A stretch of 64,000 bases of DNA from Hydrogenophaga sp. Lineage in GTDB: Bacteria; Pseudomonadota; Gammaproteobacteria; Burkholderiales; Burkholderiaceae_C. Below are positions 1-64,000 of the stretch, piece after piece. The notes beneath the pieces were generated by a model. It made no database searches. It was not told the origin of the DNA and saw only the letters and a program-made list of their open reading frames with translations. The DNA lies in the NCBI RefSeq assembly GCF_025699295.1, contig NZ_JAILWB010000007.1:124001-188000 (forward strand), read 5' to 3'. Positions within the stretch are counted from its first letter, which is position 1. Each line of letters begins with the position of its first letter. The translations under genes were made by a program, and so were the position numbers.

Positions 1-2741
1 GCATGCCCTGGGCAGCGCACCACCTGTTGCTGCTCACGGCAACGCCGCACATGGGCAAGGAGTACCCCTACTACTGTCTTTGGCGGCTGCTGGAGCCTGA
101 GATCTTCAGCACCGAGACCGCCTGGGCAAAGTTCCCGCGCGAGTCCCGTGACCGCTACTTCGTTCGCCGCGTCAAGGAGGAGATGGTCGACCTGCGCGGC
201 AAGCCCTTGTATGCCCAGCGGCTCTGCGACACGGTCAGCTACGACCTCTCGCAGGGCGAGATCAGCGAACAGGCGCTGTACGACCGCACCACGGCCTACA
301 TCCGTCACTACTACAACCAGGCCCGACTGCTGAACCGTCAGGCCGCACGGTTCGCCATGACCGTGTTCCAGCGGCGCATGGCCAGCAGCACCTGGGCCTT
401 GCTCTGCTCGTTCCGGAACCGCCTCGCCAAACTCAACGCCCTGATCGATGACATCCAGTCCGGCCGAGTGCCCGAGGACGAACTCCGCAGTCAGCAGGAG
501 CGCCTGAACCGCAAGGTGCGCGAGGGCCGGTTGGTGGACGTCCTGGCCGCGAAGACAGCAGACGAGGAGACCTCGACAGCCGGCGCCGAGGAACACGAAG
601 AGAGTGAGGCCGAGGCGCTCGGGGCGTTCATCGCCACCAGCCTGGCGGAGCTGATGGACGAGCGCGGCCAGGTGCAAGAACTGATTGCCCTGGCCGAAAC
701 CGTGCATGCGAGCGGCCAAGAGTCGAAGTTCGAGCGCATGGCTGAGCTGCTGCGCGCGCCGCAGTACCGCGACCAGAAGGTCATCATCTACACGGAACAC
801 CGGGACACCCTGGAGTTCCTCACTCGGCGTCTCGAAGGCATGGGCTACGCCGACCAGGTGGCCTACATCCATGGCGGGCTGGGCTTCGAGGAGCGCGACG
901 CCCAGGTCGAGCGCTTCCGCAGACCCCACGACGCCGAAGGCAAAGGGGCGCGCTTCTTCATCGGCACCGACGCTGCGGCTGAGGGCATCAACCTCCAGTT
1001 CTGCTGGATCCTGTTCAACTACGACGTGCCATGGAACCCGGCGCGGCTTGAGCAGCGCATGGGCCGCATCCACCGCTACGGCCAGAAGCGGGATCGCGTC
1101 GCCATCGTCAACCTTGTCGCCGGCAAGACCCGCGAGGGCCGGGTCATCAAAACCCTGCTGGACAAGCTGGAGGAGATCCGCAAGCAGCTCGGCTCAGACA
1201 AGGTGTTCGACGTGGTGGGCCGCATCTTCGAAGGCATGGCCATCACCGACTACATCCAGCGGGCGGTCGTGTCCGACGACGAAGCGGACAAGAAGGCCCT
1301 GGAGCTGGCCGGTCAACTGACGTCGGAGCAGATCAAGGCCATCGAAGCGCGCGAGGCGTCCATCTACGGCACCGGCGGTGATGTGCTGAGCGATCTGCCC
1401 CAGCTCCGCGAGGCCATGGCCATCGAGGAAATGCGCCGCCTGCTGCCCGGCTATGTGCGCCGCTACCTCGAACACGCCGCTCCGGTCGTCGGCATCGACT
1501 TCGTCGGGGATCTCGATGAGCACTTTTTCATGCGGCCACGCAAGCGCGGCGTGCTCGACAGCATCCTCCCCTTGCTCGAAACCTACCCTGAGTCGGCGCG
1601 TAACCGGTTCACGGTGTACCGCCCCGCCGACGGGCGCGATGCCATCTTCCTGCATCCCGGTGAGCCCGTCTTCGAGCGGCTGTCGGCAATTGCCATCGAC
1701 AGCGCCCGCAACCAGGCGCTGCGCGGCGCGATCTTCACCGACGTCAGCGCCACCGCCCCGTACTTGTTCCATGTGGCGCGCGTCAGCGTCGAGCGCGGTG
1801 TCGACCCGGGGCTGCCGGCATTCCACAGCCCGGATGCCATCGAGCAGCGCCTGGTCGGGCTCAAGCAGTACGCCGATGGGCGTCTGATTGAGACGCCTGT
1901 CGAACACCTGCTGCTCCTGAAACCGACCCCGAAGCCTAGCCCCGGCAGCGTCGTTTTCCTGGCTCAAAGCGACACCTGGCGCCTGGCCGCGCAGGACCAC
2001 ATCCAGCGCGACATGGTTGCCAAGCTGGCGGATCTGCAGCGCATGAGCGCCACGACGCGTCTCACGGAAACTGAGGAGTACCTGCAACGAGCGTTCGACT
2101 ACCAGGAGTCTGAACTGGCCGCAGCGCGCAAGCGCTTCACCGAAAAGGCCCGGGACGGCAACCGTGCCGCTCATGCCGAGCTGGATCGCATCAAGGCCCA
2201 GCAGAAGAGTCTGGCCCAGCGTCGTGAGCAGGCATTGCTGCAGGCTCGGCGCGAGGTCGAACTCATCCAGCCCGGCCGCGTCGAGATGCTGGCCACCGCG
2301 CTGATTCAGCCATCCACCGATCCCGACGACATCAAGGCCCGTGATGTTGAAGTCGAGCGTATCGCCGTCGAGGTCGCCATCGCGTTCGAGGCGGCCCAAG
2401 GCGCCGATGTGCGCGATGTCTCCACACCCCCGAAGGCGCGCTTGGCCGGCCTGAACGACTACCCGGGTTTTGACCTCATGTCCAAGCGCGCCAGCGAGGA
2501 ACGCGGCATCGAAGTGAAGGGGCGTGTTGGTGTCGGTGAGATCGAACTGACCGAGAACGAGTGGGCCCGCGCCTGCATCCTGCGCGAGCGCTACTGGCTA
2601 TATGCCGTGTTCGACTGCGGCGGTGTGCAACCACGGCTCCTCAGGGTGCAGGACCCCTTCGCCAAGCTGATCGCCAAGGCACGCGGCAGCGTTGCCATCG
2701 CGTACAGCGACATCGCCAACGCTTCGGAGGCCGCCGAATGA
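1..2741 (+). CDS. SNF2-family helicase with C-terminal DUF3883 domain (5'-truncated), DrmD-like
   Basis: The N-terminus, including Walker A and DExx box, lies before the window. The visible 912 residues open with helicase motif III (LTATPH near residue 12). A helicase C domain follows at about 255-400, with the EGINLQ and MGRIHRYGQ (motif VI) signatures typical of SNF2 enzymes such as RapA and DrmD. A charged coiled segment occupies about 690-780. A DUF3883/NO VEIN-like domain at about 810-890 has GFDL...IEVKGR, an arrangement reminiscent of PD-(D/E)XK folds. The family pumps or remodels DNA with ATP; in class 1 DISARM the SNF2 protein is DrmD. The stop codon overlaps the next ATG (ATGA), implying translational coupling. 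The start cannot be placed. Helicase and DUF3883 are clear; the DrmD equivalence is an inference. Confidence 0.88.
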   Translation, partial: MPWAAHHLLLLTATPHMGKEYPYYCLWRLLEPEIFSTETAWAKFPRESRDRYFVRRVKEEMVDLRGKPLYAQRLCDTVSYDLSQGEISEQALYDRTTAYIRHYYNQARLLNRQAARFAMTVFQRRMASSTWALLCSFRNRLAKLNALIDDIQSGRVPEDELRSQQERLNRKVREGRLVDVLAAKTADEETSTAGAEEHEESEAEALGAFIATSLAELMDERGQVQELIALAETVHASGQESKFERMAELLRAPQYRDQKVIIYTEHRDTLEFLTRRLEGMGYADQVAYIHGGLGFEERDAQVERFRRPHDAEGKGARFFIGTDAAAEGINLQFCWILFNYDVPWNPARLEQRMGRIHRYGQKRDRVAIVNLVAGKTREGRVIKTLLDKLEEIRKQLGSDKVFDVVGRIFEGMAITDYIQRAVVSDDEADKKALELAGQLTSEQIKAIEAREASIYGTGGDVLSDLPQLREAMAIEEMRRLLPGYVRRYLEHAAPVVGIDFVGDLDEHFFMRPRKRGVLDSILPLLETYPESARNRFTVYRPADGRDAIFLHPGEPVFERLSAIAIDSARNQALRGAIFTDVSATAPYLFHVARVSVERGVDPGLPAFHSPDAIEQRLVGLKQYADGRLIETPVEHLLLLKPTPKPSPGSVVFLAQSDTWRLAAQDHIQRDMVAKLADLQRMSATTRLTETEEYLQRAFDYQESELAAARKRFTEKARDGNRAAHAELDRIKAQQKSLAQRREQALLQARREVELIQPGRVEMLATALIQPSTDPDDIKARDVEVERIAVEVAIAFEAAQGADVRDVSTPPKARLAGLNDYPGFDLMSKRASEERGIEVKGRVGVGEIELTENEWARACILRERYWLYAVFDCGGVQPRLLRVQDPFAKLIAKARGSVAIAYSDIANASEAAE

Positions 2742-4360
2742 ACTCGCTTGAGATCCGCACTGGAGGCGAGCCGCGCCTCACCGCCCCCAAGGAGAGTGCA
2801 CGCGTCCGCGAACGTGAGCTGCTCCGTGTAGCCGGGCAGCTTACCGGTGCTGACGCCGCCGCAGCGGCGCAAGCCGCGCGCTTGGAAGTCCTGAAGTGGG
2901 CTGCCCAGCAAGTTGGCGATCAACTACCCGAAGCAGCGACGGAGGGGCGATCCTTCGAGCATCTGCGTGGTGGACGAACCTGCATCGCCGCAGGCTTCAC
3001 CGATGACCACCGAGCGCTGTGGGCTCTGCGCGTGGACCGGCCCGATGCCAATGTTGCGCAGCGCACCTGGACCACGGAGGTTGTCGTTGGTCATGCCCCG
3101 GGCGGGGCGAGTGCCCTGTTCAGCCTGCGGCTGCTTGCCAGCAGTCCTGAGACAACTCTCCAGGTTGAGCCAGCGGTCCCCGGCCTGGTGCGACAGATCG
3201 CCACCACCTGTGGACTGCATCAGAGTGGCAGCCGGCTAGACGCAACCCCATGGATCATCCAATCTGAAGATGCTGCGCACGAGCTTGTTGCTGCGCTCCT
3301 CAGCCCCGTCCGAACGGTGCCCTACCTGGTCTGCTCCGTCGCTGAGCGCGAGACTCAGCCGGGCATCAACAGCCAGATGCTCGCCAAGGTCACCCTGGGG
3401 ATCGCCAGAGTGGTGGTTGTCCCTGCGGCCTACACCTGGGTGCTGACTCAACATCTGGGCAAACCGCTATCAGTCTTCAACGGCGCCGTTCGCGCTTACA
3501 TGCCCGGCTTCTCGTACGACGCGAACCCCTACGCACACCGGCTCTTCTTCATAGACCCCCAGCCCAGCGAAGAGCGCGCCAAGTCGACGCTCACCGCTCT
3601 GCGCTGGCTTGCCGCCAACGAAAGCATCCGGCGCCTGCACCTGGGCGCTGATGTGCTCGCCTTCTCCGCAGTCCGTGAGGCCAGTCTGGATGTCGAACGC
3701 GAGCTCCTGAAGCAGACTGGTTCGGCCGACACCGAACAACTGCGGGCTGCCCAGGCGCAGATCGATGCCTTGAAGGATGACTTGCGTCGATCCGTCGAAA
3801 CCCAGCAATGGCTGTCTGACGAGCACACGTCTATCGAAGAGCACGCGCAGAGCCTGGAGCAGCAGCTCCGTGGTGCCCAGTTCCGGATCCAACAGCTGCT
3901 GGACCAGATCAAGGCGCGCGGCGACGAACCTGATGCTGGAATCCAACTTCCTGAGAGCTGGGATGCCTTCGCGGACTGGTGCGACGAGGTGCTCGGCGGA
4001 CGTGTTGCGTTGTCGGGCCGCGCACGTAGGGAAACCAAGTCGGCTGGCTTCGATGACCCGCAAACTGCCGCCCGCTGCCTCCTCTGGCTGGCCAATGAGT
4101 ACCGCGACTCGCGCATCAATGGCGCCAGCGGTGACCTGCGCAAGCCGGTCGACGAAGGCATCCACAACGAGCGCTGCGGCGCTGACAGCTTCGAGTTCGG
4201 CTGGGGAACCCGCAAGGTGTCTGTCGAGTGGCACCTCAAGAACGGCGGCAACACCCGCGATCCGCGTCGCTGCCTGCGCATCTACTACTTCTGGGACGAG
4301 GAAAGCCAAATGGTGGTAATCGCCACCATGCCGGCACACATCCGGACCGGGGCGACCTGA
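2738..4360 (+). CDS. Unknown coiled-coil protein of the defence operon
   Basis: A 540-residue protein I do not recognise. The start is the ATG overlapping the helicase stop (ATGA), which gives a leaderless continuation of the operon. No enzymatic motif is evident. An N-terminal half of mixed alpha/beta character is followed by a Gln/Glu-rich coiled coil at about residues 322-392, then a conserved-looking C-terminal domain (about 400-540) rich in aromatic and basic residues. Position between the helicase and the methyltransferase, 12 bp before the next ATG, says it belongs to the defence system. It could be an adaptor or oligomerisation subunit linking helicase and methylase, or a specificity factor; both are guesses. 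It matches no canonical DISARM component that I know (DrmA, DrmB, DrmC, DrmE). Confidence 0.78.
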   Translation: MNSLEIRTGGEPRLTAPKESARVRERELLRVAGQLTGADAAAAAQAARLEVLKWAAQQVGDQLPEAATEGRSFEHLRGGRTCIAAGFTDDHRALWALRVDRPDANVAQRTWTTEVVVGHAPGGASALFSLRLLASSPETTLQVEPAVPGLVRQIATTCGLHQSGSRLDATPWIIQSEDAAHELVAALLSPVRTVPYLVCSVAERETQPGINSQMLAKVTLGIARVVVVPAAYTWVLTQHLGKPLSVFNGAVRAYMPGFSYDANPYAHRLFFIDPQPSEERAKSTLTALRWLAANESIRRLHLGADVLAFSAVREASLDVERELLKQTGSADTEQLRAAQAQIDALKDDLRRSVETQQWLSDEHTSIEEHAQSLEQQLRGAQFRIQQLLDQIKARGDEPDAGIQLPESWDAFADWCDEVLGGRVALSGRARRETKSAGFDDPQTAARCLLWLANEYRDSRINGASGDLRKPVDEGIHNERCGADSFEFGWGTRKVSVEWHLKNGGNTRDPRRCLRIYYFWDEESQMVVIATMPAHIRTGAT

Positions 4361-4371
4361 AGGAACCAACC

Positions 4372-7300
4372 ATGAACAATGACAAACGGCTCATCGAAGT
4401 CGCCTTTCCGCTCAAGCAGACATCAATCGACTCGGTGCATGAGAAGAACGTGCGCCACGGGCACATCTCCACGCTGCACATCTGGCCGGCACGTCGCCCC
4501 CTTGCGGCCAGCCGTGCGGCGTTGATCGCCACGCTGTTGCCCGACCCGGGCGACAAGGACAAGCGCGATGAGCTCCTGAAGCGGCTGGGCGGAACGCTCA
4601 ACAAGACGCTCAAGAAAAAGAAGATGCCCAGCGGGCGCATCGAAGAAATCGAGGCCTGGGAGACCGATGGGGGCGTCTTGCGGTGGGGGCGCGAGGTTGG
4701 CCCGGACATGGAGTGGTTCCGGGACGAGATCCGGCGTGTCTACGGCGGCCGTCAGCCCAAGGTACTCGACCCGTTCTCTGGCGGCGGCGCCATACCGTTG
4801 GAAGCTATGCGCCTGGGCTGCGACGTGACTGCAGTGGACATCAATCCCGTCGCGTGGCTCGTGCTCCGGTGCACGTTGGAGTACCCGCAGAGGCATGCGA
4901 ACTTCAATCGACCGCTGCCGGCATTCGTCAGCACGGACGAGACGTTCATGACGGGCTACCTCAAGGCGAAGGACATGACGCCGGCGCAGATCAAGCGCCA
5001 TCTTCGGGATGCCAAGACCAAGCAGGCAGTCCTGCCGCCTTCCAGCGTCATGGAGACGGTTGAACGTGGTGAGAACCTGAGCTTTCTGGAGCGCCCAGAG
5101 GTCGATTCCGATCTCATGCAGGCCGGCTTGGCCTGGCATGTCCGGGCATGGGGCCGATGGGTCCTGGAGAGGGCTCGCGCGGAACTCGCAACGTTGTACC
5201 CGACCTATGCCGAGTACTGCTCCGTCAAACCGTATCGGCGCGTTCATCTTGATGTGGACGAACCCTTGAAACTGGTGCCGAGCAACGACGCTGGTGAGCA
5301 CCAAGTCGACGTCCTGAACGCAGGATTCGATGCCGCGCATCTGGACAACCCCGCCAATCCACGCTGGGTTGCAAAGCCCACGGTTGCATACCTGTGGGCC
5401 CGCACTGTCAACTGCAAGGCGTGCCGCGCCGAAGTGCCTTTGCTGAAGACACGCTGGCTCGCCAAGAAGGACAACAAGCGCGTGGTGCTGACCATGCGGC
5501 CGCGCGGGGATCGGAGCGGCGTCGAGTTCGGGATCGAGACGGATGCCAAGACCCAAGGCGGGAACGCGGCGCAGAAGCGCGAGTACGACAAGAAGCTCGG
5601 GCAGGGGACCATGAGCCGCTCTGGAGTCACGTGCCCCTGTTGCGGAACCATCATGACGATGGAAGACCTTCGACTCGCAGGTCGCACTGATCGACTCAGC
5701 GCGGTCATCACGGCTGTCGTGGTGGATGGAATGGCAGGGAAGGAGTACCGCCTACCGACGTTGCATGAAGTCGAGGTTGCGCGTTCCGCCAGCTCACGGC
5801 TCGAACAGGTTTTCGCCGAGGTGCCGTTTGGAATGCCCACCGAGCGGTTGGCAGGAGCAGATGCACTGGGCTTCCGTGTTCCCCTTTACGGCCTCGATTG
5901 CTGGCACAAGATCTACAGCCCGCGGCAACTGGTCGCCCTTGGTTGCTTCGTCAAGGCGATCAGGCAGGCGCGCCAGGAACTGGCTAATGCAGGCTATGAC
6001 GCGGCAGAGGTTGAGGCGCTTTCCGCATTCCTGCAATGCGGCTTCGACCGCATGCTCGACTTCAACTCCAGCATCCTGGCGTGGATCACTAGCGTCGAGG
6101 CGATCGGACACACGTTCGTGCGGTTTGCACTGCCCATGAATTGGGACTTCAGCGAAGCAGCCCCCATCAATGATGTTCGCGGCGGATGGTGGATGTGCCT
6201 CGAGGCCGTCGGCGAGTCAATCGAAACGATCTTGCGCGCTGCGAATTCAGTCGCACCGATTCCAAAGGTACTCAACCAGAGCGCCATCGAGTGCCCCGAG
6301 GTGGGCACCTTCGACGTCATCGTCACCGACCCTCCGTACTACGACGCCATCCCTTACTCGGACTTGATGGACTACTTCTACGTCTGGGACCGACGTCAGC
6401 TCGCAGACGTCTCAGATGCCTATCGGCTGGCATTTGATGCCCCCTTGGGACCGAAGTGGCGCAACGACACGAACGACGGCGAGCTGATCGATGACTCGTC
6501 ACGCTTCGGCGGGAACCGTGAGGCCTCAAAGCGCAACTATGAAGAAGGCATGGCACGGTCGTTCAAGGCTTGCCATACCGCGCTTCGCCCAGAAGGCCGC
6601 CTCGTCATTGTGTTTGCACACAAGCAGCCCGATGCCTGGGAAACGCTGGTGTCGGCCATCATCAAGGCAGGCTTCGTTGTTGATGGGTCCTGGCCTATCC
6701 AGACCGAGCAGGCGGCGCGCATGCGTGCACAAGGATCGGCTGCGCTGGCGTCGTCAGTGTGGCTCGTTTGCAAGAAGCGTGATTCGCTCGCACGCGCCGG
6801 TTGGGACACCCAGGTGCTCAAGGAGATGGAAGCCAGCATCAAGAGCAAGCTGCGCGACTTCTGGGACGCGGGCATCCGCGGGCCTGACTTCATCTGGGCC
6901 GCCACCGGTCCGGCGCTGGAGTCGTACAGCCGCTATCCGGCGGTGAAGAAGGCGTCGGAGCCTGGCGCTTTGATGTCGGTCACCGACTTCCTGGGGCATG
7001 TCAGACGCATCGTGGTCGACTTCGTCGTTGGCCGCGTGCTGTCTCATGGTCAGGGCGAGCCCACGCCCGGCGACCATCCACTGGACGATGTGACGACCTA
7101 CTACCTGCTTCACCGCAACGACTTCGGTCTCAAGGAGGCGCCGGCCGGGCCGTGCATCCTGTACGCCGTGTCTTGTGGCCTGTCTGAGCGTGAACTGACC
7201 GACCAGTACGAACTGCTCGTGCGCAGCGGCAGCGCGGCAGCGGCAGAAGACGAAGAAGACGCTGACGAAGACGAGGACGGTGATGCCGATGAGTCGCCGT

Positions 7301-7635
7301 CGTCGGGCGGAGGCGGTAAGTACAAGCTCAGGGACTGGCGCGCTCGAAAGCACCGCTCGCTTGGCATGGAAACGGCCAGCGGCCGCGCGATTCCGTTGAT
7401 CGACCAGGTGCACAAGCTGATGCAGCTCTGGGTGGCGGGCGACGCCGTCAAGGTCAATGAATTTCTGGACAGCCGCGCGTTGCGCCGCAGCCAGGTGTTC
7501 ATTCAGCTGATCCAGGCATTGATCGAGAAGAGTCGCGCAGAGGGCTGCACGGAAGAGTGCTCGATCCTGGAGCGCTTGCAGAACTACCTGCGCCAAGTCG
7601 GCAGTACCGCTCAAGCCCCGCTCGGCTTGGAATAA
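4372..7635 (+). CDS. DUF1156 DNA methyltransferase (adenine-type, DPPY)
   Basis: A 1087-residue protein. The start ATG follows an AAGGAA ribosome site at 4360-4365. The N-terminus (IEVAFPLKQ, then HIWPARRPL) is the DUF1156 signature. SAM-binding motif I is DPFSGGG at 133-139. Catalytic motif IV is DPPY at 653-656, as in N6-adenine or N4-cytosine amino-methyltransferases. Between them are Cys pairs at 348/351 and 421-424 that look like a zinc ribbon. An acidic Asp/Glu run at about 959-976 precedes a C-terminal helical region. DUF1156 methylases are repeatedly found beside DUF499 ATPases in phage-defence loci. The likely role is modification of host DNA to mark self, with helicase, DUF499 and PLD proteins acting on unmodified DNA. 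Base specificity cannot be read from sequence. Confidence 0.9.
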   Translation: MNNDKRLIEVAFPLKQTSIDSVHEKNVRHGHISTLHIWPARRPLAASRAALIATLLPDPGDKDKRDELLKRLGGTLNKTLKKKKMPSGRIEEIEAWETDGGVLRWGREVGPDMEWFRDEIRRVYGGRQPKVLDPFSGGGAIPLEAMRLGCDVTAVDINPVAWLVLRCTLEYPQRHANFNRPLPAFVSTDETFMTGYLKAKDMTPAQIKRHLRDAKTKQAVLPPSSVMETVERGENLSFLERPEVDSDLMQAGLAWHVRAWGRWVLERARAELATLYPTYAEYCSVKPYRRVHLDVDEPLKLVPSNDAGEHQVDVLNAGFDAAHLDNPANPRWVAKPTVAYLWARTVNCKACRAEVPLLKTRWLAKKDNKRVVLTMRPRGDRSGVEFGIETDAKTQGGNAAQKREYDKKLGQGTMSRSGVTCPCCGTIMTMEDLRLAGRTDRLSAVITAVVVDGMAGKEYRLPTLHEVEVARSASSRLEQVFAEVPFGMPTERLAGADALGFRVPLYGLDCWHKIYSPRQLVALGCFVKAIRQARQELANAGYDAAEVEALSAFLQCGFDRMLDFNSSILAWITSVEAIGHTFVRFALPMNWDFSEAAPINDVRGGWWMCLEAVGESIETILRAANSVAPIPKVLNQSAIECPEVGTFDVIVTDPPYYDAIPYSDLMDYFYVWDRRQLADVSDAYRLAFDAPLGPKWRNDTNDGELIDDSSRFGGNREASKRNYEEGMARSFKACHTALRPEGRLVIVFAHKQPDAWETLVSAIIKAGFVVDGSWPIQTEQAARMRAQGSAALASSVWLVCKKRDSLARAGWDTQVLKEMEASIKSKLRDFWDAGIRGPDFIWAATGPALESYSRYPAVKKASEPGALMSVTDFLGHVRRIVVDFVVGRVLSHGQGEPTPGDHPLDDVTTYYLLHRNDFGLKEAPAGPCILYAVSCGLSERELTDQYELLVRSGSAAAAEDEEDADEDEDGDADESPSSGGGGKYKLRDWRARKHRSLGMETASGRAIPLIDQVHKLMQLWVAGDAVKVNEFLDSRALRRSQVFIQLIQALIEKSRAEGCTEECSILERLQNYLRQVGSTAQAPLGLE

Positions 7636-7653
7636 GGACAAGGAGAACCATCG

Positions 7654-10600
7654 ATGGCCAAGACCACCACCAAGCCCTGGCACCAGGTCGTGCAGTTGCG
7701 CGACGACATCACCAACCAGGAGCTGTCGCAGAAGCAGTTTGCTGCGGACCTGTACGACGTCGTGATGCACCGGAACCCGGGCGTTTACCACGACGCCAAG
7801 GAGTTCTTCGCGCTGACCTACCCCACGGTCAAGTTGCGCGACCTCGCGCGCGATGTCACGCACCGCCTGTCGGGCAAATCAGAGAAGGCAGTCCGTCAGC
7901 TGCACATGACCTTCGGTGGCGGCAAAACGCACTCGCTGATCACGCTGGTGCATCTGGTTCGTGATCCGGCGGCGCTGCCCGACATCCCGGCAGTGCAGCA
8001 GTTCAAGGCGCACTGCGCGCTTGAAGCGGGCTTACCCAAGGCACGCGTGGCTTCGGTGGTGTTCGACCGCTTGGACGCAGAAAAGGGCATGGAGGTCACT
8101 GCGCCGGACGGCACTGTGGCCACCATCAAGATGCCCTGGAGCGCGATTGCCTGGCAGCTCGCCGGCCCGGCTGGCATGAAGTTGCTGAAGGACGACGGCA
8201 CAGAGCGCGCCACACCCCCTGCAACTGGCGTGATGGAGGACCTGCTCAAGCTCGCCCGGAAGGGCGGGTCGGGAGTGCTGATCCTGTTCGATGAGGTGCT
8301 GTGGTTTGTGCGCGTGATGGCGGACACCGATCCCGCGTGGATCGGCCGCATGCGCGAGTTCATGCACAGTCTGACCCAGGCGGTGGCCAAGGTGCCGCAG
8401 TGCTGCCTGGTGGCCTCGTTGCTGGCGTCCGACCCTGGGAAGATGGACGAGCTCGGCAAGCAGATCAGCAAGGAGCTGTACGACGAGTTCAAGCGGGTGG
8501 CTGACGAGGGCATTCAGCCGGTCGAGAGCCAGGACGTGCCGGAAATCCTGCGGCGACGCCTGCTCAAGCTGGAAAGCTACACGGACCGGTCGCAGTGGCC
8601 CAGCCAGGTGTTCGGCGCGCTCAGCGGCGTGCAGGGCATCGACGACTACACGGCGAAGAACCGCGCGGCTGAGGAGAAGCGCTACGCGGACGCCTACCCC
8701 TTCCATCCTTCACTGATCGAAACCCTGTATCAAAAGTGGACGCAGCTCGAGGGCTTCCAACAAACGCGCGGCATCCTCAAGACCTTGGCCTCAGCGTTGC
8801 GGGACGCGGTCAAGTGGGACCAGCAGCCGCTCATCGGCGCCCAGATCTTCCTGGTCGAGCCGAAGGCCGATGGCTTGAGTGTCGCGGCCCGCGAGCTGGC
8901 GAATGTGGCTCAGCTGGAACAGTACGAAGGCCGCCGCCAGAACTGGACGGCCATCTTGGAGGCCGAGCTGGTCCACGCGCGAAAGGCACAGGACAGCTTG
9001 CTCGGCATTCAACAGCGAGAAGTCGAGCAAGCGGTGATGGCGACCTTTCTTCACTCGCAGCCCATCGGACAGCGTGCCACCACGCGTGACGTCAAGGTAC
9101 TTATCGGCGTGGGTGCGCCCGACCGGATCGAGCTGGACAAGGGCTTGTCACGCTGGTCCGATGCATCGTGGTATCTCGACGACACGTTCACGGGCGACCG
9201 CGAGGGTGGCCTGCCGAAGGTGTGGCGTCTTGGGTCCAAGCCAAACCTGAAGCAGATGCACCACGACGCTCGACAGAACGTCAGCGCCACCCTGGTCGAC
9301 GAGGTCTTGGAGAAGGAAATACGTGGCGCGGGCAAGCTGACGGAAGGTGCACGCGGCGCCGGTGCCAAGGTGCATGTCCTCCCGGCCCGCCCAGCAGACA
9401 TCGAGGACGACGGCGAGTTCCACTACGCCGTGCTGGGACCGAAGGCGGCAAGCAATGGAAAGCCCAGTGCGGAGGCCAAGCGCTTCATCGATGAGACGAC
9501 CGGGCCCGAGAAGCCGCGCGCGCAGAACCGCAACGCGGTGGTACTTGCGGTGCCATCCAAGGAGGGCATCGATGTCGCCCGCGAGAAGGTCCGCGACCTG
9601 CTTGGGTGGGAGAAGGTCCGCGAGATGCTCAAGGAGCGCAGCGACATCGATACCGCTGCGACAACCCGCCTCGAAGGCAATGTTCGCGCCGCGCGCGGCG
9701 AGATGGTGTCGCAGATTGTCATGGCCTACTGCATCGCCGTCACGGTCAACGACAGCAACGACGTGGCGGCCTACCGCATCAATGTCGACAACGACCCCTT
9801 GTTCCCGAAGATGGTGGCGGACAAGCGCCTGCGGATCGAAAGCTCGGCGGTGAACGCCGAGGCTCTGCTGCCAGGTGGCCCTTTTGATCTGTGGAGTGCC
9901 GGTGACAAGGCGCGCTTCGTCAAGGACCTTGTTGGCGCGTTCGCGGCGACCGCCAAACTGCCGAAGATGCTCAACCGCGCGGCCATTCTGGAGACGTTGC
10001 TCCAGGGCTGCGAGGCTGGTGACTTTGTGCTTCGGGTCACGCGTGCCGACAAGTCGACCCGGACGTTCTGGAAGTGCCGCCCGGATGACAACGCGATCCA
10101 GGACTCGAGTCTGGAAGTCGTCCTCTCTGATGCCGCAGTGCTTACCGAGCTGGATCCGCAGCTGCTGGCACCCAGCAAGTTGCCGAAGCTGTGGGAGAAG
10201 GAGCCAGTGACGCTGGCCGATCTGTCGGCGTATTTCTCCGGCAAGCACTTCGTCGAAGTGGACAAGGGCGGCTACACCGAGAACCTGCTGATTCCGGCCG
10301 CAACACCGCAGGCGATCACCGATGGGGTCGGCGCTGCCGTCAAGGGGGGCCGGATTTGGCTGGTCAACGGAACCGTTAGCGCGCTGGCGGAGGATGTCCC
10401 GGCTGGTTTCGTCAACGACACGGCGCAGTTTTTTCCGCCACCGTTGCCGCTGGCTAGCGTCGACGTGCTGCCGACGCAGTTGCCCACAGCATGGCAGGGC
10501 GAAGCGACCAACGCGCACCTCATTCATGCCGCTTTGTCGTCGAAGGTGGGCAAGGTGTTGCCCTGGACGCGGGTCGTCGGTGCTCTGGACGAGGCCTTCA

Positions 10601-10935
10601 GGGTGGGGCTGATCGAACGCGCGCTCGACTCCGGCGCATGGCCGTGCGATCTCGGCGGTGCCGCCGCGGTCAAGATCGTGACCCGCAAGAGCGAGGCCAA
10701 GGAGCCGCCCCCGACCAAGCACTACGGATCGAAGGCTGCAAGCGCTGACCTCCAGACCCACGAGGTCCAGGATCTCGCCGACAACATCGACGCCCTGAGG
10801 GAGGCGACGGCCGGGCATCCTTTCCGCATCCGTGTGACGGTGGAGATCGGCGACGGCAGTCAGGTCGATCAGTCGATTCTCGACAAGGTGAACGCTGTCC
10901 TTGCGCAGATCAAGGCGGGCTGGAAGGCTGAGTAA
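7654..10935 (+). CDS. DUF499 P-loop ATPase of the defence operon
   Basis: A 1093-residue protein starting 18 bp after the methyltransferase stop, with a strong AAGGAG site at 7640-7645. Walker A is FGGGKTH at 87-93 and a Walker B-like LILFDE lies at 209-214. The N-terminal block (WHQVVQLRDDI, then the region around AKEFF) is typical of DUF499, a large AAA-like ATPase family paired with DUF1156 methylases and with BREX/Pgl-like systems. The protein runs at full family length with no frame disruption. Role inferred: ATP-dependent control of the effector arm or DNA translocation; the biochemistry of DUF499 is not settled. The PLD gene follows 23 bp downstream, so the five genes form one operon. 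Confidence 0.9.
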   Translation: MAKTTTKPWHQVVQLRDDITNQELSQKQFAADLYDVVMHRNPGVYHDAKEFFALTYPTVKLRDLARDVTHRLSGKSEKAVRQLHMTFGGGKTHSLITLVHLVRDPAALPDIPAVQQFKAHCALEAGLPKARVASVVFDRLDAEKGMEVTAPDGTVATIKMPWSAIAWQLAGPAGMKLLKDDGTERATPPATGVMEDLLKLARKGGSGVLILFDEVLWFVRVMADTDPAWIGRMREFMHSLTQAVAKVPQCCLVASLLASDPGKMDELGKQISKELYDEFKRVADEGIQPVESQDVPEILRRRLLKLESYTDRSQWPSQVFGALSGVQGIDDYTAKNRAAEEKRYADAYPFHPSLIETLYQKWTQLEGFQQTRGILKTLASALRDAVKWDQQPLIGAQIFLVEPKADGLSVAARELANVAQLEQYEGRRQNWTAILEAELVHARKAQDSLLGIQQREVEQAVMATFLHSQPIGQRATTRDVKVLIGVGAPDRIELDKGLSRWSDASWYLDDTFTGDREGGLPKVWRLGSKPNLKQMHHDARQNVSATLVDEVLEKEIRGAGKLTEGARGAGAKVHVLPARPADIEDDGEFHYAVLGPKAASNGKPSAEAKRFIDETTGPEKPRAQNRNAVVLAVPSKEGIDVAREKVRDLLGWEKVREMLKERSDIDTAATTRLEGNVRAARGEMVSQIVMAYCIAVTVNDSNDVAAYRINVDNDPLFPKMVADKRLRIESSAVNAEALLPGGPFDLWSAGDKARFVKDLVGAFAATAKLPKMLNRAAILETLLQGCEAGDFVLRVTRADKSTRTFWKCRPDDNAIQDSSLEVVLSDAAVLTELDPQLLAPSKLPKLWEKEPVTLADLSAYFSGKHFVEVDKGGYTENLLIPAATPQAITDGVGAAVKGGRIWLVNGTVSALAEDVPAGFVNDTAQFFPPPLPLASVDVLPTQLPTAWQGEATNAHLIHAALSSKVGKVLPWTRVVGALDEAFRVGLIERALDSGAWPCDLGGAAAVKIVTRKSEAKEPPPTKHYGSKAASADLQTHEVQDLADNIDALREATAGHPFRIRVTVEIGDGSQVDQSILDKVNAVLAQIKAGWKAE

Positions 10936-10958
10936 TCGACGGGCACGAACAGACAGAC

Positions 10959-12311
10959 ATGCGCTTCATCGCCGGCCCCCTCAACAAGCAGCTGCTCCAG
11001 AACCTTCTCGCCGAGGTCATTGAGCCCTGCACGCGTGTTCGGGCGGCGGTTGCCTACGCCAACCGCGACAACCTCCAGCTGTTCGAGGCTTGCGCAAAGC
11101 ACCTGAAGCCACTGGAGTACTTCGGCCGGTATGACTACACCGTGGCCGTCGATCCAGCGGTGCTGAAGTGGTTTCTCGACAAGGCCAGCCCGAACTTCGA
11201 CTGCAAGCTGGTGCCCGACATCCTGCATGCGAAGGTCATCTGGTGGGTGGATGCGGGCGCGTACATCGGGTCGGCCAACCTGTCGGACCGAGCCTGGATC
11301 TCGAACGTCGAGGCCGGCACGTTCCTTTCGCACGACGAGCTTGTCGAGACAGGCATGGAGCGGGAGCTCCTGCACTTCTTCGAGGAAGTGGATGACCGCG
11401 CTCGGCCGCTGACCAGGGAAATTTACCAAGAGCAGCTTCGCCTTGCAGATCGCCGCTCGGACCTTGCGAAGCGCGACTACGGGCTTGGGCAGCAATTCGA
11501 CAAGGACCGCTTGTTGCCGAAGAACCAGGGCTTGGTGTTCGTCGACACAAAGCGGTCGTCCGAGAAGCGCTTTCACAAGTTTGAGCAGGACTGGAACGAC
11601 ACGCTGCAGGTGATGCGCTCCATCGCAGCCAGAGTCTCCGCGTCGGGCGCCAAACCGGGCTGGATCGACGCATCGGTGGCCCCTGGCGTTCAGGCGGACC
11701 AGTTTCTGCATGCCTACTACTACAAGCAGGTCAAGGACGGAAACCGCCACCCCTACGAGGAGTTCTTCGCCAGGAACTCCAAGAACCCGGAGATGGCTCT
11801 GCGGGATGCTTTGGACTGGTGGCATGCCGCCGACTTCGATCACTCTTTCGAAGAGCGCACGATCTATGAGTGGTCGCCACGACTGCACGAGCTTCTGGCA
11901 CGCGACCGCATCTTGAAGTTGACCGAGGAGGAGTTCGTCGACGCCATCTCGCGCGTGCATGCGATACGCGACCACGCCATCAAGCAAGAGAACGAGCATC
12001 TGGGCCTGCCCGATAGCCCGCAGGCAGGCGACGACAAGGTTCTGAAATTCGGCGAATGGCTCTGGCGGCAGAGGTCACGCGATGGCAAGACGGTGCTCGA
12101 CCTGTTGAACTACGTCGCCTGGGGCAACGGAAGCGTCGCGGCCCGACTCTGGAACGCAATCCGAAGCGACCAGTGGGCAATCCCTCACATCGGCCTAAGC
12201 AGCCTAGGGGAGGTCGTCGGTTGGGCCCGCCCTGACGAGTTCCCGCCACGGAACATGCGCACCAGCAAGGGGCTGCGGGCACTGGGCTACAACGTCAGGA
12301 TTGGCGTGTGA
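10959..12311 (+). CDS. Phospholipase D-fold protein (DrmC-like position)
   Basis: A 450-residue protein. The N-terminal 130 residues carry one PLD half-site: H90, K92 and D98 (HAKVIWWVD, slightly wider than the classic HxKx4D spacing), then GSAN at 104-107. A single HKD per chain usually means a homodimeric nuclease, as in DISARM DrmC and Nuc. The rest (about 130-450) is helical, with no further motif I can name. The operon position, last after DUF499, fits an effector or accessory nuclease. No strong ribosome site precedes the ATG; the start is chosen because the MRFIAGP... segment begins the fold. No clear terminator follows. Single-stranded-DNA or phosphodiester hydrolysis is an inference from the family. 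Confidence 0.85.
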   Translation: MRFIAGPLNKQLLQNLLAEVIEPCTRVRAAVAYANRDNLQLFEACAKHLKPLEYFGRYDYTVAVDPAVLKWFLDKASPNFDCKLVPDILHAKVIWWVDAGAYIGSANLSDRAWISNVEAGTFLSHDELVETGMERELLHFFEEVDDRARPLTREIYQEQLRLADRRSDLAKRDYGLGQQFDKDRLLPKNQGLVFVDTKRSSEKRFHKFEQDWNDTLQVMRSIAARVSASGAKPGWIDASVAPGVQADQFLHAYYYKQVKDGNRHPYEEFFARNSKNPEMALRDALDWWHAADFDHSFEERTIYEWSPRLHELLARDRILKLTEEEFVDAISRVHAIRDHAIKQENEHLGLPDSPQAGDDKVLKFGEWLWRQRSRDGKTVLDLLNYVAWGNGSVAARLWNAIRSDQWAIPHIGLSSLGEVVGWARPDEFPPRNMRTSKGLRALGYNVRIGV

Positions 12312-12481
12312 GGTCGGTCGCGACGAGCATGACTTCGGCTTCGCACCTCGTTGGGAACAACCAATTTCAACTCAACAACTATCCTGGTGATTGACTTGCC
12401 GCATCAACGTCGACGTCTCACCGACGAGATCTACGAGATCTGCGAGATGTCGATGTTCTAGAACTTGAAGACTGTCAACCA
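12312..12481. repeat. Convergent intergenic gap with short 9-bp tandem repeat
   Basis: This 170-bp gap lies between the PLD gene (plus) and a minus-strand gene. It is AT-richer than its surroundings. It contains two exact tandem copies of ACGAGATCT (12424-12432 and 12433-12441) and a third degenerate copy (12442-12450). An ACGTCGACGT palindrome lies nearby. No hairpin with a T-run is visible. Confidence 0.55.
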
Positions 12482-13051
12482 TCACAACAGACGGCAGATT
12501 TCATCGTCGATCGCAAATTCAACCTCCACTAGTTTTTCAAACCGCTGGCGGTAGGTGTCTAGGTTCATACCTTTTCTTCGGCTGCCATGAGGACCTAACC
12601 TTCGGAGGATTTTCTGCTTCTTGATCGCAAGGCGTCCCAGTCGAGATTCGCTTTGCGACTCGTAGGACAGCCGATGACATTGCCTGCATCGAAAATTCCT
12701 GTTGGCGAAGTACATCACGGAGCAGTGCTGCCGACATCCCGGGCACTGCATCAGCACCCGAGTTCCCCCGAATCCACATGCGGCATGGCTCAGATCGATG
12801 GTCTCCCGCACCAGCGTGCCCCCAACTTCGTAGGAAATCAACATGTGGTTTTGCGATGTCCTGACCGAGATGGTGGAGGTGGTCGCAAGAGTCTGAGGGT
12901 TCTTCCACCACCACATGCCTTGCCACGGAGCCCGGAACAGACCGGCTTTCTGCATCTGGCGAACATCCAAGCGCCTCGCATCTTCCACAAGGCGGGCGTT
13001 TCCTGGCCGGCCAGCTCCCGCACGCAACCCGCCCCATTTTTCGCTTCTCAT
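12482..13051 (-). CDS. Small zinc-ribbon protein of unknown function
   Basis: A 189-residue protein starting MRSEKW. The start is chosen because its ATG overlaps the stop of the upstream gene (ATGA at 13051-13048). A C-terminal zinc ribbon is visible: CPGCRQHC followed about 20 residues later by CRQCHRLSY and SQ. A basic tail follows. Similar WGGLRAG/GMWWW plus ribbon proteins are scattered in proteobacterial mobile elements without assigned function; that statement is from memory. The ribbon suggests nucleic-acid binding, perhaps recruitment of a transposase or replication factor. It is coupled to an HTH gene. Confidence 0.72.
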   Translation of the reverse strand: MRSEKWGGLRAGAGRPGNARLVEDARRLDVRQMQKAGLFRAPWQGMWWWKNPQTLATTSTISVRTSQNHMLISYEVGGTLVRETIDLSHAACGFGGTRVLMQCPGCRQHCSVMYFANRNFRCRQCHRLSYESQSESRLGRLAIKKQKILRRLGPHGSRRKGMNLDTYRQRFEKLVEVEFAIDDEICRLL

Positions 13052-13482
13052 TTCGGAATCAAGTTGAACCGCAAACTTGCAAGACCGTTCGCGGCCTGGT
13101 TGAGCAGGCTGACTTCGCATGGGCTGGTGCGCCTGAAAGCTAGTTGGCATGCAATGCGCCTCACATCAGGAGGGCACTTCGTCGATGGGAAGTAGTGGTC
13201 ATGGAGTCCCCGCGGGAGTCCACCTGAGGGGGAAGGGGTGTTCACCCAGGCGAAGTTTGCAGGACCTCTGCCGTGGCGAGGCAATTCAGCCCCTTTTGGC
13301 CGGACAACCCGCACTGCCTCGGGTGCACGACGCCGGTGGCCAACAGCCCACCTCCACGCTGTGCTCGGGTTGCACCCGATTACCTCGGCCACAGCCTTCA
13401 CCGTCGCTCCGGCCGCGCGCATCTCGCGTGCGTGTACAACTTGGGCATCGGTGTAGCGATGTGTTGGGCTTGAAGTGCCCAT
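13048..13482 (-). CDS. Helix-turn-helix protein, resolvase/transposase type
   Basis: A 144-residue protein. An internal ATG start (MGTSSPTHRYT) is chosen because the HTH begins right after it. Residues about 8-45 form a Hin/resolvase-like helix-turn-helix (YTDAQVVHAREMRA, then STAWRWAVG). The C-terminal half is basic and low in hydrophobics with no catalytic motif. The stop overlaps the ATG of the zinc-ribbon gene, so both are probably made from one mRNA. A likely role is DNA binding, as a regulator or small accessory factor of the element; 'HNH/HTH-like' annotations are possible. The start could lie up to 37 codons further upstream. Confidence 0.6.
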   Translation of the reverse strand: MGTSSPTHRYTDAQVVHAREMRAAGATVKAVAEVIGCNPSTAWRWAVGHRRRAPEAVRVVRPKGAELPRHGRGPANFAWVNTPSPSGGLPRGLHDHYFPSTKCPPDVRRIACQLAFRRTSPCEVSLLNQAANGLASLRFNLIPK

Positions 13483-13603
13483 GCGCACGCCACGGGCGTT
13501 GGTCTGGATCACGGTGAACACATCGCCCCCCGCAAAAGCGACGCGCAAAGCAATTCCGGCGGCCACCGATGGTGGCGTAGGCCCAACATGCAAAGATTCG
13601 CCT

Positions 13604-13809
13604 GATACGGGTGATTCGGGTCAATATCCATTGCAGGGCCCATAGGGCTCTCTGCATACATCCCAACCCTCTCTCTTTTTCCCACTACATAGAGAGAACA
13701 GATCAACTGTCGGAATGTGCGGAGACCCGTATCACCCGCATCAGTGAGCTCAACGCCCCCCACCTGATGCGGGTGATGCGGGTGATGCGGGTCAAAAGCC
13801 ACCCGCATG
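13604..13809. repeat. Iteron-like 9-bp repeats; candidate replication origin
   Basis: The gene-free stretch 13483-13830 (348 bp) contains eight copies or near-copies of a 9-mer, consensus GATGCGGGT. Direct: 13604-13612 (GATACGGGT), 13613-13621 (GATTCGGGT), 13766-13774, 13775-13783 and 13784-13792 (all exact, tandem). Inverted: 13725-13733 (ACCCGTATC), 13734-13742 (ACCCGCATC) and 13801-13809 (ACCCGCATG). The last two elements can also form a TGCGGGT/ACCCGCA hairpin. An AT-rich CTCTCT...AGAGAG stretch lies between them (13669-13696). Known: P4-like primase-helicases bind iterons near their own genes. Inferred: this is the origin recognised by the neighbouring primase-helicase. Confidence 0.6.
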
Positions 13810-13830
13810 CGGCTCCGGGCAGAAAACCCC

Positions 13831-16617
13831 TCAGGCGAGGCCCATATCTGTCGCTTCATCGAAGACCTCCGTGGTTTCGCTGTGAAAGATTCGCGCGAGC
13901 CATTCGTCCTTGATGCGGGCTCCCTTGACCGCCTTCAGCGGCTTGCTAGTGCCGTCCTTGCACTTCACTCGGGGGTTGAAAGTGATCAGGCGGCCATCGC
14001 TGTTGGAGTAGACCTCGCCCATGAAGCTGTTCTTTTGCAAGACGTGCTTCGCGCCCTCGTCTGCGCACCACTGCCGGTACACGTCGTAGAGCTTGTCCTT
14101 GCTTACCCACGCGCCGGCATCGAACTCCAGCGCGTCGCTGATGAAGCCCAGGATCGGCGTCGTTTTGCGCACCAACTCCTCGACGGCCTCCAGCCCGCTG
14201 GCCGGTTGAATGAAGGCGCCACGGTCCTGCAACGCTTTCAGCCCGTCTAGCGCCCAGTTCAGGATCCCCGGCAGTTCGGCTATTAGTTTCTCGGTCAGCT
14301 TGTGGTCTTCGCGCCCGAAGAACGACTGGGTGAATCGCAGCACAATGAACCGTGAGGCCACCGCGCCGCCGCCGTCCACGATCCCGGGCAGGATATTGGT
14401 CATCAGCACGAAACGCGTCGGCAGCTTGCCCTCCCAGTTCGAGATTCCCTTGCGCTGCACGCTGACCGCGTCCTCGCCCGTGATGCGCAGCAGGTTCTCG
14501 CTGATTGACTGGAGGTCCGCGCTGCCGCTGATGCGGGCGTCCGAGATCACCGCCAGCTTCGCGTTGATCAGACCCTGCAGTCCAAAGTCCTTGCCGATCT
14601 GACCAAGCGTCGGCCCGGTGAAGTTGTGTTCACCGAGCAGTCCGCGCAGCACACGGGCGATGGTCCCCTTGCCGCAGCGCTTGGGACCAACGCAGATCAG
14701 CGCCTTCTGCTGCGATGTGTCGCTCGTTACGAGGTAGCCGAACCACTGCTGCAGGCTGTCGATGGATTCCTGGTCGCTAGGGAAGGCGTCTGCCAGGAAT
14801 TGCAGCCAGTGCTCCGGTACAGGGGCCCGCGGGTCGTAGGCCACGTCTGCAGCGTCCACGCTGAAGTACAGCGGGTCGTGCGGTAGCAACTGGCGGGTGG
14901 GAAGGTGCAGAAGGCCGTTGCTGATGGCGACCACCTCATTGACAGCCACTTGGGGGGCCTTGGTCAACCAGCTCGGCATCCGCGTAGACGAGGGCACGTT
15001 GGTCAACGCCTTGACGGCGTCGATGGTGTTGTCGACAACGCCGCGCCCGGGCAGCGGCACACCGCTTTGCTCGAAGAGCCGGTACACCTTGGCCCGGATG
15101 TCGGCCACCGACACCGGCTGGTATCGGGATCCGTTCCACGCCAGGAACTCGTCCTGCCAGTGGCGAAGGCTCAGCGCACCCTTGGGCGTGGTGAAGAAAG
15201 CCGCCAAGAACGCACGTGCGGTTGGCACCGGCCACTCCACGCTGACCTCGGCCGCGTCCTCATCTGGTCCGAGACGCTTGGCCTTGGTCAGGTCATCGCG
15301 CAGGGCCTTGAGAGACAAGCCCGTAGCGCCCTTCAGCCGCTTCAGCAACTCGTCAACTTCGCTGGGCTTGAGGCCCTTGGCCGACACGAGCTCGGTGATC
15401 ACGATGTCGGCGAGTTCCACTGGCGCGTATCCCGCGAATGTTGCTGCGTCGATGACGTTGGCGATCTCGGCGTGGGTCTTACCAGACGTTTGGGCAGGTG
15501 CCCGCAGTCCAAGCTCAGCCGCTGCCGCCTTGATCGCTTCGTTGAACTTGCCGCCGTGGGTGAAGTGACAGAAGAGGTCAAACGCGTCACCGAAGCGGTG
15601 GCCGCTCCTGGACTCGGCGCCCAGCTTGGCGTCCGCATCGCTGGCGCTCAGGCTGATCCAGTGACCATCGATCACACGCGTCGCGTAACTGCCACTGCTC
15701 TGGTACGGGCTACGCCAGTCCGACTCGTTCGCCGGAGACTGCTCGTACGCGTTGTCGATCAGCAGCTCTTCTACCCCGTGGGCTGTGTTGTAGGCCGCGA
15801 TGACACTGGTATCGTCACCGGCCCCGCGTTGTGCACGCCGACGCTCACGCGAAGCTTGAGCTTCTGCTCGAACACGCTCAAGAGCATCAGAGTCTGTCTG
15901 GCGCTTGGCCAGCAGCTCGTTTACGTGCTGCTCGGCCAAGCCGTCGGTCGCCGTGTGCCCACGGCCGTCATGCGCCTTGCGGAAGAAGAACTTGGGCTTG
16001 CCATCAACGTTGCGCGCGGCCTTGGGCACGTTGGGTAAGTAGGCGATCTGCCCGGCCCGAGCCAACGACCAGTCCATCCGGCAACCGTTGGCTTCCATGT
16101 ACCCGTAGAAGGCCATGCACAGCGCGTTCCAGTCGGCGAACGGCAGTGGCTGCGCCAGGGGAACCAGCGTGCGCCAGCGCTTCGATTCCGCGGTTGAGCT
16201 GGCCGTGCTGTAGATCAGGTGAGCGACGCCATCACCAAAGAACTCCTGCACCAAATGCTGAACCCGTTCGAGCGGGGTATCACCCTTGTCGATATCGCCC
16301 GGTATCGCCACGAACTGACCATGAAGGCGCTGGGCTTCGTGGTTGCGCCCGTCAAAGGCGTGGTAGGTCGAGGCAATCAGCGCCGGCGCGCATAGCTTCG
16401 GGATCGCCGCTGGCTCAGTTTGGTCAAAGACCTCGCCGAGCGAGATCGTCTTGTAGTCCGCACCCGACTCAATCTGGGTATCAAACGAGCCAGCGCACGT
16501 CAGCACACGATGGTGTCGCCACTTGGTTGTAGCCGCAGCAACCGGCTGCTCGTGGCCATTTAGGCCGTGTCCTTGCCCGCCGGTTGCCACAGAAAAATCA
16601 GGGACGGCTACAGTCAT
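13831..16617 (-). CDS. Primase-helicase, phage/plasmid P4/D5 type
   Basis: A 928-residue protein. The N-terminal part (about 60-200) looks like an archaeo-eukaryotic primase-polymerase: GDIDKGD, then YSTASST and RWRTLVPLAQPL. The C-terminal part is a superfamily 3 helicase of the D5/DUF5906 type, with Walker A GPKRCGKGT at 644-652 and downstream AVISDAR and RFVLMTN motifs. Such proteins initiate replication of integrated satellites and islands (P4 alpha class). Its ATG overlaps the stop of the preceding small gene (ATGA at 16617-16614). It is last in the integrase-led gene chain and ends 22 bp from the iteron array. The protein is intact, so the element may still replicate after excision. Confidence 0.9.
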   Translation of the reverse strand: MTVAVPDFSVATGGQGHGLNGHEQPVAAATTKWRHHRVLTCAGSFDTQIESGADYKTISLGEVFDQTEPAAIPKLCAPALIASTYHAFDGRNHEAQRLHGQFVAIPGDIDKGDTPLERVQHLVQEFFGDGVAHLIYSTASSTAESKRWRTLVPLAQPLPFADWNALCMAFYGYMEANGCRMDWSLARAGQIAYLPNVPKAARNVDGKPKFFFRKAHDGRGHTATDGLAEQHVNELLAKRQTDSDALERVRAEAQASRERRRAQRGAGDDTSVIAAYNTAHGVEELLIDNAYEQSPANESDWRSPYQSSGSYATRVIDGHWISLSASDADAKLGAESRSGHRFGDAFDLFCHFTHGGKFNEAIKAAAAELGLRAPAQTSGKTHAEIANVIDAATFAGYAPVELADIVITELVSAKGLKPSEVDELLKRLKGATGLSLKALRDDLTKAKRLGPDEDAAEVSVEWPVPTARAFLAAFFTTPKGALSLRHWQDEFLAWNGSRYQPVSVADIRAKVYRLFEQSGVPLPGRGVVDNTIDAVKALTNVPSSTRMPSWLTKAPQVAVNEVVAISNGLLHLPTRQLLPHDPLYFSVDAADVAYDPRAPVPEHWLQFLADAFPSDQESIDSLQQWFGYLVTSDTSQQKALICVGPKRCGKGTIARVLRGLLGEHNFTGPTLGQIGKDFGLQGLINAKLAVISDARISGSADLQSISENLLRITGEDAVSVQRKGISNWEGKLPTRFVLMTNILPGIVDGGGAVASRFIVLRFTQSFFGREDHKLTEKLIAELPGILNWALDGLKALQDRGAFIQPASGLEAVEELVRKTTPILGFISDALEFDAGAWVSKDKLYDVYRQWCADEGAKHVLQKNSFMGEVYSNSDGRLITFNPRVKCKDGTSKPLKAVKGARIKDEWLARIFHSETTEVFDEATDMGLA

Positions 16618-16853
16618 CTCGCGTGTCCTTCAGAGCGTGCGTCGCGCGTCAACGCGGCGGGTGATTGAGTGAGATCAAGGTTTTGCGCCCGGCGCTTCTC
16701 GGCCCCGGGCGCTACTTTTTTGGTACTTGACCACAGGCACAGGTATGCGATGAGGTGCTGCACTCCTGCCGCGGCTCTAGACGGCGCCTCGGGGTCAAGG
16801 CGGGGCCGCCCGCGCGAGCGAACCCCTGTGCTGGTGACGGTGCTGGTGGTCAT
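16614..16853 (-). CDS. Small hypothetical protein of the integrase operon
   Basis: A 79-residue protein starting MTTSTVTSTG. It is supported by ATGA overlaps at both ends, with the gene above (16850) and the primase-helicase below (16617). It is rich in Arg, Ser, Thr and Ala, with a central LIAYLCLWSS patch and a basic C-terminus. No family is recognised. Coding status rests on the overlaps rather than on homology. Confidence 0.55.
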   Translation of the reverse strand: MTTSTVTSTGVRSRGRPRLDPEAPSRAAAGVQHLIAYLCLWSSTKKVAPGAEKRRAQNLDLTQSPAALTRDARSEGHAR

Positions 16854-17074
16854 GCGTGCGCCCCCTGCGCAGCGCGCTCTTGCTCCAGCTCTTCGGCGAA
16901 GACCTCGACGTCCTGCAGCTCGGCGCAGTGCCGTGCTCGCGCTATGCCGAACACGTACCAGCTGCCGTGAAGGGAACAAGGGCGCATCTGGTAGCCCAGC
17001 AGCGCGAGACGAGCCTGCACGGTGGCCAGACGCTTGGCCGGTAGTCTGGCCTCAAGGTCGGTGGCGGCGCTCAT
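16850..17074 (-). CDS. Small hypothetical protein of the integrase operon
   Basis: A 74-residue protein starting MSAATDLEAR. Both ends overlap neighbours by ATGA (17074-17071 and 16853-16850). The sequence shows a helical N-terminus (LATVQARLALLGY), a beta-like SWYVFG segment and an acidic helix (DVEVFAEELEQE). This layout is common in short phage-type accessory proteins encoded beside AlpA genes, whose function is unknown. Confidence 0.62.
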   Translation of the reverse strand: MSAATDLEARLPAKRLATVQARLALLGYQMRPCSLHGSWYVFGIARARHCAELQDVEVFAEELEQERAAQGAHA

Positions 17075-17352
17075 GCGGTTTCAAACTCGCCGCAGTCGAC
17101 GCGGTGCCGCTCCAGCCAGTCGTCAAGGTCTTCGCGCAGGTAGCGCACCGCCGTGCCGATGGTGACCCAGCGCGGTCCCTTGATGGGCCTTCCCTCGCGC
17201 CGCGCGCGAAGGTCGGCCGTGCGCGTGTTGCGAATGTGGCTGCTGCTGAACCCAAGGTACTGGGCGGCTTCGGTCTCGCGCAGCGCGCGCGGTGCGATCA
17301 CGGTGACCGGCTTGGCTGCGCGGTGCGTGGTGGGTTGGCGGGCAGTTTCCAT
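17071..17352 (-). CDS. AlpA/excisionase-like helix-turn-helix protein
   Basis: A 93-residue protein. The ATG at 17352 (METARQPTT) is chosen because the HTH domain begins about 20 residues later. The LRETEAAQYLGFS segment followed by RYLREDLDDWLE is typical of the MerR-like winged HTH of AlpA, Xis and helix_turn_helix_17 proteins. In P4-type elements these proteins act as directionality factors or activate integrase and excision genes. The gene lies 93 bp downstream of the previous gene in the operon and overlaps the next by ATGA. The role in excision is inferred. Confidence 0.8.
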   Translation of the reverse strand: METARQPTTHRAAKPVTVIAPRALRETEAAQYLGFSSSHIRNTRTADLRARREGRPIKGPRWVTIGTAVRYLREDLDDWLERHRVDCGEFETA

Positions 17353-17445
17353 GTGTGCTCCATAGGCCCTTCGGGGGCCGCGTGAGCACGACGATATTGA
17401 GCTTGGCTGTTGTTGTCCTCCCGGCAACTCTAGAGATTGCGGGAG

Positions 17446-17943
17446 TCAGTCCTCGTCAAACATGCGCTTGATTCGCTTGATCACCTCTTCATCGGAGCAG
17501 TTCTCCCAGTCTTTTGGTGCCACTGACCGGGCGTAGGTGATGGTGGCTATGCGACGAGTCCACTGGCGCGCCTTCTCGTAGATCGCCTCGTCGGTCAACC
17601 CTGCCCAATCTCTATCTGGCATCTCGCGCTTGTATGAGTGCACCACAGCCGCGTGGTCGCGGGCATCCTTCCTTCCCTCGAAGTACTTCCAGTACTCCGG
17701 TGGTTCGAAGCTGTTCCAGAGCTTGATCTTCTGCACTGTTTCTGGAGGCGTTCCGCGCTTTCCGGTCAGTCCAATTGCCCTAGCCAGATCGTTTGGACTG
17801 ACCTGTGAGGACTGGTTAGCCTTGACCACCTTTCGTGCAACCTCCTCAATCCACGAGACGAGGTCGATGGGGTGTCCTTCCTCGTCGCGTAGGGCTCCGT
17901 CGGCAATCAGCTGCCACCGTTCAAGTGCATCTGCGCGCTTCAT
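17446..17943 (-). CDS. Hypothetical protein coupled to the integrase
   Basis: A 165-residue protein. Its ATG overlaps the integrase stop (ATGA at 17943-17940), so it is translated together with the integrase. The composition is soluble, charged and helical, with several Trp and Lys/Arg residues (YWKYFEGRKDARDH, then WTRRIATITYARS). There is no signal peptide or membrane segment. I cannot name a domain. A 93-bp gap to the AlpA-like gene may hold a second promoter. Confidence 0.68.
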   Translation of the reverse strand: MKRADALERWQLIADGALRDEEGHPIDLVSWIEEVARKVVKANQSSQVSPNDLARAIGLTGKRGTPPETVQKIKLWNSFEPPEYWKYFEGRKDARDHAAVVHSYKREMPDRDWAGLTDEAIYEKARQWTRRIATITYARSVAPKDWENCSDEEVIKRIKRMFDED

Positions 17944-19196
17944 GCTGCAGCATCCAAAAGTGCAACGGCGGCCCGCTTCTGGTGTGGTGCCAAGTGTGCG
18001 TAGCGTTCAGTCAGGGTGATGCTCGAGTGGCCTAGCAGATCGCGGACCTCGTAGAGGTTCACCCCGGCTTGCACCAGCCGGCTCGCGAAGTCGTGGCGCT
18101 GGTCGTGAAATGTGAAGTCGACCAGCCCCGCGCGCTCGACCACAACCGCCCAGGACTTCTTGAGAGTCACGAACGGCTTGTCGGTGTCGCTGTTGACAAA
18201 GACGAAGGGCGCAAGCTTCACGGGCTCGCCGGCTGCCTTGGCTCTGCGCGCCGCTTCGTCGCGCTCATCGGCCATTTCCTGCAGCACGGCCACGGCGGTC
18301 TGGTTGAGGGTCACGTGGCGGGTCCGGTTTGACTTGGCGTCTGCCGCAGCCACCTTGATCTCAGCTCGCTGGATCGAGACGTTCTCCCACCTCAGCTTGA
18401 ACAGCTCACCGCGACGCAGCCCTGTGTTCAACGCGAGCACACAGAGTCGGCGCATGTAGGGTGGCGTCTCGGCATGCTCCAGCGCCTGCATGAATCTTGC
18501 ACGTTCGCCGACTTTTTTTCCCTGCTCATTGCGCACATCTGCGTACTCGTCGCGTTGACCCAGCCACCGGACGCGCTTGTCATCAGCGGTGTCCAGGGGT
18601 TTGAAAGCGGGGTCGTCGAGCGGGTTGCGGTCGATCACCCGCCATTCCACCGCCTTGTTCATGAGCGCCAGCAGGGAGGTTCGATCGCGGTTCAGCGTCT
18701 GGGGTGTCAACTCGTCAGCAAGGCGATCAGCACGGTGCTGGATGACATCCAGAACGTCTAGGGTGGCCATGTCTTCATCGACGATGGGCTCCCAGGCTGA
18801 GAGGATTCGCTTCTTGGTGTCCCGGCCGCTCTTGCGCGAGACGAGGTGGTCGGTCCAGTACCGGCCCTCAACGAACTTGCGCACGGTGCGCGACTCGGCC
18901 TTGGCATCTTCGACGCGCACCTCGCGCTTCTGGCCTGCAGGGTCAGTGCCGCGCACCTTCTCGACGACCAGCCGGGCGCGGCCTGGGTCGAACTGCTCCA
19001 CCGTTCCGATCGTGTAGGTCTGGCGCTTGCCGGCCGCGTTGCGGTAGTCGTAGGCCCAAGACATCTTGCCGGTGGCGCCCACCCGTAGGATGAGCCCGCG
19101 GCACTCGGCGTCGCGAAAAGTCTGGCGCTCTCCATTGAGCTTGATGCGCTCAGCAATGAAGGTTTTCGTGAGCTTTGCGGTGACGACTTCGGCCAT
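17940..19196 (-). CDS. int: Tyrosine-type site-specific integrase (P4 family)
   Basis: A 418-residue protein. It has an N-terminal arm-binding domain (residues 1-95; LTKTFIAERIK, GRARLVVEKV), a core-binding domain (about 105-200) and a C-terminal catalytic domain. The tetrad is visible: R261 in TGLRRGEL, H364 and R367 in FHDQRHDF, H390 in LLGHSS, nucleophile Y399 in TERYAHL. All catalytic residues are present, so it is probably active. It catalyses integration into and excision from the tRNA-Val(CAC) 3' end at 19419-19466, some 220 bp upstream. It heads the minus-strand gene chain that runs to the primase-helicase. Confidence 0.95.
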   Translation of the reverse strand: MAEVVTAKLTKTFIAERIKLNGERQTFRDAECRGLILRVGATGKMSWAYDYRNAAGKRQTYTIGTVEQFDPGRARLVVEKVRGTDPAGQKREVRVEDAKAESRTVRKFVEGRYWTDHLVSRKSGRDTKKRILSAWEPIVDEDMATLDVLDVIQHRADRLADELTPQTLNRDRTSLLALMNKAVEWRVIDRNPLDDPAFKPLDTADDKRVRWLGQRDEYADVRNEQGKKVGERARFMQALEHAETPPYMRRLCVLALNTGLRRGELFKLRWENVSIQRAEIKVAAADAKSNRTRHVTLNQTAVAVLQEMADERDEAARRAKAAGEPVKLAPFVFVNSDTDKPFVTLKKSWAVVVERAGLVDFTFHDQRHDFASRLVQAGVNLYEVRDLLGHSSITLTERYAHLAPHQKRAAVALLDAAA

Positions 19197-19418
19197 GGTG
19201 TGGACCCTTGCTGTGGAAGGGCAGGAATCCCCGTGACTCCTGCCGGGACTCCACGCTCGAACAAGTGCGGTGGAGTGCGACCAAGTGCAAGGTTAGATCA
19301 CACAGCAGGGGTCTTGCAAGCATTTACCTAGGCGAATCGTTCTCATAAAGGAGTCCAGATGGGTGCTGGAAAGTTCTTGTAGGTGCAATCCAATACAAGC
19401 CAAAAACCCCCATTTTTC
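19197..19418. promoter_or_regulatory. Upstream region of the integrase, between int and att
   Basis: A 222-bp gap. It contains an inverted repeat CTTGTA/TACAAG (19376-19381, 19394-19399) and two CAAGTGC words near 19263-19290 that could be arm-type integrase or Xis sites. A weak minus-strand promoter can be drawn around 19285-19312 (TTGCAA, 16 bp, TCTAAC). These assignments are pattern-based only. Confidence 0.35.
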
Positions 19419-19466
19419 GCCTTCACACGGCAGGGGTCGCAGGTTCGAACCCTGCACCGCCCACCA
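19419..19466 (+). other. Attachment site: 3' fragment of tRNA-Val(CAC)
   Basis: The sequence runs from the anticodon loop to the CCA end of a tRNA. Anticodon loop TTCACAC (19422-19428), stem GGCAG, variable GGGTC, T-arm GCAGG/TTCGAAC/CCTGC, acceptor strand ACCGCCC, discriminator A, CCA at 19464-19466. Upstream of 19419 the sequence no longer fits a tRNA: there is no D-arm and no GGGCGGT 5' strand. This is the standard scar of tRNA-targeting integrases. The intact gene should flank the element's other end. A terminator for the tRNA follows at 19491. Confidence 0.88.
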
Positions 19467-19490
19467 GAACAGTCCACAGCGACATCGGCG

Positions 19491-19512
19491 AACGCCACCT
19501 TCGGGTGGCGTT
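19491..19512 (+). terminator. Hairpin downstream of the tRNA-Val remnant
   Basis: Perfect 9-bp stem AACGCCACC/GGTGGCGTT with a TTCG tetraloop, followed by a T-containing stretch. It fits the original terminator of the host tRNA-Val gene. Confidence 0.65.
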
Positions 19513-19530
19513 GTCGTTTCTGCGCTCGGT

Positions 19531-20433
19531 TCACCCGCGTGCCACCACGCGCGACCACGATCGGCACATGGTCGCGAACGCCGCCGCAGCGGGTGTGACG
19601 GGCGCACCTTGCCTTTGCACCAGGCAGTTGTCGTAGCGGGGCGCCTGTTCGCGGATGGCGATGGGCGCGACGTGCGGGCCGATGAGCCCGCTGCGCACGA
19701 TCTCGGCCGGCAGCAGCGCCAGCCAGTCGGTGGTCGCCAGCAGCGCCGCGACCTCGGTGAAGCTCTCGCAGGTCGCCGCGACCCGGGGCGAAGGGCGGCC
19801 ATGGTCATTGAACAGCTGGATCGCCGTGCCGCCAGGTCCGCCGGGCGTGCCCATCAGGATCCACTCGGCCTGCTGCAGCCGTTCGAGCTGCCGGGCACCG
19901 GCCAGTGGGTGGCCCTTGCGGCCCACCACCGTGAGCGCGCTGCGAAACAGCGGTGTGCAGTGCAGGTCGGGCCAGTGGGCTTCGTCGGGTACCGCCATCA
20001 GCGCCATGTCCAGCGAGCCCTGCAGCAGGGCCGGACGCAGCCGCTCGTGCAGGCCCGACATCAGGCGCAGGCGCACACCGGGAAAACGGGCGTGGAAATC
20101 GGGCACCACGCGCGGCAGCAGCAAGGCCGTGGGGGTGGGGCCCACGCCGATGCGCAGCGTGCCTTCGTCGTGCCCGCCGCCGGTTGGCGCGTCCTCCAGC
20201 GCCAGCCGGGCCTCGGCGTCGATCAGCAGGGCGCGCTCGCGCAGGCGCAGGCCGGCGTCCGTCAGGCTCGCGCCACGCGCCGAGCGCAGCAGCAGCGCGC
20301 GACCCAGGGTGGCTTCGAGTTCCTGCACGCGCTGTGTGAGCCCGGCCTGCGACACGGACAGCGCGCGAGCGGCGGCGCGAAAGCTGCCGTGTTCAACGAC
20401 GGCGAGGAAGGCGCGCAGCTGCTGCAAGGTCAT
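19531..20433 (-). CDS. LysR-family transcriptional regulator
   Basis: A 300-residue protein. The start MTLQQLRAFL is the usual LysR N-terminus; an in-frame ATG 11 codons upstream is less likely. The N-terminal winged HTH spans about 1-60 (GSFRAAARALSVSQAGLTQ) and the effector-binding domain about 85-295. It is divergent from the reductive dehalogenase gene with 125 bp between the starts, the classical arrangement for a LysR activator of a catabolic gene that also represses itself. The likely effector is the halogenated substrate; this is inferred only from position. Confidence 0.88.
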   Translation of the reverse strand: MTLQQLRAFLAVVEHGSFRAAARALSVSQAGLTQRVQELEATLGRALLLRSARGASLTDAGLRLRERALLIDAEARLALEDAPTGGGHDEGTLRIGVGPTPTALLLPRVVPDFHARFPGVRLRLMSGLHERLRPALLQGSLDMALMAVPDEAHWPDLHCTPLFRSALTVVGRKGHPLAGARQLERLQQAEWILMGTPGGPGGTAIQLFNDHGRPSPRVAATCESFTEVAALLATTDWLALLPAEIVRSGLIGPHVAPIAIREQAPRYDNCLVQRQGAPVTPAAAAFATMCRSWSRVVARG

Positions 20434-20558
20434 GGGAGGTTCGGTCTTGGTGATCACGTTGTGCAATCAGTCTAACGGTTGCGCGGTTCCCAAAGCCGCG
20501 TGCGGCCCCTAGAGTGCACGGTCCCCCCACGCAGTGCCTTGCCAGCCACCTCCACGCC

Positions 20559-23500
20559 ATGCGCCTTTTCTCCTACCGCGACCGCCCCGTCCATCTCGGC
20601 CCGTATCCGCTGGAGCGCCTGACGCGGCAGGACGCCATGCCCGAGCTGAAGGCGCTGGCCCCGATGCAGGCGCTGTCGTTCGACGACGCGGACCCCGAGT
20701 CCCTCAAACACGCGATGGCGCGCTTCATCACCATGTTCGATCTGGTGCGCGATGGCGCGGTCAACCCGCTGCGGGGCGAAGTGCCGGCCGGCGGCGCCGA
20801 GCGCGCCGAGCACATCAAGGCCGCGGGCTACTACTTCGACGCTTCGATGATGGCCATCTGCACGCTGCCGCGCGAGGCACTGCTGGCCGAGCCGATCCGC
20901 AACCCGCGTGTGCCGGCGCTGGGCGCCGAGCTGGAGGCGTCGCAGCCCAGGAGCTTCGCCGCCGGCATGGACATGATCCTGGCCGACGTGCTCGATTCCG
21001 CGCGCAAGGTGCACGGCCCGGTCGATGGCCACACGCACGCCATCGTGATCCTGGTCGAGTACCCGCGCGACCCGCGTGCCGACGAGCCGGGCTGCGACTG
21101 GATTCAGGGCACGCAGGCACAGCGCGCGGCGGTGCTCACAGCGCAGACCGCGGTGCTGCTCTCCACGTACCTGCGCATGCTCGGCTACGAAGGCCGGGCC
21201 CATTCGGCCACCTGCAGCGACGTGGACCTGGGCCGGCTGGCCCTGGCCAGCGGACTCACGCTGCCCGACGGCAGCAATCCCTACATGGGTCGGCGCTTCG
21301 GTCTGGCCGCTGTCACCACGGATTTCGCCATGACCGTGGACCGCCCGTTGAGCGAGCGTCAACGGCGTGTCCGCTCGCATGGGCCAGCCTGGTGGCTGGG
21401 CAAGGGCACGCTCAAGAACGCCTTCAACCGGGAAGCCTTTGCCCGGCGCGAATTCCGTCAGGGCGCGTACCCGTTCGAGACCCTCAAACGCCAGGACGAC
21501 CCCACCACCTTCATCGACCACGCGCGCGTGCCGCGTTTTCCCAAACGGGCCGACTTCTTTGCCCGCGCGCTGTTTGGCGACCTGGGCAAACCGGTGCAGG
21601 ACGGTGCGAAGAACGCGCACTACGTGATGAAGAGCCCCATCGGGGCCTGTGCCCGCCGCGCGCTGGGGGCGCTGCTGCTGCTGCAGTTCGGCGAGGCGCG
21701 CGGGCCGGTGGCCGCCAGCACGACCGACCCGCGGCGCAACGCCGACAACCTCAAGGCCACTGCCTATTACCTGGGCGTTGACGCGGTGGGCCTGTGCGGC
21801 GTGCCCGAGTGGGCGTACTACTCGCACGACGCGGGCGGCAACGCCATGCAGGCCTACCACGCCAACGCGGTCAACCTGCTGCTCGACCAGGGGCACGAGA
21901 CCATGGAGGGTGCCAGCGGCGACGACTGGATCTCGGTGGCGCAAAGCATGCGCGCCTACCTGCGCTTCTCGATGCTGGGCGGCATCATCGGCGAGCAGAT
22001 CCGCCGCCTGGGTTATTCGGCGCGCGTGCACTCGGTGCTCGACGGCGACGTGCTGCAGCCGCCGCTGCTGCTGCTCTCGGGGCTGGGCGAGGTCAGCCGC
22101 ATCGGCGAGGTCATCCTCAACCCGTTTCTCGGCCCGCGCCTCAAGAGTGGAACGGTCACCACCGACCTGCCGATGGCGCACGACCGGCCGATCGATTTCG
22201 GGCTGCAGCGCTTCTGCGAGAGCTGCAACAAGTGCGCGCGCGAGTGCCCCTCGGGGGCCATCACTGCCGGGCCCAAGCTCATGTACAACGGCTACGAGAT
22301 CTGGAAGAGCGACGCCGAGAAGTGCGCGCGCTACCGCATCACCAATGCCGCCGGCGGCATGTGCGGGCGCTGCATGAAGACCTGCCCCTGGAACCTGGAA
22401 GGCCTGCTGGCCGACGGACTGTGGCGGCAGGTGGCGATGAAGCTGCCGGTCGCTGCGCCAGCGCTGGCGGCGCTGGACGACAAACTGGGACGGGGCGCAA
22501 TCAATCCGGTGAAGACCTGGTGGTGGGACGTGGAACTCGATCGCACCACGGGTGGCTACGTGCGCGCGGCGCAGACCAACCGGCGTGGCCTGCAGACCGA
22601 CCTGGCGCTGCGCTACGAGGACCAGACGCTGGCCGTGTACCCGGCCGACCGCATGCCGCCGCCGTACCCGGTGCCGTTTCCCGTCAACCGCGACGAGGGC
22701 ATCGAGCGCTACCGCGCGCTGCTGACGCCGCAGCAGTACAAGGAACGCGTGGCTGCCGGCGACACCGAGGGCCTGGCGCCACCGTTCCGCCTGCCCGAGG
22801 GCGAGCCGCCGGTGTTTCCGGTGCTGCTCAAGCGGCGCGAGGAGATGGCGCTGGACGTTGCGAAGTACGAATTCGCCGCGCTCGATGGTGGCGAATTGCC
22901 GGCATTCGAGGCCGGCGCCCACGTCGACGTGGTCATCGCGCCCGAGTACCAGCGCGCCTACAGCCTGGCGGGCGACCCCGCGGACCGCAGCCGCTACGTG
23001 CTCGGCGTGCTGCGAGAAGCGCAGGGCCGGGGCGGCTCGGCACTCATGCACCGCGCGTTCCGCGAAGGCCGCAAGGTCTTCATCAGCCGGCCCGCCAACC
23101 ATTTCCCGCTGCACGAGGATGCCCGCCATTCGTTGCTGTTCGCTGGCGGCATCGGGGTCACGCCCATGATCGCCATGGCGCACCGGCTGCATGCCCTGGG
23201 GCGCTCGTTCGACTTCCATTACAGCGCGGCGAGCCGCAAGACCGCGGGCTTTCTGGCCGATCTGGAACAGGTGCCCTGGCGCGAGCACGTCAGCCTGCAC
23301 ATCAAGGACGAAGGCAGCCGCGCCGACCTGGCCGCGCTCATCCCCGGCTTCGAACCCGGTTTTCACCTCTACACCTGCGGCGCGCCGCGCTACATGGACG
23401 GCGTGTTCGAGGCCGCGACCCGGCGGCTCTGGCCGGAAGATGCGCTGCACCGCGAGTACTTCAGCGTGCCTGACGCCGACGCCTGGGAGAACCACCCCTT

Positions 23501-23768
23501 CGTGCTGGAGCTCACCCGCAGCGGCCGCACGCTGGACGTCCCCGCTGACCGCCGCGCCACCGACGTGCTGGCCGAGGCGGGCTTCGCGGTGACCACCAAA
23601 TGCAGCGACGGCCTGTGCGGCGTGTGCGCCGTGTCCTTCGACGCGGAGCGTTCCGGCACCGTCGAGCACCGCGACTTCGTGCTCAGCCGGCGCGAGCGCG
23701 AGCACCGGGTCATTCTGTGCTGCTCGCGCCCGGCGCAGCCTGGCGCGAGCCTGGTCGTCGACCTGTAG
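20559..23768 (+). CDS. Self-sufficient catabolic reductive dehalogenase fused to an oxidoreductase
   Basis: A 1069-residue protein (start MRLFSYRDR chosen; a GC-rich in-frame ATG lies 15 codons earlier). The first ~280 residues are a decayed copy of the cobalamin domain and about 300-540 the active copy. A ferredoxin segment follows with C553/556/559/563 and C589/602/605/609 for two [4Fe-4S] clusters. From about 740 a phthalate-dioxygenase-reductase module follows: flavin-binding RAYSLAGD, NAD(P)H-binding AGGIGVTPM, and [2Fe-2S] C1015/1020/1023 with C1054. This is the architecture of respiration-independent RdhA enzymes such as BhbA, which remove halogens from hydroxylated aromatics with NAD(P)H electrons. 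No Tat signal or RdhB anchor is present, so it should be cytoplasmic. It needs cobalamin. The substrate is unknown. Confidence 0.9.
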   Translation: MRLFSYRDRPVHLGPYPLERLTRQDAMPELKALAPMQALSFDDADPESLKHAMARFITMFDLVRDGAVNPLRGEVPAGGAERAEHIKAAGYYFDASMMAICTLPREALLAEPIRNPRVPALGAELEASQPRSFAAGMDMILADVLDSARKVHGPVDGHTHAIVILVEYPRDPRADEPGCDWIQGTQAQRAAVLTAQTAVLLSTYLRMLGYEGRAHSATCSDVDLGRLALASGLTLPDGSNPYMGRRFGLAAVTTDFAMTVDRPLSERQRRVRSHGPAWWLGKGTLKNAFNREAFARREFRQGAYPFETLKRQDDPTTFIDHARVPRFPKRADFFARALFGDLGKPVQDGAKNAHYVMKSPIGACARRALGALLLLQFGEARGPVAASTTDPRRNADNLKATAYYLGVDAVGLCGVPEWAYYSHDAGGNAMQAYHANAVNLLLDQGHETMEGASGDDWISVAQSMRAYLRFSMLGGIIGEQIRRLGYSARVHSVLDGDVLQPPLLLLSGLGEVSRIGEVILNPFLGPRLKSGTVTTDLPMAHDRPIDFGLQRFCESCNKCARECPSGAITAGPKLMYNGYEIWKSDAEKCARYRITNAAGGMCGRCMKTCPWNLEGLLADGLWRQVAMKLPVAAPALAALDDKLGRGAINPVKTWWWDVELDRTTGGYVRAAQTNRRGLQTDLALRYEDQTLAVYPADRMPPPYPVPFPVNRDEGIERYRALLTPQQYKERVAAGDTEGLAPPFRLPEGEPPVFPVLLKRREEMALDVAKYEFAALDGGELPAFEAGAHVDVVIAPEYQRAYSLAGDPADRSRYVLGVLREAQGRGGSALMHRAFREGRKVFISRPANHFPLHEDARHSLLFAGGIGVTPMIAMAHRLHALGRSFDFHYSAASRKTAGFLADLEQVPWREHVSLHIKDEGSRADLAALIPGFEPGFHLYTCGAPRYMDGVFEAATRRLWPEDALHREYFSVPDADAWENHPFVLELTRSGRTLDVPADRRATDVLAEAGFAVTTKCSDGLCGVCAVSFDAERSGTVEHRDFVLSRREREHRVILCCSRPAQPGASLVVDL

Positions 23769-23771
23769 ACC

Positions 23772-23802
23772 GCCCGCAAGTCCTTGAACTTGCGGGCTTT
23801 TT
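23772..23802 (+). terminator. Rho-independent terminator of the dehalogenase gene
   Basis: Perfect 10-bp stem GCCCGCAAGT/ACTTGCGGGC (23772-23781, 23788-23797) with a 6-nt loop, followed by TTTTT. It starts 4 bp after the stop codon. Confidence 0.9.
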
Positions 23803-23853
23803 CGCTGTTGTTCCGGGGTTTCTCCGGCGCCGGGAGCCCGTACATTCGCAGGA

Positions 23854-25056
23854 ATGTACAAGCCGCTTCCCCTGGACGCCATTGCGTTGCAACAGCCGGT
23901 TCCCGTCAATGTGTGGGATCCGAAGGGTGTGCTCTTGCTGCGCAAGGGCGAGGCGATCACCTCCGAGCAGCACCGCGGCCTGCTCATGCTGCACGGCCCG
24001 GTGGTGCTCGAGAGCGACTGGCGCGCCTGGACCTACAGCTACACCACCGAGCTCGATCGCATGGTGCGCGACAACGCGCCGCTGAACCGCATAGCGGGCG
24101 TGAGCCACGCTGTGGATGTGCCGAACGCTACGGCGCGCGAAGAGGCCGGCCCGGTTGAAGCCTGGACCGATCTGCACGCTTCGCTCGGCACTCTGTTGCA
24201 CCAGGGCGCCGCGGCGCCCCAGTTCTTCGAACGCATAGAGCGCCTTGCCACGCGCGTGCAGGGCTTGTGGTGCGCCGCGCCGGACAACAGCTTCCTGGTG
24301 CTGGTGCAGCTGCTGTTCGACGCGCGCATGGGCTACAGCACCACGCACGCGCTGCTGTCGGCCGGTCTGTGCGCGCTGGTCTCGCCCCACACGGGCCTGT
24401 CGCCTGGCGAGCAGGGCACGCTGCTGCGTGCCGCGCTCACCATGAACATCGGCATGACGCACGCGCACGACGCCATGGCCCGCCAGACCGCGCCATTGTC
24501 CAGCGCCCAGCGCCAGGCCGTGCAGGAGCACCCCACGCTGGGCGCAAACCTGCTGCGCCAGCTCGGGGTCATCGACCCGCTGTGGCTGCAACTGGTGGAA
24601 GAACAGCATGAGCGGCCCGACGGCAGCGGTTACCCCGCCGGCAAATGCACCACCGACGTGGCCCCGCGCCTGCTGCAGATGGCTGACGTGTACGTTGCCT
24701 GCCTGAGCCCACGCCCCGGGCGTGGCGGTCTGTTGGCGCAACAGGTGGCGCGCGAACTGTATCTGGGCCCGGACCAGCGGCCCGATCCACTCGGGGCGCT
24801 GTTCGTCAAGCATGTCGGCTTTTACCCGCCGGGCAGCTATGTGCGACTGGCCAACGAGGAAGTGGCGGTGGTGACGCGGCGTGGCCCGAAGGCCAACACG
24901 CCGCGGGTCTTCTCCATCGTCGGCCGCCAGGGCATGCCGCTGGGCGAGCCCACGCTGCGCGACACACAGGACCCGGCTTTCGAGGTCAAGGCCAGCCTTT
25001 CGCCCGGTGACGTGCGGGTGGTGGTGAACGTGCCCCGCTTGTTGACCCGCCGCTAG
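23854..25056 (+). CDS. HD-GYP domain protein with degenerate HD motif
   Basis: A 400-residue protein. The central region is an HD-GYP domain: ERPDGSGYPAG is well preserved. However, the position of the metal-binding HDIGK motif reads MNIGM, and the HHE triad is EQHE. HD-GYP enzymes hydrolyse cyclic di-GMP. Loss of the HD pair predicts little or no phosphodiesterase activity, so it may be a c-di-GMP sensor or a partner of GGDEF proteins. No signal peptide, transmembrane segment or receiver domain is seen. It is transcribed separately from the dehalogenase, which has its own terminator. Its stop codon sits inside the terminal repeat of the MITE-like element that follows. Confidence 0.82.
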   Translation: MYKPLPLDAIALQQPVPVNVWDPKGVLLLRKGEAITSEQHRGLLMLHGPVVLESDWRAWTYSYTTELDRMVRDNAPLNRIAGVSHAVDVPNATAREEAGPVEAWTDLHASLGTLLHQGAAAPQFFERIERLATRVQGLWCAAPDNSFLVLVQLLFDARMGYSTTHALLSAGLCALVSPHTGLSPGEQGTLLRAALTMNIGMTHAHDAMARQTAPLSSAQRQAVQEHPTLGANLLRQLGVIDPLWLQLVEEQHERPDGSGYPAGKCTTDVAPRLLQMADVYVACLSPRPGRGGLLAQQVARELYLGPDQRPDPLGALFVKHVGFYPPGSYVRLANEEVAVVTRRGPKANTPRVFSIVGRQGMPLGEPTLRDTQDPAFEVKASLSPGDVRVVVNVPRLLTRR

Positions 25057-25326
25057 GGCCTGTTCACACTATTTTTCCAAGTGCGAAGGGGTTGAAAACA
25101 GCGCCAATCGAGGCGCACGGCGACGGCCAGACCGGGCGTCTGGCCTAGGAGTGCAACGAAGAGTGGCGCTGTTTTCAACCCCTTCCCTTCGGGTTGCGGC
25201 CAAAAATGCCATGCGCCGCGTTGCGAAGCCTCGCCGGGCCACCGGCCCGTCTGCGTTTCGCGCCTTGCGCATGGCATTTTTGATCCGCAACGCATCTTGG
25301 AAAAATAGTGTGAACAGGCCCTAGCG
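25051..25326. mobile_element. MITE-like palindromic element
   Basis: A 276-bp non-coding unit bounded by perfect 31-bp inverted terminal repeats (25051-25081 and 25296-25326, core GGGCCTGTTCACAC). Two further perfect inverted pairs are nested inside: 22 bp (25085-25106 with 25164-25185) and 15 bp (25202-25216 with 25267-25281). The termini carry CTAG, which could be a target duplication as in IS630-type MITEs. No transposase is encoded; the short frames across it are symmetric artefacts. It fills the space between the HD-GYP stop and the convergent RidA gene, and its stem-loops could end transcription from both sides. Confidence 0.85.
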
Positions 25327-25337
25327 CAGGCGCCGCT

Positions 25338-25793
25338 TCAGCGCGGCAGGTACATCGTGGCTTCCACTTCCACCAGCACCTCATCGTCCGGCAGGAAGCG
25401 CGAGACCTCGACCACCGTGCTGACCGGGGGATCGCTCGGGTAGAACAGGCCGCGCACGCGGTTGTAAGCGGCATAGTGCGGCAGTTCGCGGAAGTACTGC
25501 ACCAGCTTGACCACGTCGGACATCTGACCGCCATGCTCCTCGGCGATCTGCCGGATGCGCTCCAGCACGATCCAGCTCTGAGCCACGATGGGCGCCTCGA
25601 ACACATCCACCGACATCTGGCCGGTGACGTAGCCCTGCCCGCGCAGCGATGCGAGCGCGTCCTTGGGCAGGTCCTCATAGCGGGTCACGGCCCGGCGCGT
25701 GGCAGGGTCCACCGCCACCACGCCGCTCATGAACACGAAATCGCCAACGCGTCTGGCGGCTGCATAGTGGGCCATGGGGGTGCCAGTGCTCAT
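25338..25793 (-). CDS. RidA/YjgF-family protein
   Basis: A 151-residue protein. Start MSTGTPMAHY at 25793, preceded by GGAGA. The fold signatures are DFVFMSGVVAVDP at the N-terminus, GQMSVDVFEA in the middle and VVEVSRFLPDDEVLVEVEATMY at the C-terminus. The canonical catalytic Arg region of RidA (R in NxRG) is altered here, so it may belong to a Rid subfamily other than true RidA. Rid proteins hydrolyse reactive enamine/imine intermediates or, as RutC-like members, aminoacrylate-type products. It is the last gene of the FAD oxidase-ABC transporter run. Confidence 0.85.
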   Translation of the reverse strand: MSTGTPMAHYAAARRVGDFVFMSGVVAVDPATRRAVTRYEDLPKDALASLRGQGYVTGQMSVDVFEAPIVAQSWIVLERIRQIAEEHGGQMSDVVKLVQYFRELPHYAAYNRVRGLFYPSDPPVSTVVEVSRFLPDDEVLVEVEATMYLPR

Positions 25794-25830
25794 GAGAATC
25801 TCCGTGAATTGAGCGGACGTGGAGGGGACA

Positions 25831-27189
25831 TCAGCCGGGTACACCCCAGGCCCGCATCTTTCCGGGGTTCAGCAGCCCGGCCGGGTCCATGCGCTGCTTC
25901 ATGTCGATGACGTTCTGCGGCAGGTCGCCGCCGACCTTGCCTTCTTCGATGATGAAGGTGTGGGGGTTGTTCACGCGGATGCCGTTGTCGCGGAAGATCT
26001 GAATGATCTGATTCAGCCGTTCCTCGGTCGTGAAGCGCACCAGCGGCAGCGAGGTGCAGGTGGTGAAGCCGTCCATGCTGCGCAGGAACTCCACATGCAT
26101 CAGCACTTCATCGCCGAACAGCGCGCGGATCTGGCGCACCTGATCCAGGTGCTTGCCCGGCGTGAACGTGGTCTGCAGGTAGGTCAGGCCCTTGTCCACC
26201 TTGAGCGCGTTCAGCGTGGTGTGGTTCCAGCAATATTCGACCAGCGTGTGGTGCTGGGCGCGCGCCTCGTCCGCCGTGCGCCGGTAGGTGACGCTGCCGC
26301 CGTGGGCGGTTGCCACTTGAAGCGCGGCGGCTTCGGAGAACTCGGCCACCAGCACCAGCGCGGCATGGCAGCCCTTGGGCAGGTGTTCGGCCAGCGAGGT
26401 CATGTAGCCGGGGATCGGGTCGTCCAGCACGGCGATGTTCTTCTTCACGATGCCCGGCGCGAGAGCCAGCGCGTTGCCGAAGTCGAGCGCGCGATCGGCG
26501 TCGTCAAAGGTGACGATCATTTCCAGCCAGGGGTGCGCCGGCGCCAGCGCCATCTCCACTTCGAGCACCAGGCCATTGGTGCCCCAGAGGTGGTGCATCA
26601 GCAAGGCCTCGGGGCCACGCAGTTCCACCACCTGCGGCTCGGCCTCCAGACTCATCGCACGGATACCGACAATGTTGCCGGCGGCACCGATCGGGCCGTA
26701 GTTGATCGAGCCTGCACCACCGAAGCCGCCGCTGAACAGGCCGCCCAGCGAGGCGCTGCGGAAGGTGGAGGGAATGCAGCGCAGTTCCCAACCCATCGGA
26801 CGGGAGGCGTTGTCGAACTCGGCGAGGCGGATGCCGGCCTGCGCGCGGCCCACGCCGGGGCGTGACCACAGGAAGGCGTTGTAGCCGCTCATGTCCAGGA
26901 TCACGCCGCCGTGCAGCGGCGTGGACTGGCCGTAGTTGCCGGTGCCGCTGCCACGCAAGGTGAGCGGGATGCGACGGCGTGCACAGGCAGCGGCCACGCG
27001 GCGAATCTCGTCTTCGGTGCGGGGCTTGACGGCGATGTCGCCGCGCTTGCCGAGCAGCTGGCGTTTGAGCACGGGGCTGAACCACGAGAAGTCCTGCGAC
27101 AGTCGGCCGATCTTGAGGGGGTCGGTGATCCAGTCGAGGTCGGGCAGTTCGTGCTGCAGTTGTTCGATGGAGGTGTTGGGGGCATTCAT
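25831..27189 (-). CDS. FAD-binding oxidoreductase (FAD_binding_4 / glycolate oxidase type)
   Basis: A 452-residue protein starting MNAPNTSIEQ. The FAD-binding PCMH fold occupies about 45-215 (RGSGTGNYGQ, then LGGLFSGGFGG). The C-terminal cap ends with MDPAGLLNPGKM, the usual closing motif of FAD-linked oxidases/dehydrogenases of hydroxyacids. It lies 20 bp after the ABC permease gene and 37 bp before the RidA-like gene. The role is inferred as oxidation of a transported or ring-opened intermediate, with RidA removing the imine. The substrate cannot be read. Confidence 0.85.
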   Translation of the reverse strand: MNAPNTSIEQLQHELPDLDWITDPLKIGRLSQDFSWFSPVLKRQLLGKRGDIAVKPRTEDEIRRVAAACARRRIPLTLRGSGTGNYGQSTPLHGGVILDMSGYNAFLWSRPGVGRAQAGIRLAEFDNASRPMGWELRCIPSTFRSASLGGLFSGGFGGAGSINYGPIGAAGNIVGIRAMSLEAEPQVVELRGPEALLMHHLWGTNGLVLEVEMALAPAHPWLEMIVTFDDADRALDFGNALALAPGIVKKNIAVLDDPIPGYMTSLAEHLPKGCHAALVLVAEFSEAAALQVATAHGGSVTYRRTADEARAQHHTLVEYCWNHTTLNALKVDKGLTYLQTTFTPGKHLDQVRQIRALFGDEVLMHVEFLRSMDGFTTCTSLPLVRFTTEERLNQIIQIFRDNGIRVNNPHTFIIEEGKVGGDLPQNVIDMKQRMDPAGLLNPGKMRAWGVPG

Positions 27190-27209
27190 GGCGTGTATTT
27201 CAAGGCGGT

Positions 27210-28013
27210 TCAGTCCTGGCCGATTTCGCTGGCATGCCAGGAGCCCAGCGACACCTTGGTCAGCCAGGCCATGAGCACGAACAGGAAGACGCCGGCGAGC
27301 GAGATCAGCAGCAGCGCGGCGAACATGCGTGGGATGTCCAGCTGGTAGCCCGCCATCAGGATCTGGTAGGCCAGGCCGGTGTTGGTGCCACCGGTGCCGG
27401 CGACGAACTCGGCCACCACGGCACCGATCAGCGCCAGGCCGGAGGAGATGCGCAGGCCGCCGAAGAAGTAGGGCAGTGCGCTCGGGATGCGCAGGCGCCA
27501 CAGGATCTGGCCGCGCGTGGCGCGGTTCATCCTGAAGTAGCTTTGAAGGTCGGGGTCGACGCTGCGCAGGCCCAGCGTGGTGTTGGAGATGATGGGGAAC
27601 AACGCCACCAGCGCGGCACAAACCACCAGCGAAGCCGTGGGCTGCTTGACCCAGATGATGATCAGCGGCGCGATCGCCACGATGGGTGTGACCTGCAGAA
27701 GCACCGCGTACGGGAACAGTGCGGTCTCGATCAGCCGGCTCTGCACGAACAGGAACGAGATCAGCACGCCGATGACCACGGCCACCACGAAGGACAGCAC
27801 GGTGATTTTCATCGTGATGATCAGCGAATCGAACAGCGTGGCCCAGTCCTTGATCAGCGTCTCCATCATCAACCCCGGCGAGGGGATCAGGTAGGGAGGT
27901 AGTTCCAGGCCGACCACCAGACCGTGCCAGATGGAGATCAACACGATGGCGACGAGCGCCGGGTACAGGACGCGCTGCACGCGGGGCTGTTTCAAGAAAG
28001 GTGTCGTGATCAT
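27210..28013 (-). CDS. ABC transporter permease, SsuC/ThiX type
   Basis: A 267-residue membrane protein with about six hydrophobic segments: one near residues 17-36 and others between 60 and 255. The BPD_transp_1 EAA-like motif lies around RATRGQILWRLRIP. Its ATG overlaps the ATPase stop (ATGA at 28013-28010). Members of this family import taurine, nitrate, pyrimidines or thiamine precursors with NMT1-type binding proteins, matching the adjacent gene. Confidence 0.92.
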   Translation of the reverse strand: MITTPFLKQPRVQRVLYPALVAIVLISIWHGLVVGLELPPYLIPSPGLMMETLIKDWATLFDSLIITMKITVLSFVVAVVIGVLISFLFVQSRLIETALFPYAVLLQVTPIVAIAPLIIIWVKQPTASLVVCAALVALFPIISNTTLGLRSVDPDLQSYFRMNRATRGQILWRLRIPSALPYFFGGLRISSGLALIGAVVAEFVAGTGGTNTGLAYQILMAGYQLDIPRMFAALLLISLAGVFLFVLMAWLTKVSLGSWHASEIGQD

Positions 28014-28819
28014 GGGTGAGCGCCCTCGGTCGTGTCGCGGCTGGCGCGAAGCAGGCTGTCCTGCAACCGTTTGGCGTAGTGGCTGAATTCGGTGGAGACC
28101 ATGAAGTCGGGCGTGCGCGGGTACGGTTGGTCGATGTGAACTTCTTCCACGATGCGGCCCGGGCGCGCGGCCATCATCACCACACGGCTGGACAGGAACA
28201 CCGCCTCGTGGATCGAGTGCGTGACGAAGACAACCGTGAGGTTCTTCTTCTGCCAGAGTTCGAGCAGGTCGGCGTCGAGCTTGTGGCGCGTGATTTCATC
28301 GAGCGCGCCGAAGGGCTCGTCCATCAACAGCAGCGTGGGTTCCACCACCAGGCCGCGCGCGATCGACACCCGCATCTGCATGCCGCCGGAGAGCGCACGT
28401 GGCAAGGCCTTGGCGAACCTGGACAGGCCCACCAGCGCGAGCGCATCGGCCACGCGGGCATCGGCCTCGGCGCGCGCCACACCGGCCAGGTCCAGTGGCA
28501 GGCGCACGTTGGTCTGCACAGAAGCCCAGGGCATCAGCGTGGGCGCCTGGAACACGAAGGCCAGGCGGTGGCCCGACCGCTCCAGCTGGTTCACGCCCTG
28601 GCCCCAGAGCTTGAGGCTGCCGCTGGTGGGTTCGAGCAGACCCGCCACCATCTTGAGCAGCGTGCTCTTGCCGCAGCCCGATGGGCCGAGCAGCGTGACG
28701 AATTCGCCCTCGCGCACGGTCATGTCCACCGGCTGCAGGGCCACGGTGCCGTTGGGATAGGTCTTCTGGACGCCCTGGACGTGAATGGCCGGGCCGGTGG
28801 ACGGTGGGTCGGTCTTCAT
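28010..28819 (-). CDS. ABC transporter ATP-binding protein, SsuB/TauB type
   Basis: A 269-residue protein. Walker A GPSGCGKST near residue 45, ABC signature LSGGMQMR, Walker B LLLMDEPFGALDE and the switch His in VTHSIHEAVFL are all intact. It is coupled to the permease by overlap and starts 2 bp after the binding-protein gene. It energises uptake of the ligand bound by the NMT1-type protein. Confidence 0.95.
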   Translation of the reverse strand: MKTDPPSTGPAIHVQGVQKTYPNGTVALQPVDMTVREGEFVTLLGPSGCGKSTLLKMVAGLLEPTSGSLKLWGQGVNQLERSGHRLAFVFQAPTLMPWASVQTNVRLPLDLAGVARAEADARVADALALVGLSRFAKALPRALSGGMQMRVSIARGLVVEPTLLLMDEPFGALDEITRHKLDADLLELWQKKNLTVVFVTHSIHEAVFLSSRVVMMAARPGRIVEEVHIDQPYPRTPDFMVSTEFSHYAKRLQDSLLRASRDTTEGAHP

Positions 28820-28821
28820 GT

Positions 28822-29817
28822 TCAGGGCAGGACGTTGGCGGTGCGAGCGATGTCGAAGCGGTAGGCCTGGTCGATGTTGACCTTGGCCGGATCGATCATC
28901 TGGTTCTCGACCAGGAACGCGTGCGTCTTCTGCAGGCGTTCACGCGTCATGATGCCGATGCCCTTCTGGGCCGCATCGCCGCTGGTGATGATGCCCATCT
29001 CCTTGATCTTGCTGATACCGTAGTTCAGCTGGTCGTCGGTCATGTTGGGGTTGTCCTTCTTGATCAGCGCGTTGGCGGGCGCCGGGTCGGCCAGGTAGCT
29101 CTTGTAGCCCTCGGCAGTGGCTTTCACGAAGGCAGCCACGGTGTTCTCGCGCTCCTTCACGGTTTTCTCCATGCAGGACACCAGGTTGGCGTAGGGCGGG
29201 TAGCCCTGGTCGGCCAGCAGGAAGGTGTTGGCCTTCACGCCGGCCTTCTGGATCGCGAACGGTTCGGACGAGAGAAAGCCCATCTGCACGACGTTCTTGT
29301 CGGCGACGAAGGGCTGGATGTTGTAGGTGTAGGGTCGCGCCTGCGCGTCGGTGTAGCCGTACTTGCCCTTGAGCCAGGACCACATGCCGCGCATCGCGGT
29401 GGGAGCGATCAGGATGGTCTTACCCTTCATGTCTTCGAAAGACTCCACGTCTTCGTGGGCGATCAGCACCTGCGGGTCCTTCTGGAAGATGGCGGCCACG
29501 TTGACGATCGGCAAACCGTTGCCGCGCGCCACCATCATCTGCGTGTCGGTCGCGCCCATGATGCAGTCTGCCTGGCCGGCGGCCATGATCTGGATGATGT
29601 TGATCTGCGGGCCCCCCATCTTGATGGTCACGTCCAGGCCGTGTTTCTTGTAGATGCCGTTGGCCAGGGCCTGGTAGTAACCGCCGTGCTCGGCCTGCGC
29701 GTACCAGTTGGTCATGAAGGTGAACTTTTCCTGCGCCTGGACCACGGTCAGGCTCAGGACGCCGAAGGCGGTAGCGCCGAGGGCGCGGCACAGGCGGGGC
29801 AGTTTCATGTAGGACAT
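28822..29817 (-). CDS. ABC transporter substrate-binding protein, NMT1/THI5-like
   Basis: A 331-residue protein with a signal peptide (basic start, hydrophobic ALGATAFGVLSL, cleavage near VQA-QE). The mature part (FTFMTNWYAQAEHGGYYQA) is typical of NMT1/THI5-like binding proteins that recognise pyrimidine-type or other N-heterocycle ligands. It is the first gene of the ABC set, 68 bp after the creatininase-family gene. The ligand is not assignable, but the cyclic-amide hydrolases next to it suggest an N-heterocycle. Confidence 0.9.
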   Translation of the reverse strand: MSYMKLPRLCRALGATAFGVLSLTVVQAQEKFTFMTNWYAQAEHGGYYQALANGIYKKHGLDVTIKMGGPQINIIQIMAAGQADCIMGATDTQMMVARGNGLPIVNVAAIFQKDPQVLIAHEDVESFEDMKGKTILIAPTAMRGMWSWLKGKYGYTDAQARPYTYNIQPFVADKNVVQMGFLSSEPFAIQKAGVKANTFLLADQGYPPYANLVSCMEKTVKERENTVAAFVKATAEGYKSYLADPAPANALIKKDNPNMTDDQLNYGISKIKEMGIITSGDAAQKGIGIMTRERLQKTHAFLVENQMIDPAKVNIDQAYRFDIARTANVLP

Positions 29818-29885
29818 GGCAGGTCTTTCTGTCGAAGGGTTGGGGTGGGTCGGAAGGGGCGCGGTGGGGAGAAAGGTGTCGCGGG

Positions 29886-30743
29886 TCAGACCAGCGTTTG
29901 CTGGATGTGACCGGTGTGGTGGCCACGCCCCCAGGTCGCTTCCTCGCGGACGACCCAGCGCATGGTGAAGAGTTCGGTGATGGCGTTGACCCAGCTGTTG
30001 GCCAGGCTGTCGAGGATGGCTTCGCCCTGTTCGCGGGTGGCGGTGGTGGGGTCGCCGATGACGCCACTGGCGCCAAAGTCGCGCGCGACCCAGGCGCAGG
30101 CCGGGCGGCCGTCGGCCGAGAGCGTCTTGCTCGGGAACGGTGGAGGGAAGTACGCGGCGGCGCGTTCCATGTGCACCGTCTCGGGCGCCAGTGCCAGCAT
30201 CAGCGCGGTCTCCGAATGGCCGGCGTGCATGGAGAGCTTGCGCTCCTGCTCGCTGATGAACTGGCCCGAGACGTTGGGCACGCGCGAGACGCCGTAGGGC
30301 ACGACCACGTAGTCACCATGGCGCAGGCGCAGTTCGCGCGCCGCCATCTCCAGCACCTGCGGCTGGCCGCCGTGGCCGTTGGCGAAAACCAGTTTGCGAA
30401 AGCCCGAGCGGTAGACCGACTCGCCGAGTTCGATCATGGTCGAGAGCAGTGTGGTGCCGCTGAGAGTCATGGTGCCGGCGAAGTGCAGGTGCTCTTCGGA
30501 CTTGCCGTAGGTGATGGGTGGCAGGCCGAAGGCGCGAATCTCGGCCGGCAGGCGCTCGAAGGCCTTGCCGATCACACCGGCCGCAATCACCGTATCGACC
30601 GAACAGGGCAGGTGCGGACCGTGCTGTTCGGTGGCGCCCACCGGCAGCACGATGACGGTGTTCTCGCGGTCGGGCAGCGCGGTGATTTCCGTCCAGGCCA
30701 GGTAAGGCAGGAAGCGGTGCGGGGGAAAGTAGCCGTGCATCAT
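29886..30743 (-). CDS. Creatininase-family amidohydrolase
   Basis: A 285-residue protein starting MMHGYFPP. Metal-binding and active-site motifs are visible: GATEQHGPHLP with E39 and H41, D50, FANGHGGQ with H124, and the HAGHSE segment with H176 and E178. The family includes creatinine amidohydrolase, MftE-type peptidases and formamide or ureide hydrolases acting on cyclic or small amides. Neighbours (amidohydrolase upstream, ABC importer downstream) point to ring opening of an imported cyclic amide. Exact specificity is unknown. Confidence 0.9.
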   Translation of the reverse strand: MMHGYFPPHRFLPYLAWTEITALPDRENTVIVLPVGATEQHGPHLPCSVDTVIAAGVIGKAFERLPAEIRAFGLPPITYGKSEEHLHFAGTMTLSGTTLLSTMIELGESVYRSGFRKLVFANGHGGQPQVLEMAARELRLRHGDYVVVPYGVSRVPNVSGQFISEQERKLSMHAGHSETALMLALAPETVHMERAAAYFPPPFPSKTLSADGRPACAWVARDFGASGVIGDPTTATREQGEAILDSLANSWVNAITELFTMRWVVREEATWGRGHHTGHIQQTLV

Positions 30744-30763
30744 GGGGTGGGTCCTTGTGGGGA

Positions 30764-32023
30764 TCAGGGAGTGAGGGTGCGGCCGTGGCGCAGCACCACA
30801 CGTGGCGCGCTTCGCGAAGGCCAGGAATGGACGTCCGAGGCGGTGAAGATCACAAGGTCGGCGTTCGCGCCGTCGAGCGAGGCGCGCGCGAGGGGCTGGC
30901 GCTGCAGCCAGTCGCTGCGGCACAACGCGTCGGACCAGGTATCGAAGGGCGCATCGAGCTGGCCGGCGAGCGCGGCGGCCTGCATGGCTTCGAGCGGGTC
31001 CAGGCTGCCGGCGCGGCAGAACGGGTCTTGCACGTTGTCACTGGCGAACAGCAGCGGGATGCCGCGCTCTCGCGCTTCCTTCACCAGCGTGAGCCCGCGC
31101 AGGCGCGGCGTGCGGTCAGTGGCAGCGTCCTGCAGCAGCAGGTTGGTAATGGGCAGGGACACCAGCGTGATCGGTGCGCGTGCGACGGCGTCCAGCGTGG
31201 CCAGCGCCTGCGCCTCGGATTGGGCCGCGAGCGCACAGTTGTGGCCGCAGACCACGCGACCGGTGAAGCCGATGTCTCGCAGCAGCCCGGCGATGAAGGC
31301 CAGCCCTTGGGCGGCGGGGTTGAGTTCTTCGTCGACGTGCAGGTCGAGGTCGAGGTCGATCGCTTGTGCGGCGAGCACGAGGCGGCGCAAGGCGGCGGGG
31401 GCCCAGTTGCTGGAATGCACGAATCCACCGAGCAGTGCGTGCACGCCGGTGTCGGCCACGCGCCGCGCCAGGCGGTGGGCATCGTCGCGGTCCTGGAACA
31501 GCGCGAGCTTGATCATCGCCACCTGTTCGAGGCGTATGCGCCCGCGCCACTCGGCGGCGAGTTCGGCGATCACGTTCCAGGCCATGGGCGGCGTCTGCGG
31601 GTCCCACCAGTCGATGTGGGTGCGCAGGTGCGTGGTGCCGGCTTCCCATGCCCATTGCAGGCCACGCTCGGCGCGCTCGCGCAGGTCGGCGTGCGTCCAG
31701 TGCGTGCGGTCGGCCATCACGGCGTCGATCGCGCCCAGCAGGCCGGGCTTCACCGCACCGATGCGCGGCAGGATGAAGGCCTTGTCCAGGTGCGTGTGGG
31801 CATCGACCATGCCGGGCAGCACCAGCGCGCCTTGCACGTCCCAGCTGTCGCTGTGCACGGGTGCGTCCACGGTCATGGGCGTGGTGCGCGTGACGCGGCC
31901 ATCGGCCAGCTCGATGCGTGCCAGCGCGGGGCCGCCGCTTTGCTGGGGCCAGTCCTGCGGCAACAGCCAGCGCGGCAGGCATGCGTGGGTGATGGCGGCG
32001 GGCGCAGCGGGTGGCCGTGGCAT
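30764..32023 (-). CDS. Cytosine-deaminase-like amidohydrolase
   Basis: A 419-residue metal-dependent hydrolase. It has the CodA-like ligand set: HTHLD with H76/H78, LHVDE with H229 and E232, GHNC with H261, and SDN with D329. Family members deaminate cytosine, isoguanine, creatinine or related amino-heterocycles. The start overlaps nothing: its ATG lies 1 bp after the ferredoxin-reductase stop, so the two are coupled. With HyuA/HyuB upstream, a creatinine-deaminase-type step (to N-methylhydantoin) is one consistent reading; cytosine or another pyrimidine is another. Confidence 0.87.
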   Translation of the reverse strand: MPRPPAAPAAITHACLPRWLLPQDWPQQSGGPALARIELADGRVTRTTPMTVDAPVHSDSWDVQGALVLPGMVDAHTHLDKAFILPRIGAVKPGLLGAIDAVMADRTHWTHADLRERAERGLQWAWEAGTTHLRTHIDWWDPQTPPMAWNVIAELAAEWRGRIRLEQVAMIKLALFQDRDDAHRLARRVADTGVHALLGGFVHSSNWAPAALRRLVLAAQAIDLDLDLHVDEELNPAAQGLAFIAGLLRDIGFTGRVVCGHNCALAAQSEAQALATLDAVARAPITLVSLPITNLLLQDAATDRTPRLRGLTLVKEARERGIPLLFASDNVQDPFCRAGSLDPLEAMQAAALAGQLDAPFDTWSDALCRSDWLQRQPLARASLDGANADLVIFTASDVHSWPSRSAPRVVLRHGRTLTP

Positions 32024-32024
32024 G

Positions 32025-32972
32025 TCAGAGGTCCAGCGTCAATGTGGGGGAGTGGCTGCGCGCGCAGCAGATGGCCACGTGCGTGGCGCGCTCGGCCTCG
32101 GTCATGCACATGTCCTGGTGGTCCGGCGCGCCGTCGAGGTAGGGTGTGAGGCAGGAGCCGCAGATGCCTTGTTCGCACACCGTGTCTACCGAGATGCCCG
32201 CGCCTTGCAGCACCATCGCGATGCTCTTGCCGGGCGCCACCTGCAGGCGCTGCTGGCGGCGCGCGAGCACCACCTCGAAGGCATCCCCATCGGCAGGGGC
32301 TGCCGCGTCGGTGCCCGTCTTCGTCGGAGCGCTGAAGTATTCGAAATGCACGCGCTCGGGGGCCCAGGTCTGGCAGGCAGTGCGTACGTGGGCCATGAAA
32401 CCCTCGGGGCCGCAGAAGTAGACGTGCGAGCCGGCCGGGGCTTGCGCTACCACGGTGGCCGCGTTCGTGGGCGAAGGCACGTTGTCGAAGTGGACCTGCA
32501 CCCGGTCGCGCCAGGGCGCGTGGTCCAGCGCACGGGTCAGCGGCAGGTGCTGCGCGCTGCGAGCGAACGCCGCGAGCGTGAACGAGGCGCCGCGGGCGTG
32601 CAGCGCGTGGGCCATGGACACCAGTGGCGTCAACCCGATGCCGCCGGCGAGCAGCAGGTGGTGGGGCGCATCGGGCGCGAGGCGAAACTGGTTGCGCGGC
32701 ATGCCGATGCGCAGGATCTCGCCTTCGCGCGCCCACATGTGCAGGGCGCGCGAACCCCCGCGGCCGTTGTCCTCGCGCTTGACCGCGATCTCGTACGACT
32801 CGGTGGTGCGCGCAGGGTCGCCGCAGAGAGAGTAGCTGCGCACCAGCCCGCCGGGCAGGTAGACGTCGACGTGCGCACCGGCCTCGCAAGCGGGCAGTGG
32901 CTGGCCATCGACGCGCTGCAGCACATAGCTGCTCACCTCGTCGGTGTGGCGCACGACGCGCGTGACGCGCAT
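32025..32972 (-). CDS. Ferredoxin reductase-type component (vanillate/phthalate oxygenase reductase)
   Basis: The preferred start is the ATG at 32972, giving 315 residues, the normal length for this family. The open frame continues to 33167, but that extension runs through a TetR operator. Modules: flavin-binding RSYSLCGD, NAD-binding AGGIGLTPLVSM, and a C-terminal plant-type [2Fe-2S] site CEQGICGSC with a distal CC near the end. Such proteins pass NAD(P)H electrons to a Rieske mono-oxygenase or demethylase. No oxygenase partner is encoded in the window, so the partner is elsewhere. It heads the operon directly below the operator. Confidence 0.86.
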   Translation of the reverse strand: MRVTRVVRHTDEVSSYVLQRVDGQPLPACEAGAHVDVYLPGGLVRSYSLCGDPARTTESYEIAVKREDNGRGGSRALHMWAREGEILRIGMPRNQFRLAPDAPHHLLLAGGIGLTPLVSMAHALHARGASFTLAAFARSAQHLPLTRALDHAPWRDRVQVHFDNVPSPTNAATVVAQAPAGSHVYFCGPEGFMAHVRTACQTWAPERVHFEYFSAPTKTGTDAAAPADGDAFEVVLARRQQRLQVAPGKSIAMVLQGAGISVDTVCEQGICGSCLTPYLDGAPDHQDMCMTEAERATHVAICCARSHSPTLTLDL

Positions 32973-33069
32973 GGTCAGCTCATCGCGTGCGCCCACTGGG
33001 GCTGAAGGGGTGGACACGGGCGGCGTTGGGTCCGCCGGAAGGATTGCGCTCAATGTCTGACCGTTTAAT

Positions 33070-33085
33070 TTGACTATTTGGTCAG
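33070..33085. promoter_or_regulatory. RutR-type TetR operator
   Basis: TTGACTATTTGGTCAG is close to the RutR consensus TTGACCA-N2-TGGTCAA, and it lies in the AT-rich gap between the TetR gene and the ferredoxin-reductase gene. A second TGACC word at 33058-33062 widens the site. It probably controls the downstream minus-strand operon. Confidence 0.6.
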
Positions 33086-33174
33086 TATAAGGAAAAAGGC
33101 GCGCGCGAAAACCGTAGATACCCTCGGATTCATGGGTGGAAAGTGGCGCCCGTGTCGATGGCGCCACGAGGCGC

Positions 33175-33858
33175 TCAGTCGCGCATCAGCCCGCAGCCGC
33201 GCAGCACGAACGGGATCAGGTCGTTCGCCACGGCCTCGCGGTTCAGCGGCGCGGGATCGCGCTCCGTGCCGCAGAGCTCGCGCACCTGCAGGGCGAAGTC
33301 GGCGTGGTGCTGCGTCATGGCCCAGATATGCATGAGCAACAAGTGCGCGTTCATCGGTCGCATCAGTCCGCGTGCGATCCAGCTGTTGATCATGGCCACT
33401 TCCTTCTGGATCCAGACGCGGGCATTGGGCCAGTAGCGGCCGAGGTTGTGGCCGCCGTCCAGGATCTCGCGCGTGAAGATGCGCGAGACAGTGGGCTGGT
33501 CGAAGGCATGGTCCAGCTTCTGGCGAATGTAGTGCGCCAGTATGTCGGCGGGCTCGGTCAGGCCCGGCGGTGCGAACTCGATCTTCCAGGCCATCATTAC
33601 CGAGTCGAGCAGTTCGATGTAGAGCTCTTCCTTGCCCGTGATGTAGTAGTGCAGTTGCGGTTTGGTGAGGCCGGCGCGTTCGGCGATGGCCTGGGTGGAA
33701 GTGCCCTTCAGGCCGTGCAGGCTGAACTCTTCGATGGCGGCTTCGCGGATTGCGGACAGGATGCGCTGGCGGCTTTCCCGCACCGCGCGCGCGGGCCGTG
33801 CAGGCGTGCCGGTCGCGGCGGGCGGCCTGGGCCGCGCCGGGGATTTTGCTGCTGTCAT
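33175..33858 (-). CDS. TetR-family regulator, RutR-like
   Basis: A 227-residue protein from the ATG at 33858 (MTAAKSPARP), with a Pro/Ala-rich N-terminal tail. The HTH spans about 35-80 (EEFSLHGLKGTSTQAIAERAGLTKPQLHYY). The C-terminal ligand domain (KIEFAPPGLTEPADILAHYI, then HADFALQVRE) resembles RutR, the uracil/thymine-responsive regulator of pyrimidine catabolism. It sits upstream of a RutR-type operator. Regulation of the amidohydrolase-ABC operon by a pyrimidine-like ligand is inferred. Confidence 0.85.
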   Translation of the reverse strand: MTAAKSPARPRPPAATGTPARPARAVRESRQRILSAIREAAIEEFSLHGLKGTSTQAIAERAGLTKPQLHYYITGKEELYIELLDSVMMAWKIEFAPPGLTEPADILAHYIRQKLDHAFDQPTVSRIFTREILDGGHNLGRYWPNARVWIQKEVAMINSWIARGLMRPMNAHLLLMHIWAMTQHHADFALQVRELCGTERDPAPLNREAVANDLIPFVLRGCGLMRD

Positions 33859-33957
33859 GGTCCGGAATGGCGCCGGCCGGGGCTGGCCGCAACGCGCCGA
33901 AAAGTGGGATTTCATGATAGCAGCCGCGCCATTCTGGTGCGCCGCGCGCAAGCGTCT

Positions 33958-34356
33958 TCAAGCGGGCCGGCGCAGCGCGACTGCCTCGATCTCCACCAGC
34001 ACGGGAGCGATCAGACCAGAGATCACGGTAGAGCGCGCGGGTGCCGTGGCGGCCGGGAAGCGCTCGGCGTATGCATCGTTGAAGCCCGGGTAATCCTTCC
34101 CATCCACCAGCCAGACGGTGGTCTTGACCACGTCGGCCAGCGTACAGCCCGCACGCTGCAGGATGGCCTCGATCAGATCCAGTGTGTAGTGGGTCTGGCT
34201 CGCGATGTCGGCGCCCGCGGGATGGCCATTGCGCATGGGCACCTGGCCCGCGACGAAGACCAGCTGGTCACCCGCCACCACCGCGGGCGAGATGGGCTGG
34301 ACTTTGCCAGCCCGTTCCACAGGCGGTCCGATGTGTCGGATGCCAGGGTTGTTCAT
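33958..34356 (-). CDS. RidA/YjgF-family protein
   Basis: A 132-residue protein starting MNNPGIRH. It has a complete Rid fold: LVFVAGQVP, DVVKTTVWLVD, FPAATAPARSTVISGL with the conserved Arg, and VEIEAVA. This copy looks closer to active imine/enamine deaminases than the one at 25338. The start is 5 bp after the Bug-protein stop. It probably detoxifies reactive imines released by the DadA-like oxidase. Confidence 0.9.
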   Translation of the reverse strand: MNNPGIRHIGPPVERAGKVQPISPAVVAGDQLVFVAGQVPMRNGHPAGADIASQTHYTLDLIEAILQRAGCTLADVVKTTVWLVDGKDYPGFNDAYAERFPAATAPARSTVISGLIAPVLVEIEAVALRRPA

Positions 34357-34360
34357 GGTC

Positions 34361-35359
34361 TCAGTCCGGCTTCGCACCGGACGCCTTCACGATGGTGGCC
34401 CACTTCTTGGTCTCGGCTTCGATGAAGGCCTTGTACTCGCTCGCACTGCTGCCTCCGAGCCTGAACCCGCGCGAGACGAAGTACTCCTGAATGTCCGCGC
34501 TGGCGAGCGCGGCGTTCACGTCCTTGTTGATTTTTTCCACGATCGCCGCGGGTGTACCGGGTGGCGCGAACATGCCTTGCCAGGACAGGGCTTCGAAGTC
34601 GGGGTAGCCGCTCTCGGCCACAGTGGGGACATTGGGCAGCAGCGGGTGGCGTTCCCTGGACGTCACGGCCAGCGGCACCAGCTTGTTGCTCAGGATCTGT
34701 GGCATCACCACCAGGATGTCGCCGAACATCAGGTCGATCTGTCCGCCCATGAGATCCGTGAGCGCGCCCGCGCTGCCGCGGTAGGGAATGTGCAGGAATG
34801 AAGCTTTTGTCGCGAGCTTGAACATTTCGCCGGTCAGGTGCATCGAGGTGCCGCTGCCAGGCGATCCGTAGGTGATCGACGCGGGTCGGGCGCGCGCAGC
34901 GGCCACCAGTTCCTGCAGGTTCTTCGCGGGCAGATTTGGGTTCTTCACGATCACCAGCGGCGCGCTCACGACCGCAGTGACGGGCGTGAAGCCCTTGACC
35001 ATGTCGTAGGGCAGGTTGGGGTAGAGCGAGCCGGCGATGCCGTTGCTGCCGGTCACACCGATGAGCAGCGTGTGGCCATCGGGCTCGGATTTGGAGACGT
35101 AGTCCGCACCCACAGTGCCGCCGGCGCCTGCGCGGTTTTCCACCACCACGGTCTGTTTCCAGGTGACGGCGAGCTTCTCGCCGAGCTTGCGCGCGAGCAG
35201 GTCGGTGCTCCCGCCGGGAGGGAAGGGCACGACGATGCGCACCAGCTTGCCCGGGTAGTTCTGCGCCGAGGCCAGCGTGGGCGCCAGGCAGGCCAGGGCA
35301 AGGGATGTCGTGATGGTCAACGTGCGCAGGGCGCGGGACATGTGGGCAATGCGGTTCAT
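34361..35359 (-). CDS. Bug-family (TctC-type) periplasmic solute-binding protein
   Basis: A 332-residue protein with a signal peptide (hydrophobic LTITTSLALACLAPTLASA, cleavage before QNYPGK). Bug signatures are present: VRIVVPFPPGGSTDLLAR at the mature N-terminus and GADYVSKSEPDGHTLL. These proteins are massively expanded in Burkholderiales, and most lack a genetically linked TctAB transporter, as here. It probably delivers or senses the substrate of the adjacent Hyu genes. Confidence 0.93.
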   Translation of the reverse strand: MNRIAHMSRALRTLTITTSLALACLAPTLASAQNYPGKLVRIVVPFPPGGSTDLLARKLGEKLAVTWKQTVVVENRAGAGGTVGADYVSKSEPDGHTLLIGVTGSNGIAGSLYPNLPYDMVKGFTPVTAVVSAPLVIVKNPNLPAKNLQELVAAARARPASITYGSPGSGTSMHLTGEMFKLATKASFLHIPYRGSAGALTDLMGGQIDLMFGDILVVMPQILSNKLVPLAVTSRERHPLLPNVPTVAESGYPDFEALSWQGMFAPPGTPAAIVEKINKDVNAALASADIQEYFVSRGFRLGGSSASEYKAFIEAETKKWATIVKASGAKPD

Positions 35360-35372
35360 GGTGATTTCTCTT

Positions 35373-36974
35373 TCATGTGGGTTGATCCTTCGGTGTCATC
35401 AGCACGCGGTCTGGTGCACCCCAAGCGCCTCCTCCGGCCGTTTCTATGACGAGCCTGTCCCCGGCCGACCACTCGACGCGCGCCCGGGCTGGCAGCACGT
35501 CGATGCGTCCATCGGCTCTTTCGATGCGTGCGGCCGATGGTGCGCCGTCGCCACCGCCCTGGCTGCCGCGCGCGCGGCTGACATGGCGTTCGCCCCGGTA
35601 GGAAACACTGCCATGCCCTTCAAGCAACAGGTATGCCCGTTGCACGCCGTGCCCGCCCGCGAAGCTGCCCACGCCGCCCGAGCCCTCGCGGATGGCGTAG
35701 GTCTGTACGCGCAACGGCGCTTCCGTTTCGATCACTTCCACCGGCGTGTTGCGCGCATTGCCCACGTCGGTGGAGATGCCGCTGGTGCCATCGCCCGATG
35801 CGCTCGCACCGGCGCCGCTGGCAATGATCTCCGTCATTAGCCAGCGCTGGCCGTTGGCAGCCGTGCCGCCGAGCGAGAGCACGGTCGCCACGCCCGCGTT
35901 GGACGCCAGCGGCTCGCGCGATGCACCGAGCGACCACGCGCTGAGCATTGCGTTGCACGCGAGCTTCAGGGTCGCGGTGCGCGCGTTCACCGCGGCCGGC
36001 AGGCGCGGATTGACCACGCTGCCCTCGGGCAGCACCCACGTGGCGGGAGCAAGGCAGCCTGCGTTGTTCGGCGCGTGCGGCGTCAGCGAACGCATGAAGA
36101 ACAGGATCGCCGACATCATGCTGGAGGGCGATGCGTTCACCGGCCCGCGTGTCTGCGCCGAAGAGCCCGTGAAGTCGATCGTGAGCGCGTCGCCCTGCTT
36201 GCGCAGGCTCACCGCGATGCGCACCGGCGTGTCGGTGATGCCGTCGCCATCAAGCTGATCTTCCCACTGCCATGCACCATCGGGCACCTGGCGCAGCGCG
36301 TCGCGTGTCATGCGCTCAGATTGCGCCAGCAGTGCGTCACACACGGCTCCGAACGCGGCGCCGGTGCGTTGCCGCAGCGCGGCGGTCTCGCGCGCGCCCA
36401 GGCTCACTGCGGACCACTGCGCGTTCAGATCACCCACCAGGTTGCCAGGCGTGCGGCTGTTGGCGGTCAACAGGGTCTCGACGTTGTCGTCCACCACGCC
36501 GGCAGCGCGCCAGCGCACCGGTGGAATGCGCAGGCCTTCCTGGTGGATGTCGGTCGCGTCCGGCGGGATCGAGCCCGCCGTCATGCCGCCCACGTCCTGA
36601 TGGTGCAGGATCGCCGCGGCCAGCGCGATGGTGGTGGTGCCGCTCATGATGGGCCGCACCACGATCAGGTCGGGCAGGTGCGTGCCACCGGACCATGGGT
36701 CGTTCATGAGGTAGGCATCGCCCTCGGCCATCTGCTGCGCGGGAAAACGCTGCAGCACGCCGGCAATGGCGGGGATCAGAGAGCCCAGCAGCAGCGGCAG
36801 CGAACGGGCCTGCGCGAGCAGACGGCCATCGGGCAGGAAGACGGCGGCCGCGCAGTCGCCGCCTTCGCGCGCGATCGACGAGTAGGCCGCGCGCATCATG
36901 CGGCTCTGCATGCGGTCGACGATGCCCTGCAGCGCAAGCCGCACGGGCTCCATCAGGATCAGGTGCTCGTTCAT
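35373..36974 (-). CDS. hyuB: Hydantoinase B / 5-oxoprolinase subunit (HyuB)
   Basis: A 533-residue protein starting at 36974, its ATG overlapping the HyuA stop (ATGA). The family hallmark GGTHLPD and MNDPWSG region lies near residues 90-100, followed by LHHQDVGG and a long C-terminus with GSGGVGSFAGGHG. With HyuA it forms ATP-dependent hydrolases of cyclic amides: hydantoin, N-methylhydantoin or 5-oxoproline. It is followed after 13 bp by the Bug-type binding protein, in the same direction. Confidence 0.92.
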   Translation of the reverse strand: MNEHLILMEPVRLALQGIVDRMQSRMMRAAYSSIAREGGDCAAAVFLPDGRLLAQARSLPLLLGSLIPAIAGVLQRFPAQQMAEGDAYLMNDPWSGGTHLPDLIVVRPIMSGTTTIALAAAILHHQDVGGMTAGSIPPDATDIHQEGLRIPPVRWRAAGVVDDNVETLLTANSRTPGNLVGDLNAQWSAVSLGARETAALRQRTGAAFGAVCDALLAQSERMTRDALRQVPDGAWQWEDQLDGDGITDTPVRIAVSLRKQGDALTIDFTGSSAQTRGPVNASPSSMMSAILFFMRSLTPHAPNNAGCLAPATWVLPEGSVVNPRLPAAVNARTATLKLACNAMLSAWSLGASREPLASNAGVATVLSLGGTAANGQRWLMTEIIASGAGASASGDGTSGISTDVGNARNTPVEVIETEAPLRVQTYAIREGSGGVGSFAGGHGVQRAYLLLEGHGSVSYRGERHVSRARGSQGGGDGAPSAARIERADGRIDVLPARARVEWSAGDRLVIETAGGGAWGAPDRVLMTPKDQPT

Positions 36975-38929
36975 GCGGGCACCTCCTGGGCGTGGCGCTG
37001 GCTGAGCAGCAGCGAGCCATCGGCCTCCTGGAGCCATGACCAGCCCGCGGGCACCCACACCGTGGTGGTGGCTGCGAACAGGGCTTGTGGACCCTGGCCT
37101 TTGGTGGGGCAGTCGGCCCACGGAGCGGGGTCGGGTCGGAGGTGGTGCGCGTTGACGCCGGGCCGGGGCACGGCCTGTTCGAACACGCCGCGCAGCAGGC
37201 CCACCTGCGCATCGCTGCGCGCCGGCATCTGACCTCGCAGCGCTTCGTAGCGCGCGGCGAAACGCGCCTGCAGCGTGACCAGATCGTCGTCGGGCAGCCA
37301 GAGCACCTCCACAGGACTGCCCTGCCCGCGGTGCAGGATCTCCAGGCTCCAGCGGATGGATTCGCACGCGATCGAGGGTTGAAGGTCGTCGCGCAGGGCC
37401 GCGAGCGCCGCCAGGCTTTCGACGTCGAGCGGCAGCGAGCAGGCTTTTTCCACCGTCTGCGTAGGCGGCGAGGCCAGCAGGCCCAAGGCGGCCACCACGC
37501 CGGCATGGGCGATCACGCGCACCTGCGACACGCCCGCGAGTTCGGCCACCTCGGCTGCGTGCTGTGCACCGCCGCCGCCCGCGGCGACCAGCAGGCAGTC
37601 GGCGGGGTGGATGTCGCGCTGGAAAGCGCGCATCTTCACGCTCTCGGCCATTGCCGTGGCGGCGGTGGCCACGATGGCCTGAGCCGCGTCGGTGGCAGAG
37701 ATGTCCAACGGCTGCGCGATGTCGCGCGCCACGGCCGCTTCGGCCAGGGCGACGTCCAGCACCACGCCACCCGAGAGTCGGTGCGGCAGGCGCCCGAGCA
37801 GCAGCAGGGCATCCGTCAAGGTGGCGTTCGTGCCGCCCAGACCATAGGCCGCCGGGCCCGGCCAGGCGCCTTGCGACCGAGGGCCCAGGCGCAGCCCGCC
37901 GCCCGCGTTCACGCTGGCGAGGCTGCCGCCGCCGATGGAAAGAGATTCCACGTCGGCACAACGCAGGCGCAGCGTCAGGTCGCCGCAGAGCAGCGTGTCG
38001 GTGAAGAGGGGCCGGCCGGCTTCAAGAATGCCGATGTCGGTGCTGGTGCCACCGACGTCGATGGACATGACCACCTGTGCCGCATCCGTGTCCGGCAGGC
38101 TCGCGGCCACGCCTTGCAGCGCGGCGCAGGGGCCGGACATCGCCAGGCCGATCGGGCGTTGCACTGCGTCCTGCCAGGGTGCGATGCCGCCTTCGGAGCG
38201 CATCAGCGCGGGCGCGGGCAGGCCGCGCTCGGCCAGCGCGCTGCCCAGTGAGCGCAGGTACTGTTGCACCATTGGTTTGCTGTAGGCATCGAAGGCGGTA
38301 GCGAGGAAACGTTCGAATTCGCGCGGCTTGGGATCGACCTCGCACGAGATCGAGACCATCAGAGCGGGCCGGGCTTCGAGCAGCCAGGCGCGCACCTGCT
38401 GCTCGTGCGCAGGGCGCAGGTGCGAGAACAGCAGGCAGACCGCAACCGAACACAGTCCCTGTTCCGCGATGCGGTGGGCGAGGGCGATGACCTGTTCTCG
38501 TTCCAGGGCTTCGATTTCGAAGCCTTGTGCATCCACGCGCCCCGCGATCTCGAAGCGTTGCGCGGCCGGGAACAGGCGCCGTTCGGGCGTGGGCGGCAGT
38601 ACGGCAGCGGTGTAGAGGTCGCGCCGGTCCTGTCGCGCCAGTGCGAGGATGTCGCGCATGCCGGTGTTGGTGAGCACGGCCACCGGACCATCGGTCTGTT
38701 CGAGCAGCAGGTTGGTGACCACGGTCGAGCCATGCACGATGCGCGCGACCTGCGCGGCGTTGATGCCGTTGTCATCCAGCATGCGTTGCACGGCTTGCAG
38801 GATGGGTTGCACCAGGTGGCCGGCGTCGCGTGGGTGCTTGAGGCTCCGCAATTCGCCTTCCGAGGAGCAGGCCACCACGTCGATGAAGGTGCCCCCCATG
38901 TCGATGCCGATGGCCCAGGTGGTGGTCAT
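36971..38929 (-). CDS. hyuA: Hydantoinase A / 5-oxoprolinase ATP-binding subunit (HyuA)
   Basis: A 652-residue protein. The N-terminal actin-like ATP-binding motif IGIDMGGTFIDVV and VHGSTVVTN are diagnostic. The central region has DPKPREFERF, and the second phosphate motif is SIDVGGTSTDIG. It pairs with HyuB for ATP-driven ring opening. Its ATG lies 1 bp from the dadA-like stop, and the three genes form a tight operon with a promoter near 40211-40240. Confidence 0.93.
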   Translation of the reverse strand: MTTTWAIGIDMGGTFIDVVACSSEGELRSLKHPRDAGHLVQPILQAVQRMLDDNGINAAQVARIVHGSTVVTNLLLEQTDGPVAVLTNTGMRDILALARQDRRDLYTAAVLPPTPERRLFPAAQRFEIAGRVDAQGFEIEALEREQVIALAHRIAEQGLCSVAVCLLFSHLRPAHEQQVRAWLLEARPALMVSISCEVDPKPREFERFLATAFDAYSKPMVQQYLRSLGSALAERGLPAPALMRSEGGIAPWQDAVQRPIGLAMSGPCAALQGVAASLPDTDAAQVVMSIDVGGTSTDIGILEAGRPLFTDTLLCGDLTLRLRCADVESLSIGGGSLASVNAGGGLRLGPRSQGAWPGPAAYGLGGTNATLTDALLLLGRLPHRLSGGVVLDVALAEAAVARDIAQPLDISATDAAQAIVATAATAMAESVKMRAFQRDIHPADCLLVAAGGGGAQHAAEVAELAGVSQVRVIAHAGVVAALGLLASPPTQTVEKACSLPLDVESLAALAALRDDLQPSIACESIRWSLEILHRGQGSPVEVLWLPDDDLVTLQARFAARYEALRGQMPARSDAQVGLLRGVFEQAVPRPGVNAHHLRPDPAPWADCPTKGQGPQALFAATTTVWVPAGWSWLQEADGSLLLSQRHAQEVPA

Positions 38930-40168
38930 TCAGCGAAAGCGCCGTGCGCTGAAGGGCGAAAGGTCGACCTGCGAGCTCCGACCTGCCACCAGGTGGGCCA
39001 CTTCACGGCCGGTGGTGGCTGCCATGCACATGCCCATGTGGCCGTGGCCGAACGCCAGCCAGGCGTTCTCGGCGTGGCTGCTGCGGTCGATCACCGGCAA
39101 GCTGTCGGGCATGCAGGGGCGGTGCCCCATCCACTGCGTCACCTCGGAGGTGTCCAGGTGCGGGAAAAGCAGCTGCCCCTGCCGCAGCAGCGCCTGCGCG
39201 CGCTCGTAGTTCGCTGCGCGTTTCAAGCCGGCGAATTCCACCGTTCCAGCCAGCCGCAGGCCCATGGCCATGGGGTTGACCATGATGTTGTTTTCCGAGG
39301 CCATCACGGTGTGGCGCAACTGCAGGTTGGAGCTGCGCACCGTGACGTGGTAGCCACGCTGTGTCTCCAGCGGCACGCGGTCGCCGAGTTGTTTCGCAAG
39401 CTCACCCGACCAGGCGCCGGCGGCAATCACCACGCCATCGACGGCCATGGGTGCACCCCGGTCCATGCGCAGTCCGGTGACACGCCGCCCCTCGCGCTCG
39501 AAGCCGGTGACCGTGCGATGGTCCTGGCGCGCGCCATCGCGCACGCTCTGCGCGACCAGGGCCTTCACCAGTTGCGAGGGGTCCAGCGTGGAGCCGTTGT
39601 CGGGCGCGAGGATGCCAAAACGGAAACGACCTTTCAGGTCGGGTTCCAGTTCCTCCAGCTCGTCGCGTTCGACATCGACCAGGTTCACACCGAGCGACTT
39701 GCGCAGCGCCATGCCCCACTTCCACTGGTCCGCGGCCTCCCGCGACGAGTACACGTACAGACAACCGCTGCGGCGCACCAGCGTGGTGGCGTCGGCGTGC
39801 TGCAGCAGCGGGTCGTAGCAGTCGAAGATCGGGCGCAGCAAGGTCTGCAGCGCGGTGGCAATGCGCGTGACTTCCTGTGGGGTGGAGTGGTGGAGCATGC
39901 GCACCAGCCAGGGCAGAACGCGCGGCAGGTAGGACGCGCGGATGGTCAGCGGGCCCAGCGGGTCGAGCAGCCAGTTCGGCACCTTCTTCCACATGTTGGG
40001 CATGCCCACCGGCAGGCAGGCGCTGGGCGAGAGCGAGCCGGCGTTGCCGAACGAACAGGCTTCGCCCGGCTCGAGTGGGTCGACAAACGTGATCTGATGA
40101 CCATCGCGCTGCAGCCAGGCCGCTGTGCAGGCGCCGACGATTCCTGTGCCTACAACGGCGATGTGCAT
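38930..40168 (-). CDS. FAD-dependent D-amino acid dehydrogenase-like oxidase
   Basis: A 412-residue DAO-family flavoprotein. The N-terminal dinucleotide motif VVGTGIVGA lies at 5-13, and the C-terminal GHGHMGMCMA closes the FAD site. It has the DadA length and the CSFGNAG motif. The family oxidises D-amino acids, sarcosine or glycine derivatives to imino acids. First gene of the hyu operon; after hydantoin ring opening and decarbamoylation, oxidation of the freed D-amino acid or sarcosine is a natural final step (inferred). Confidence 0.88.
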   Translation of the reverse strand: MHIAVVGTGIVGACTAAWLQRDGHQITFVDPLEPGEACSFGNAGSLSPSACLPVGMPNMWKKVPNWLLDPLGPLTIRASYLPRVLPWLVRMLHHSTPQEVTRIATALQTLLRPIFDCYDPLLQHADATTLVRRSGCLYVYSSREAADQWKWGMALRKSLGVNLVDVERDELEELEPDLKGRFRFGILAPDNGSTLDPSQLVKALVAQSVRDGARQDHRTVTGFEREGRRVTGLRMDRGAPMAVDGVVIAAGAWSGELAKQLGDRVPLETQRGYHVTVRSSNLQLRHTVMASENNIMVNPMAMGLRLAGTVEFAGLKRAANYERAQALLRQGQLLFPHLDTSEVTQWMGHRPCMPDSLPVIDRSSHAENAWLAFGHGHMGMCMAATTGREVAHLVAGRSSQVDLSPFSARRFR

Positions 40169-40210
40169 GGGATGCGGGGTTTTCAGAGGGTGATTCGGGA
40201 GTTTCGCGGC

Positions 40211-40240
40211 ATTCTATGAACCGCCTCAGCCATCAAACAA
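40211..40240 (-). promoter_or_regulatory. Candidate promoter of the dadA-hyuAB operon
   Basis: Minus-strand -35 TTGTTT (40240-40235), an 18-bp spacer and -10 TAGAAT (40216-40211), some 43 bp before the DadA-like start. It fits sigma-70 reasonably well. The LysR dyad at 40260-40278 lies just upstream. Confidence 0.45.
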
Positions 40241-40259
40241 GCGAATTCTTTTGATACAT

Positions 40260-40278
40260 TCATCATGAAATCTGATGA
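40260..40278. promoter_or_regulatory. Dyad TCATCA-N7-TGATGA, candidate LysR box
   Basis: Perfect 6-bp arms separated by 7 bp in the 161-bp divergent gap between the LysR gene and the dadA-hyu operon. It contains T-N11-A, the LysR recognition core, and lies upstream of the -35 at 40235-40240, as expected for an activator site. Confidence 0.5.
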
Positions 40279-40329
40279 TGGTGCACGGTGGCGTTCACCA
40301 TCCTTCCTGCGGACTACTTTGGTGCACCC

Positions 40330-41250
40330 ATGAACATCAGCCTGAGACAGATGCGCGCCTTCGCCGCCGTGACGCAAAGTGGCAGCTTCACCGGCGCGGC
40401 GCGCCAGCTCAGCCTCACGCAGTCGGCCGTGAGCATGCTGGTACAGCAGCTCGAGCAGGAACTGCATCTGCAGCTGTTCGACCGCAGCCGCACCGCCATC
40501 ACCCTGACCGAGGCCGGCAGGAACCTGCTGCCGCTGGCGCAGCGCATCCTGGAAGACCTGCGCCAGGTGGTGGAAGGGGCCTCCGAGATCCGCGCACTTC
40601 GGCGGGGTTTCCTGCGTGTGTCGACCTCGCAGATGATGGCCTGCACCTGGGTGGCCTCGGTGCTCACAGAGTTCGGCCAGCGACACCCCGGGATCAGTCT
40701 GCGCCTGAAGGACGCGGTGGCCGACGACGTGGTCGACACCGTGCGCCACGGCGCGGTGGAGCTGGGCATCGGCCCTGAGCGGCTGACTGGCGACGACGTG
40801 ACGCGCAGCTTCCTCATGAACGTGCCGATCCGCTTCGTCTGCCCCAAGGGTCATTCGGCCTACGAGCGCGCCAGCGTGTCATGGAAGGACCTGCGCGACG
40901 AGCACTGGATCAGCTATTCGCACGAATTCGGCCGCCATGTGGAGCGCACACTGCACACGCACGGGCACGACTTTGCGCTGAACACGACGAGCGACGTGGG
41001 TTTTCTCACCACGGCCATGGCGTTGGCCGGACATGGCATGGGCGTGTTGCTGGCGCCGGAGTATGCGCGCTCGTTCGCCGACAACTTCGGCGTGCGATTT
41101 GTGCCTTTGCGCGCGCCGGCGATCCAGCGCGAGTACTTCGTCTATCAGCGCAAGGGGCAGTCGCTTTCGCCTGCGGCAGAGACATTTCTTCAGATGTTGC
41201 GGCAGCGCGGTGGGGGTGCCCGGCGTGCTGCCAAGGCCACGCCCGCCTGA
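40330..41250 (+). CDS. LysR-family transcriptional regulator
   Basis: A 306-residue protein. The start MNISLRQMRAF is typical; the frame remains open upstream but lacks homology. The HTH spans about 1-60 (GSFTGAARQLSLTQSAVSM), and the effector domain has VSTSQMMACT and GMGVLLAPEYA. It is divergent from the dadA-hyuAB operon, which it probably activates in response to the substrate. It converges with the DEAD-box helicase gene, with stops 1 bp apart. Confidence 0.92.
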   Translation: MNISLRQMRAFAAVTQSGSFTGAARQLSLTQSAVSMLVQQLEQELHLQLFDRSRTAITLTEAGRNLLPLAQRILEDLRQVVEGASEIRALRRGFLRVSTSQMMACTWVASVLTEFGQRHPGISLRLKDAVADDVVDTVRHGAVELGIGPERLTGDDVTRSFLMNVPIRFVCPKGHSAYERASVSWKDLRDEHWISYSHEFGRHVERTLHTHGHDFALNTTSDVGFLTTAMALAGHGMGVLLAPEYARSFADNFGVRFVPLRAPAIQREYFVYQRKGQSLSPAAETFLQMLRQRGGGARRAAKATPA

Positions 41251-41251
41251 T

Positions 41252-42490
41252 TCAGTCGGGCTTGTGGGCGGCCGCTGCGCGCAGCTTGTCCTTTTTGCTG
41301 GGCCGTTTGCCCTTGATGCCGCCGTTGCCCGGCGACGGTGGCGGCGCGGCCTCGGTGGGTTCGAAGCCCGGTTGCACTTCCAGCGGCAGGCTCAGGCCCT
41401 GGCGCTTCTCGATCAGGTGCCAGTGCGCTTCGGTGGCGGGGCTCACGAAGCTCACGGCCAGGCCGCTTTCTCCGGCGCGGCCGGTGCGCCCGATGCGGTG
41501 CACATAGTCCACCGCCGAACGCGGCAGGTCGTAGTTCACCACCACCGGCAGCTGCGCGATGTCGATGCCGCGCGCGGCGAGGTCGGTGGTGACGACCACG
41601 TCCCAGCGCTTGTCCTTGAATTCATCCAGCGCCTGCTTGCGCGCGCCCTGGCTCAGGCCGCCGTGGAACGAAGTGGCATACAGGTCTCCGTGGTGCAGCT
41701 TGGCCGCCACCCGCTCGGCCGCGTACTGGGTAGCCACGAACACCAGCACGCGCTGCCAGCCCAGGTCCTTGATGAGCTGGCGCAGCAACTGGGTGCGGCG
41801 GGTGCTGTCGACCAGGAAGGCGCGCTGCAGGATCACCGCTTCTTCGGGGGTTGCGTCAGGCACTTCGATGCGCAGGGGTTCGCGCAGCAGCTGGTCCGCC
41901 AGCGCCTGCACCTCGTGTGGGAACGTGGCCGAGAAGAACAGGTTCTGCCGCTGGACCGGCAACAGGGCGAGCACGCGGGCGAGCTCGTCGGCAAAGCCCA
42001 GGTCGAGCAGGCGGTCGGCTTCGTCCAGCACCAGCAGTTCCACGTCGCTCAGGCGCACGGCGTTCTGCCCGATCAGGTCGAGCAGGCGCCCGGGCGTGGC
42101 CACGATCACGTCGGCGCCGCCACGCAGCGCCATCATCTGCGGATTGATCGATACGCCACCGAAGGCCACAGCTACCTTCGGTCGAACGGGCAGGTGCCGG
42201 GCCAGGCTGCGCATCGTTTCACCCGCCTGCGCGGCCAGTTCGCGCGTGGGCACCAGCACCAGGGCGCGCACGCGCCGGGGCGTGTGCGCGCCGGCCTGCA
42301 TCAGACGCTGCAGCAGCGGCAGGGCGTACGCGGCGGTCTTGCCAGAGCCGGTCTGCGCGGTGGCGAGCAGGTCGCGGCCACTCAGTGCGGGCGGGATGGC
42401 GTCGCGCTGGATCGGGGTGGGAGTGGCAAAGCCGAGTTCGGCGGCGGCTCGGGCGAGGGCGGGCGCAAGGCCCAGGGCGGTGAATGGCAT
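41252..42490 (-). CDS. DEAD-box ATP-dependent RNA helicase (RhlE-like)
   Basis: A 412-residue protein, start MPFTALGLAP at 42490. Motifs: Q-motif PTPIQRDAIP, Walker A AQTGSGKT (45-52), PTREL, GG, TPGRLLD, DEAD at 156-159, SAT, ARGID and HRIGRTGRAG. A short basic tail (KGKRPSKKDK) follows. It unwinds RNA in ribosome assembly or mRNA decay. RhlE or a close relative; the exact paralogue is not certain. Confidence 0.93.
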   Translation of the reverse strand: MPFTALGLAPALARAAAELGFATPTPIQRDAIPPALSGRDLLATAQTGSGKTAAYALPLLQRLMQAGAHTPRRVRALVLVPTRELAAQAGETMRSLARHLPVRPKVAVAFGGVSINPQMMALRGGADVIVATPGRLLDLIGQNAVRLSDVELLVLDEADRLLDLGFADELARVLALLPVQRQNLFFSATFPHEVQALADQLLREPLRIEVPDATPEEAVILQRAFLVDSTRRTQLLRQLIKDLGWQRVLVFVATQYAAERVAAKLHHGDLYATSFHGGLSQGARKQALDEFKDKRWDVVVTTDLAARGIDIAQLPVVVNYDLPRSAVDYVHRIGRTGRAGESGLAVSFVSPATEAHWHLIEKRQGLSLPLEVQPGFEPTEAAPPPSPGNGGIKGKRPSKKDKLRAAAAHKPD

Positions 42491-42540
42491 GGATCGGGCC
42501 AGTGTAGCGGGGCGGTGGCGCGCGGGTACCATGCGGCCCC

Positions 42541-42906
42541 ATGAAGAACAAGCTTTCCGCAGGTGGCCTGGTGTACTCCACCGAAGCCGGCCGCATGTGC
42601 CCGACCTGCCGCCAGCCGGTGTCGCAATGCGTGTGCCGGCAGGCCGCCCGGGCGGTGCCCGCGGGCGACGGTGTCGTTCGCGTGTCGCGCGAGACCAAGG
42701 GGCGGGGCGGCAAGGCGGTCACCCTGGTCCGGGGGCTTGCGCTGCCGCACGACGCACTGGCGGAACTGGGCAAACAGCTCAGGACCGCCTGCGGCTCAGG
42801 CGGAACGGTGAAGGACGGCGTGATCGAGATCCAGGGCGACCACATTGAGCGGGTGATGGCCGCACTGAAAGCGCAGGGCCACACCGTCAAGCGCGCGGGC
42901 GGCTGA
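42541..42906 (+). CDS. yciH: SUI1/YciH-family translation factor
   Basis: A 121-residue protein. An N-terminal CPTCRQPVSQCVC zinc-knuckle-like segment precedes the SUI1 domain (VVRVSRETKGRGGKAVTLVRGL, then GGTVKDGVIEIQGDH). It is related to eIF1 and affects start-codon fidelity in bacteria. It is divergent from the helicase gene and convergent with serB. Confidence 0.93.
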   Translation: MKNKLSAGGLVYSTEAGRMCPTCRQPVSQCVCRQAARAVPAGDGVVRVSRETKGRGGKAVTLVRGLALPHDALAELGKQLRTACGSGGTVKDGVIEIQGDHIERVMAALKAQGHTVKRAGG

Positions 42907-42909
42907 GCT

Positions 42910-43641
42910 TCAGCGCAGTACTTCAAGCAGGCGGTCGAGCCCGCCTTCGTTGATCGCCACCATGGCCTTCGCGCGCACCGCGGGTTTGGCGTGGTAGGCC
43001 ACCGAAAGGCCGGCCGCGCCCATCATCGGCAGGTCGTTCGCGCCGTCGCCCATCGCGATGCATTGCGCGGGCTCGATGCCCAGCAGCGAAGCCACTTCCA
43101 GCAGCGTGCGGCGCTTCTCGGCGCCGTCGCAGATGTCACCCCAGGACTGGTCCACCAGTCCCCCGGTGAGCTGGCCGCAGTTCGGTCCGCTTTCCACCTC
43201 GAGCACGTTGGCGCGCGTGAAGTCGATGCCCAGCGTCTGGCGCACGCGCTCGCTGAAGAAGGTGAAGCCACCGGAGACCAGCAGCACCTTCAGACCGGCG
43301 GCCTTGCAGGCGTTGACGAGCTCGGCCGCGCCGGGGTTGATGCGCAGGCGTTCGGTGTAAACCTGCTCCATGTCGGCGACGGTCACGCCGCGCAACAGCG
43401 CCACGCGCCGTCGCAGGCTGTCCTTGAAATCTGTGATCTCGCCACGCATGGCCGCTTCGGTGATGGCCGCAACCTCGGCCTTCCTGCCCACGGCGTCGGC
43501 GATCTCGTCCACGCACTCGATGTTGATGAGCGTGGAGTCCATGTCGAAGGCGATGAGCTTGAAGTCGCTCAGCGTCAGGGGCGGCGTGAAGCCCTGGATG
43601 GCGAGGCCGGGGGCGAATTCGGTAGCGGTTGTCGTGGTCAT
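42910..43641 (-). CDS. serB: Phosphoserine phosphatase
   Basis: A 243-residue HAD hydrolase. Start MTTTTATEF at 43641. Motif I is DMDSTLINIE with the nucleophilic Asp, motif II VSGGFTFF, motif III with Lys, motif IV GDGANDLPMM. SerB catalyses the last step of serine synthesis, L-phosphoserine to serine. The N-terminal ACT-like region of longer SerB proteins is absent, as is usual in this order. Confidence 0.96.
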   Translation of the reverse strand: MTTTTATEFAPGLAIQGFTPPLTLSDFKLIAFDMDSTLINIECVDEIADAVGRKAEVAAITEAAMRGEITDFKDSLRRRVALLRGVTVADMEQVYTERLRINPGAAELVNACKAAGLKVLLVSGGFTFFSERVRQTLGIDFTRANVLEVESGPNCGQLTGGLVDQSWGDICDGAEKRRTLLEVASLLGIEPAQCIAMGDGANDLPMMGAAGLSVAYHAKPAVRAKAMVAINEGGLDRLLEVLR

Positions 43642-43650
43642 GGTCTGTAT

Positions 43651-43677
43651 GGGCTTCGACAGGCTCAGCCCGAACGG
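43651..43677. repeat. Dispersed intergenic repeat (CTTCGACAGGCTCAG type)
   Basis: Located between mfd and serB. A 27-bp word around CTTCGACAGGCTCAGCCCG is a well-known dispersed repeat in many beta- and gammaproteobacterial genomes. I see only one copy in this window. Confidence 0.55.
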
Positions 43678-43693
43678 AATGAATGGAACGCTT

Positions 43694-46600
43694 TCAAGCG
43701 GTTTCGGGGGTCTTGTGGGGCTGGCCGAGTGAGCGCAGCACATCGCGCACCAGCTGCACGCGGTCTTTCACCTCGGGCAATTCGCGTTCGATGCGCAGCT
43801 TCTCGTTGCCCGCGAGCTTGATGTGGCGGTTTTTCTGGATCAGTTCGATGATGCGCATCGGCTCGATGGGCGGGTTGGCGCGGAAGGTGATGTTCGTCAT
43901 TCCGGGCGCGGCATCGACCTTGACCACGCCATACGGCGCGCTGATGCAGCGCAGGCGGTGCACGTCGATCAGTGTCTGCGCCTGGGCCGGCAGTTTGCCG
44001 AAGCGGTCCACGATTTCTTCGAGCAGTGCGTCCACCTGGTCGGTGTTCTTCGCAGTGGCCAGCTTCTTGTAGAACGAGAGGCGCAGGTGCACGTCGCCGC
44101 AGTAGTCGTTCGGCAGCAGTGCGGGGGCATGCAGGTTGATGTCGGTCGTGACCGACAGCGGAGAGAGCAGGTCCGGCTCGCGGCCGGCCTTGAGCGATCG
44201 CACGGCTTCGCTGAGCATCTCGTTGTAGAGCTGGAAGCCCACCTCCAGCATGTTGCCGCTCTGGTTCTCGCCCAGCACCTCGCCTGCGCCGCGGATCTCC
44301 AGGTCGTGCATGGCGAGGTAGAAGCCGCTGCCGAGCTCTTCCATCTGCTGGATCGCGTCGAGCCGCTGAGACGCCTGTTTGGTCAGGCCCTCGATATCGG
44401 GAACCATGAGGTAGGCATAGGCCTGGTGGTGGCTGCGGCCCACGCGCCCGCGCAACTGGTGCAGCTGCGCCAGGCCGAACTTGTCGGCGCGGCTCATCAC
44501 GATGGTGTTGGCCGTGGGCACGTCGATGCCGGTCTCGATGATGGTGGAGCACAGCAGCAGGTTGTAGCGCTGCGCCACAAAGTCGCGCATCACGCGCTCG
44601 AGTTCGCGCTCGGGCATCTGGCCGTGCGCGATCGCGATGCGCGCCTCGGGCAGGATCTCTTCGAGCTTCTGGCGCCGGTTCTCGATCGTCTCGACTTCGT
44701 TGTGCAGGAAGTAGACCTGGCCGCCGCGCTTGAGCTCGCGCAGCACGGCTTCACGGATCACGCCGTTGCCCTCGTTGCGCACGAAGGTCTTGATGGCCAG
44801 GCGGCGTTGCGGCGCGGTGGCGATGACGGAGAGGTCGCGCAAACCTTCCAGCGCCATGCCCAGCGTGCGCGGGATCGGCGTGGCGGTGAGCGTGAGCACG
44901 TCGACCTCGGCGCGCAAGGCCTTCATCTGCTCCTTGTGGCGCACGCCGAAGCGGTGCTCCTCGTCGATGATGAGCAGGCCGAGGTCCTTGAACTTCACGC
45001 TTTCGCTTAGCAGTTTGTGCGTGCCGACCACGATGTCCACCGAGCCGTCGGCCAGGCCCTTGGCGGCGGCTGTGATTTCCTTCGCGGAACGGAAACGGCT
45101 CATCTCGGCCACCTTCACCGGCCACTTGGAGAAACGGTCGGACAGGGTCTGGAAATGCTGCTCGGCCAGCAAGGTGGTGGGCGCAAGAAAGGCCACCTGG
45201 CGCCCGCCGGTGACGGCCACGAAGGCCGCGCGCAGCGCGACCTCGGTCTTGCCGAAGCCCACGTCGCCGCAGACCAGGCGGTCCATCGGGCGCGGGCTGA
45301 TCATGTCCTGGATGACGGCGTGGATCGCGCCGCGCTGGTCGGCGGTTTCCTCGAAACCGAAGTCGTTGGCGAACACCTCGTAGTCCTGTGCCGAGTAGCG
45401 AAACGCATGACCCTGGCGCGCCGCGCGGCGGGCATAGATGTTGAGCAGCTCGGCTGCGGCATCGCGTACCTGCTCGGCCGCCTTGCGCTTGGCTTTTTCC
45501 CACTGGCCGCTGCCCAGCTTGTGCAGCGGTGCTTCGTCGGCGCTCACGCCGGTGTAGCGGCCGATCAGCTGCAACTGGCTCACCGGCACGTAGAGCACCG
45601 CCTTGTCGGCATATTCCAGATGAAGGAATTCCTGCAGTGCGGGCGTTCCGTCGGGGTTCTTCTCCCCCATGTCCATGTGCACGAGGCCGCGGTAGCGGCC
45701 GATGCCGTGCGCGTTGTGCACCACCGGGTCGCCCACATTGAGCTCCGACAGGTCCTTGATCAGCGCATCGACGTCGCTGACCTGTTCCTGCTTCCTGCGC
45801 CGGCGCGTGATGGGGCCAGCGGCGAACAGCTCGGTCTCGGTGACGAAGTCGATGCCGTCGTCCAGCCACGAGAACCCCACGGTGAGCGCGGCGGTGGCGA
45901 TGCCGGTCTTCTCGTCGCTGGCCTGGAACTCGGCCAGCGAGTCGAAAGCCGGCGGGTTGACGCCGCTGGCGCGCAGAAAGTCGAGCAGGCTCTCGCGCCG
46001 GCCATCGCTCTCGGCCAGCAGCAGCACGCGTTGCGCGGTGTTGCGGATGTGAGCCTGCAGTCGGGACAGGGGATCCTCGGCGCCACGCACCACGGAGAGG
46101 TCACCCAGCTTCTGAACGTGTGCGTCATGCCCGGCGTCCTCCTGTGCGGGTGGGCGCACCACGTACTGCGCGTGCTGGTTGACACGGACAAAGAACTGTT
46201 CGGCGCCCAGGAACAGTGCCTCGGGTGGCAGCACCGGCCTTTCGGGATCGCCCTTGAGCAGGCGGTAGCGGTCTTTCGTGTCCTGCCAGAAACGCTGGAA
46301 AGCGGGTTCCAGGTCACCATGCAGCACCACGGTGGCGTTGGCACCGAGGTAGTCGAACACCGTGGCCGTGTCCTCGAAGAACAAGGGCAGGTAGTACTCG
46401 ATGCCGGCGGTGGCCACGCCGTTGCCGATGTCCTTGTAGATGCGGCTCTTGGTCGGGTCGCCCTCCAGCAGTTCGCGCCAGCGGCTGCGGAATCTGGCGC
46501 GCGCCGTGTCGTCCATGGGGAATTCACGCCCGGGCAGCAGCCGCACTTCCGTCACTGGGTAGAGGCTGCGCTGGCTGTCGGGGTCGAAGGTGCGGATGCT

Positions 46601-47179
46601 GTCGATCTCGTCGTCGAACAGGTCCACGCGGTAGGGCACGAGGCTGCCCATGGGGAAGAGGTCGATCAGGCCACCGCGCACCGCGTATTCTCCCGGGCTC
46701 ACCACCTGCGTGACATGCTGGTAGCCCGCCAGCGTGAGCTGGCCCTTGAGCTTCGCTTCGTCGAGCTTCTGTCTGACCTTGAAATGGAAGGTGTAGCCGG
46801 CCAGGAAGGACGGCGGCGCGAGCCGGTACAGCGCGGTGGTGGCGGGAATCAGAACCACGTCGGCTCCGGTGTCCTTGTCGCGCTGTGAGATGCGCCAGAG
46901 GGTGGCCAGGCGCTCGCTGATCAGGTCCTGGTGCGGCGAGAAGGTGTCATAGGGCAGGGTTTCCCAGTCGGGAAACAGCGCACAGCGCAGTTCGGGCGCG
47001 AAGAAGGCCATTTCATCGATCAGACGCTGCGCATCGTTGGCGTCGGCGGTCACGATGGCCGTGAGCCGTCCGGCCGCCTTCTCTCGAACGCCCAGTTGCG
47101 AGAGCAGCAAGGCATCTGCCGATCCACCGGGGTGGGGCATGGTGTGGCGTCTGCCGGGAGTGAGCTGGGGCAAGTCCAT
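43694..47179 (-). CDS. mfd: Transcription-repair coupling factor Mfd
   Basis: A 1161-residue protein from the ATG at 47179 (MDLPQLTPG). It contains the UvrB-homology N-terminus (FPDWETLPYD), the RNA-polymerase interaction domain (DPVVHNAHGIGRY), and RecG-like translocase motifs: Walker A GDVGFGKTE, DEEH box IIDEEHRFG, TATPIPRT and GRVGRS. The TRCF domain lies at the C-terminus. It removes stalled RNA polymerase at lesions and recruits UvrA. Normal family length. Confidence 0.97.
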   Translation of the reverse strand: MDLPQLTPGRRHTMPHPGGSADALLLSQLGVREKAAGRLTAIVTADANDAQRLIDEMAFFAPELRCALFPDWETLPYDTFSPHQDLISERLATLWRISQRDKDTGADVVLIPATTALYRLAPPSFLAGYTFHFKVRQKLDEAKLKGQLTLAGYQHVTQVVSPGEYAVRGGLIDLFPMGSLVPYRVDLFDDEIDSIRTFDPDSQRSLYPVTEVRLLPGREFPMDDTARARFRSRWRELLEGDPTKSRIYKDIGNGVATAGIEYYLPLFFEDTATVFDYLGANATVVLHGDLEPAFQRFWQDTKDRYRLLKGDPERPVLPPEALFLGAEQFFVRVNQHAQYVVRPPAQEDAGHDAHVQKLGDLSVVRGAEDPLSRLQAHIRNTAQRVLLLAESDGRRESLLDFLRASGVNPPAFDSLAEFQASDEKTGIATAALTVGFSWLDDGIDFVTETELFAAGPITRRRRKQEQVSDVDALIKDLSELNVGDPVVHNAHGIGRYRGLVHMDMGEKNPDGTPALQEFLHLEYADKAVLYVPVSQLQLIGRYTGVSADEAPLHKLGSGQWEKAKRKAAEQVRDAAAELLNIYARRAARQGHAFRYSAQDYEVFANDFGFEETADQRGAIHAVIQDMISPRPMDRLVCGDVGFGKTEVALRAAFVAVTGGRQVAFLAPTTLLAEQHFQTLSDRFSKWPVKVAEMSRFRSAKEITAAAKGLADGSVDIVVGTHKLLSESVKFKDLGLLIIDEEHRFGVRHKEQMKALRAEVDVLTLTATPIPRTLGMALEGLRDLSVIATAPQRRLAIKTFVRNEGNGVIREAVLRELKRGGQVYFLHNEVETIENRRQKLEEILPEARIAIAHGQMPERELERVMRDFVAQRYNLLLCSTIIETGIDVPTANTIVMSRADKFGLAQLHQLRGRVGRSHHQAYAYLMVPDIEGLTKQASQRLDAIQQMEELGSGFYLAMHDLEIRGAGEVLGENQSGNMLEVGFQLYNEMLSEAVRSLKAGREPDLLSPLSVTTDINLHAPALLPNDYCGDVHLRLSFYKKLATAKNTDQVDALLEEIVDRFGKLPAQAQTLIDVHRLRCISAPYGVVKVDAAPGMTNITFRANPPIEPMRIIELIQKNRHIKLAGNEKLRIERELPEVKDRVQLVRDVLRSLGQPHKTPETA

Positions 47180-47302
47180 GAAAGGCGGAATGATTTGGCG
47201 CGCGGGGAACCGGGGTGTATGCGGGGTCGGACCGACCATGACGAAAACCCCCGACCTGGGTGGAAGGGGGTGTGGACACTGATTCTAGAATGCACGCACA
47301 CC

Positions 47303-48025
47303 ATGCCCGATGCCACCTCTGAATTGACCCGTTCCGGCACGCCGCGCTGTCATGTGCTGCTTCCCTGCGCCGGCAGCGGCACCCGGGCAGGCACGGGACT
47401 CCCGAAGCAGTACCAGCCCATCGCCGGTCAACCCATGGTGCTGCACACGCTGGCCGCGCTGCGCTCGGTCACCCGGATCGACAGCTGTCTGGTCGTGATT
47501 GCGCCGGAAGACAGCTTCTGGGCGTCGCAACCGGTGGGTACCACGCTGGCGCGCTGCGGTGGCGCCACGCGTGCCGAGAGCGTCTTCAACGGCTTGCAGG
47601 CCTTGCGTGACCAGGGCGCCGCCGCCAGCGACTGGGTGCTTGTGCACGACGCGGCGCGCTGCCTCGTTACGCCGGCGCAGGTGGATGCCCTGATCGACGC
47701 CTGCTGGGCCGACCCCGTGGGCGGCCTGCTCGCGCTGCCCTTGCCCGATACGCTGAAGGCCGAAGCCGCTGGTCGCGTGGTGGTCACCGTGGAGCGCGCT
47801 GGCAAGTGGCTGGCGCAGACACCGCAGATGTTCCGCGTCGGCGCCTTGCACGCAGCGCTGGCGTCCACCGCCGCGAGCGGCTTTGCCGGTGTCACCGACG
47901 AAGCCAGCGCGATGGAGCTCGCGGGTCATCAGCCACTGCTGGTGCGTGGCAGCGCGCAGAACTTCAAAGTCACCTACCCGGAGGACTTCGCGCTGGCCGA
48001 AGCCGTTCTCAGGAGCCGCCCATGA
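47303..48025 (+). CDS. ispD: 2-C-methyl-D-erythritol 4-phosphate cytidylyltransferase
   Basis: A 240-residue protein starting [10 protein letters not shown] at 47303. The CTP-binding motif [18 protein letters not shown] and [10 protein letters not shown] are diagnostic. IspD converts MEP to CDP-ME in the non-mevalonate isoprenoid pathway. Its stop overlaps the ispF ATG (ATGA). A TAGAAT -10-like hexamer lies at 47286-47291, in the divergent gap shared with mfd. Confidence 0.97.
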
Positions 48026-48519
48026 GCACCCATCTTCTCCCGTTTCGCATCGGCGAGGGCTGGGACGTGCATGCGCTGGTGCCTGGGCGTGCGCTGATCA
48101 TCGGCGGCGTGCGCATCGAGCACAGCCAGGGGCTGCTTGGCCACTCCGACGCCGATGTGCTGCTGCACGCCATCACCGACGCGCTGCTGGGCGCGGCCGG
48201 TCTGGGTGACATCGGACGCCACTTTCCCGACACCGATGCGCGCTTCAAGGGAGCCGACTCCAGCGTGCTGCTGGCCGAGGCGGCGCGGCGCGTGCGCGCG
48301 GCAGGTTTCGAAATCGGCAACGTCGACAGCACGGTGGTCGCGCAGGCGCCGAAACTCGCGCCGCACATTGGCGCGATGTGCGAGGGCATCGCGCAGACGC
48401 TGGGACTGGCGACGGAGCAGGTCAACGTGAAGGCCAAGACGGCCGAAAAGATCGGGCCGGTAGGGCAGGGTCTGTCGATCGAGGCCCGCGCCGTGGTGCT
48501 GCTCGCGGTGGCGCGGTAG
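48022..48519 (+). CDS. ispF: 2-C-methyl-D-erythritol 2,4-cyclodiphosphate synthase
   Basis: A 165-residue protein. Motifs: [11 protein letters not shown] with metal-binding Asp and His, [21 protein letters not shown] and the C-terminal [12 protein letters not shown]. It forms the cyclodiphosphate from CDP-MEP. It is translationally coupled to ispD, the usual order in proteobacteria. Confidence 0.98.
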
Positions 48520-48536
48520 CGGCTGCCCCGTTGCGT

Positions 48537-49940
48537 TCAGGACGGGGCCTTCACCAGTTTCATGTGGGCCGCAAGCCCACCGGTGCTGCTGTTGGCCAGC
48601 GCGAAGCGCCCGCCCATGCGCGCGATCGCCCGGTCCACGATGGCCAGGCCCAGGCCCGTGCCCGTGGCTGCGGTGCGCGAGACGTCGCCGCGAAAGAAGG
48701 GCTGCGTGAGCTGTTCGAGCTGTTCCGGATTGACGCCCTGGCCGTGATCACGCAACTTCACCAGCACCGCATCGTCCTTGGCCTTGGCCGCGATGTCGAT
48801 CCGGGCAACGCCGGTTTCGGCATTGCGCCCGTAGCGCATGGCGTTTTCGATCAGGTTGGTGAAGACGCGCTGGAGTTCCACCGCGTCGCCCAGCACCACG
48901 GTGCCGAGCGGGATGCTGGTGGTGATGTGGGTGTTCGGGTCCTGCCCGGTGGCAAAGATGGCAGCGTCCACGATCTGGTTGAGGTTCACGCGCTCGGGCT
49001 TGAGGTGGTCGGGGCGCGCGTAGTCCAGGAACTTGTCGATGATGGCGTTGACCTGGTCGATGTCGGCAGCCATATGCTCGCGCGCCTGCGAGTCACCCAC
49101 GCTCATCTCGGTTTCGAGGCGCAGCCGCGCCAATGGCGTGCGCAGGTCGTGCGAGATGCCGGCCAGCATCAGGGCGCGATCCTGTTCGATCTTGGAGAGG
49201 CGCTGCGCCATCCGGTTGAAGCCGATATTGACCTCGCGGATTTCGCTCGTTGCCACGGCTTCGCTGAGCTGACTGGCGTTGAAGTCCCCCTCGCGCACAC
49301 GGCCGGCGGCAAACGAGAGCTTTTTCAGCGGCCGGTTGATCAGGCGTGCGATGAGCGCCGCGCCGGCAAGCGAGAGCAGGGCGGCCGTGCCGAGCCAGAT
49401 CAGCCAGGTGGTACCGGCCACCGGGCCGATGCGCGAGGGGTCCGTGAGCAGCCAGTAGGGATCGCCGTCAATCGTGAAACCGATCCACAGGCCGGGCGTG
49501 CCATTGACCTCGCGTGCCACCAGCGTGTCCGGGCCCAGGCGAGCGCTCAGGCGTTCGGCCACGTTGCGGCTGAGCGCATCGATGTTGTAGAGGCGGAAGG
49601 TGTCGGTGGGCTCGCGTGGCGCGATGCGCAGTCCTTCCTCGCTGGCCAGGGTCTTGATCAGCGAGACACGGGCAATTGCGTCCGAGTGCACCAGCGCGGC
49701 GCGACTGAGATTGACCAGTGAAGCCTGCTGGTTGGCGCTTTGCAGCGCACGCGGTTCGTATTCCAGGGCGCGAAACGTCTGCAGCCACGCCACGATGCAA
49801 CCAATGAGCAGCAGGGCGAGGAAGAAGAAGGTGCGCCAGAACAGGCTGACACCGCGCGTCGGGCGCATTTCAAGAGGCGCAGGCGCGGTCTCCAGCGCGG
49901 CCGGCTGGGTTTCAAAAGGAACGCGCGACTCATCGGGCAT
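48537..49940 (-). CDS. Sensor histidine kinase, EnvZ-like
   Basis: A 467-residue protein. It has TM1 (about 33-52), a periplasmic region, TM2 (about 174-197), a HAMP domain, then HisKA with H264 in GISHDLRTPLARL, and an HATPase with N-box LIENAMRYGRN and G-boxes DHGQGV and GTGLGLA. Its ATG lies at the stop of the response-regulator gene, so the pair is co-translated. The short periplasmic domain and partner type fit EnvZ-like osmosensing; the signal is not proven. Confidence 0.93.
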   Translation of the reverse strand: MPDESRVPFETQPAALETAPAPLEMRPTRGVSLFWRTFFFLALLLIGCIVAWLQTFRALEYEPRALQSANQQASLVNLSRAALVHSDAIARVSLIKTLASEEGLRIAPREPTDTFRLYNIDALSRNVAERLSARLGPDTLVAREVNGTPGLWIGFTIDGDPYWLLTDPSRIGPVAGTTWLIWLGTAALLSLAGAALIARLINRPLKKLSFAAGRVREGDFNASQLSEAVATSEIREVNIGFNRMAQRLSKIEQDRALMLAGISHDLRTPLARLRLETEMSVGDSQAREHMAADIDQVNAIIDKFLDYARPDHLKPERVNLNQIVDAAIFATGQDPNTHITTSIPLGTVVLGDAVELQRVFTNLIENAMRYGRNAETGVARIDIAAKAKDDAVLVKLRDHGQGVNPEQLEQLTQPFFRGDVSRTAATGTGLGLAIVDRAIARMGGRFALANSSTGGLAAHMKLVKAPS

Positions 49941-50671
49941 CAGGCGTTGCCATCGGGCACGAACACGTAGCCCACGCCCCAGACGGTCTGCAGGTAGCGC
50001 GGTGAGGCCGCGTCTTCCTCGATCAGCTTGCGCAGGCGCGAGACCTGCACGTCCAGGCTGCGGTCGAACGGCTCGAACTCACGGCCACGCGCGAGCTGGG
50101 CGAGCTTCTCGCGCGACAGCGGCTGGCGCGGGTGGCGAACCAGCGCCTTGAGCATGGCGAACTCACCTGTGGTCAGTGGCAGATCGGCGCCGTCCTTGCG
50201 CAGCGTGCGCAGGCTCAGGTCGAACTCGAACGGGCCGAACTTCACCATCTCCTGGTCCTGAGAGGGCGCACCAGGCACTTCGGTGGGCGGGCGGCGGCGC
50301 AAGACTGCATGGATTCGCGCGAGCAGCTCGCGCGGATTGAACGGCTTGCCCAGGTAGTCGTCCGCACCGACCTCCAGCCCGACGATGCGGTCCACGTCCT
50401 CGCTCTTGGCGGTGAGCATGATGATGGGCGTGCGGTCGCCGTTGGCGCGCAGGCGCCGGCAGATGGACAGGCCATCTTCGCCCGGCATCATCAGGTCGAG
50501 CACGATGATGTCCACCGAGTCGCGCTGGAGCACGCGGTTCAGGGCCTTGCCATCCTCAGCCAGCATGACCTCGAAGCCTTCCTGCATGAGGTAGCGCCGC
50601 AGCAGATCGCGGATGCGCACATCGTCGTCAACGACCAGCACCTTGTTGGGACGAACTTGGTTTTGTGGCAT
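49940..50671 (-). CDS. OmpR-family response regulator
   Basis: A 243-residue protein, start MPQNQVRPNK at 50671. The receiver domain has acidic residues DDD at 15-17, phospho-acceptor D59 in IIVLDLMMPGEDG, and conserved T and K (MLTAKSED, GKPFNPRE). The C-terminal winged helix is of the Trans_reg_C type (LTTGEFAMLKAL, YLQTVWGVGYVF). It pairs with the kinase at 48537. It is divergent from the exported-protein genes at 50841. Confidence 0.94.
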   Translation of the reverse strand: MPQNQVRPNKVLVVDDDVRIRDLLRRYLMQEGFEVMLAEDGKALNRVLQRDSVDIIVLDLMMPGEDGLSICRRLRANGDRTPIIMLTAKSEDVDRIVGLEVGADDYLGKPFNPRELLARIHAVLRRRPPTEVPGAPSQDQEMVKFGPFEFDLSLRTLRKDGADLPLTTGEFAMLKALVRHPRQPLSREKLAQLARGREFEPFDRSLDVQVSRLRKLIEEDAASPRYLQTVWGVGYVFVPDGNA

Positions 50672-50840
50672 GGCAGCAACTTCCGGTAAATGTAACAAAC
50701 GCGATTGTGGCAGCGCCAAGTGCTTGTCAGCACTCATTTTTTATTTTTATGACACCCTGTTACAGATGTTGCCCGTGCTGGCGTCCGCTTCACCTGCGGC
50801 ACATCACACAATCGCTGAACTGACCATACTTGAGTGCACC

Positions 50841-51134
50841 ATGAAATCGTATTTGTCGAGTGGCTTGTTGCTGATGGGATTGGGTTCGGCGTTCGCCGCG
50901 CCGGACGGTGCGGCCGTTCTTGCGGTGCCGTCCGAGACGCCGGTGGCCGCCCTGCCGATCACCGCCGACGAGAGCGAGCCCCGCAGTGCGATGCGCCTGC
51001 GTGATGCGCTGCGGCGACCGTTCGATGACATGGACGACAGCCGCAAACCCTACCGACTTTCGGTGGAAGAGCGCCAGCGTCTGCGCGAACAGCTTCGCGA
51101 TCAGCCGCCTTACGACTTCAAGTTCAAACAATGA
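50841..51134 (+). CDS. Small exported protein of unknown function
   Basis: A 97-residue protein with a signal peptide (KSYLSSGLLLMGLGSAFA, cleavage before APDG). The mature part is short and charged, with a predicted C-terminal helix (SVEERQRLREQLRDQPPYDF). The stop overlaps the next ATG (ATGA), coupling it to the SIMPL-domain protein. Unknown function, periplasmic. Confidence 0.72.
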   Translation: MKSYLSSGLLLMGLGSAFAAPDGAAVLAVPSETPVAALPITADESEPRSAMRLRDALRRPFDDMDDSRKPYRLSVEERQRLREQLRDQPPYDFKFKQ

Positions 51135-51877
51135 CTCTGCACTCCACAAATCGCCTGACCCGTCCTGCCTCCCGTCTTCTCCTTTCCACTCTTCTCGCCC
51201 TCGGGCTTGGTGCCGGTGCTTCGGCCATGGCCCAGGTCGCCCCGGCCGTTCCTGCCAATGTGGTGAACATTGCCGCAAGTGGCTTCCTGGAAGTGCCGCA
51301 GGACTGGCTCAGCATGCGGCTCAGCACCACACGCGAAGGCAGTGATGCAGTCACCGTACAGAACCAGCTCAAGCAGGCGCTGGATGCCGCCTTGACCGTG
51401 GCCCGTGCCAGCGCCAGGCCGCAGCAGCTGGAAGTGCGCACGGGGCAGTTCAGCCTGTACCCGCGCCATGGCAGCAACGGCAAGATCAATGGCTGGCAGG
51501 GCAGCACCGAACTGGTGCTCGAGGGCCGTGATTTCGCCCTCATCAGCACCACGGCAGGCAAGATCCAGAGCCTCACCATGTCCGGCACCAGCTTCTCGCT
51601 CTCGCGTGAAGCGCGTCAGAAGCTCGAGTCCGACGTGCAGGCCATCGCCATCGAGCGCTTCAAGGCCCGTGCGGACGAAGTCAGCAAGGGTTTTGGTTTC
51701 GCCGGCTACAGCTTGCGCGAGGTGTCGGTGAGTTCGTCAGACCAGGACGTTCGGCCCTATCAGCCGCGCGTGATGGCCATGGAGGCCAAGGCCGCGATGT
51801 CGGACGCGCCCGTGCCGATCGAGGCGGGCAAGTCCATGGTCAACGTGACGGTCTCAGGGTCGATCCAGCTGAAATAG
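51131..51877 (+). CDS. SIMPL/DUF541-domain periplasmic protein
   Basis: A 248-residue protein with a signal peptide (LLLSTLLALGLGAGASAMA, cleavage before QVAP). The SIMPL domain carries NIAASGFLEVPQDWLSM, an Ala-rich helix LKQALDAALTVAR, and SLREVSVSS. Family members are found in outer-membrane or periplasmic stress contexts. It follows the small exported protein by 4-bp overlap. Confidence 0.88.
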   Translation: MTLHSTNRLTRPASRLLLSTLLALGLGAGASAMAQVAPAVPANVVNIAASGFLEVPQDWLSMRLSTTREGSDAVTVQNQLKQALDAALTVARASARPQQLEVRTGQFSLYPRHGSNGKINGWQGSTELVLEGRDFALISTTAGKIQSLTMSGTSFSLSREARQKLESDVQAIAIERFKARADEVSKGFGFAGYSLREVSVSSSDQDVRPYQPRVMAMEAKAAMSDAPVPIEAGKSMVNVTVSGSIQLK

Positions 51878-51895
51878 GGCCACCCGAAGAGGCGC

Positions 51896-52666
51896 TCACT
51901 GCGCGGCCCAGCCACCATCCATGTTCCAGGCCACGCCGCGCACGTTGTTGCCGGCGGGCGAACAGAAGAACACCGCCAGTTCACCCAGCTCTTCGGGCGT
52001 GGTGAACTGCATGGAAGGTTCCTTTTCGCCCAGCAGTTGCCGGGTGGCTTCGGCATTGGAAATCCCCTGTGCGACGGCCTTGGCGTCCACCTGCTTCTGC
52101 ACCAGGGGGGTGAGCACCCAGCCCGGGCAGATGGCATTGCAGGTCACGCCCGAGGTGGCGTTCTCCAGTGCCGTGACCTTGGTCAGGCCCACGATGCCGT
52201 GCTTGGCGGCGACGTAGGCCGACTTTTCGGCCGAACCCACCAGGCCATGCACCGACGCCACGTTGATGATGCGACCCCAGTTCGCCTTCTGCATCGCAGG
52301 CAGCGCGAGGCGGCTGGCATGAAAGGCGCTGCTGAGGTTGATGGCGATGACCGCGTCCCACCGCTCGACCGGGAAGTTCTCCACCCGGGCGACGTGCTGG
52401 ATGCCCGCGTTGTTCACCAGGATGTCCACCTGCCCGAAGGTGCTTGCCGCGAACGCCATCATGGCTTCGATCTCGTCGGGTTTGCTCATGTCGGCGCCGT
52501 GGTAGGCGACCTGGGCACCGAGCGCGGCGATCTCCGACCTGGGGACTTCGGCATCGCCAAAACCATTGAGCACGATGTTGGCACCCTGGCGCGCCAGGGC
52601 CTTGGCAATGCCCAGGCCGATCCCACTGGTGGAGCCGGTGACGAGGGCGGTTTTGTTGGCAAGCAT
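51896..52666 (-). CDS. bdhA: 3-hydroxybutyrate dehydrogenase
   Basis: A 256-residue SDR protein, start MLANKTALVTG at 52666. It has the NAD-binding TGSTSGIGLG, NNAG, Ser and YxxxK (SAYVAAKHG), and the bdhA-typical region GVTCNAICPGWVLTPLV. It oxidises D-3-hydroxybutyrate to acetoacetate, the PHB mobilisation step, consistent with phaR later in the window. Confidence 0.94.
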   Translation of the reverse strand: MLANKTALVTGSTSGIGLGIAKALARQGANIVLNGFGDAEVPRSEIAALGAQVAYHGADMSKPDEIEAMMAFAASTFGQVDILVNNAGIQHVARVENFPVERWDAVIAINLSSAFHASRLALPAMQKANWGRIINVASVHGLVGSAEKSAYVAAKHGIVGLTKVTALENATSGVTCNAICPGWVLTPLVQKQVDAKAVAQGISNAEATRQLLGEKEPSMQFTTPEELGELAVFFCSPAGNNVRGVAWNMDGGWAAQ

Positions 52667-52757
52667 GGGTGAACTCCAGTTCCAGTACGATGGGTTGAAA
52701 AGTATCCGAGGCATTATCACGGACGCCTTTTGCGCCCACCCCTGTCCGTCATACCGC

Positions 52758-53678
52758 ATGCAAGAACCGAACCTTCAGTACCTTCCTGTCACGGGTCCCG
52801 CGGCCCGCACCGGCGACCCGCGGCGCATGGCGTACTGGGACTGGCCCTGTGCCGCGCGCGACAGCCACCACGTGGTGGTCTGCGTGCACGGCCTCTCGCG
52901 CCAGGGTCGCGACTTCGACACGCTGGCGCGATCATTGAGCGAGCGCTCGCGCGTGGTTGCCGTCGACGTGGCCGGACGCGGCCACAGCGACTGGCTGGCC
53001 GATCCCATGGCCTATCAGGTGCCGACCTACGCGGCTGATCTCGCGGCGCTGCTGATGCACCTGCGCACGCAGGACCCGGAGGCAGTCATCGACTGGGTCG
53101 GCACCAGCATGGGTGGGCTGATCGGCATGGCGGTGGCGGCCCAGCCGGCGCTCGCACCCCGCCGGCTTGTGCTCAACGATGTCGGGCCCGCCATCCAGTG
53201 GGACGCCTTGCAGCGCATCGCTTCCTACCTGGGGCTGAACCCGTCGTTCGACAGCGAGCAGGCGGCCTGTGACTACCTGGCCTCGATTTCCACGGGCTTC
53301 GGGCCGCACACGCCCGCGCAATGGCGGGCGCTGTCCCTGCCGCTGCTGCGCGTGCGCGAGGGGCGCTGGTGGCTGCATTACGACCCCGCGATCGCCACCC
53401 CCCTCAAGGCCCTGACCGGCATGGCCGACCAGGTTGCCGCACGCCAGGTCGCACGCGATGGCGAAGCCGCGCTGTGGAGGCTGTACGACGCGATCACGGC
53501 GCCCACGCTGTTGCTGCGTGGCCAGGTATCGGACCTGCTGACCGATGCCACGGCCGCCGAGATGGGGCGGCGTGGTCCCAGGGCCCGTTGCGTGGTCTTT
53601 GACGGTGTGGGCCATGCGCCCACGCTGGTGGCCGATGAACAGGTGGCCGCTGTCCGGGACTTTCTCTGGTCCGAGTGA
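52758..53678 (+). CDS. Alpha/beta hydrolase
   Basis: A 306-residue protein, start MQEPNLQYLPV. The oxyanion-forming HGLSRQGRDF, nucleophile elbow GTSMGG, and a late catalytic His in GHAP make an intact alpha/beta-hydrolase triad. Substrate unknown; the family covers esterases, lactonases and haloalkane enzymes. It is divergent from bdhA and followed 18 bp later by relA in the same direction. Confidence 0.9.
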   Translation: MQEPNLQYLPVTGPAARTGDPRRMAYWDWPCAARDSHHVVVCVHGLSRQGRDFDTLARSLSERSRVVAVDVAGRGHSDWLADPMAYQVPTYAADLAALLMHLRTQDPEAVIDWVGTSMGGLIGMAVAAQPALAPRRLVLNDVGPAIQWDALQRIASYLGLNPSFDSEQAACDYLASISTGFGPHTPAQWRALSLPLLRVREGRWWLHYDPAIATPLKALTGMADQVAARQVARDGEAALWRLYDAITAPTLLLRGQVSDLLTDATAAEMGRRGPRARCVVFDGVGHAPTLVADEQVAAVRDFLWSE

Positions 53679-53696
53679 GCATGCGTTGAGCGAGCC

Positions 53697-55991
53697 ATGA
53701 AAAGAACGACCCCCTCGTCTGCGACCGAGGCCGCAGAGCCCGTGATTGCCGATGAGCGCCCGCTGGGCGCCCCCTCGGCCATCGTTGCGGCCACTTCCGA
53801 CAGCCTGCCCAGACAGGCCCAGGCACTGGCGCGCGCGAGGGCCTTTGCCGAACCCCTGCTGGACAGCGAGCAGCTCGACACCGGGGAGAACACGCTGGCG
53901 CACGCCGACGCGGTCGCTGGCGTGCTGAACGACATTGGCGGCTCCGAAGCCATGCAGGCCGCCGCCTATCTGGTGTATGCCTGCCAGTACCTCAACCGCC
54001 CCCAGGAGGTGATCGCCAAGGCCTTTGGCGACAACTTCGCGGCGCTGGCCATCGAAACCACCAAACTGGTGCAACTGCAGCGCCAGGCGCGCATCAAGGC
54101 CGCGGCCGCTATCGCCAGGAAGGAGGAAGCCGCAGCGGCGCCCGGCAAGGCCGCGCTGTCGGAGCTCGCCGCCAGTCAGTCCGAGAACGTGCGCAAGATG
54201 CTGCTGGCGTTTTCGCGCGATCTGCGCGTGGTCATGCTGCAACTGGCCTCGCGCCTGCAGACGTTGCGCTACTTCGCCGCCATCAAAGGCGACCCCGGCG
54301 AGGCGCTGGCCGCCGAGTCGCTGCAGGTATTCGCCCCGCTGGCCAACCGCCTGGGTATCTGGCAGATCAAGTGGGAGATGGAGGACCTGGCCTTTCGCTT
54401 CCTTGAGCCGCAAACCTACAAGGACGTCGCTCGCTTGCTGGACGAAAAGCGCGTCGAGCGCGAAGCCCATGTGGAGCAGGTCCGCCAGCAACTCGAGGTC
54501 GACCTGCTGCGACAGGGGATCGCGGCGTCGGTGCAGGGGCGCCCGAAGCACATCTACAGCATCGTCAAGAAGATGCGCGGCAAGTCGCTCGACTTCGACC
54601 AGGTGTTCGACATCCGCGCCCTGCGCGTGATCGTGCCCGGTGTGGACGACTGCTACGCCGTGCTGGCCCACGTGCACGCGAAGCATGCGCCAGTGGCCGA
54701 TGAGTTCGACGATTACATTGCCAAACCCAAGGCGAATGGCTACCAGTCGCTGCACACCGTGGTTCGCGACGATCAGGGCCGGGCATTCGAGATCCAGATC
54801 CGCACGCAGGCCATGCACGACCATGCCGAGCATGGAGTGGCGGCGCACTGGGCGTACAAGGAGGCGGGGTCCAAAGGCTATGCGGGTGTGTCGGCCAGTT
54901 CGGACTACGACGCCAAGATCGCGGTGCTGCGCCAGTTGCTGGCCTGGGAGCGCGATCTGAGCGGCGCCGCACAGGGCCTGTTCGACGACCGCATCTACGT
55001 GCTCACGCCAGACGCCGCGATCGTGGAGTTGCCGCAGGGGGCCACGGCCGTCGACTTTGCCTACACGGTGCACACCGATCTCGGTCATCGCTGCCGAGGA
55101 GCACGGGTTGATGGCGCGATGGTGACTCTCAACACGCCGCTGCAGAACGGCCAGACGGTGGAGATCACTGCCGCCAAGGAAGGCGGGCCGTCGCGCGACT
55201 GGCTCAATGCCGATCTGGGGTATCTGGTGAGCCACCGGGCCAAAAGCAAGGTGCGCGCCTGGTTCAATGCACTGGCCATGGAGGAGACTGTGGCCAGGGG
55301 GCGGGAAGCGGTCGAGAAGCTGTTGCAGCGCGAAGGCAAGACCGCGTTGAAGTTGGACGATCTCGCGGTGGCGATGGGGCTGTCGTCCGCGCAGGCCTTG
55401 TTCGAGCAGGTGGGCAAGGACGAGCTGTCGCTCAGGGCGATCGAGACGCACCTGCGTCCGCCCGAGCCCGAGGCGCCTTCCGAGGTGCCCGCGTGGCTGA
55501 AGAAGCCGCGCAAGCCGTCCAGCCAGACCGGTGGTGGCGTGCTTGTGGTCGGCGTGGAGTCGCTCATGACGCAACTGGCCAAATGCTGCAAGCCCGCGCC
55601 GCCGGACGAGATCGGCGGCTTTGTCACGCGTGGCAAGGGGGTGAGCATCCACCGAGCCGACTGCAGCGATTTCGCCCACCTGCAGCGCAAGAATCCGGAC
55701 CGCGTGATCGAAGTGCAGTGGAGTGGGCAGGCGACGCCAGACCGCGATGGCAGGCCGGCGGTCTATCCGGTGGATGTGGCGATCGAGGCGCAGGACCGGC
55801 AAGGCCTGCTGCGCGACATCTCCGACGTGTTTGCCCGCGAGAAGATGAACGTCATCGGCGTGCAGACGCAGTCGGTCAGGGACGTGGCCTGGATGACATT
55901 CACGATCGAGGTCTCCGATGCCCGCCAGGTCATGCGGGCCATGGCTGTGGTGGGTGACGTGACCGGGGTGCGGGTGGTGCGGCGCAAATAG
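53697..55991 (+). CDS. relA: (p)ppGpp synthetase RelA with decayed HD domain
   Basis: A 764-residue protein. The N-terminal HD region has lost the HDTVED-type hydrolase motif (YLVYACQYL here), so it is a synthetase-type RelA rather than a bifunctional SpoT. The synthetase domain has GRPKHIYSIVKKM, DIRALRVIV and FDDYIAKPKANGYQSLHT. TGS (YVLTPDAAIVELPQGATAVDF), zinc-finger and ACT (PVDVAIEAQDRQGLLRDI) domains follow. It makes the stringent-response alarmone on stalled ribosomes. Complete length. Confidence 0.96.
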   Translation: MKRTTPSSATEAAEPVIADERPLGAPSAIVAATSDSLPRQAQALARARAFAEPLLDSEQLDTGENTLAHADAVAGVLNDIGGSEAMQAAAYLVYACQYLNRPQEVIAKAFGDNFAALAIETTKLVQLQRQARIKAAAAIARKEEAAAAPGKAALSELAASQSENVRKMLLAFSRDLRVVMLQLASRLQTLRYFAAIKGDPGEALAAESLQVFAPLANRLGIWQIKWEMEDLAFRFLEPQTYKDVARLLDEKRVEREAHVEQVRQQLEVDLLRQGIAASVQGRPKHIYSIVKKMRGKSLDFDQVFDIRALRVIVPGVDDCYAVLAHVHAKHAPVADEFDDYIAKPKANGYQSLHTVVRDDQGRAFEIQIRTQAMHDHAEHGVAAHWAYKEAGSKGYAGVSASSDYDAKIAVLRQLLAWERDLSGAAQGLFDDRIYVLTPDAAIVELPQGATAVDFAYTVHTDLGHRCRGARVDGAMVTLNTPLQNGQTVEITAAKEGGPSRDWLNADLGYLVSHRAKSKVRAWFNALAMEETVARGREAVEKLLQREGKTALKLDDLAVAMGLSSAQALFEQVGKDELSLRAIETHLRPPEPEAPSEVPAWLKKPRKPSSQTGGGVLVVGVESLMTQLAKCCKPAPPDEIGGFVTRGKGVSIHRADCSDFAHLQRKNPDRVIEVQWSGQATPDRDGRPAVYPVDVAIEAQDRQGLLRDISDVFAREKMNVIGVQTQSVRDVAWMTFTIEVSDARQVMRAMAVVGDVTGVRVVRRK

Positions 55992-56007
55992 CACGGCTGA
56001 ACACTGA

Positions 56008-56013
56008 TATACT
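56008..56013 (+). promoter_or_regulatory. -10 box of the tRNA-Val(GAC) gene
   Basis: TATACT 21 bp before the tRNA 5' end, in the short gap after relA. No good -35 is visible at 17 bp. Confidence 0.5.
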
Positions 56014-56034
56014 GCGAGGCTTCGAATCGTTTGT

Positions 56035-56111
56035 AGGCGCGTAGCTCAGCTGGTTAGAGCACCACCTTGACATGGTGGGGGTCGTTGGTTCGAGTCCAAT
56101 CGCGCCTACCA
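56035..56111 (+). tRNA. tRNA-Val (GAC)
   Basis: A complete cloverleaf of 77 nt. Acceptor AGGCGCG/CGCGCCT, D-arm GCTC...GAGC, anticodon stem CCACC/GGTGG around loop TTGACAT (anticodon GAC), T-arm GTTGG TTCGAGT CCAAT, discriminator A and encoded CCA at 56109-56111. It differs from the tRNA-Val(CAC) fragment used as att site by the integrative element. Confidence 0.97.
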
Positions 56112-56146
56112 AGCTTTTCGGGGCTCAGTTGCACCCGTTGAAACAA

Positions 56147-56173
56147 GGCAGATCCTGTGGTCTGCTTTTTTTT
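56147..56173 (+). terminator. Terminator of tRNA-Val(GAC)
   Basis: Short stem GCAGA/TCTGC (56148-56152, 56161-56165) followed by eight T residues. Confidence 0.7.
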
Positions 56174-56327
56174 CGCCTGAGCCGCGCTCTCGGGTTCCGG
56201 GGTGTCACCCGGGGCTCCCGCACAGGGAAAACCCATGCTCGCGACCCCGCAGGGGCTTTCTAGAATGTGCCGTATCCTCGGAGCGGTCCCTGGCCTCTCT
56301 GGCCCATTCAACCCTGAAAGTCCTGCA

Positions 56328-56870
56328 GTGCAAAAATCCAAGGCCGGTAGTGGCGGCGAGCGTTCCAGTGCCGTGCGCGTGATCAAGAAGTACCCGAACC
56401 GGCGTCTGTACGACACGGACACCTCGTCGTACATCACGCTGGCCGAAGTCAAGGCACTGGTGATGGACAACGAACCCTTTGTGGTGCGTGACGCCAAGAG
56501 CAACGATGACCTCACGCGCAGCATCCTGTTGCAGATCATCCTGGAGGAAGAAACGGCCGGTGTGCCGATCTTCACCGAACAGGTGCTGGCCAACATCATC
56601 CGCTTCTACGGCCATGCCATGCAGGACTTCATGGGGTCCTACCTCGAAAAGAACGTGCAGATTTTCATGGACCTGCAGCACAAGATGACCGAGCAGTCGA
56701 CGGGCGTCAACCCGGAAGCCTGGAAGCAGTTCATGAACGTGCAGTCGCCCATGATGCAGGGCATGATGGGTACCTATCTGGAGCAGTCACGCAACGCATT
56801 CACCCAGATGCAGGAGCAGATGCAGAAGAACAGCGAACAGATGCTGGCGGCGCTGGGCCTCAAGCGTTAG
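56328..56870 (+). CDS. phaR: Polyhydroxyalkanoate synthesis repressor PhaR
   Basis: A 180-residue protein. The start is the GTG at 56328 (VQKSKAGSGG), which matches the usual length; ATG codons further up the open frame would add an atypical tail. The N-terminal PHB_acc_N domain has RVIKKYPNRRLYDTDTSSYI. The C-terminal region is helical and Met/Gln-rich. PhaR binds PHB granules and represses phasin genes. It is preceded by a 154-bp gap after the tRNA terminator that includes a TAGAAT -10-like hexamer at 56261-56266. Confidence 0.95.
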   Translation: MQKSKAGSGGERSSAVRVIKKYPNRRLYDTDTSSYITLAEVKALVMDNEPFVVRDAKSNDDLTRSILLQIILEEETAGVPIFTEQVLANIIRFYGHAMQDFMGSYLEKNVQIFMDLQHKMTEQSTGVNPEAWKQFMNVQSPMMQGMMGTYLEQSRNAFTQMQEQMQKNSEQMLAALGLKR

Positions 56871-56914
56871 CCCTCGAATCTGCGGTCCTCAGGCCGGTCT
56901 GAGACAATCGGGGC

Positions 56915-58300
56915 ATGTCTGAAACTCTTGCCCCATCGGCCACCATGGCGCCCAAGGTGGGTTTTGTCAGCCTGGGCTGCCCCAAGGCGCTGACCGATTC
57001 CGAACTCATCCTCACGCAACTCAGCGCTGAGGGATATCAAACCTCCAAGACCTTTGCTGGCGCCGATCTGGTGATCGTCAACACCTGCGGCTTCATCGAC
57101 GATGCCGTGCGCGAAAGCCTGGACACCATCGGCGAGGCCCTGGCGGAAAACGGCAAGGTGATCGTCACCGGCTGCCTGGGCGCACGCGAAGGCGAGGGCG
57201 GCGGCAACCTGGTGCGCCAGATGCACCCGAGCGTGCTGGCTGTGACCGGCCCGCACGCCACGCACGAGGTGATGACCGCCGTGCATGAACATCTGCCCAA
57301 GCCGCACGACCCTTTCGTGGACCTGGTACCGCCGCAGGGCATCAAACTCACGCCACGCCACTACGCGTACCTGAAGATCAGCGAAGGCTGCAACCACCGC
57401 TGCACCTTCTGCATCATCCCGTCGATGCGCGGCGACCTGGTGAGTCGGCCGATCGGCGACGTGCTGACCGAGGCGCGCAAGCTGTTCGAGTCCGGCGTGA
57501 AGGAACTGCTGGTGGTCAGCCAGGATACGTCGGCCTACGGCGTGGACGTGAAGTACCGCACCGGCTTCTGGGATGGCAAGCCGGTGAAGACGCGCATGCT
57601 CGATCTGGTGCGCTCGCTCGGCGAGCTGGCGCGGGGCTTTGGCGCATGGGTGCGTTTGCACTACGTGTACCCGTACCCCCATGTGGACGAGATCATCCCG
57701 CTGATGGCCGACGGCCTGTGCCTTCCCTATCTGGATGTGCCACTGCAGCACAGCCATCCGGACGTGCTGCGTCGCATGAAGCGACCGGCCAGCGGCGAGA
57801 GAAACCTGGAGCGCATCGCGCGCTGGCGCGAACTGTGTCCGCAGATCGTGGTGCGCAGCACCTTCATTGCCGGCTTTCCGGGTGAGACCGAACAGGAATT
57901 CGATCACCTGCTGGACTTCGTCCGCGAAGCCGGCATTGATCGCGCCGGTTGCTTTGCCTATTCGCCTGTGCCGGGGGCGACCGCCAATGCATTGCCCGAC
58001 CCAGTGTCCGATGCACTTCGCGAAGAGCGTCGCGCGCGCTTCATGGAAGTTGCCGAAGCCGTGTCAGCTGCCAGACTGCGCGAGCGCGTGGGCGCGACCA
58101 TGCAGGTGCTGGTGGATTCGGCACCGGGCATGGGCAAGAAGGGGGGCGTCGGGCGCAGCTACGCGGACGCACCCGAGATCGATGGCGTCGTGCGCCTGCT
58201 GCCACCAGAGAAAATCAGCAAGACCTTGAAGGTTGGCGAGTTCACCAAAGCCCGTATCGTGGCCGCCGAGGGGCACGATTTGCTGGCAGTTCCGTTTTGA
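56915..58300 (+). CDS. rimO: Ribosomal protein S12 methylthiotransferase RimO
   Basis: A 461-residue protein. The UPF0004 domain has C22, C58 and C87; the radical SAM motif is C159-x3-C163-x2-C166 (CNHRCTFC); a TRAM domain ends the protein. RimO transfers methylthio to Asp88 of S12. The start [10 protein letters not shown] is accepted; M11 is an alternative. Complete. Confidence 0.97.
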
Positions 58301-58345
58301 CGGAAGCTGCGCCCGGCCAGGCATCGGGCAGCGCTTCGGTGTCGC

Positions 58346-58380
58346 AAAAGAAAAGGCCAGCAAACTTGCGTTTGCTGGCC
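58346..58380 (-). terminator. Terminator of tRNA-Leu(CAG)
   Basis: Perfect 11-bp stem GGCCAGCAAAC/GTTTGCTGGCC, loop of 4, followed on the minus strand by TTTTCTTTT. It may also stop rimO transcripts coming from the other side. Confidence 0.88.
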
Positions 58381-58388
58381 CTTATGAT

Positions 58389-58473
<85 letters not shown>

Positions 58474-58490
58474 ATCTCAGGAAAACCGAA

Positions 58491-58496
58491 ATTATA
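58491..58496 (-). promoter_or_regulatory. -10 box of the tRNA-Leu gene
   Basis: An exact TATAAT read on the minus strand, about 17 bp before the tRNA 5' end. A weak -35 (TTTTTC) at 17-bp spacing falls inside the first codons of rnr. Confidence 0.6.
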
Positions 58497-58507
58497 GCAG
58501 AGAAAAA

Positions 58508-60802
58508 GTGAACGAAAAAAGCAGCCTGTTGGCCGAATATGAAGGTGTCGTTTCCGGTCATCGCGACGGACATGGATTTGTGGTTCGCGATGATGGGCAG
58601 GCCGATATCTACCTGCCGTCCAATGAAATGCGCGCGGTGCTGCACAAGGACCGGGTCAAGGCCCGCATCGTGCGGCTCGACCGCAAGGGCCGTCCCGAGG
58701 GGCGTGTCACCGAGATCGTGGAGCGCTCGGATGCACCCATCATCGGACGCCTGCTGCAGGAAAGTGGTGTGTGGCTGGTGGCTCCGGAGGACAAGCGCTA
58801 CGGACAGGACGTGCTGATACCCAAAGGAGCCACCGGATCGGCCAAGCCGGGACAGGTCGTGGTGGTGCAGCTCACCGAGCCGCCCGCGCTGTACGGACAG
58901 CCTGTCGGGCGCGTCAAGGAGGTGCTGGGCGAGATCGATGACCCTGGCATGGAAATCGAGATCGCGGTGCGCAAGTACGGTGTGCCACACGAGTTTTCCG
59001 AGGCCGCGATGGCCCAGGCTCGCGCACTGCCAGACCATGTGCGGGCTGGCGACCACAAGCACCGGGTGGATCTGCGCGACGTGCCACTGGTGACCATCGA
59101 CGGTGAAGACGCGCGCGACTTCGACGATGCGGTGTATTGCGAGCCGGCCAAAGTCGGCAAGGGCAAGGGCTGGCGACTGCTGGTGGCCATTGCCGACGTG
59201 AGCCACTATGTGGAGACCGGCTCACCGATCGACGTTGACGCCTATGACCGCGCGACCTCGGTGTATTTCCCGCGTCGGGTCATCCCCATGCTGCCGGAGA
59301 AGCTGTCCAACGGCCTGTGCTCGCTCAACCCGGGTGTCGAGCGCCTGTGCATGGTCTGCGACATGCTGGTCAACGCCAGGGGCGAGGTGCATGCCTACCA
59401 GTTCTACCCAGCGGTGATGTTCAGTCACGCACGCTTCACTTACACCGAGGTGGCTGCGATCCTTCAGAACACACGCGGCCCGGAGGCCGCGCAGCGCAAG
59501 GCGCTCGTACCTTACCTGCTCAACCTCCACGACGTCTACCGCGCGTTGCTGACTGCGCGAGGTGAACGGGGTGCGGTGGACTTCGAGACCGTCGAAACCC
59601 AGATCGTGTGCGACGAATCGGGGCGTATCGAGAAGATCATTCCCCGCACCCGCAACGATGCGCACAAGTTGATCGAAGAAGCGATGCTCGCGGCGAACGT
59701 GTGCTCGGCCGATTTCATCAGCGAAGGAAAGCACACCGGCCTGTTCCGCGTGCATGAAGGCCCCACTCCCGAAAAGCAGGAAATCCTGCGCAACTACCTC
59801 AAAGCCATGGGCGTGCCGCAGACCATCGGCGACAACCCCAGGCCGGCCGATTTCCAGCAAATCGCCAACGCCACCAAGGACCGTCCTGAAGCCCAGCAGA
59901 TCCACAGCATGCTGCTGCGCTCCATGCAGCAGGCCATCTACACGCCGATCAACAGCGGCCACTTCGGCCTGGCCTTCGAGGCCTACACGCACTTCACCAG
60001 CCCGATTCGCCGCTACCCCGACCTGCTGGTGCACCGGGTCATCAAGGCCATCCTGGCGCGCAAGCGCTACGAGTTGCCGACTCTTCCCACGCCTGGAGAA
60101 GCGCATGCCAAGCTCAGCAAGCGCCTGGCCAGCCGTGCGCAACCTCTTGCAGCGGGCGAAGTGGCGAAGAAGCCGTCCGCAGACACGCTGGCCTGGCAGG
60201 CCGCGGGACTGCACTGCAGTGCCAACGAGCGCCGGGCCGACGAGGCGAGCCGCGACGTGGAGGCCTGGCTCAAGTGCAAGTACATGCGTGAGCACCTGGG
60301 CGAGGAGTTCAGCGGCGTGGTCAGCTCGGTCACCAGCTTCGGGCTGTTCGTCACGCTGGATGCCATGTATGTCGAAGGCCTGGTGCACATCACCGAGCTG
60401 GGCGGCGAGTACTTCCGGTTTGACGAAGCGCGCCAGGAACTGCGCGGCGAGCGCACGGGCATCCGTTACGCGCTGGGCAGCCGCGTGCAGGTGCAGGTGA
60501 GCCGTGTCGACCTGGACGGGCGGCGCATCGACTTCAGGCTCGTCAGCGGTAACGACGATCTCGTGCTGCGGGCCATGCGTGACAAGACGGGTTTGCCTGG
60601 TGCCCCGGAGAACGGCGCAGCGCCTGCCCGCCCTGGCAACAAGGGCCGACGCGGTCGGGAGGCCGCGCCGGCAGGGCGTCATGGTGGCCAGCCGACGCCT
60701 GCGCCCGAGGTGAAATCGGCAGCGCGCAAAGCAGCAGGCAAGAAGACGGAGCGAGGTGGCGCTCGCAGCACGGCAAGCCAGTCCCGAAAGAGCCGGCGCT
60801 GA
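58508..60802 (+). CDS. rnr: Ribonuclease R
   Basis: A 764-residue protein. The start is the GTG at 58508 (VNEKSSLLAEY); no ATG gives a sensible N-terminus. Cold-shock-like domains, then the RNB catalytic domain (GEDARDFDDAVYCE, with Asp ligands; HFTSPIRRYPDLLVHR), an S1 domain near 590-680 (GEEFSGVVSSVTSFGLFV) and a basic, Gly/Arg-rich tail. It degrades structured RNA 3' to 5', including rRNA and tmRNA-tagged messages. Confidence 0.95.
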   Translation: MNEKSSLLAEYEGVVSGHRDGHGFVVRDDGQADIYLPSNEMRAVLHKDRVKARIVRLDRKGRPEGRVTEIVERSDAPIIGRLLQESGVWLVAPEDKRYGQDVLIPKGATGSAKPGQVVVVQLTEPPALYGQPVGRVKEVLGEIDDPGMEIEIAVRKYGVPHEFSEAAMAQARALPDHVRAGDHKHRVDLRDVPLVTIDGEDARDFDDAVYCEPAKVGKGKGWRLLVAIADVSHYVETGSPIDVDAYDRATSVYFPRRVIPMLPEKLSNGLCSLNPGVERLCMVCDMLVNARGEVHAYQFYPAVMFSHARFTYTEVAAILQNTRGPEAAQRKALVPYLLNLHDVYRALLTARGERGAVDFETVETQIVCDESGRIEKIIPRTRNDAHKLIEEAMLAANVCSADFISEGKHTGLFRVHEGPTPEKQEILRNYLKAMGVPQTIGDNPRPADFQQIANATKDRPEAQQIHSMLLRSMQQAIYTPINSGHFGLAFEAYTHFTSPIRRYPDLLVHRVIKAILARKRYELPTLPTPGEAHAKLSKRLASRAQPLAAGEVAKKPSADTLAWQAAGLHCSANERRADEASRDVEAWLKCKYMREHLGEEFSGVVSSVTSFGLFVTLDAMYVEGLVHITELGGEYFRFDEARQELRGERTGIRYALGSRVQVQVSRVDLDGRRIDFRLVSGNDDLVLRAMRDKTGLPGAPENGAAPARPGNKGRRGREAAPAGRHGGQPTPAPEVKSAARKAAGKKTERGGARSTASQSRKSRR

Positions 60803-60825
60803 ACCCGGGAAAGAGGGCCTTGCAC

Positions 60826-61755
60826 ATGCCCCGTGCGCTGTCTGCCGTCGCCGCACCCGCCATCAAACCCGCGGTGTCAGCTCGGCCCAAGAAGGCACCG
60901 CAGTTCGCCGAGCGCGCCTTGCGCATTGGCGTGTCGGCACGCCTGTTGCACGAGGCGCCACATGAACTCGGGTTTCGCAACAAGGTTCTGCAGTACATCG
61001 AGCAGTCGCTGGCGCACTGGATCATGGAGCATGGGGCCGTGGCGTTCATGGTGCCGGCGGTGTCGCACGACAGCAAGCACGCGGCGCGCCACCTCAAGGT
61101 CGATCAGGTGGTGCAGGAGCTCGACGCCCTGGTGCTGCAAGGAGGTGCAGACGTCGCGCCGCAGACCTATCGCCAGAAGCCCATCGACCCCCGCTGGGAG
61201 GGTGATGTGGTGCGCGACCGCTACGAGCTGGCGCTGCTGCGCACCTTCCTGGCACAGAAGAAGCCGGTGCTTGGCGTGTGCCGTGGTGCGCAACTGCTCA
61301 ACGTGGCCTTCGGCGGCACGCTGTACCAGGACATCACGACGCAATGCGCGGCAGCGCATGCCCACGTGGATACCGACCTGTACGACCAGCTCGAACACGA
61401 CGTGACCTTCCTGCAGGGCACGGCATTGACGCGGCTGTATCCCAAAGCCTCGCAGTTGCGTGTGACGAGCATCCACCACCAAGCCGTGGCTGAACTGGGC
61501 AAGGGCATTGTGGTGGAAGCTGTCTCGACGCTGGATGGCCTGGTGGAAGCCATCCGCTGGACGGGTGAAACCTATGCGCGGGGCGTGCAATGGCACCCCG
61601 AGTTCCATCATGGCCGGGATGCACTGGCCGACAGCTCGCCGATCATGCTGGATTTTCTGGATGCCTCGCGTGCCGCAGCGCTGCACAGGTTGGCCAGCGG
61701 CCTCGAGCCTGATCCCCGCACCCCTCGCGCGCCGCTGCATCTGGCCGGATCCTGA
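60826..61755 (+). CDS. Class I glutamine amidotransferase, PuuD-like gamma-glutamyl hydrolase
   Basis: A 309-residue protein. Start ATG at 60826 with AAGAGG upstream; a TTG two codons earlier is unlikely. The catalytic Cys is C152 in GVCRGAQLLN and the His/Glu pair is H257/E259 in QWHPEF. The peptidase C26 family hydrolyses gamma-glutamyl-gamma-aminobutyrate in putrescine breakdown, or related amides. It is 23 bp after rnr. Confidence 0.9.
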   Translation: MPRALSAVAAPAIKPAVSARPKKAPQFAERALRIGVSARLLHEAPHELGFRNKVLQYIEQSLAHWIMEHGAVAFMVPAVSHDSKHAARHLKVDQVVQELDALVLQGGADVAPQTYRQKPIDPRWEGDVVRDRYELALLRTFLAQKKPVLGVCRGAQLLNVAFGGTLYQDITTQCAAAHAHVDTDLYDQLEHDVTFLQGTALTRLYPKASQLRVTSIHHQAVAELGKGIVVEAVSTLDGLVEAIRWTGETYARGVQWHPEFHHGRDALADSSPIMLDFLDASRAAALHRLASGLEPDPRTPRAPLHLAGS

Positions 61756-61829
61756 GCAATTCGCAGGTCACTTCCGGCACACGGCATCCGCCTCTAAACT
61801 CGCGCATTGCCTCCAGACATTCCCACGCC

Positions 61830-62381
61830 ATGCGCATCGTCTTCTTTCTGCTTGAAACGCTCTTCTTCTTCCTGGTGGCAGCGGCTCTGCTGCGTGCCTG
61901 GATGAACCACTTGCGCATCCACATGTCGGCCCAGCCTGGTCGGCTGGTGATCGCGCTGACCGACTGGCTGGTTGCGCCGCTGCGGCGTCTGCTGCCGCGC
62001 TCACTCTCGCAGAGCCGCATCGACTGGGGCAGCCTTGTCGCGGCAGTGCTGCTTTCGCTGGGGTATGGCGTGCTGTGGCTGCTGCTGGCCACCAGTGTGT
62101 CGTCAGCGCCGCTGTCCACGGAGGTGGGGATCACCACCGTCGCCAGCATGGCGGTGCGCATCTTGGTGCGCACCCTGTTGCAGGGCCTGATGGTGCTGCT
62201 GCTGGGTTACGCCATCCTGTCCTGGGTGCAGCCACATTCGCCGGTGATGTCCACGCTTGAGCGGCTGTGTGCCCCCATCCTGCGCCCGGTGCGCCGTGTC
62301 GTGCCTCTGGTGGGTGGGGTGGACCTGTCGGTGCTGGTGCTCATCATCCTCTTGCAGGTCGGTCTGATGCTGCTGGGCTGA
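61830..62381 (+). CDS. YggT-family membrane protein
   Basis: A 183-residue protein with two YGGT repeats, each of two hydrophobic segments (IVFFLLETLFFFLVAAALL; LVAAVLLSLGYGVLWLLL; LLQGLMVLLLGYAIL; LSVLVLIILLQVGLMLL). The conserved repeat motif is WVQPHSPV and PLRRLLP. Function unknown; the family is linked to osmotic stress and cell division. Confidence 0.93.
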   Translation: MRIVFFLLETLFFFLVAAALLRAWMNHLRIHMSAQPGRLVIALTDWLVAPLRRLLPRSLSQSRIDWGSLVAAVLLSLGYGVLWLLLATSVSSAPLSTEVGITTVASMAVRILVRTLLQGLMVLLLGYAILSWVQPHSPVMSTLERLCAPILRPVRRVVPLVGGVDLSVLVLIILLQVGLMLLG

Positions 62382-62390
62382 GCCGGCGCG

Positions 62391-63986
62391 TCAGTCGAGG
62401 GCCTGCACTCGCTCTGCCAGGCGACTGGCGCACAAGCCCGACGTTCCGCCATCGTCCAGCCAGTGATCGGCCAGCCAGCCGTGCTGAAACACCGCGGCGG
62501 CCACGCGGGCGGCCGTATGGTGGCCTGAACTACCGGGCCGCGCCAGCGCGCTGCCGATCATGCCGGCCAGCACATCGCCTGTGCCCGCCGTGGCCAGCGC
62601 GGCGTTGCCGGTCGGGTTGATGCGGGGCACCTCGCCCGGCGTGGCCAGTACCGTGCCCGAACCTTTGAGCACGCACAACACACCGAAGCGTTCTGCGATG
62701 GCTTGCGCCGCGAGCAGGCGATCGGCCATCACGATGCCGGTGTTGCTGCCAAGCAGGCGGGCCGCCTCGAGGGGGTGGGGTGTGAGCACCGTCGTCCAGC
62801 CTCGGCCGCGCCGGTGGCCGAGCTGGGTCTGCAGCGCTGTGTCGGCCGCGATGGCGTTGAGTGCGTCGGCGTCGAGCACCAGCGTGGCGGCACCCGACAG
62901 CACGCGTGGCAGGAGCGCCGCGACGGCGGCGCCACCACCGCAACCACAGACCACGCTGGCCGCGTGCAGCATTTCCCGCTCCAGCAGCAAGGCCGGGCTG
63001 CGGAACATGAGTTCCGGGCAAACCGGATCCCAAGACGTGTCTTGTGGTTCCGAGCCTTCCAGCAAGCCTACGAACACTCGGCCTGCGCCCGCATGCAGGG
63101 CTGCCCTCGCGGCGAGCACTGCAGCTCCGGTCATTCCCACACCGTGCTGCGAAATCCCTTGCCCTCCGATCACCGCAACATCGCCGAAGCTGCCCTTGTG
63201 ACTGGCGTGAGGCCGTTGCGAAATCGGTGCGCCCGCCTGGGGCTGGCCTTCCAGCCAGGCCACCAACGGCACGCCAATGCCCGGTGAGACCCCGAGATCA
63301 TCGAACCACACGCTGCCAGCGGCGTCGCGCCCCATGCCGGTGAACAGACCGGGTTTGAGGGTAAGCAGCGCCAGGGTGTGGCGTGGGCCAGGCGCGCGCG
63401 CGGTGGCGCCTTCCAGCGGCGCCAGCGCCCCGGTGTCGGGATGCAGCCCGCTGGGTAGATCGACGCTCAGCACCGGCCGGCCAGTGCGGCGCATCGTGCC
63501 CAGCCAGGAGGCCATGGTGTCGTCGAAGGCGCGCACGGGGCCGATACCCAGCAGCGCATCGATGGCCAGATCGAAATCGTCGGGAGGGACCGTGCTGAAC
63601 ACGACGCCGGCCTGGCGCGCAGTATCGAGGGCCCGGTGCGCATCCCGGGGCAGGCGAGACTCGTCCGGGCACAGGTGCGTGACCACCACACGCACTGCGC
63701 CTGCGCGGGCCTTCGCCCAACGGTGGAGGTGGGTGGCCGCGACCAGACCGTCGCCGCCGTTGTTGCCCGGCCCACACGCCACCCAGATGCAGCGCGCGTG
63801 CGGCTGCAGGGCCAGAGCCAAGCGCGCCACCGCCAGTCCGGCGCGCGCCATCAACGTGTGGTGCGGCAGGCTGGCCGCAGCCTGCTGTTCGATCGCGCGC
63901 GTCCCCGCGCTGCCATACAAAGCCTCGCGGTGTGCAGGTGTGATCGGTCGCGTGCCTGTCTGCGTGGCGAAGCGGGGCGTGCTCAC
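62391..63986 (-). CDS. nnr: Bifunctional NAD(P)HX epimerase/dehydratase
   Basis: A 531-residue protein. The start is the GTG at 63986 (MSTPRFATQTG). The N-terminal epimerase has GPGNNGGDGLVAA. The C-terminal ADP-dependent dehydratase has GTGDVLAGMIG and NPTGNAALATAG. It repairs hydrated NADH and NADPH. The gene is complete within the window and converges with the YggT gene. Confidence 0.96.
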   Translation of the reverse strand: MSTPRFATQTGTRPITPAHREALYGSAGTRAIEQQAAASLPHHTLMARAGLAVARLALALQPHARCIWVACGPGNNGGDGLVAATHLHRWAKARAGAVRVVVTHLCPDESRLPRDAHRALDTARQAGVVFSTVPPDDFDLAIDALLGIGPVRAFDDTMASWLGTMRRTGRPVLSVDLPSGLHPDTGALAPLEGATARAPGPRHTLALLTLKPGLFTGMGRDAAGSVWFDDLGVSPGIGVPLVAWLEGQPQAGAPISQRPHASHKGSFGDVAVIGGQGISQHGVGMTGAAVLAARAALHAGAGRVFVGLLEGSEPQDTSWDPVCPELMFRSPALLLEREMLHAASVVCGCGGGAAVAALLPRVLSGAATLVLDADALNAIAADTALQTQLGHRRGRGWTTVLTPHPLEAARLLGSNTGIVMADRLLAAQAIAERFGVLCVLKGSGTVLATPGEVPRINPTGNAALATAGTGDVLAGMIGSALARPGSSGHHTAARVAAAVFQHGWLADHWLDDGGTSGLCASRLAERVQALD

Positions 63987-64000
63987 GGTGTCGCTCCTGA

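What the first reader, a model, noticed from the sequence alone, without database searches (positions are those of the whole stretch)
1..12311. Non-canonical DISARM-like defence operon with DUF1156, DUF499 and an unknown coiled-coil subunit
Seen: five plus-strand genes, the first two overlapping by ATGA and the rest 11 to 23 bp apart. They encode an SNF2 helicase with DUF3883 tail, a coiled-coil unknown, a DUF1156 methyltransferase with DPPY, a DUF499 ATPase and a one-HKD PLD protein. Known: DISARM class 1 combines an SNF2 helicase, methylase and PLD protein with DrmA and DrmB; DUF1156-DUF499 pairs mark other phage-defence loci. This set shares helicase and PLD with DISARM but uses a different methylase and adds DUF499. 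DrmA and DrmB are not visible; they could be upstream of the window. Inference: a methylation-based self/non-self system that is a variant or hybrid, best candidate here for an undescribed system.
Basis: partly seen in the sequence, partly recalled or inferred. Interest (0 to 1): 0.78.

Follow-up and report, generated by a model that had tools for sequence, protein, structure and literature searches.

The report
Hma defence operon carrying embedded HEC-07
This is a five-gene anti-phage restriction-modification-type operon of the already described Hma (BREX-related) kind, not DISARM, and its "unknown" gene belongs to a catalogued but uncharacterised family that is found in different kinds of restriction operon.

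Summary
The five genes are real, intact and ordered as described, but the system is not DISARM-like. PADLOC profiles name HmaA, HmaB and HmaC; the "unknown coiled-coil subunit" is HEC-07 (650.8 bits), a listed Hma-embedded candidate. The helicase starts 847 bp left of the window. No DrmB match exists in the genome. The operon fits Type-1 BR/Hma best and lies on a ~21 kb integrative element at tRNA-Val.

Beyond the label: HEC-07 looks like optional cargo. It lies between hmaA and hmaB in 10 of 80 fetched HEC-07 loci, in the window and in G082; between hsdS and hsdR of type I restriction operons in 3 of 80; the other 67 show neither (some are cut by contig ends). The HmaB tree needs four gains or losses of HEC-07; one clade is rejected (p about 1e-4). 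Four close HmaB relatives, window included, turned up in 348 genomes searched without using HEC-07; two carry it. Its nearest relatives outside the window group sit in type I operons. The PLD gene is also detachable. HEC-07's activity remains unknown; I favour a self-contained back-up effector.

The parts
1..2741 (+). hmaA, 3' part of a 1195-aa protein that starts 847 bp left of the window (L002:3154): Xre-type HTH, SWI2/SNF2 helicase, RapA-like C-terminal region (by reading), C-terminal NOV_C PD-(D/E)XK-like domain
   Evidence: PDLC00659 HmaA E 8.4e-152; HTH_3, SNF2, Helicase_C, NOV_C; GAGKT at 146, DEAH at 245, FEA at 1078, GFD at 1105, EVK at 1120
2738..4360 (+). HEC-07 (Hma-embedded candidate 07), 540 aa: N-terminal conserved region, coiled coil, C-terminal conserved region; function unknown
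   Evidence: PDLC04161 E 5.1e-196, 650.8 bits; conserved residues from 77 rows
4372..7635 (+). hmaB, DUF1156 DNA methyltransferase, 1087 aa, DPFSGGG and DPPY motifs and two CxxC pairs
   Evidence: PDLC00661 E 7.5e-117; PF06634; motifs
7654..10935 (+). hmaC, DUF499 AAA+ ATPase, 1093 aa, Walker A GGGKT and Walker B LILFDE; DUF499 is its only Pfam match (no HEPN match)
   Evidence: PDLC00662 E 2.6e-75; PF04465; motifs
10959..12311 (+). standalone single-HKD phospholipase-D-like protein, 450 aa, optional accessory
   Evidence: PLDc_2 and PLDc weak, below Pfam cut-off; HAK...GSAN
13831..16617 (-). D5-type primase/helicase of the integrative element that carries the operon
   Evidence: PF19263, PF08706, PF03288
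17940..19196 (-). tyrosine integrase of the element
   Evidence: PF00589, PF13356
19419..19466 (+). right attachment repeat: 48-bp exact copy of the 3' end of the tRNA-Val(cac) that lies 1486-1560 bp left of the window
   Evidence: element about 20.95 kb

Best explanation
The locus is a Type-1-like Hma/BREX-Related (DUF499-centred) restriction-modification operon with two detachable accessories, on a tRNA-integrated element. Inferred working: HmaB methylates adenines at a recognition site to mark self DNA; HmaC, an AAA+ ATPase, assembles or licenses a scanning complex on DNA; HmaA moves along unmodified DNA and cuts it with its C-terminal PD-(D/E)XK-like domain. HEC-07 sits in the hmaA|hmaB joint, overlapping hmaA by ATGA. 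It is a portable module, most likely a self-contained back-up effector that acts when phage DNA modification or anti-restriction proteins defeat the methylation-based core. The PLD protein is a second optional nuclease that probably acts as a dimer. Shown here: gene content, intact motifs, family membership, repeated association of HEC-07 with two different methylation-based systems, attachment repeats of a mobile element. Inferred: every biochemical step and the role of HEC-07.
For: Profiles HmaA, HmaB, HmaC and HEC-07; motifs intact; HEC-07 between hmaA and hmaB in 10 of 80 HEC-07 loci, the window and G082, and between hsdS and hsdR in 3 of 80; ATGA in 11 of 11 direct junctions; HEC-07 tree needs 5 changes of the Hma label (3 forced by starred branches; shuffled mean 11.4, so partly clustered), with type I-embedded L022 and L023 next to the window group; HmaB tree needs 4 changes (shuffled mean 4.3), one HEC-07 clade rejected, p-AU 9.9e-5; close HmaB relatives without HEC-07 in the stretches held of G327 and G411; another gene in the same joint in L205. 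Precedents in print: several Hma-embedded candidates with antiviral activity (PMC12988326, passages); HEC-05 and HEC-06 as independently acting GmrSD-like enzymes and TgvAB embedded in type I RM (PMC11411939, passages).
Against: No experiment on this operon. HEC-07 shows no similarity to a nuclease or other effector family: only weak, mostly coiled-coil-type matches, so 'effector' rests on location and precedent; it could be an adaptor or regulator. 67 of 80 HEC-07 loci are in neither context; 46 of these 67 have 1.5 kb or more on both sides. Of ten neighbour proteins of such loci, 1 had a PADLOC hit, so standalone HEC-07 is not clearly in defence surroundings.
Confidence: 0.72

Rival explanations
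1. HEC-07 is a regulatory or specificity subunit of the host restriction complex (Hma or type I), binding the motor through its coiled coil, rather than a separate defence.
For: ATGA coupling to hmaA; long coiled coil; partners in both contexts include a helicase-type motor and a DNA methyltransferase.
Against: Not found with close HmaB relatives in G327 and G411; in Hma operons without it hmaA and hmaB can be directly coupled (L097, L103); 67 of 80 HEC-07 genes show neither context.
Confidence: 0.22
2. DISARM class 1 variant or hybrid.
For: SNF2 helicase with DUF3883-type tail and a PLD protein; DrmD and DrmC profiles match below cut-off.
Against: HmaA scores far better than DrmD; NCBIfam cut-offs for DrmD and DrmC not reached; no DrmB match in the genome; none of seven scanned ORFs to the left is Drm-like.
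Confidence: 0.02
3. The five genes are a fixed, undescribed five-subunit system.
For: All five also stand together in L018.
Against: PLD found behind hmaC in 2 of 7 window-lineage loci with at least 1.4 kb behind hmaC (window, L018; not L016, L017, L025, L229, L230); a 91% identical PLD stands behind McrC-like and Vsr-like genes in L133; HEC-07 not found in G327 and G411.
Confidence: 0.04

Closest known systems
Hma (PADLOC; helicase-methylase-ATPase)
   Same: All three core proteins and their order; PADLOC profiles match at E 2.6e-75 to 8.4e-152
   Different: HmaB is divergent (389.5 bits, against 1282-1634 for the six best, other matches there being lower); HmaA bears an N-terminal Xre-type HTH; HEC-07 and PLD added
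Type-1 DUF499-centred BREX-Related (BR) system (PMC12839542)
   Same: ATPase, DUF1156 methyltransferase, SWI2/SNF2 helicase with C-terminal REase-like tail
   Different: HTH at the N-terminus of the helicase; extra embedded and trailing genes; not placed on that paper's tree
HEC-07 (PADLOC-DB 2.0.0)
   Same: Near full-length match of gene 2 (residues 15-540), 650.8 bits
   Different: None found; the label says candidate, function unknown
TgvAB in type I RM; [quoted passage not shown]
   Same: Extra defence genes embedded in methylation-based restriction operons
   Different: Those are GmrSD-like; no GmrSD-type domain was among the Pfam matches shown for HEC-07 (first 25 of 56 weak families shown; none at all for the window protein)
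DISARM class 1
   Same: SNF2 helicase and PLD protein in a restriction-type operon
   Different: No DrmB in the genome, different methyltransferase, DUF499 present

Membership tests
Hma | HmaA helicase, HmaB methylase and HmaC ATPase in one operon | tested here: met
   profiles; gene order; HEC-07 lies between A and B
Type-1 BR | Helicase with C-terminal active REase (PD-(D/E)XK) | tested here: inconclusive
   NOV_C domain with FEA...GFD...EVK residues; equating NOV_C with the paper's REase is my inference
Type-1 BR | N-terminal TUDOR domain in the helicase | tested here: inconclusive
   HTH_3 at residues 6-42; no TUDOR model matched in Pfam; fold not predictable here
Type-2 BR | HKD nuclease fused to the helicase, and DUF3780 gene | tested here: not met
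   HKD is a separate gene; no DUF3780 match in the five proteins; NCBIfam anti-phage DUF1156, DUF499 and PLD-helicase models match below cut-off (177/1000, 106/1200, 148/1100 bits)
Type-3 BR | PglZ and iSTAND genes in the core locus | tested here: not met
   No PglZ match among the five proteins in Pfam or NCBIfam (for the helicase NCBIfam showed 25 of 29); iSTAND only to the extent that profiles exist
DISARM | DrmB (DUF1998/MZB) | tested here: not met
   no match in the genome for PF09369 (8 of 14 controls positive) or NF038324 (2 of 14 controls positive)
DISARM | DrmA helicase | tested here: inconclusive
   Only the operon proteins were scored (helicase: PDLC02572 188 bits, below HmaA 505); no genome-wide DrmA search
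DISARM | DrmD / DrmC at curated cut-off | tested here: not met
   323 against 610 and 28.6 against 133 bits
HEC-07 | Match to PADLOC HEC-07 profiles over nearly full length | tested here: met
   four HEC-07 models, best E 5.1e-196; all 77 rows of A3 match all four models
Anti-phage activity | Reduced plaquing by the operon | not testable with these tools
   no experiment possible
RelE/ParE-like toxins (considered for HEC-07 C-terminal region) | Profile similarity to YafQ or HigB | tested here: not met
   hhalign probability 0.34 and 0.70; 15 column shuffles reach up to 2.4 and 7.2; YafQ-HigB positive control 92.5

The most novel reading that the evidence does not exclude
HEC-07 is an undescribed kind of self-contained anti-phage effector, built of two unknown domains joined by a coiled coil, that is repeatedly inserted at one coupled joint of methylation-based restriction operons of different kinds (DUF499/Hma and type I RM) to catch phages that escape methylation sensing; and the window's HTH-helicase Hma is a deep fourth lineage of DUF499-centred systems.
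Probability: 0.3. Interest if true: 0.58.

Novelty: new member of a known kind. Interest (0 to 1): 0.33.

Why it matters
It removes a false DISARM hybrid from the list and gives the locus its name. If HEC-07 is an independent effector swapped between Hma and type I operons, the two restriction classes share a common pool of back-up weapons, and the window, its sister type I operons (L022, L023) and the HEC-07-free relatives (G327, G411) form a natural with/without set for testing it.

Tried and rejected
DISARM hybrid: rejected on the missing DrmB and on profile scores. RelE/ParE-like fold for the HEC-07 C-terminal region, suggested by a motif resemblance that I recalled: not supported by profile-profile comparison with shuffled, reversed and positive controls. 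Known domains in HEC-07: the window protein has no Pfam match at E 0.001 and no NCBIfam match at E 0.01; over 77 rows at E 0.1 Pfam gives 56 weak families (25 shown), at most 7 rows each, mostly coiled-coil families, best E 1.3e-4; PADLOC gives HEC-07 and nine other models weakly in 1-2 rows each, best E 0.0032; PDB sequences give coiled coils at best E 0.038 for the whole, none for the N-terminal part, three for the C-terminal part at best E 0.31. HEC-07 in phages: no tblastn match in 50,697 records; in IMG/VR 41 pattern matches, none confirmed; plasmids: 15 of 72,556 records, one covering 80% or more of the query. Empty attachment site in a relative: looked for in one locus (L135) and not seen. 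The first HmaB tree labelled rows with little or no upstream sequence as lacking HEC-07; redone with four such or unclear rows (L104, L105, L109, L123) unlabelled and six distant or partial rows dropped (L108, L111, L113, L114, L116, L118).

Literature: no paper in the held library contains HEC-07 as a word. A search for HEC07 and four sister names gave 31 papers, 15 listed, none of those 15 with HEC07. That HEC stands for Hma-embedded candidate was seen in passages of PMC10855318 and PMC12988326. The Payne et al. preprint that named HECs is not held and was not read (seen as a reference).
Full report
Observation. The window is G000:C40:124001-188000, and the helicase runs on to the left: full length 1195 aa, starting 847 bp before the window. 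Spacing is as described: ATGA overlap, then 11, 18 and 23 bp. The motifs I looked for are present in the four enzymes: GAGKT and DEAH in the helicase, a C-terminal FEA...GFD...EVK set in NOV_C, DPFSGGG and DPPY in the methyltransferase, GGGKT in the ATPase, one HxK...GSAN in the PLD protein.

Identity. PADLOC-DB names the genes HmaA (E 8.4e-152), HEC-07 (E 5.1e-196), HmaB (E 7.5e-117) and HmaC (E 2.6e-75); the PLD protein matches ZacB and DrmC models weakly (best E 2.2e-7). Pfam adds HTH_3 and NOV_C in the helicase, DUF1156 and DUF499. Hma was named in the 2021 PADLOC paper (PMC8565338, passages), which called HmaB an m5C methyltransferase. PMC12839542 (abstract, passages and sections 27, 29, 30, 33) treats these as DUF499-centred BREX-Related systems with an N6-adenine methyltransferase, in three types. 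The window fits Type 1 best: no fused HKD nuclease or DUF3780 (Type 2) and no PglZ (Type 3) among its five proteins. Two points stay open: whether NOV_C is the REase meant in that paper, and the HTH at the helicase N-terminus in place of, or before, the TUDOR domain. HTH_3 was found in the helicases of the window, L018 and L025 but not in L011 or L062; a similar HTH can be read in L229.

Not DISARM. No DrmB match in the genome by two families with positive controls. NCBIfam DrmD and DrmC cut-offs are not reached. To the left, seven ORFs were scanned: an RNase T-family exonuclease, an aminotransferase, uvrB and two others with ordinary matches, and two without any match; tRNA-Val(cac) lies nearest the operon. 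DrmA was not searched genome-wide.

Setting. The last 48 bp of that tRNA-Val recur exactly at window 19419-19466, beside a tyrosine integrase at 17940-19196 and a D5-type primase. The operon therefore sits on an integrative element of about 20.95 kb. An empty site was not shown.

HEC-07 elsewhere. HEC-07 profile matches occur in 8 of 274 genomes of the class, the window's included, four of them full or nearly full length. A scan of GTDB species genomes gave 130 confirmed relatives, of which 80 were kept. In 10 of these 80 it lies between hmaA and hmaB (L016-L021, L025, L062, L065, L085; hmaB is off the contig in L065, and a DUF3800 gene comes first in L025); so too in G082 and in the window. 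In 3 of 80 (L022, L023, L031) it lies between hsdS and hsdR of a type I restriction operon, with further genes in the same interval (the L022 genes are named by Pfam, those of L023 and L031 by similarity to them, hsdS of L031 weakly at 25 bits). The other 67 show neither; 55 of 80 have 1.5 kb on both sides (6 Hma, 3 type I, 46 other). L032 has an HmaA gene about 6 kb away; L034 and L039 have type I genes elsewhere on the locus. Ten proteins beside "other" loci were checked against PADLOC: 9 of 10 without a hit, one GajB-like.

History. On the HEC-07 tree (77 rows: window, L003 and 75 of 80 loci; L040, L081, L087, L095 dropped as partial, L045 as identical) the Hma label needs 5 changes, 3 forced by well-supported branches, and the type I label 2. 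Shuffled labels need more (mean 11.4 for Hma), so the label is partly clustered, near-copies helping. The sister of the window's Hma group is the type I pair L022/L023. On the HmaB tree (18 rows, 14 labelled) the HEC-07 label needs 4 changes, shuffled mean 4.3, and a single HEC-07 clade is rejected, p-AU 9.9e-5. The HEC-07 rows there came from HEC-07 searches and the others from an HmaB search, so proportions mean nothing. A survey not based on HEC-07 (window HmaB against 348 genomes of the order, 37 with a match) found four members at 63% identity or more: the window's G000 and G559 (partial; same contig as L020 by length and coordinates) with HEC-07, G327 and G411 without it in the stretch held. 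L109, placed near L025 on the tree, has no upstream sequence. At 11 of 11 direct junctions HEC-07 starts inside the hmaA stop by ATGA; where HEC-07 is missing, hmaB overlaps hmaA the same way in L097 and L103, not in L099. In L205 a 1408-aa gene (sacsin-like by eye, not searched) fills the same joint; in L204 and L230 other genes precede hmaB but hmaA was not seen. DUF3800 genes precede HEC-07 both in a type I operon (L022) and in an Hma operon (L025).

PLD. It stands behind hmaC in the window and L018, 2 of 7 window-lineage loci with at least 1.4 kb behind hmaC (L016, L017, L025, L229, L230 lack it; L019 ends at the contig edge). A 91% identical copy in G583 follows McrC-like and Vsr-like genes. 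Matches were found in 3 of 252 genomes of the class (one broken, one partial) and 2 of 349 of the order, the window's own genome included in both counts.

What HEC-07 does. No informative database domain was found. Invariant residues over 77 rows are F73, W95, R192, R252, W414, Y516, W519 and H534. A RelE-like reading of the C-terminal region was tested and not supported. The inference that it is a back-up effector rests on location and on precedents: several Hma-embedded candidates with tested activity (PMC12988326, passages), and GmrSD-like enzymes embedded in Hma and type I operons (PMC11411939, passages).

Verdict. A known kind of system, correctly seen and misnamed; the portable, uncharacterised HEC-07 module is the part worth following.

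Noticed in passing
window 19419-19466 and C40:122468-122515: 48-bp exact tRNA-Val repeat bounding a ~20.95 kb integrative element with integrase and D5-type primase; the defence operon lies inside it.
   Followed up: partly
L023:8792-9997: A SMODS-type nucleotidyltransferase (PF18144, PADLOC Cyclase E 1.1e-106) lies between hsdS and HEC-07 inside a type I restriction operon.
   Followed up: no
L133:66-1446: McrC-like and Vsr-like genes directly before a PLD gene 91% identical to the window's.
   Followed up: partly
L205:1851-6077: 1408-aa protein (sacsin-like by eye) occupies the hmaA|hmaB joint.
   Followed up: no
L019: Record titled Chthonomonas calidirosea (a MAG) carries an operon whose HEC-07 is 98% identical to the window's; the MAG label or binning may be wrong.
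   Followed up: no
L007 and L008: Separate proteins match only the C-terminal part (L007) or only the N-terminal part (L008) of the HEC-07 profile, suggesting two separable domains.
   Followed up: no
L043-L093 (Gemmatimonadota among them): Many of the HEC-07 relatives come from Gemmatimonadota, some MAGs with two copies (for example VXQO01: L044 and L050).
   Followed up: no
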